Origin: Deltaproteobacteria bacterium | Lineage (GTDB): Bacteria; Desulfobacterota_C; Deferrisomatia; Deferrisomatales; JACRMM01 | Reading direction: 5' to 3' | Assembly (NCBI GenBank): GCA_016218905.1 | Contig: JACRCS010000754.1 | Span: 1-17,797, forward strand | Length of the DNA stretch: 17,797 nucleotides | Shown here: one piece after another, positions 1 through 17,797 of the stretch | Numbering within the stretch: the first letter of the stretch is position 1 | Layout: each line of letters opens with the position of its first letter | Translations under genes and position numbers: made by a program | Notes under the pieces: model-generated | The model's input: the letters and a program-made list of their open reading frames with translations, nothing else | The model's database searches: none | Told to the model about the DNA's origin: nothing

Positions 1-1
1 G

Positions 2-457
2 CAGCCGGTGGTGACGACGGTCCTCGCGTTGGTCCTCGTCACCTACGGCGTTGTTGTCCTCCGGCTCGGGAGGCCGGCCCACGGCGGGGCTCCCGGGCCC
101 CAGACCCGCCCTCGGCTTCGCAGCGAGCGCTCGGCTGCAATGGCCGCCGGAGTCCCCTTCCTCCTCGGAGCGTTCCAGGGCGCCTCGAACCCCGCCCTCC
201 TGCTCAACTGGACGCTCTTCATCAGCTTCGCGCTGGGGCACCGGCTCCTCCGGGCGGACCTCCCGGGCGCGGTCGGCTTCGGCGTCGGAGCGGGAGCGGG
301 CGCCTTCGGGTGGTTCGCGCTCCTGATCGAGGTGGTGCACCGGCTGCGCTCCCACCCCATGGGCACGTGGATCCGGAACAGCACGGCCTTCGCCGGACTG
401 CTCCTCGTCCTCTTCGGGCTGCTCTTCAGTTGGAGGGCGGCGTCGGAGCTGTTCTGA
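2..457 (+). CDS. LysE/RhtB-family membrane transporter, C-terminal part (5' end outside window)
   Basis: The reading frame is open to the left edge and stops at TGA 455-457, so about 150 C-terminal residues are visible. They are mostly hydrophobic. A short hydrophobic stretch is followed by a basic, proline-rich loop (about nt 70-140). Two or three further membrane spans come next, the first carrying GASNPALLLNW (nt 179-211), which resembles the Asn-Pro motif of LysE-type exporters. The last span ends just before the C-terminus. LysE-family proteins are about 200 residues long and export amino acids or related small molecules across the inner membrane. The GTG codons at nt 8 and 11 sit inside what looks like a membrane span, so they are probably not the true start. 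This is the only plus-strand gene; it converges on the dehydrogenase gene and seems unrelated to the catabolic cluster. The family call is moderate and the substrate is unknown. Confidence 0.6.
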   Translation, partial: QPVVTTVLALVLVTYGVVVLRLGRPAHGGAPGPQTRPRLRSERSAAMAAGVPFLLGAFQGASNPALLLNWTLFISFALGHRLLRADLPGAVGFGVGAGAGAFGWFALLIEVVHRLRSHPMGTWIRNSTAFAGLLLVLFGLLFSWRAASELF

Positions 458-460
458 CCT

Positions 461-479
461 CAGTTATCAGTTATCAGTT
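461..479. repeat. Heptamer tandem repeat, about 2.7 copies of CAGTTAT
   Basis: Directly after the LysE-like stop codon the sequence reads CAGTTAT CAGTTAT CAGTT. It is noticeably AT-richer than its surroundings and lies in the spacer between two convergent genes. Similar heptamer runs occur in intergenic DNA of several bacterial groups; no function can be assigned from sequence. Confidence 0.6.
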
Positions 480-537
480 CCCGCCCGTCCGTGGGCTTCT
501 CGATCCGAGTCTCTCGTGGTGTCGACACCCATGGTGG

Positions 538-567
538 AGATAAAGCCCCTCCCGTCGGGGAGGGGCT
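538..567 (-). terminator. Intrinsic terminator of the minus-strand catabolic operon
   Basis: A perfect 10-bp inverted repeat (544-553 AGCCCCTCCC and 558-567 GGGAGGGGCT) encloses a 4-nt loop. Read on the minus strand, the hairpin begins 24 nt past the dehydrogenase stop codon and runs straight into TTTATCT, a short U-rich tail. The plus-strand side lacks a T-run, so it should terminate mainly the minus-strand transcript. It may still block read-through from the convergent LysE-like gene. Confidence 0.75.
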
Positions 568-591
568 GCACCGACGCTCTCCCGGCCGTCG

Positions 592-2073
592 CTACACCCA
601 CCGTGCGGTGACGGTCTTCTCGTCGAGGAATAGGCGCATGGAGGCCATGCGTGACTTGGCGGAGCCGAGGAAGGACTCCTTCTTGGAGCCGAGCGGAAAG
701 AAGGCGTAGGGCTGGGGCACGGCGACGTTCACCCCGATGTTGCCGACTTCGGCCTCCCGGGTGAACTTCCGGGCGACCTTGCCGCTCTCGGTGAAGATGC
801 ACGCCGAGTGGCCGTAGTTCGTACCGTTGATCCAGGCGAGCGCCTCGTCGAGGCTCTTCGCCCGCATGAGCATCGCCACCGGGCCGAAGGCCTCCTCCTT
901 GGCCGTCGGCATCTCGGGGTTTCCGTTCTCGAGGATGCTCGGGGCGAGGAAGTAGCCCTTCTCGTACCCCTCCACCTTCACGGACCGGCCGTCGAGCACC
1001 ATCTTGCCGCCCTCGGCGAGCGCCCGGTCGATCCAGTCGAGCACCTTCTGGCGCCCCGCCGGCGTGCACATGGGGCCCTGATCGGCCGACTCCTCCAGGC
1101 CGTAGCCGAGCTTCATCGACCGGGCAGCGGCCACGAACTTCTCCTTGAGCTCGTCGTGGCGGTCGCCAACGACGATCACGTTATCCGAGCCGAGGCAGCG
1201 CTGGCCGTTCATGCCGTAGCAGGAGCGGAGCAGCCACTGGGCGGCCTGGTCGTAGTCCGCGTCGGGCATGATCACGACGTTGTTCTTGCCGTTGCCGTTG
1301 AGCGAGGAGACCTTTCCGAGCTCGCCGCACTGGCGGTAGAGGTCCCACCCCGCCGAGGTGGAGCCGATGAAGCCGATCCCCTGGACCTCGGGCTGCCGGA
1401 GGATCTCGGCGTTGATGTGCCGCCCTCCGTGGATGAGGTTCAGGACGCCCTTGGGGAACCCCGCCTCCCAGGCCGCCCGCGTGATCGCGTCGGCGGCGAC
1501 CGGGTCCTGCCGGCTGGGGCTCACGACCACGGTGCAGCCGGCCGCCAGCGCGTACGGAACAAAGGACGACCAGGCGTGCATGGGAATATTACCCGGCGTG
1601 ACGATGAGGAAGGCCCCGAGCGGCTCCCAGACGAGCCACTGGTCGATGCCCGTGGCGAGCTGGTCGAGGTGCTCGTTCTCCTTCACCAGCCCGTAGGCCG
1701 CGGCGCACGCTGACTCCACGTTCTCGATCACCCGGCGCACGGAGCCCCGGGACTCGTCGATCGTGCGGCCGTGGTCCTGCGTGAGAATCCGCGTCAGCTC
1801 GTCGAACTTCTCCTCGAGCTTCGCCCGAAGGTCGAAGAGGAGCTTGGCACGGTCGCGCAGGCAGACCTCCTTCCAGCCCTTGAACGCCCGGTGCGCCGCC
1901 TCCACCGCCGCCCGAGCCTCCTCGTTCGTCGCCTCGGGAAACGTGGCGATCACCTCGCCCGTGGCGGGGTTGGTGGTCTCGTTGACGACGGTCGAGCGCG
2001 ACTCGACCCACTCCCCGTCGATGAGGAGCTTGAGGTTACCGTAGTGCTTCTTCACTTCAGGGAGCAGAGCCAT
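592..2073 (-). CDS. CoA-acylating aldehyde dehydrogenase, methylmalonate-semialdehyde dehydrogenase (MmsA) family; proposed 2-formylglutarate dehydrogenase
   Basis: A 493-residue protein starting at ATG 2073, chosen because GAGGAG lies 6 nt upstream and homology to the family begins here; a longer open frame to 2367 has no family match. The catalytic Cys293 sits in NGQRC. The usual ALDH general-base Glu motif (ELGGK) is replaced by SLNGNGKNN (257-265), as in the acylating MMSDH group. Other landmarks are TPGNIP (159-164), GSTSAG (237-242) and a C-terminal KTVTARW typical of MMSDH. The usual KPSE of the NAD site reads SPSR (185-188). Family members oxidise malonate-type semialdehydes with CoA and NAD+, releasing CO2 and an acyl-CoA. 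It is the last gene of the minus-strand run, 151 nt after its neighbour. In this context 2-formylglutarate is a fitting substrate and glutaryl-CoA the product (inference). An ordinary role in valine or malonate metabolism is the alternative. Confidence 0.85.
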   Translation of the reverse strand: MALLPEVKKHYGNLKLLIDGEWVESRSTVVNETTNPATGEVIATFPEATNEEARAAVEAAHRAFKGWKEVCLRDRAKLLFDLRAKLEEKFDELTRILTQDHGRTIDESRGSVRRVIENVESACAAAYGLVKENEHLDQLATGIDQWLVWEPLGAFLIVTPGNIPMHAWSSFVPYALAAGCTVVVSPSRQDPVAADAITRAAWEAGFPKGVLNLIHGGRHINAEILRQPEVQGIGFIGSTSAGWDLYRQCGELGKVSSLNGNGKNNVVIMPDADYDQAAQWLLRSCYGMNGQRCLGSDNVIVVGDRHDELKEKFVAAARSMKLGYGLEESADQGPMCTPAGRQKVLDWIDRALAEGGKMVLDGRSVKVEGYEKGYFLAPSILENGNPEMPTAKEEAFGPVAMLMRAKSLDEALAWINGTNYGHSACIFTESGKVARKFTREAEVGNIGVNVAVPQPYAFFPLGSKKESFLGSAKSRMASMRLFLDEKTVTARWV

Positions 2074-2079
2074 GGAAAT

Positions 2080-2085
2080 CTCCTC
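2080..2085 (-). promoter_or_regulatory. Ribosome binding site GAGGAG that fixes the dehydrogenase start
   Basis: The minus strand reads GAGGAG, then 6 nt, then the ATG at 2073. This strong site supports the 493-residue protein over an apparent N-terminal extension that would run through the repeat-rich spacer. Confidence 0.7.
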
Positions 2086-2098
2086 AAAAGAACGTGTC

Positions 2099-2209
2099 GC
2101 GTACCGCGTTCTGCGTTCCGTGTGAAAACTCTGGAAAAGAATGTTCTGCGTGCTGCGTACCGCGTTGTGAACCCCGTTCGAGACCCCAAACGTGGAACGC
2201 AGAACGCGG
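2099..2209. repeat. Intergenic repeat cluster with a 16-bp inverted repeat and a 12-bp direct repeat
   Basis: In the 151-nt spacer between the DUF1185 gene and the dehydrogenase, CCGCGTTCTGCGTTCC (2104-2119) returns as its exact reverse complement at 2194-2209. GCGTACCGCGTT occurs directly at 2099-2110 and 2155-2166, and GTTCTGCGT at 2108-2116 and 2143-2151. The RNA could fold into a long-range stem across about 74 nt. There is no U-tract, so this is not a classical terminator. It may be a dispersed intergenic element, an mRNA-stability structure between the upstream seven genes and the dehydrogenase, or a remnant of a mobile repeat. Confidence 0.7.
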
Positions 2210-2224
2210 GACGCTGCACGCGCG

Positions 2225-2803
2225 TCAGCGCAGTCCGTCTTCCTTCTTCGCCTCGTCCTTGGTGAGGCCGCCGACGCGGGGGAGGGGACGGCCGGAGTCG
2301 GTGACCACCAGGGCGACGACGATCTCGTCGCCTCGCGGGGCGTCCTGGACCCGGACGGGCATGGCATCGAAGTGGGTCCGGACGAAGGCGGCGTCCTTGT
2401 AGTGGGTGGGCACGTCGAGCTCGGTCCCCGGGCCCCCCATCTTCTTGGCGGAGGGGATGATCGCCTTGCCGCCTCCGACGGCGGCCCGAAAGGGCGTGCC
2501 GAGCTTCGGATGGAGGATGGCGGCGGCGTGCTCGAGCTCGCCCTGGCTCCCGACGATCGCCCCCTTTCCGTACCCTTCCGCCTGTTCGGGCCGGATCTCC
2601 AGGGCGGCGACGGCCTTCTCGCCGAGGAGCTTCCCGAGGGCGTCGCCGGTCTCGATCAGCTCCGCCAGGTCCTCGACGTAGCGGCCCGCAAAGGGGTTCT
2701 TGATCACGGCGAGCGCAGCGGCCCGCCGGGTCGGCGGGTCGACGGGCCTTCCGGACTCCTTCCGGGTCTCCTCGACCAGGGTCACGATCTTTCGAATCTC
2801 CAT
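2225..2803 (-). CDS. 'Amino acid synthesis' family protein (PF06684/DUF1185), role in this pathway unknown
   Basis: A 192-residue soluble protein with no signal peptide or membrane span. Conserved-looking blocks are VIKNPFAGRYVEDL (33-46), YGKGAIVGSQGELEHAAA (78-95), HPKLGTPFR (98-106), GKAIIPSAKK (112-121), PRGDEIVVAL and a terminal GRPLPRVGGL. They match the family named amino acid synthesis, whose biochemistry is not established to my knowledge. ATG 2803 is preferred over the adjacent GTG at 2806 because GGAGG then sits 6 nt upstream. The start shares one base with the stop of the UPF0280 gene (TGATG), implying translational coupling. Its place directly behind Hnr and the UPF0280 protein suggests an auxiliary step, such as handling a ring-opened or tautomeric intermediate or helping cofactor assembly. 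That is inference only. Confidence 0.8.
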   Translation of the reverse strand: MEIRKIVTLVEETRKESGRPVDPPTRRAAALAVIKNPFAGRYVEDLAELIETGDALGKLLGEKAVAALEIRPEQAEGYGKGAIVGSQGELEHAAAILHPKLGTPFRAAVGGGKAIIPSAKKMGGPGTELDVPTHYKDAAFVRTHFDAMPVRVQDAPRGDEIVVALVVTDSGRPLPRVGGLTKDEAKKEDGLR

Positions 2804-3705
2804 CACACACCTCCCGCGACACTTGCGTTTATGGCTTCACCACCGGGCGAGAACTCGAGTCGCTCGGAGCCCGGAAACCCCACCAGCCGCCGCTCCCCCC
2901 GGAGGAAGAGGAGCGCTCCCCGGATGAGCCCCCTCTCGAGGAAGTCGGCCGCCGTCGCCCCGCCCCGGTCCAGGGCGCGGGCGACCTCCGCCGCCGAGAG
3001 GGGCCCCACCGAACGGGTGACCCTGAGGCCGCGGAGGTCGGTCTCGGGATCGACGCCGCCGGCGAGGACTCTCTCCACGGACCGGGACTCCACGTCCACG
3101 TCGTTGGCGACGAGGGTGGCCGCCGCGTCCGCCGCGGCTCCCGACTCCCCGACCACCGTCACCGCGTCGGCAATGCCCAGGGTGAAGCTCCTCCCGCCGA
3201 ACCCGCTCGTCGCCACCCCGCCCACGCTGTCGGACGCCGTCACCCGGAAGCGCGCCGAGGGGGGCGCTCCGAGCCGGGCCGCCACGCCGACGGTCGCGCT
3301 CTCGCCGGCAGCCAGGCGGATGGCGACGTCCCCGCCGTTGTTCACCAGGATCCAGCTGGCGCCGGCCGCCGCGAGCCAATTGGCGATCGAGTCGGCCACC
3401 GCGCCGGCCACCGCGATCAGAGGCGTCAGGAAGCGCTCCCGGTGGGGAAGCGTCGCCTCCCACATCGCGCCGACCACCGGCGGCAGGGCCTGGGCGTGCC
3501 GGATCCGCCGGGCGTCCGTGGCGACCAGGGTCCGGTACTCGGCCAGCTCCGAGAGCACCTCGAGCGTCCTTCGCCCGGCGGCTTCCAGCAGCGCCGGCCG
3601 CGTCTCGCCTCCCCACCGGGCGGCGATGATGAGGCTCACCGGCCCGCGCTCGACGCGAAGGCGGTCGGGCCCGAGGGGGACGAGCGCGGGCCCGCCTCCG
3701 TTCAA
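2803..3705 (-). CDS. UPF0280-family protein (ApbE flavin-transferase superfamily); proposed Hnr flavinylation factor
   Basis: About 300 residues. Motifs of the UPF0280 branch of the ApbE superfamily are clear: TPLIAVAGAVADSIA (94-108), VNNGGDVAI (121-129, the ApbE GGD segment), GVATSGFGGRSFTLG (163-177) and GESGAAADAAATLVAN (186-201), equivalent to the metal-binding region of ApbE. The start is placed at TTG 3705, which overlaps the hnr stop as TTGA with GGGAGG 3 nt upstream. The next candidate, GTG near residue 23, would cut into the conserved N-terminal strand RGPVSLIIAA. Classical ApbE proteins covalently transfer FMN to Thr/Ser of target proteins. Hnr of E. barkeri is known to carry a covalent flavin, so tight coupling to hnr makes this protein the obvious candidate flavinyltransferase. 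UPF0280 itself has no settled function, so the role is inferred. Confidence 0.8.
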   Translation of the reverse strand: MNGGGPALVPLGPDRLRVERGPVSLIIAARWGGETRPALLEAAGRRTLEVLSELAEYRTLVATDARRIRHAQALPPVVGAMWEATLPHRERFLTPLIAVAGAVADSIANWLAAAGASWILVNNGGDVAIRLAAGESATVGVAARLGAPPSARFRVTASDSVGGVATSGFGGRSFTLGIADAVTVVGESGAAADAAATLVANDVDVESRSVERVLAGGVDPETDLRGLRVTRSVGPLSAAEVARALDRGGATAADFLERGLIRGALLFLRGERRLVGFPGSERLEFSPGGEAINASVAGGV

Positions 3706-5198
3706 GCGCCTCCCAGCGGCCGTACGGCCTCGAGATGTCCCCCCATCTCCTCGTAATCCGAGAGCCTCATCGTGTACTCCACCGGGACCACCAGGGCGGG
3801 GGTGGGGACCCAGGTGAAGAACCCCGCCAGGACCCGCTCCACGTCCACCATGAAGTTGATGCCTCCCCCGGGCAGGAGGAACGTGGGGGCGCCGCCCACT
3901 GTGAGGCGGGCCTTGGCCGCGTGGACGGCGTGGGTAAGCTTGATCGGCTGGCGCGTCACGCCCGCCCGCGCGCTCCCGCCGGTCCCTCCGCAGTAGAGGG
4001 CGGAGACGCGGCTCGGCTGGCAGGTCTCCGTGATGGTCCGGACGGCCTGCCGGGCCGCCTCCGTGAGTTCCACGGGCTCGAGCTCGCCCCCCTCCGTCAC
4101 CCGGAAGAGGGCGGCCTTCTGCCCCGTCGTCTCGGTGACGAGGATTCGGCTCCCGGGGCGGACGTCCCGGACTCCGCCGGGCGCGAAGACGTCCCGGGGC
4201 GCCTCCACCGAGGTCCCGCCCCAGCCCCTCCCGTGGTCTCCGAAGTACCGCCCGGGGGTGCTCTGGCGAAAGCGCAGGCGCGCGCCCGAGGGGACGGTGC
4301 CGAGATAGCGCCCGGCGGCGTGCTCGGTCAGGAGTCCGGTGAGGTGGCTGTCGAGCACCACCACCTCGTCGGCCGCTTCCTTGAGGAGGGGCGCAAAGAG
4401 GCCGAGCGTCGCGCTGCCGCAGCCGACCCGCATCTTCTCCATCCGGACGCCGTCCACGACCGGTGCGCTCCCCACCCGGAGCTCCAGGCGGCTCCCGCCC
4501 TCGATCCGGAGCTTCACGGGCTTGCGGTTCGCCAGCGCGGTCATGACGCGCGCGGCGCGGAAGCCGTGCGGCCCCGTCAGGGTGTTCGCCCCTCCCAGGG
4601 AAAGGATCTTCGAGCCGTACTCTTCCGTGGTGAGGTGGCCGATCGGCTCTCCGCCGGCCAGCACCGCGGCGCGCTCTTCGCCGAGGCTCGCGTCCGTGTC
4701 GATCTTCACCTTCACGCTCGAGTAGCTGAGCGGCGCCTCGGTGACGACCGTCACCACGTCGACCCCGTGGCTCACGCCCCGGACGATGACCGGGGCGGGC
4801 TTGCAGTCCGGGTACGTGGTCCCGGCGCCGAGGCCCGTGATCAGGGGCTCCCGGATCGCGGGCTCCCAGTCCGGGCCGACGACCTCCCGCACGTCCTCGA
4901 ACGTGTGGAGCGGCACATTCCGGACGAGCTCTCCGCCCCGGTTCACGTACCGCTGGCAGGCCCCGGTCTTCCCCTCCGCCACGAAGCACCCGATGGGGCA
5001 GGAGCCGCACCTGGCGCGACCGTCCGGCACCGCGGGCTTCGCCGCGACCGCGCCCTCGGGGCAGACCCGCAGGCACACCCGGCACTCGACGCAGTCGCCC
5101 GTGATCCTCGCCTTCTTCTCGACGAGCTCCACCGCCTCCAGGGGGCAGTTAGCGACGCACTTGCCGCAGGCGGTGCAGCGGTCGGCGAGGATCTCCAT
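3702..5198 (-). CDS. hnr: 6-hydroxynicotinate reductase (ferredoxin-type, iron-sulfur flavoprotein)
   Basis: A 498-residue protein starting at ATG 5198, just after the enamidase stop; its ribosome binding site is weak, so coupling is likely. The N-terminus carries two 4Fe-4S motifs, C8-C11-C14-C18 and C36-C39-C42-C46, then a third set C64-C67-C71-C81. This fits the E. barkeri enzyme, reported to have two [4Fe-4S] clusters, one [2Fe-2S] cluster and a covalently bound flavin. The catalytic part contains TGLGAGTTYPDCKPAP and MRVGCGSATLG, plus a glycine-rich FLLPGGGINFMVDVER near the C-terminus. The reaction reduces 6-hydroxynicotinate to 1,4,5,6-tetrahydro-6-oxonicotinate using low-potential electrons. 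The direct neighbour, enamidase, takes exactly that product, which greatly strengthens the call. No separate ferredoxin gene is in the window. The covalent flavin site is not known to me; GAGTT and CGSAT are the two candidate Thr-containing segments. Confidence 0.85.
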   Translation of the reverse strand: MEILADRCTACGKCVANCPLEAVELVEKKARITGDCVECRVCLRVCPEGAVAAKPAVPDGRARCGSCPIGCFVAEGKTGACQRYVNRGGELVRNVPLHTFEDVREVVGPDWEPAIREPLITGLGAGTTYPDCKPAPVIVRGVSHGVDVVTVVTEAPLSYSSVKVKIDTDASLGEERAAVLAGGEPIGHLTTEEYGSKILSLGGANTLTGPHGFRAARVMTALANRKPVKLRIEGGSRLELRVGSAPVVDGVRMEKMRVGCGSATLGLFAPLLKEAADEVVVLDSHLTGLLTEHAAGRYLGTVPSGARLRFRQSTPGRYFGDHGRGWGGTSVEAPRDVFAPGGVRDVRPGSRILVTETTGQKAALFRVTEGGELEPVELTEAARQAVRTITETCQPSRVSALYCGGTGGSARAGVTRQPIKLTHAVHAAKARLTVGGAPTFLLPGGGINFMVDVERVLAGFFTWVPTPALVVPVEYTMRLSDYEEMGGHLEAVRPLGGA

Positions 5199-5205
5199 CG
5201 CCAGC

Positions 5206-6360
5206 CTACACCACCTTTGCCGTCCGCTTCGGAGGCGGCGTGTTGCGGCTCAGCTTGACCACGATCTCCCCGTCGACGAGAACGAAGCTCACCCCCGGGG
5301 TATCCCCGGCGCGGTATGCCGAGAGCACGTCGTCTCCCACCGAGCCCATGGGGGCGTCGCAGAAGACGAGGTCCGCCGGCGCGCCCACGGCAATCCGCCC
5401 CTGGGGGAGCTTGTGGCAGCGGGCGGTGTTGCCGGTCGCCCAGGCGATCGCCACCGCCGGGTCGATCTCGGCGAGGCCACAGAGGTGGGCGATCACCCGC
5501 TGGATCCCGAGGGGGACCACCCCGGTGCCGGAGGGCGCATCGTTGCCGATGATCACTCGCTCCCAGGCGCCGGCGTCGGCCGCCTCCCGGGCGGCGTGGA
5601 CCGCCATCTTCCCGTTCCCGCAGTGCACGATCTCTACGTAGAGGCTGCTCTCGCGGACGATCCGGGAGATCTCCGCGGGGCTCACCGCCGTGGGGCCGCC
5701 GTTCGTGTGGCACGCCACGTCGGCGCCGGCCGCGAGCACTTGCTCCGCCGTCACGGTCGAGGAGCCGGGGATCGACGTCCCGCCCATGTGCATGAGGACC
5801 ACCATCCCGTGCTTCTTCGCCCAGGCGACCATGGGGGCAGCCTCCTCGGGCTGCTTGATCGCGCCGAGCCCGATCTCCCCGACGATCCGGACGCCATTGC
5901 GGGCCATGTCGGCGAAGTCCTCCTCCACGAGCCCCTTCTCGAGGATCGCGGCCCCGCCGATCACCTTCATCCCGCCGGGCCGGATCGCGGCGAACGACTT
6001 CGCGGCCAGGATGGCGAGGGCCTTCACGCCCGCCGGGTCCTTGGGCCGGCCGGGCAGGTGCACCTCGCCCGCGCTCACCGCCGTCGTCACGCCGCCGTGG
6101 ACCGAGCTCTCGAGGAACCCGACCTGGTTCTGGCGGGGGGTGAAGTCCCCGAGGACGGGGTGCATGTGGGAGTCGATGAGACCGGGCGTCACGCCGCAGC
6201 CCTGGGCGTCGATGACGCGGTCGACGCCCGAGACTTCCGCCCCCCGGCCCACCGCCGCGATCTTGCCGTCGGCGACGAGGAGGGTGTCGGCGTCGAGGAG
6301 GGGTTTGGCCGCGTCGCCCGATACCAGCACTCCGATGTTCACGATCTTGGTGGTTGCCAT
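5206..6360 (-). CDS. ena: Enamidase (amidohydrolase superfamily): 1,4,5,6-tetrahydro-6-oxonicotinate to 2-formylglutarate + ammonia
   Basis: A 384-residue cytoplasmic amidohydrolase starting at ATG 6360 with GAGGAG 5 nt upstream. It matches remembered E. barkeri enamidase almost block by block: N-terminal KIVNIGVLVSGD, HGGVTT (88-93), HLPGRPKDPAG (101-111), GGTSIPGSSTVTA (193-205), GNDAPSGTG (272-280) and the ending SRNTPPPKRTAKVV. All binuclear metal ligands expected for the Fe-Zn enzyme are present: H65 and H67 in HMH, bridging E162, H191, H218 and D274. Enamidase hydrolyses the cyclic enamide to (S)-2-formylglutarate, releasing ammonia. It lies 2 nt behind the molybdopterin subunit and 7 nt ahead of hnr, so hydroxylation, reduction and ring opening are encoded together. 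Other amidohydrolases such as dihydroorotases share the fold but not these blocks. Confidence 0.93.
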   Translation of the reverse strand: MATTKIVNIGVLVSGDAAKPLLDADTLLVADGKIAAVGRGAEVSGVDRVIDAQGCGVTPGLIDSHMHPVLGDFTPRQNQVGFLESSVHGGVTTAVSAGEVHLPGRPKDPAGVKALAILAAKSFAAIRPGGMKVIGGAAILEKGLVEEDFADMARNGVRIVGEIGLGAIKQPEEAAPMVAWAKKHGMVVLMHMGGTSIPGSSTVTAEQVLAAGADVACHTNGGPTAVSPAEISRIVRESSLYVEIVHCGNGKMAVHAAREAADAGAWERVIIGNDAPSGTGVVPLGIQRVIAHLCGLAEIDPAVAIAWATGNTARCHKLPQGRIAVGAPADLVFCDAPMGSVGDDVLSAYRAGDTPGVSFVLVDGEIVVKLSRNTPPPKRTAKVV

Positions 6361-6362
6361 GG

Positions 6363-8630
6363 CTACTCCTCTCTTCCGGACCCGGGGAGCGCCGCCAGGA
6401 CGCGCTCCAGGTTGGCAGGCAGATGGTCGATGCGCGCTCCGCAGGCGTCCGCGAGGGCGTTCACGATGGCCGGCGTGGTGGGGATGAGGGCGGGCTCGCC
6501 GACGCCCTTGGCGCCGAAGGGGCCGGTGGGCTCCGGCTTCTCGACGTAGGCCGGCGTCACGCGCGGCACGTCCGCGGCCGTGGGCATGAGGTAGGTGTCG
6601 AAGTTCGTGTCGCCGCCGGGCGTGTACTCCTCCATCAGGGCCATTCCCAACCCCATGGCGGCGCCGCCGGTGATCTGCCCGAGCACGCCGGGCGGATGGA
6701 TCGCGCGGCCGACGTCGTGGGCCGCGGCGAGCCGTTCCACCCGGACCTCCGCGGTGGCCCGATCCACCGCCACCCGGGCCACCTGCGCCGCGAAGGCGTA
6801 GGTCGCGTACGGGCGTCCCTGTCCCTCTGCGTCGAGGGAGGTGGTGTCGGGGTCGAAGCGGCCCTCGCCGGAGGCGCGCTCGCCGCTCCGCCGGAACGCC
6901 GCCGCCACCTCGGCGAGGCTCACGCCGCGGGTCGGCATGGAGCGGCTCGAGATCGTGCCGCCGGCGAGGACGAGGTCGTCCCGCGGGATCTCCAGGAGGT
7001 CCTCCGCCCGCCGGAGGAGCGCCTCCCGCAGGGCCTCGGACGCCCGCAGCACGGCGCCGCCGGAGACGTACGTCTGCCGGCTCGCCGAGCTCGCGCCGGC
7101 GTTCTCGGTGCGCGCGGTGTCTCCCCGCACCAACCGAAGCTCCTCCGGGGCTTCCCCGAGCACCTCTGCGCAGACCGAGCGCAGGACCTGGTCCGAGCCC
7201 TGGCCGATCTCCGCGGCCCCCGCGTCGAGAGTAAAGGTGCCGTCCTCCTCGAGCTCCACCCGGGCCGCCGAGGGGTTCGACATGGCCGTGTTCCCGATGC
7301 CGTAGTACATGGCCCCGACGCCGATGCCCCGGAGGCAGTCGCTCGGCTCGCAGGCGTCGAGACGCCTTCGCCACCGGTCGCGGAGCCGGCCCACCTTCTC
7401 CAGGCACTCGGCGAGGCCGACGCTCGGCCCCAAGACCTGCCCCGTGACGGTCGTGTCCCCGGGGCGGAGCGCGTTTCGGAGCCGGAGCTCCAGGGGGTCG
7501 AGCCCCAAGGCCTCGGCGAGGAGGTCCATCTGGCTCTCGTGGGCGAACGCCGTTTGGGGCGTGCCGAAGCCCCTCATGGCCCCGCAGACGGGCCGGTTCG
7601 TGTAGACGGCGCGGCTGCGGACCCGGACGTTGGGGACGCGATAGGGGCCGGCTGCGTGGACCGCGGCCCGGACCGCCACCGCGAGGCCGTAGGAGGCGTA
7701 GGCCCCGGTGTCGGCGGTAAGTTCGGCCTCCACGGCGAGCAGCCGGCCGTCCCGGTCGGCGGCGCTGCAGTAGCGCATTACGAGGGGGTGGCGCTTGGCC
7801 GAGGCGAGGAGCGACTCCTCGCGGGAGTAGACGAGCCGCGAGGGCCGGCCGGTCAGCAGCGTGCAGAGCGCGACGTAGGGTTGGACCGAGAGGTCGAGCT
7901 TCCCGCCGAAGCCTCCCCCGGTGGGCGCCTGGAGCACCCTGAGGCGCTCGGGCGGAAGCGCCAGGAGCCGGCAGAGATCGTCCCGGTCGTAGTGGGGATT
8001 CTGCGTCGACGCTGCGACCGTGAGGATGTCGCCTTCCCAGTAGGCGACGCCCGCCTCCGGCTCGAGATACGCGTGTTCGACGAGCGACGTCCGATACGTG
8101 CGGCTCACCACGGCACGGGCGCGGGCGAGGGCCTCGTCGACGTCACCCCGGACGACCCGCTGCTCGAAGAGGACGTTGCCCTTCTCCCGTCCCTCCTGGA
8201 CGAGCGGAGCTCCCGGCTCCAGGGCCTCGCCGGGGCTCCAGAGCCCCGGCAGCGTCTCGGCGTCGAGCTCTACCCGGCGGGCGCCCTCCCGGGCCGCCTC
8301 CGGCGTCTCGGCGGCCACGAGCGCTACGGCCTCCCCGGCGAAGCGGACCTGCTCGGAGGCGAGCATGGGCTGGTCGGCGGTGCTCCGGATGATCCCGAAG
8401 CGGTTCTCACCGGGGACGTCGGCGGCCGTGAAGACCCCGACCACTCCGGGGACGCTCCGTGCCCCGTCCAGCCGGAGCGCTCGGACCCGGACGGGTGCCT
8501 CCTTCGCCCGGGCGACCGCGAGGTGGAGGACGCCGGGGATCCTGAGGTCCGCGGCGAAGCGGAGCGATCCGAGCACCTTCTCGAGGGCGTCGAAGCGCGG
8601 GGCGCGGCTACCGACCGCGGCGGCCGTCAT
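6363..8630 (-). CDS. Molybdopterin-binding subunit of a xanthine-dehydrogenase-family hydroxylase; probable nicotinate dehydrogenase large subunit
   Basis: A 755-residue chain starting at ATG 8630, overlapping the FAD subunit stop by 4 nt (ATGA). Family landmarks run in order: the a/b-hammerhead N-terminus, QVRFAGEAVALVAAE (94-108), GGGFGGK (238-244), AMRGFG (351-356), GQGSDQ (477-482) and GAKGVGEPAL (706-715) with the catalytic Glu712. The full length of a single large subunit is present. In E. barkeri nicotinate dehydrogenase the corresponding part is split into ndhL and ndhM, so this version is unsplit. These enzymes hydroxylate N-heteroaromatics or oxidise aldehydes with water as the oxygen source. 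Substrate cannot be read from sequence. The adjoining ena and hnr genes make nicotinate to 6-hydroxynicotinate the most economical assignment. The CO-dehydrogenase active-site loop with Cys is not seen. Confidence 0.85.
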   Translation of the reverse strand: MTAAAVGSRAPRFDALEKVLGSLRFAADLRIPGVLHLAVARAKEAPVRVRALRLDGARSVPGVVGVFTAADVPGENRFGIIRSTADQPMLASEQVRFAGEAVALVAAETPEAAREGARRVELDAETLPGLWSPGEALEPGAPLVQEGREKGNVLFEQRVVRGDVDEALARARAVVSRTYRTSLVEHAYLEPEAGVAYWEGDILTVAASTQNPHYDRDDLCRLLALPPERLRVLQAPTGGGFGGKLDLSVQPYVALCTLLTGRPSRLVYSREESLLASAKRHPLVMRYCSAADRDGRLLAVEAELTADTGAYASYGLAVAVRAAVHAAGPYRVPNVRVRSRAVYTNRPVCGAMRGFGTPQTAFAHESQMDLLAEALGLDPLELRLRNALRPGDTTVTGQVLGPSVGLAECLEKVGRLRDRWRRRLDACEPSDCLRGIGVGAMYYGIGNTAMSNPSAARVELEEDGTFTLDAGAAEIGQGSDQVLRSVCAEVLGEAPEELRLVRGDTARTENAGASSASRQTYVSGGAVLRASEALREALLRRAEDLLEIPRDDLVLAGGTISSRSMPTRGVSLAEVAAAFRRSGERASGEGRFDPDTTSLDAEGQGRPYATYAFAAQVARVAVDRATAEVRVERLAAAHDVGRAIHPPGVLGQITGGAAMGLGMALMEEYTPGGDTNFDTYLMPTAADVPRVTPAYVEKPEPTGPFGAKGVGEPALIPTTPAIVNALADACGARIDHLPANLERVLAALPGSGREE

Positions 8631-9478
8631 GAGCCCGCCGCTCCGAACGCCTCGCGGGCCGCTCGCGCCACGAGGGAGCGCACGACGGGGAGCTTGTAGG
8701 CCATCGAAGCGCGCGCCCCGGAGACGGCCCGAACCTCGGCTTCCGCCGCCCGCCCGGCGGCGTCGAAACTCGCGTCGCCGAGGTCCCGCCGGAGAGCCTC
8801 CTCCGCCGCGCGAAGTCGACCCGGGCGCGGGAAGACCGCACCGACCGACACCCGCGCGAAGCCCTCCGCGCCGTTCGCGAGCACCGCGACGGAGAGGCGG
8901 CTGATGGCGACGGCGCGGCGGCGGCCGACCTTTAGGAACGCGTATCCGTGCTCCGGTTGCTTCGGGACGAGGACTGCCACGAGGAGCTCCGCCGGGCCGA
9001 GCGCCGTCCGTCCGGGTCGCAGGAAGAACTCGTCGACGGAGCAGACCCTCCGGCCGTGGGCGCCGGCAACCTCGAAGCGGGCCTCGAGCGCGGCGAGCGC
9101 TGGCAGGGTATCGGCGGCCACGGAGGCGTTGACGACGTTTCCGCCGAGCGTGCCGAGGTTTCGGACCTGGACCGATCCCACGACGGCCGAGGCGCGGGCG
9201 AGCACCGGTGCGTACCGGCGGACGAGCGGATCCATCGCCACCCGCGCGTGGGAGACTGCCGCCCCGATCCGGAGCGTTCCGTCCGCTTCCGCGCGGAGCT
9301 CCTGGAGCTCCCCGATGCCCGTCACGTCCACGACCGCCGACGGCGCGACCTTCCCGGCGCGCACGGCCACGATCAGGTCGGTCCCGCCGGCGAGCACCCG
9401 GCCTTCGCGCTCGCCGGCCAGGGCCTCGAGGGCCTCTCCGACGCTCCGGGGCGCGAGGTAGTGGAAAGCGGCGCTCAA
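8627..9478 (-). CDS. FAD-binding subunit of the molybdenum hydroxylase (CoxM/NdhF-like)
   Basis: A 283-residue protein with the two FAD motifs of the family: AGGTDLIV (30-37) and VRNLGTLGGNVVNASVAADT (105-124). The C-terminal CO-dehydrogenase flavoprotein domain follows. No ATG lies near the expected N-terminus. The start is TTG 9478, giving LSAAFHYLAPRSV, which aligns with usual starts (FxYxxPxS). It overlaps the preceding TGA stop as TTGA, with GGAGG 4 nt upstream. The subunit passes electrons from the [2Fe-2S] clusters via FAD to NAD(P)+ or another acceptor. Gene order S-F-L and 4-nt overlaps on both sides indicate a stoichiometric three-subunit complex. Confidence 0.88.
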   Translation of the reverse strand: MSAAFHYLAPRSVGEALEALAGEREGRVLAGGTDLIVAVRAGKVAPSAVVDVTGIGELQELRAEADGTLRIGAAVSHARVAMDPLVRRYAPVLARASAVVGSVQVRNLGTLGGNVVNASVAADTLPALAALEARFEVAGAHGRRVCSVDEFFLRPGRTALGPAELLVAVLVPKQPEHGYAFLKVGRRRAVAISRLSVAVLANGAEGFARVSVGAVFPRPGRLRAAEEALRRDLGDASFDAAGRAAEAEVRAVSGARASMAYKLPVVRSLVARAAREAFGAAGS

Positions 9479-9954
9479 GGGGCCTCCCGGCGGCTCGCGG
9501 TGAAGACCGCCTCGACGATCTGGGTATAGCCGGTGCAGCGGCAGAGATTTCCCGAGAGCGCGGTCCGAATCTCCTCCCGCGTCGGGCGGGGTGTCCGGTC
9601 GAGGAGCGCTTTGGCCGAGAGCAGCATCCCCGGCGTGCAGAAGCCGCACTGGACCGCATGCTTCTCGAGGAACGCCTTCTGGAGAGGGTGGAGCGCCTCG
9701 GGCCCGCCGAGCCCTTCGACCGTGGTGACGCTGCGGCCCTGGACCTTGCCGGCGAGCAAGAGGCAGGCGTTCACGGCCTCGCCGTCCAGGAGCACGGTGC
9801 ACGCCCCGCACTCGCCCACCCCGCACCCCTCCTTCGCGCCGGTGAGGTCGAAGCGCTCGCGCAGGAGCCAGAGGAGCGTGCGGCTCGGGTCGACCTCGGC
9901 CGTCACCGGGCGGCCATTGAGCACGAAGTGGATCGCCTCCTCGCTGCCGTCCAT
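9475..9954 (-). CDS. [2Fe-2S] subunit of the molybdenum hydroxylase (CoxS/NdhS-like)
   Basis: A 159-residue protein with both iron-sulfur sites of the family: plant-type C44-C49-C52...C64 (EGCGVGECGAC) and the helical-domain site C103-C106...C138-C140 (QCGFCTPGM and NLCRCTGY). The start at ATG 9954 has GGAGG 8 nt upstream and gives the standard length. It is the first gene of the tightly packed block C, 91 nt behind the MttB-family gene. The LCRCTGY form is that of FAD-partnered hydroxylases, consistent with the FAD subunit immediately downstream. It shuttles electrons from the molybdopterin centre to FAD. Confidence 0.92.
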   Translation of the reverse strand: MDGSEEAIHFVLNGRPVTAEVDPSRTLLWLLRERFDLTGAKEGCGVGECGACTVLLDGEAVNACLLLAGKVQGRSVTTVEGLGGPEALHPLQKAFLEKHAVQCGFCTPGMLLSAKALLDRTPRPTREEIRTALSGNLCRCTGYTQIVEAVFTASRREAP

Positions 9955-10045
9955 CGCTCAGACCTCCGCCGATCGCCCCCGGCTGCGGGGACCGCGCGCG
10001 GGGAAGCGCCTCTGCCTTACGGGGAGAGGGGTCGCGTCCATGGGC
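9955..10045 (-). other. Spacer between the methyltransferase and hydroxylase genes, with one small hairpin
   Basis: In this 91-nt gap, CCTCTGCC (10009-10016) and the following GGGGAGAGG (10021-10029) can form a stem of about 8 bp with one mismatch and a TTAC loop. No U-tract follows on the minus strand, so termination is doubtful; an RNA-processing or attenuating structure is possible. No clear promoter is visible, so block C may be read through from the regulator promoter. Confidence 0.3.
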
Positions 10046-11488
10046 CTAACGAACCAGACGAGCCACCGCGTCCGAGACCAGGCGATCGAACTCCCCGCCC
10101 AGCTCCGGAGAGACTGCCCCTTCGCCTCCCTGCGCGAGGAGTGCCCTGTATCGCTCCTCGGCCCGGGAGACGATGTCCTTCTTTCCCTTCGCCTCCCAGT
10201 CCTCGCGCGACTCGCGGGTGAAGAGCTTGGTCCGGTGGGCGTCCCGGCAGTGCTCGAACGTGTGGGTGGTTGTCAGAAACTGAGTGCCGGGAGACGCGGA
10301 GAGGAGATCCTCCCAGGCGAGGGTGTCGTCGTCGACGTCCAGGCCGCGCACCATCCGCTTCATGATCCCGACAGCTTCCTCGTCGATCAGCAGCTGCAGC
10401 GGGCTGATTGCGGTGGCAACTTCGAGTTGCCCCGCCGCCCCGAGGATGTCGCCGCCCACGGCGGCGATCGTAGCGCCCAGCAGCGTGCTCTCCATCATCG
10501 ACTGCCCCCCCACGGCCGGCGAATCGGTGCCCCACCCGTAGGTGTGCGTCGGAATCCCGAAGGCGGCCTTCATGAACTCCACGGCGGCAGCCTTTCCTTG
10601 GATGGCCTCCACGCTGGACTGCATGCTCGAGCCCGTCGCCATGTCGGCGGCGAAGACGAGCGGGGTAGCCACGGCCGGCGCACCCGGGTTGAGCACCTGG
10701 GAGACGGCGAGCATCGCCAGGATCTCCGTCGCCGCCAGCAGGATCGTACCCTGGATGGTCATCGGGGCAGTCGTACCCGCGGAGGGGAGGCTGCACAGGT
10801 GCACGGGGATCCCCAGCGGGCAGGCTTGCACCATGACCTCCAGATCCATGTACTTGAATTCGAGAGGGGTCAGGGAGCAGGTGATCATGCTGATGACCGG
10901 CCGCTCGCGAAGCCGTGCCTGGCCGCCGCTCACCGACGCGCCCAGCCGGATCAGGTATTCGACGCTCTCGGCGCTGTACGGCTGGACCCAGACGTGCTTC
11001 CTCGTGTTCTTGAGCGTGCAGCACAGCGCGTGAATGTCCGCGGTCTGCGTCGGCACGTCGCTGGGGGAGGGGAAGGGGCAGAAATCCATGCCTTCCAGCC
11101 GGTCCACCAGCCCGGCCCACTTCTCAATATCGGCGATGGTGACTCTGCGCTTCCGACCGGAGTCCGGGTCCAGATAGAACGGTGCGCCGGTATTCGGCCG
11201 GGCAAAGAAGCTTCCTTCCGCGCTCGGCACCGTGAAGTCGTGGCGCGAATCGGCGCCGGCGTGGAACACCTTCCTGGGCGCCGTCTGGAGGACCTGTTCG
11301 AGAAGGACGCTCGGAAACCGTACTCTCTTCTTTCCGAGGTCGACCCGAGCTCCCGCCTCGGCGAGCTTCTCCAGCACCTTCCCGTGGTCCATCTTCACGC
11401 CGTTGTTCTCCAGGAGCTGGAAGACCCGGTCGCGAAGGAGCGCGCACTGCTCTTTGGAAAAGAAGCTCAATCGGGCGTTGAGCGGCAT
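10046..11488 (-). CDS. MttB-family (trimethylamine methyltransferase-like) non-pyrrolysine quaternary-amine methyltransferase
   Basis: A 480-residue protein. ATG 11488 is chosen because GGAGAA lies about 7 nt upstream and the MttB fold begins there; an upstream TTG at 11527 would overlap the regulator gene. Family features include ARPNTGAPFYLDPDSG early on, a central TPLEFKYMDLEVM, HTYGWGTDSPAVGGQ, GGDILGAAGQLE and a C-terminal segment ending in the SREDWEAKGKKD type. The frame contains no internal amber codon, so the pyrrolysine of true MttB is absent, as in MtgB, MtpB, MtcB and MtyB. Those enzymes move a methyl group from glycine betaine, proline betaine, carnitine or gamma-butyrobetaine to a corrinoid protein. 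No corrinoid protein gene is in this window. Next to nicotinate genes, trigonelline (N-methylnicotinate) is an attractive substrate; that is inference. Confidence 0.82.
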   Translation of the reverse strand: MPLNARLSFFSKEQCALLRDRVFQLLENNGVKMDHGKVLEKLAEAGARVDLGKKRVRFPSVLLEQVLQTAPRKVFHAGADSRHDFTVPSAEGSFFARPNTGAPFYLDPDSGRKRRVTIADIEKWAGLVDRLEGMDFCPFPSPSDVPTQTADIHALCCTLKNTRKHVWVQPYSAESVEYLIRLGASVSGGQARLRERPVISMITCSLTPLEFKYMDLEVMVQACPLGIPVHLCSLPSAGTTAPMTIQGTILLAATEILAMLAVSQVLNPGAPAVATPLVFAADMATGSSMQSSVEAIQGKAAAVEFMKAAFGIPTHTYGWGTDSPAVGGQSMMESTLLGATIAAVGGDILGAAGQLEVATAISPLQLLIDEEAVGIMKRMVRGLDVDDDTLAWEDLLSASPGTQFLTTTHTFEHCRDAHRTKLFTRESREDWEAKGKKDIVSRAEERYRALLAQGGEGAVSPELGGEFDRLVSDAVARLVR

Positions 11489-11504
11489 GGTCCACTTCTC
11501 CGCG

Positions 11505-12050
11505 TTACCAAGTCGGGGGGCAAACAACCCACACGACCTCTACATCCTCCTCCGACTCGTTGACCCATGTGTGGGGGAGTACGGACGAGTAATAAAAGCT
11601 CTCCTTCGGACGGACTTGAAACGTCTCGTCGCCGACGGTGATCGTGAGCGCGCCTTTTATGACGAACCCGAACTCCTGGCCTTGATGGGTATAGGGTTCT
11701 CTCGAGCCTCCAAGCGGTTTGATCGTGGTGAAGAACGGCTGCATCAGACGTCCTTGTGTCGATGGCACCAGCTGTTGAACTTTGGCGTCCCATCGGCTCA
11801 GGTAGACGTTCTTCCTATCGAGTTCCCGGGTGACGATCTGCTCCCCTCCGTCGTTGTTGTCGAAGAAGTCGACGATATTGACGGACAAAGCTGCGGCGAT
11901 CTTCTTGAGCATGGCGATAGAAGGCGAGGTATGCCCATTCTCGATCTGGGAGATGAGCGCACCCGTGCAACCGGCAGCGTCGGCCAGGCCTTTCAAGGTC
12001 AGGTGCCGCGCCTCTCGGAAGGCCTTCAGCTTGGTCCCGATCTCGTCCAC
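11505..12050 (-). CDS. XRE-family transcriptional regulator with C-terminal cupin domain
   Basis: A 181-residue protein. Residues 6-60 form a Cro/C1-type helix-turn-helix (LKGLADAAGCTGALISQIEN, then TSPSIAMLKKIAAAL). Residues 105-179 form a small cupin barrel with H122 and E126 (YTHQGQEFGFVIKG) and H160 (LPHTW). This layout is that of regulators such as PuuR and SutR, in which the cupin senses a small ligand. The start is GTG 12050 with GAGGA about 4 nt upstream; no in-frame ATG lies nearby. It stops 16 nt before the methyltransferase start, so the two are co-transcribed. It probably controls its own promoter through the palindrome upstream and perhaps the whole downstream run. Ligand unknown. 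Confidence 0.88.
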   Translation of the reverse strand: MDEIGTKLKAFREARHLTLKGLADAAGCTGALISQIENGHTSPSIAMLKKIAAALSVNIVDFFDNNDGGEQIVTRELDRKNVYLSRWDAKVQQLVPSTQGRLMQPFFTTIKPLGGSREPYTHQGQEFGFVIKGALTITVGDETFQVRPKESFYYSSVLPHTWVNESEEDVEVVWVVCPPTW

Positions 12051-12073
12051 CGATTCCTCTTCGCGGGTCTCGC

Positions 12074-12102
12074 ATAAGTTTCGCTAATCGACAGTAAAGC
12101 AA
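12074..12102 (-). promoter_or_regulatory. Possible sigma-70-like promoter for the regulator-methyltransferase unit
   Basis: On the minus strand TTGCTT (12097-12102) and ACTTAT (12074-12079) are separated by 17 nt in a locally AT-richer stretch. Each hexamer matches the consensus at only three positions. A start near 12067 would leave a short leader with the GAGGA site. Weak on sequence alone; position is the main support. Confidence 0.3.
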
Positions 12103-12109
12103 CGCTTTA
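12095..12109. promoter_or_regulatory. Palindromic operator candidate TAAAGC-AAC-GCTTTA
   Basis: A perfect 6-bp inverted repeat with a 3-nt spacer lies 45-59 nt upstream of the regulator start and overlaps the possible -35 hexamer. A second, wider pair, CGCTAA (12082-12087) and TTAGCG (12107-12112), partly overlaps it. XRE dimers bind such short palindromes, so autoregulation is plausible. Confidence 0.45.
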
Positions 12110-12160
12110 GCGCCCGGTCAATGGGAAACCGGGGGGCGACGCCGTCGAGCCGGGCCCCAC

Positions 12161-12180
12161 CGGCCTTCCTGAGGAGGCCG
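12161..12180 (-). terminator. GC-rich hairpin after tctC (possible weak terminator)
   Basis: CGGCC-T-TCC-TGA-GGA-GGCCG folds into an 8-bp stem with one bulged base, about 60 nt past the TctC stop on the minus strand. No U-tract follows, so it is not a canonical intrinsic terminator. It could separate block A from block B or mark a Rho-dependent region. Confidence 0.25.
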
Positions 12181-12238
12181 CTGGGCACCAGGGCATCGGT
12201 CAGGCGGTACGTCGAAGGGTCTCGACCATGACCGGCAT

Positions 12239-13240
12239 CTATTTGATGGACTCGATCAAGGCCTTATGGGCCATGTAGGTTTCGTAGACTCCGAGAGCGA
12301 CGTCTTTGGTGTCCTTGGGGCTGAGCACCGGCTTCGTCGTGTAGTTCGCCTGCCGCATCTTGCTTTCCAGTTCCGGATCGTTGAGGGCGGAGGAGACTGC
12401 CTTCTCGAGGACCGCCCTGACGTCGGCGGGCAGATTGGGCGGGGCGAAGAGAGTGTTTCCCGAGGCCATGACCTCCATCACGTTCTGGCTGATGTTGATG
12501 CCGATCTCCTTGGCCGTCGGGACGTTCGAGAGCTCCGGCACGCGGCGCTCCGAAGCGACGAACACGGGCTGCAACTTGCCTTCGCTGGCCGTGATGTGTT
12601 TGCTTGCGCTGTCCCAATTGAAGAAGAAGAGATCGACGTCTCCCCTCATGGTGGCGACCGCGGTTTCCGGAAACCCGTCGTACGTGATGAACACGGGCGT
12701 GAAGCTCAACTCCTTGGCGAGGAGCGCGGCCTGGAAGACCGTGGAGGAGGTCCCCCCGATCTTGACCTGCTGTCCCTTCAGATCCTTGATGCTCTTGAAG
12801 CGGCTTCTCGCACTGAAGACGACCATGTAGGGCGCGTACCCCGTCCTGCAGAAGTACGTCAGCTCTTTCGGGTTCCGCTTGCCGAGCTCGTCTCGGACCA
12901 GGAGAAGGCCGATCGAATTGGTGGCCGTAATCCCCATCGTGTACCCGTCCGGCTTGGCGTCGAAGGCCTTCAGGAGCCCGACCTTTCCCCCGGCTGTCGG
13001 CTGGTTCTCGACGATCACCTCCGCCTCTTTGGGAAGGTACTTCTTGATGTAGTTCGCGAGAATCCGTCCCTGGGTGTCGACTCCTCCGCCCGGCTTGAAG
13101 GGGACCACGAGGGTGATCGTGTGGTCGGGATAAGAGGCTCCGAACGACTCGCCGCCCACGAGAGCAGCGCCGAGCGCGAAGAGCGCCGCAAAACCGACCA
13201 CCGTCCAGTGCTTCGTTCGTTGTGCCTTCCTTCTTTCCAT
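12239..13240 (-). CDS. tctC: Tripartite tricarboxylate transporter substrate-binding protein (TctC/Bug family)
   Basis: A 333-residue secreted protein. A basic N-terminus (ERRKAQRTK) and a hydrophobic core (about 13-30) precede a likely signal-peptidase site near FGA|SYP (residue 35). The mature protein opens with YPDHTITLVVPFKPGGGVDTQGR, the hallmark start of Bug/TctC proteins (VPF.PGG..D..R). PTAGGKVG (about 81-88) and PDGYTMG (97-103) follow the family pattern. ATG 13240 is fixed by AGGAGG 7 nt upstream. It acts in the periplasm, delivering a carboxylate-bearing ligand to the TctA/TctB permease encoded 70 nt upstream. Bug proteins bind many ligands, nicotinate and other aromatic carboxylates among them, so import of the pathway substrate is possible but unproved. 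Confidence 0.9.
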   Translation of the reverse strand: MERRKAQRTKHWTVVGFAALFALGAALVGGESFGASYPDHTITLVVPFKPGGGVDTQGRILANYIKKYLPKEAEVIVENQPTAGGKVGLLKAFDAKPDGYTMGITATNSIGLLLVRDELGKRNPKELTYFCRTGYAPYMVVFSARSRFKSIKDLKGQQVKIGGTSSTVFQAALLAKELSFTPVFITYDGFPETAVATMRGDVDLFFFNWDSASKHITASEGKLQPVFVASERRVPELSNVPTAKEIGINISQNVMEVMASGNTLFAPPNLPADVRAVLEKAVSSALNDPELESKMRQANYTTKPVLSPKDTKDVALGVYETYMAHKALIESIK

Positions 13241-13247
13241 GTTCGGA

Positions 13248-13253
13248 CCTCCT
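13248..13253 (-). promoter_or_regulatory. Ribosome binding site AGGAGG that fixes the tctC start
   Basis: AGGAGG followed by 7 nt and ATG 13240 decides between this start and a longer open frame reaching 13360, whose extra residues would precede the signal peptide. Confidence 0.7.
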
Positions 13254-13310
13254 CTGTTGTCGTTCCGACGTTCGGCGCGCGCCTGTGCCGATTCGTTTTG
13301 CGTGGCGAGA

Positions 13311-15266
13311 TCAGACACTGATGAGGCCAGCCAGGGGGATCTGGAGAGCCTGGCCGACAAAGTAGAGGCTCGCCGTCAAGCCGGCTGCAGTGGGGACGGA
13401 AACCTGCCAGCGCCGATACCCGGCGAACCGGGAAGCGACCAGCACGTACACGCCGGTCGCGAGGGGCAGCCCGAGCAGAAGAAAGAGGAAGAGGTAGACG
13501 ACGTACCCTGCAAAGGAGAGCCAGGCAGACACGCCCGCCTGCGACGGCTCCGAGCTCGCCGGGAGAGGAGCGGAGCGGAAGAGAGCGCGAAGCGCCGGGG
13601 CGAGGAGATAGAGGCTCAACGCCAGGCCCACCACGGAGGCCATGCGCGGGAGCAGGGCTGCGTCCCGGCTGTACTCGCCGGACTTCCAGAGGACCAGACC
13701 GAACAACAGGATAGCGAAGGTCAGGAGGGCCACTTCGACGGACGCAGGCGCCTTCGTCTTCGATTCCGCCGTTGCAGCGAGGGAGGCGTCCGCCTTCTTG
13801 CGCCGGAAGAGGGAGGAAACGAAGGGCCACGCGAGGAACGCGAGAGTTGCCACGATGATGGCCAGACAGATCGGGCGCGTGAAGAAGATGGAATACGAGC
13901 CGAGCCCCACCCGGAGCGCCCGGTGGAAGTTGACCTCCACCAGCGGGCCCAGCAAGACGCCCAACAGCAACGAAACGGTCGGATACCGAGCCTTTTCGGA
14001 AAGAAAGCCGAGAACGCCCAACACGATCATTGCGCCGACGTCGAAAGCGGTATTCCTCTCGACGTAGGCCCCCAAGAAACAGAGCACCAGAACGACCGGA
14101 GCCAAGATCGCATTCGGGACGAGCGCGACCTTTGCGAAGTACTTCGCCACCGAGAATCCGGTGATCAGCAGGCACGCCTGCGTGAGCAGGATCCCCGCGA
14201 AGATCGCGTAAGGAAGGCTGCCCGACTGCATGAACATGGGTCCCGGCTGGATACCGTGGATGATGAGCGCACCCATCAGGATCGCCCCCGTCAACGAGCC
14301 GGGGATCCCCAGCGTGAAGCTGGGGATCAGGTCGCCGACGACGCAGGATCCCTTGCTCACCTCGGCGGCGGTCAGCCCCGCGACGGCTCCGCGGCCGAAT
14401 TCGTCCCGCTCCCGGGAGTATTTCTTCTCGACCAGATAGCCCGTCACCGTGGCGAGCGTCGTCCCGAGGGCCGGAAGGATGCCGATGAAGAGCCCCACGA
14501 TCGCCGACCTCGCGACCGTCATCGGTCGCTTCAGGATCTCCACGACGCCGGCGAGAGAGCGGTCTCTGGCGGCCGTAAGTTCGAGCGCGTTCTGCTGCGG
14601 GCCTTTCTCGAAGAGGTCGGTCACCTGGGAGAGCGCGAAGAGCCCGAGCATCGAGATGACGACGGGGATCCCGCCCTCCAAAGACAGGATCCCGAACGAG
14701 AAGCGGGAGGTCAGGCCCGCAATGGGATCAGCGCCCACGCAGGAGATGACGATGCCGACGCTCGCCCAGAGGATTCCCTTGAGCGTCTCCTCCTTGGACG
14801 CGATGGAGACCAGACCTAGAGCCATGACGCCGAGGGCGAAGTACTCGGGCGCGCCGATCTCGATGGCGAAGGCCGTGAGCGGCTTCGCGATGGCGATCAG
14901 GAGGATCCAGCCGAACAACCCGCCGAGGAAGGAGCCGAAAGCCGCGATTCCGAGCGCCATTCCGCCCCGGCCCTGCCGCGTGAGGGCGTAGCCGTCCCAA
15001 CAGGAGGGGACGGACACCGGACTGCCGGGTATGTTCGTCAGGATCGAAGTTACGGAGTCTCCGTAGCAGCCGGTCGCGTGGATCGCGCAGAGGAAGATGA
15101 GCGCGGAGACGGGATCCATCCCGAAGGTGAAGGGCAGCATCACGGCGACGCCGAAGGCGGCGCCCACGGCCGGAAGCACTCCGATGATCAGCCCGAAGAA
15201 GTTCCCCGCCAGGAGGTACAGGAGATTGATCGGCTTGAGCGCAATCAGGAAACCCTCAACGAACAT
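13311..15266 (-). CDS. TctA-TctB fusion, permease of a tripartite tricarboxylate transporter
   Basis: A 651-residue inner-membrane protein. Residues 1 to about 490 are a complete TctA with two related halves: GLIIGVLPAVGAAFG (25-39) mirrors GLFIGILPALGTTLA (258-272), and TNIPGSPVSV (77-86) mirrors FTLGIPGSLTG (317-327). After the charged linker SLFRRKKADASLAATAESKT, residues about 508-651 carry four hydrophobic spans typical of TctB. TctA and TctB are usually separate genes, so this is a natural fusion. The start at ATG 15266 has GGAGG 5 nt upstream and lies within the end of the preceding oxidoreductase gene (11-nt overlap). Together with TctC it forms a cation-coupled, binding-protein-dependent carboxylate importer. 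Confidence 0.9.
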   Translation of the reverse strand: MFVEGFLIALKPINLLYLLAGNFFGLIIGVLPAVGAAFGVAVMLPFTFGMDPVSALIFLCAIHATGCYGDSVTSILTNIPGSPVSVPSCWDGYALTRQGRGGMALGIAAFGSFLGGLFGWILLIAIAKPLTAFAIEIGAPEYFALGVMALGLVSIASKEETLKGILWASVGIVISCVGADPIAGLTSRFSFGILSLEGGIPVVISMLGLFALSQVTDLFEKGPQQNALELTAARDRSLAGVVEILKRPMTVARSAIVGLFIGILPALGTTLATVTGYLVEKKYSRERDEFGRGAVAGLTAAEVSKGSCVVGDLIPSFTLGIPGSLTGAILMGALIIHGIQPGPMFMQSGSLPYAIFAGILLTQACLLITGFSVAKYFAKVALVPNAILAPVVLVLCFLGAYVERNTAFDVGAMIVLGVLGFLSEKARYPTVSLLLGVLLGPLVEVNFHRALRVGLGSYSIFFTRPICLAIIVATLAFLAWPFVSSLFRRKKADASLAATAESKTKAPASVEVALLTFAILLFGLVLWKSGEYSRDAALLPRMASVVGLALSLYLLAPALRALFRSAPLPASSEPSQAGVSAWLSFAGYVVYLFLFLLLGLPLATGVYVLVASRFAGYRRWQVSVPTAAGLTASLYFVGQALQIPLAGLISV

Positions 15267-17797
15267 GCTGGCCTCCGGCTTGGGCGAGGATCTTCTGCCG
15301 GGTCGCGGGCAGGTCCCTGATCCGAACTCCGACCGCGTCGTAGATCGCGTTCGTAATGGCGGGGATGATCCCGATGATCCCGATCTCGGAGACGCCTTTC
15401 GCCCCCAGCGGGCCGCTCTCATCGTACTCGTCCACGAAGAGGGCACGGATGTCGGCGGGAGTGTCCTTCAGGCGTGGCACGTGGTACTTGACCAGGGAAT
15501 CCGTGACGTTCCTGCCCTGACGAATCACGAAGTCCTCGTGCAGGTCCTGTCCGATTCCCATGATCATCGCTCCCTCGACCTGTGCCCGAGCCAGGGCGGG
15601 ATTGACGATGCGGCCGCCGTCGACGGCGGTGATCGCGCTGCGCAGGTGAACCTTTCCGGAGGAGCGCTCGACCTGCAGTAGGACCGCGGTGGTCGCGTAA
15701 CCGATGGCCTGGTGCGTCTTGTAGGTTGCCGGATCGACGGTGCCGTTCTCGTTGGCGTCCGGCAGGATGTCGTTCAGGGCGGGCATCGTGTAGATGGTCT
15801 CCGCCGTTACCGCCTCGGTGCTCCTTCCGGCCGCCTCCCGGAGGGTCAGAAGCGAGGCCCCGCGGTACCGGTGTCGGACGACCCCGTCGGCGAGCTCGAG
15901 GTCCTGGGGCGGAACCTGGACCAACTCCGACGCGAGCCTCAGGACCTCCTCGCGCATCTTCCTTCCGGCGATCAGGACCGCGTGCCCCCACATGAAGATC
16001 CCCCGCGAGGACATGACTCCGCCCGCGGGCGGGGTAAGCGCCGTGTCCCCGACGATCACCTTCAGTTGATCCAAACGGCAACCGATCACGTCGGCCGCGA
16101 TCTGCGCCAGGCCCGTCACGTTGCCGGTCCCCATCTCGATGCTCGCGATGCCCATCTGGACGGTGCCGTCGGGAAGCAGCCGGAAGGCCGCGCCCGCGGA
16201 GCCGTTCTCCGGCGATTGCAGGCCGCTTCCCCCTACCGTCTTCCAGGCGCAGGCGACCCCGATCCCGGAGTCCGCATGCTGCCGTTTCAGCGGCTCGAGC
16301 TCTTCCCTGACGATCCTCTGGACGAGCTCGATCGTCTTCAGCAGACCCACTCCACCCCGGAGGATCTGGCCGGTGGCGGTCGGGACGCCGATCCTCAGCG
16401 CGTTCCGCCTCCGCAGCTCGAGGGGATCCATCCCGAGCTTCCGGGCGAGGATGTCCAGCTGGCTTTCGACCGCGAATTGGGGCTGCAGCGCGCCGAAGCC
16501 GCGCATGGCCCCCGAGATCATGTTATGTGTGAGGACGGCCCGGCTTCTGACCCGGAGATGAGGAACGTAGTAGGGACCCGTAGAAATGCCGACGGACTGC
16601 TTCACGATGCTGGGAGACCACGAGGTGTAGGCCCCACCGTCGGTCAGGAGCTCTATCTCCATCGCTTTCAGGAGCCCGCTCCCGTCCGACGCGAGCTTGT
16701 AATCCATCTGGAAGGGATGGCGCTTTGGATGGAGGCGGAACGATGCCGTCCGGGACAAGGAGACCTTCGCCGGCCGCCCGGTTTTGAGCGCCCCCAGGGC
16801 CGCCAGGGAGTGGATGTTGGGCTCGGTCTTCCCGCCGAAGGCTCCCCCGGTCGTCGTGTGGACGACCCGTATCTTTTCCAACGGCAGAGCCACCACGTTC
16901 GCGATCTGCTTGCGATCGAAGAACGGGCCCTGCGTGCCCGCGTAGACGGTCACGCCGTCGCCTTCGGGGACCGCAAGCGCGCACTCCGTCTCGAGGAAGA
17001 CGTGCTCGATCGGCTGGGTCGAGTAGGTCTCGGAGACGATCACCTCTGCTTTGCGGAGAGCGTCTTCCGCCTTCCCGCGGGCGAGGTTCATCTCCTTGAT
17101 AAGGTTGGAATCCCTTCCCGCATGGACGAGAAGCGCCTCCTTCCCGAGGGCCTCGGCCGCGGAGTAGAGGCCCGGCAGCTCTTCGTACTCGACCCGCAGG
17201 TGAAGGAGTGCTTCCTCGGCCGCCTCCGGACGCTCGGCAAAGACGACCGCGACGGGCTCTCCGAAGAACCGGACCTCTCCGGCGGCCAGCACGGGTTGGT
17301 CCTCGACGATCGCGCCGAAGCGATTGACGCCGGGAATGTCTTCGGACGTGAGGACCAGCTTCACGCCGGGGACCTCGAGAGCCGCACCGCGGTCGATCCC
17401 CTTGATGCGGGCGTGCGGGTACTCGCTCTGGAGGATCCGGCCGTGGAGGAGGTTCTCGAGATGGACCTGGTCGTCGACGAAGAGCGGGGCACCGCGCGCC
17501 TTCTGAGAGGCGTCGATCCTCTGATGGGAGTGCCCGACGTGACGCTTGGTCCCTGGGGGCGTCTCGGGTACTCCGGCGCGCAGGTATTCGGCTGCCAGGC
17601 GCACCGCGGCCGTGATCCTCGGATAGACTCCGCAGCGGCAGATATGTTTGCGAAAGGCTTTCTCGATCTCCGCGTCGCTGGGAGCGAGGCCTCTGTCCAG
17701 CAGCGCTTTCGCGGAGAGGATCATGCCCGGGGTGCAGAAGCCGCACTGGATCGCCCCGGCGTCGATGAAGGCCTGCTGGATGGGATGGAGGCCCCGC
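15256..17797 (-). CDS. [2Fe-2S]-molybdopterin oxidoreductase fusion (xanthine dehydrogenase family), 5' end outside window
   Basis: The frame is open to the right edge; 846 residues are visible. The first part is the helical [2Fe-2S] domain: QCGFCTPGM (C18, C21), then HICRCGVYPRI (C53, C55). From about residue 85 a full molybdopterin chain follows, with GGAFGGK (317-323), GAMRGFG (429-435) and GAKGVSE ending in the catalytic Glu804. The plant-type ferredoxin domain should lie beyond the edge. The CRCG-Y form of the cluster motif resembles FAD-less enzymes such as NicA and IorA rather than the LCRCTGY form of the other hydroxylase. No FAD subunit is adjacent, so electrons may go to a cytochrome or other acceptor. 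The gene overlaps the TctAB start, suggesting that it acts on the imported carboxylate or a derivative. Substrate unknown. Confidence 0.88.
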   Translation of the reverse strand, partial: RGLHPIQQAFIDAGAIQCGFCTPGMILSAKALLDRGLAPSDAEIEKAFRKHICRCGVYPRITAAVRLAAEYLRAGVPETPPGTKRHVGHSHQRIDASQKARGAPLFVDDQVHLENLLHGRILQSEYPHARIKGIDRGAALEVPGVKLVLTSEDIPGVNRFGAIVEDQPVLAAGEVRFFGEPVAVVFAERPEAAEEALLHLRVEYEELPGLYSAAEALGKEALLVHAGRDSNLIKEMNLARGKAEDALRKAEVIVSETYSTQPIEHVFLETECALAVPEGDGVTVYAGTQGPFFDRKQIANVVALPLEKIRVVHTTTGGAFGGKTEPNIHSLAALGALKTGRPAKVSLSRTASFRLHPKRHPFQMDYKLASDGSGLLKAMEIELLTDGGAYTSWSPSIVKQSVGISTGPYYVPHLRVRSRAVLTHNMISGAMRGFGALQPQFAVESQLDILARKLGMDPLELRRRNALRIGVPTATGQILRGGVGLLKTIELVQRIVREELEPLKRQHADSGIGVACAWKTVGGSGLQSPENGSAGAAFRLLPDGTVQMGIASIEMGTGNVTGLAQIAADVIGCRLDQLKVIVGDTALTPPAGGVMSSRGIFMWGHAVLIAGRKMREEVLRLASELVQVPPQDLELADGVVRHRYRGASLLTLREAAGRSTEAVTAETIYTMPALNDILPDANENGTVDPATYKTHQAIGYATTAVLLQVERSSGKVHLRSAITAVDGGRIVNPALARAQVEGAMIMGIGQDLHEDFVIRQGRNVTDSLVKYHVPRLKDTPADIRALFVDEYDESGPLGAKGVSEIGIIGIIPAITNAIYDAVGVRIRDLPATRQKILAQAGGQHVR

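Follow-up and report, generated by a model that had tools for sequence, protein, structure and literature searches.

A block of genes at positions 592..9954 of the window (the whole 17,797-nucleotide stretch of DNA that was analysed) probably encodes a reductive nicotinate route ending in a CoA ester, in which a CoA-acylating-type aldehyde dehydrogenase (ALDH) would convert 2-formylglutarate to glutaryl-CoA and so replace the B12-dependent branch of E. barkeri; we put the probability of this reading at roughly 0.63. Its observed basis is gene content, catalytic residues, conserved linkage and exclusion of the B12 branch; from these we infer 2-formylglutarate as the substrate of the ALDH, the decarboxylation, and glutaryl-CoA as the product. 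The initial annotation had placed the block at these positions, and the open reading frame listing of the window confirms it, with every gene on the minus strand:

592..2073, minus strand: ALDH of the E1 clade, CoA-acylating type, like methylmalonate-semialdehyde dehydrogenase (MMSDH); R114, N162, R292, C293, E394, K464
2225..2806, minus strand: PF06684 (AA_synth) family protein; related to solved structure 2qtp
2803..3702, minus strand: UPF0280/DUF375-type protein; start codon uncertain
3702..5198, minus strand: 6-hydroxynicotinate reductase (Hnr); reductase core preceded by an N-terminal 2[4Fe-4S] ferredoxin domain
5206..6360, minus strand: enamidase (Ena); 2vun match, E 7e-133
6363..8630, minus strand: fused NdhL/NdhM-type molybdopterin subunit of nicotinate hydroxylase; 3hrd match
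8627..9487, minus strand: NdhF-type FAD subunit; start approximate
9475..9954, minus strand: NdhS-type 2Fe-2S subunit

The two genes between those for Hnr and the ALDH, encoding the UPF0280-type (2803-3702) and PF06684 (2225-2806) proteins, were unnamed in that annotation.

Catalytic residues and family of the dehydrogenase

We aligned 58 ALDHs: 31 of group E1 (identity to the window ALDH at least 56%, the next match being at 43%), 11 of group E2 (at least 57% identity to the ALDH of locus L033; next match 47%) and 16 canonical MMSDHs. The identity thresholds that define E1 and E2 were chosen after the gaps in identity were seen. Neither the alignment nor the tree includes L052_2 or pieces of fewer than 380 residues (L014, L028), and one canonical MMSDH that has no locus (G022 C55) is absent from the tree. 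The window ALDH had been described as a CoA-acylating enzyme with Cys293 and no Glu base. Catalytic Cys293 was confirmed, and Leu258 stands where the Glu base is usually found, a place we located by the ELGGK motif in which that base presumably sits. C293, the oxyanion N162 and R292 are present in 58/58 rows; R114 is present in 55/58, including 31/31 E1 and 11/11 E2 rows, and is Lys in the remaining three, all canonical. We take R114 and R292 to be the two arginines that bind the substrate α-carboxylate in MMSDH. Glu occupies the base place in 0/58 rows, position 258 being I, L or V in E1, C in E2 and A, S, C or L in canonical MMSDHs; since there is no Glu base, CoA rather than water is the predicted acyl acceptor. 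The window ALDH is thus like MMSDHs of the IolA/MmsA type (1t90, 5tjr) in its Cys nucleophile, oxyanion Asn, two Arg and lack of a Glu base, and the 58-row alignment supports its description as a probable CoA-acylating type.

The MMSDH label itself held in part. The ten best PDB matches of the window ALDH are all MMSDHs (top match 5tjr, E 4e-102), and MMSDH is also its best NCBIfam family. However, its score against TIGR01722 (MMSDH, CoA-acylating) is 395.4 bits, below the curated cut-off of 448.5, so the label describes a best match only. E1 genes fell under this cut-off in 17/17 cases, and E2 genes over it in 4/4. Among the matches listed, the window ALDH is 38-43% identical to MMSDH-like matches outside E1 and E2. 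In the tree of the 58 rows, E1, E2 and canonical MMSDH form one group each; E1 and E2 join with support of 98/88, and the 16 canonical rows lie on one side of that branch, leaving the window ALDH outside the canonical group. Because the tree is midpoint-rooted, E1 and E2 are sister to canonical MMSDH only as drawn.

Besides having its own clade, a score below the cut-off and linkage to ena, the window ALDH differs from canonical MMSDH in its pocket. These differences rest on the alignment and on ALDH2 numbering, by which we assign pocket places 177, 464 and 465. Canonical rows have W at position 177 in 15/16 cases, against S in every E1 row (31/31) and Y in every E2 row (11/11). At position 465, F is present in 15/16 canonical rows, L in all 30 aligned E1 rows and V in all 11 E2 rows. 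Position 464 is K or R in 41/41 aligned E1 and E2 rows (K464 in the window ALDH) and in 0/16 canonical rows, where W, M, H, A, Y or I is found instead. At the place of the NAD-binding Lys192 of all 16 canonical rows, E1 has Ser (31/31), which, like the E1 scores under the cut-off, counts against the proposed reading.

Proposed reaction and order of steps

In the proposed route, Ndh would convert nicotinate to 6-hydroxynicotinate, Hnr, perhaps flavinylated by the UPF0280-type protein, would reduce this to tetrahydro-6-oxonicotinate, and enamidase would open the ring to give 2-formylglutarate. The aldehyde would then be oxidised on Cys293 of the E1-clade ALDH, giving an acyl-enzyme thioester beta to a carboxylate; CO2 would be lost and CoA would take the acyl group, as in MMSDH. 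The net step, 2-formylglutarate + CoA + NAD+ to glutaryl-CoA + CO2 + NADH, would stand in for the B12-dependent hydroxymethylglutarate/methyleneglutarate branch.

Alternatively, 2-formylglutarate might lose CO2 before the ALDH acts, either spontaneously or through another enzyme, and the ALDH would make glutaryl-CoA or glutarate from the resulting glutarate semialdehyde. The same gene cluster suits either reaction, and Kitts in 1992 is said to have found this order in Azorhizobium, with decarboxylation to glutarate semialdehyde first and oxidation after. Two aerobe plasmids carry an ALDH with a Glu base, annotated as succinate-semialdehyde dehydrogenase (SSADH), within 5 kb of Ena. An excerpt of PMC3511419 states that the nicotinate pathway of A. 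caulinodans runs via glutarate. Nevertheless, we consider decarboxylation before the ALDH step unlikely, since, among solved ALDHs, MMSDHs are by far the best-scoring matches for members of both ena-linked clades, both Arg places for binding the α-carboxylate are kept, and no recognisable decarboxylase is found among the gene families that recur in at least 5 loci.

The initial annotation had extended the direct formation of glutaryl-CoA to Azorhizobium-type aerobes. This extension is unsupported, because the E1/E2 clade is missing from all eight aerobe plasmid stretches read (L111-L114, L119-L122): a comparison with E1 and E2 at 1e-10 finds no ALDH in six, and in the other two it finds ALDHs that are 27-31% identical, annotated as SSADH and equipped with the Glu base. 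The aerobic pathway of Azorhizobium caulinodans and Bradyrhizobiaceae SG-6C differs from that proposed for the window in that it is reported, in the same excerpt (PMC3511419), to proceed via glutarate. Four aerobe Hnr proteins lack the N-terminal ferredoxin domain, unlike the window Hnr.

The upper pathway and its ring substrate

E. barkeri ferments nicotinate with Ndh, Hnr and Ena, followed by Hgd, Hmd, Mgm, Mii, Dmd and Dml. The window is alike in the upper half, where genes of the Ndh, Hnr and Ena types are clustered, and differs in that the lower branch is missing from the cluster, with the MMSDH-like ALDH in its place. The top PDB match of the hydroxylase molybdopterin subunit is chain A of nicotinate dehydrogenase 3hrd (E 1.4e-114), and 3hrd chain B matches the second half of this fused protein. 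The window Ena and the E. barkeri enamidase (2vun) share 57% identity, and H65, H67, E162, H191, H218 and D274, which we take to be the binuclear metal-ligand set of 2vun, are unchanged across 12 aligned sequences. Hnr has two 4Fe-4S motifs, whose eight cluster Cys are invariant in 24 aligned rows, and its relatives bear the JGI or NCBI name '6-hydroxynicotinate reductase'. These matches, motifs and names support the upper pathway of the initial annotation. VIA-align rows for Hnr cover little beyond the ferredoxin domain (residues 1-84), and the core, folded only as part of Hnr, gave no Foldseek match at E 0.001 or better. The predicted fold of the UPF0280-type protein matches ApbE-type flavin transferases.

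A related N-heteroaromatic acid could instead be the ring substrate, with parallel chemistry and an ALDH acting on another 2-formyl acid. The Hnr and Ena families are very large (about 8000 candidates were scored for each, giving 7472 matches for Hnr and 7906 for Ena), and in some Hnr clusters the stretch read contains hydantoinase-type genes but lacks Ena. We regard this as quite improbable given the match of the hydroxylase to nicotinate dehydrogenase and the identity and presumed ligand set of Ena. Nicotinamidase belongs to the isochorismatase family, and the presence of isochorismatase-family genes in 12 loci likewise fits a pathway for nicotinate.

Coupling to enamidase and exclusion of the B12 branch

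We surveyed 297 genomes of the phylum of the window's relatives (Thermodesulfobacteriota), counting Ena at E 1e-70. Ena was found in 49 genomes, E1 in 33 and E2 in 10, with E1 and E2 never in one genome. One E1 gene (L069) belongs to the culturable Desulfospira joergensenii DSM 10085. All but one of the 43 genomes with an E1/E2 ALDH also have Ena (42/43; Fisher p 1.5e-42, without correction for kinship), and seven of the 49 Ena genomes had no E1/E2 ALDH. In 31 of the 42, Ena and the ALDH share a contig, always within 8.3 kb and in 30/31 cases on the same strand. The one exception among the 43, G221, which lacks Ena, carries its ALDH and PF06684 gene on a 6.8-kb contig (L124), close to the contig end. 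Among Ena loci that carry an E1/E2 ALDH, the two genes share a strand in 44/44, with the ALDH upstream of Ena in 33 and downstream in 11; the 44 include a 53-residue E2 piece (L011) that is in no alignment. Thus, co-occurrence and linkage in genomes of three phyla uphold the coupling of the ALDH to ena and hnr, and it is well supported that the ALDH is genetically coupled to enamidase and is no chance neighbour. That it is an ordinary valine, inositol or β-alanine MMSDH lying near ena by chance, as its best PDB and NCBIfam family might suggest, is very improbable, given a clade of its own outside 16 canonical MMSDHs of which 12 come from genomes also holding an ena locus, the near-constant company of Ena, and E1 scores uniformly below the TIGR01722 cut-off.

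The proposal that this ALDH bypasses the B12 branch is matched by mutual exclusion of the two: of 80 Ena loci, 44 have E1/E2, five have B12-branch genes, none has both and 31 have neither. Five of these 31 (L013, L020, L022, L029, L056) extend at least 5.5 kb to the left and at least 4.5 kb to the right of Ena. Queries of the Hgd, Hmd, Dmd, Mgm, Mii and MutL types gave no match within the window at 1e-10, and E. barkeri lower-branch genes occur in 0/44 Ena loci carrying an E1/E2 ALDH. A methyleneglutarate-mutase relative was found in 0/297 genomes, the same search being positive in 4/4 control genomes. In a second survey, of 179 genomes of a second phylum, Ena (at least 55% identity) was found in seven; in six of these the mutase is present and a search with the window ALDH at 1e-90 finds nothing, and in the seventh (G426) an E2 ALDH lies 2.3 kb away from Ena. 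A locus outside the 80 (L123) has a serine-dehydratase-like (Hmd-type) gene together with an E2 ALDH. This locus, the Ena genomes lacking the ALDH and the loci with neither branch count against the proposed route.

Search for glutaryl-CoA dehydrogenase

A search for glutaryl-CoA dehydrogenase in the same genomes, suggested by the initial annotation, was equivocal. Matches to NF045552 over the cut-off occur in 13/43 ALDH genomes and 21/100 Ena-negative genomes (p 0.28), and enrichment appears only at the looser 1e-125 (36/43 versus 27/100). Over the cut-off the enzyme is not enriched in ALDH genomes, and we set it aside as proof of the route. The motif YEGTHD, presumably that of aerobic glutaryl-CoA dehydrogenase, is missing from all 23 acyl-CoA dehydrogenases of G046 and G264; L142, from this set, is closest to ordinary acyl-CoA dehydrogenases. 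An NF045552 scan of 10 of the 23 found one in G046 just above the cut-off (L144, 474.3 versus 470). At the aligned position that we take to be the glutaryl-carboxylate binding site, Arg is present in L144, L147, L162 and L167, from near relatives of the window, and also in L159, L160, L165 and L166; Gly is present in L161, L163, L164, L168 and L169. The best candidate in the near relatives adjoins genes for a CoA-ligase, a thiolase and a 2-oxoacid ferredoxin oxidoreductase, away from ena. L144 and its near-relative counterparts are candidates only.

Implications

A literature search that left most subscription journals outside its scope found no paper pairing methylmalonate semialdehyde dehydrogenase with formylglutarate; with that scope, the result is weak evidence of novelty. 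We judge the odds slightly better than even that E1 and E2 are dedicated decarboxylating, CoA-acylating 2-formylglutarate dehydrogenases, forming a B12-free branch that is widespread in Thermodesulfobacteriota and also occurs in Bacillota and Chloroflexota lineages. If so, this would explain how nicotinate carbon enters central metabolism in many anaerobes without the B12-dependent rearrangement of E. barkeri. The MMSDH family would also gain a new substrate and a new product, and a large group of genes whose best match is MMSDH but whose scores fall below its cut-off would receive a name.

The ena cluster ends in an MMSDH-like aldehyde dehydrogenase

All genes of the block are on the minus strand of the window. 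In transcription order, they encode:

Gene 1, minus strand: NdhS-type 2Fe-2S subunit (Ndh, nicotinate hydroxylase)
Gene 2, minus strand: NdhF-type FAD subunit
Gene 3, minus strand: fused NdhL/M molybdopterin subunit
Gene 4, minus strand: enamidase (Ena)
Gene 5, minus strand: 6-hydroxynicotinate reductase (Hnr)
Gene 6, 2803-3702, minus strand: UPF0280-type protein
Gene 7, 2225-2806, minus strand: PF06684 protein
Gene 8 (last), 592-2073, minus strand: aldehyde dehydrogenase (ALDH)

The enamidase is 57% identical to structure 2vun (E = 7e-133) and retains six residues that we take to be the metal ligand set. Among solved structures, the Mo subunit best matches chain A of nicotinate dehydrogenase 3hrd, and its second half is matched by chain B. 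For the ALDH, the top ten solved matches are all methylmalonate-semialdehyde dehydrogenases (MMSDH), but its score of 395.4 bits falls short of the curated 448.5-bit cut-off for this family. Between the PF06684 and ALDH genes lies a 27-nt inverted repeat (2093-2119 / 2194-2220; 89% complementary), along with additional direct repeats. The window also encodes another Mo hydroxylase, fused to a Fer2_2 domain and truncated by the window end, next to genes for a tripartite tricarboxylate transporter (TctC and fused TctA-TctB), at 15256-17796 and 12239-15446.

The ALDH is linked to enamidase

We scanned genome contigs with an enamidase alignment, which yielded 267 relatives, and analysed the best 80 of these 267 loci. 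ALDH relatives were assigned to E1 or E2 if they had at least 55% identity to the window ALDH or to the L033 protein, respectively. Among these best 80 loci, 44 have an ALDH relative (E1, 32; E2, 12), five (L009, L063, L071, L074 and L076) have genes of the B12-dependent lower route of Eubacterium barkeri, none has both, and 31 have neither. Restricting the count to loci that extend at least 5.5 kb to the left and 4.5 kb to the right of Ena leaves 38: 28 with ALDH, five with the B12 branch and five with neither. ALDH and Ena share a strand in all 44 loci; the ALDH lies upstream of Ena in 33 of them and downstream in the other 11.

We also sampled 297 genomes from the phylum of G001, the Deferrisomatales genome to which L002 belongs. 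Ena was detected in 49 (E 1e-70), E1 in 33 and E2 in 10, with no genome encoding both E1 and E2. Ena is present in 42 of the 43 ALDH genomes (Fisher p = 1.5e-42, which is not a true probability since the genomes are related); in 31 of these 42 the two genes are on one contig, always within 8.3 kb and in 30 cases on one strand. The coupling of the ALDH to the ena cluster proposed in the initial annotation is well supported. In the sole ALDH genome without Ena (G221), the ALDH and a PF06684 gene sit close to where a contig of only 6.8 kb (L124) ends. Conversely, seven of the 49 Ena genomes lack the ALDH: two have only a distant Ena (50% and 45%); in three (G136, G138 and G197) the Ena contigs are about 11 kb or shorter; in G261 an Hgd-like gene adjoins the cluster, and a search for the mutase found none; and G137 has its cluster, without ALDH, on a 1.09-Mb contig.

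The ALDH and the B12 branch are mutually exclusive

The clusters of L071, L074 and L076 run on into genes for a 3-hydroxyisobutyrate-dehydrogenase-type protein, a serine-dehydratase-like protein, two proteins of aconitase type, a mutase that binds B12 and a protein of PrpF type, and some of the loci also carry MutL; presumably, these downstream genes encode Hgd, Hmd, Dmd, Mgm and Mii. The mutase was found in none of the 297 genomes of the G001 phylum, and was recovered in all four control genomes. In a second sample (179 genomes from the phylum of G025, the genome of L076), seven genomes have an Ena of at least 55% identity and three more have a weaker one. Six of these seven encode a full-length mutase, and in none of the six does the window ALDH find a match at 1e-90. 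In the seventh, G426, which lacks a mutase, the cluster contains an E2 ALDH 65% identical to the L033 protein. In this survey of ena genomes for the ALDH versus hgd/hmd/mgm, which the initial annotation had proposed, the B12 branch and the ALDH exclude one another. The G426 cluster (L123 5365-8314) also includes a serine-dehydratase-like (Hmd-type) gene, with no Hgd-like or mutase match; this gene counts against a clean split between the branches, and such a mixed lower branch is unexplained.

E1 and E2 differ at presumed substrate-pocket positions

We built a tree of 58 ALDHs: 31 E1 (including that of the window), 11 E2 and 16 canonical MMSDH, 12 of the latter from genomes that also have an ena locus. 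Each group falls on one side of a branch, and E1 and E2 group together (98/88). Cys293, the preceding Arg, Asn162 and Glu394 are found in 58/58 sequences, and Glu at the place of the usual base in 0/58; Cys293 and the missing Glu had been noted for the window protein. Arg114 occurs in all E1 and E2 sequences and 13/16 canonical ones. Since the catalytic residues are kept and Glu is missing from the base place, the chemistry of E1 and E2 should be CoA-acylating. E1 and E2 resemble MMSDH in catalytic residues, but form a separate group with changes at three places that we take to line the substrate pocket, as in other aldehyde dehydrogenases. The W177 place (ALDH2-type numbering) is W in 15/16 canonical sequences, S in 31/31 E1 and Y in 11/11 E2; the F465 place is F in 15/16, L in 30/30 aligned E1 and V in 11/11 E2; and position 464 (window numbering) is Lys/Arg in 41/41 aligned E1 and E2 sequences, whereas the 16 canonical ones have W, M, H, A, Y or I there. 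A pocket with more room and one extra positive charge would suit a side chain enlarged from methyl to carboxyethyl; that K/R464 contacts the substrate is a guess. Another E1 feature is a Ser at a place where 16/16 canonical sequences have Lys, presumably the usual NAD-ribose-binding Lys, a change unexplained by the pathway reading.

Aerobes and accompanying genes

Of the records matching enamidase (25) or Hnr (26), we examined eight plasmid stretches of aerobes. Six of the eight have no E1/E2 match at 1e-10. The other two each encode an SSADH-annotated dehydrogenase, at a distance from Ena of 2 kb (L111) and 4 kb (L113), that is 27-31% identical and contains Glu in its ELGG motif. Hence, unlike the initial annotation, we do not extend the short branch to Azorhizobium. 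In L119-L122, the Hnr lacks the N-terminal 2[4Fe-4S] domain; a ferredoxin-NADP reductase gene is near in L120, L121 and L122, and hydantoinase/acetophenone-carboxylase-type genes are present in L119, L120 and L121, stretches in which Ena was not found.

The UPF0280-type gene usually directly follows hnr, as its homologue also does in L119-L122, where a PF06684 homologue accompanies the two. The predicted UPF0280-type model (mean pLDDT 91.3) best matches DVU1097 (2o34; E = 3e-10); next come flavin transferases of the ApbE/FmnB type (E = 5e-4 and 9e-4; TM about 0.5). Given these matches and the gene order, the protein may attach the covalent flavin that we presume Hnr to carry, a link not found in the literature searched. 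The PF06684 protein, whose solved relatives (2qtp and 3byq) have no assigned function, probably acts upstream of the pathway branch point, since it is kept in ena/hnr clusters with both lower branches and in aerobes. Isochorismatase-family genes, possibly encoding nicotinamidase, a member of this family, adjoin the cluster in 12 loci (including L019 6074-6796 and L077 5566-6333), which fits nicotinate as the pathway substrate. An MttB-family methyltransferase gene without in-frame TAG (10046-11527) shares the strand of ndhS and precedes it by 91 bp. The methyltransferase has relatives in L132 (61%), L063 (41%) and L076 (38%), the last immediately preceded by a corrinoid protein gene (2119-2754). 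This enzyme might demethylate trigonelline (N-methylnicotinate), feeding the pathway.

A putative route to glutaryl-CoA

The glutaryl-CoA dehydrogenase profile NF045552 (Acd) gave mixed results. Over the curated cut-off, matches are not enriched in ALDH genomes (13/43 versus 21/100 enamidase-negative genomes; p = 0.28), but at the looser E 1e-125 they are (36/43 versus 27/100; p = 2.7e-10), with 4/7 Ena genomes without ALDH also matching. At 1e-125, eight mutase genomes (G023, G024, G025, G357, G362, G367, G410 and G423) have no match; a further mutase genome, G022, has two, both under the curated cut-off, and G426, with its E2 ALDH, has a single match that exceeds this cut-off. In near relatives of the window, a borderline member retains Arg at what we take to be the carboxylate-binding site, but is encoded in another operon. 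On this mixed evidence, a glutaryl-CoA sink is plausible at most.

The MMSDH fold was already known, as was the upper pathway; the ena-ALDH pairing and the E1/E2 subclade were not met in the literature searched, whose coverage excludes most subscription journals, and to that extent are new. 2-Formylglutarate is a beta-oxo acid, a homologue of methylmalonate semialdehyde. From the genes present, their residues, their linkage and the exclusion of the B12 branch, we infer that the ALDH most likely acts on 2-formylglutarate by MMSDH-type decarboxylating CoA-acylation, yielding glutaryl-CoA. A thiohemiacetal on Cys293 would give up hydride to form a thioester beta to the carboxylate, the thioester would lose CO2, and CoA would release glutaryl-CoA. 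Azorhizobium reportedly uses decarboxylation, oxidation and CoA transfer as separate steps; a single ALDH step would take their place.
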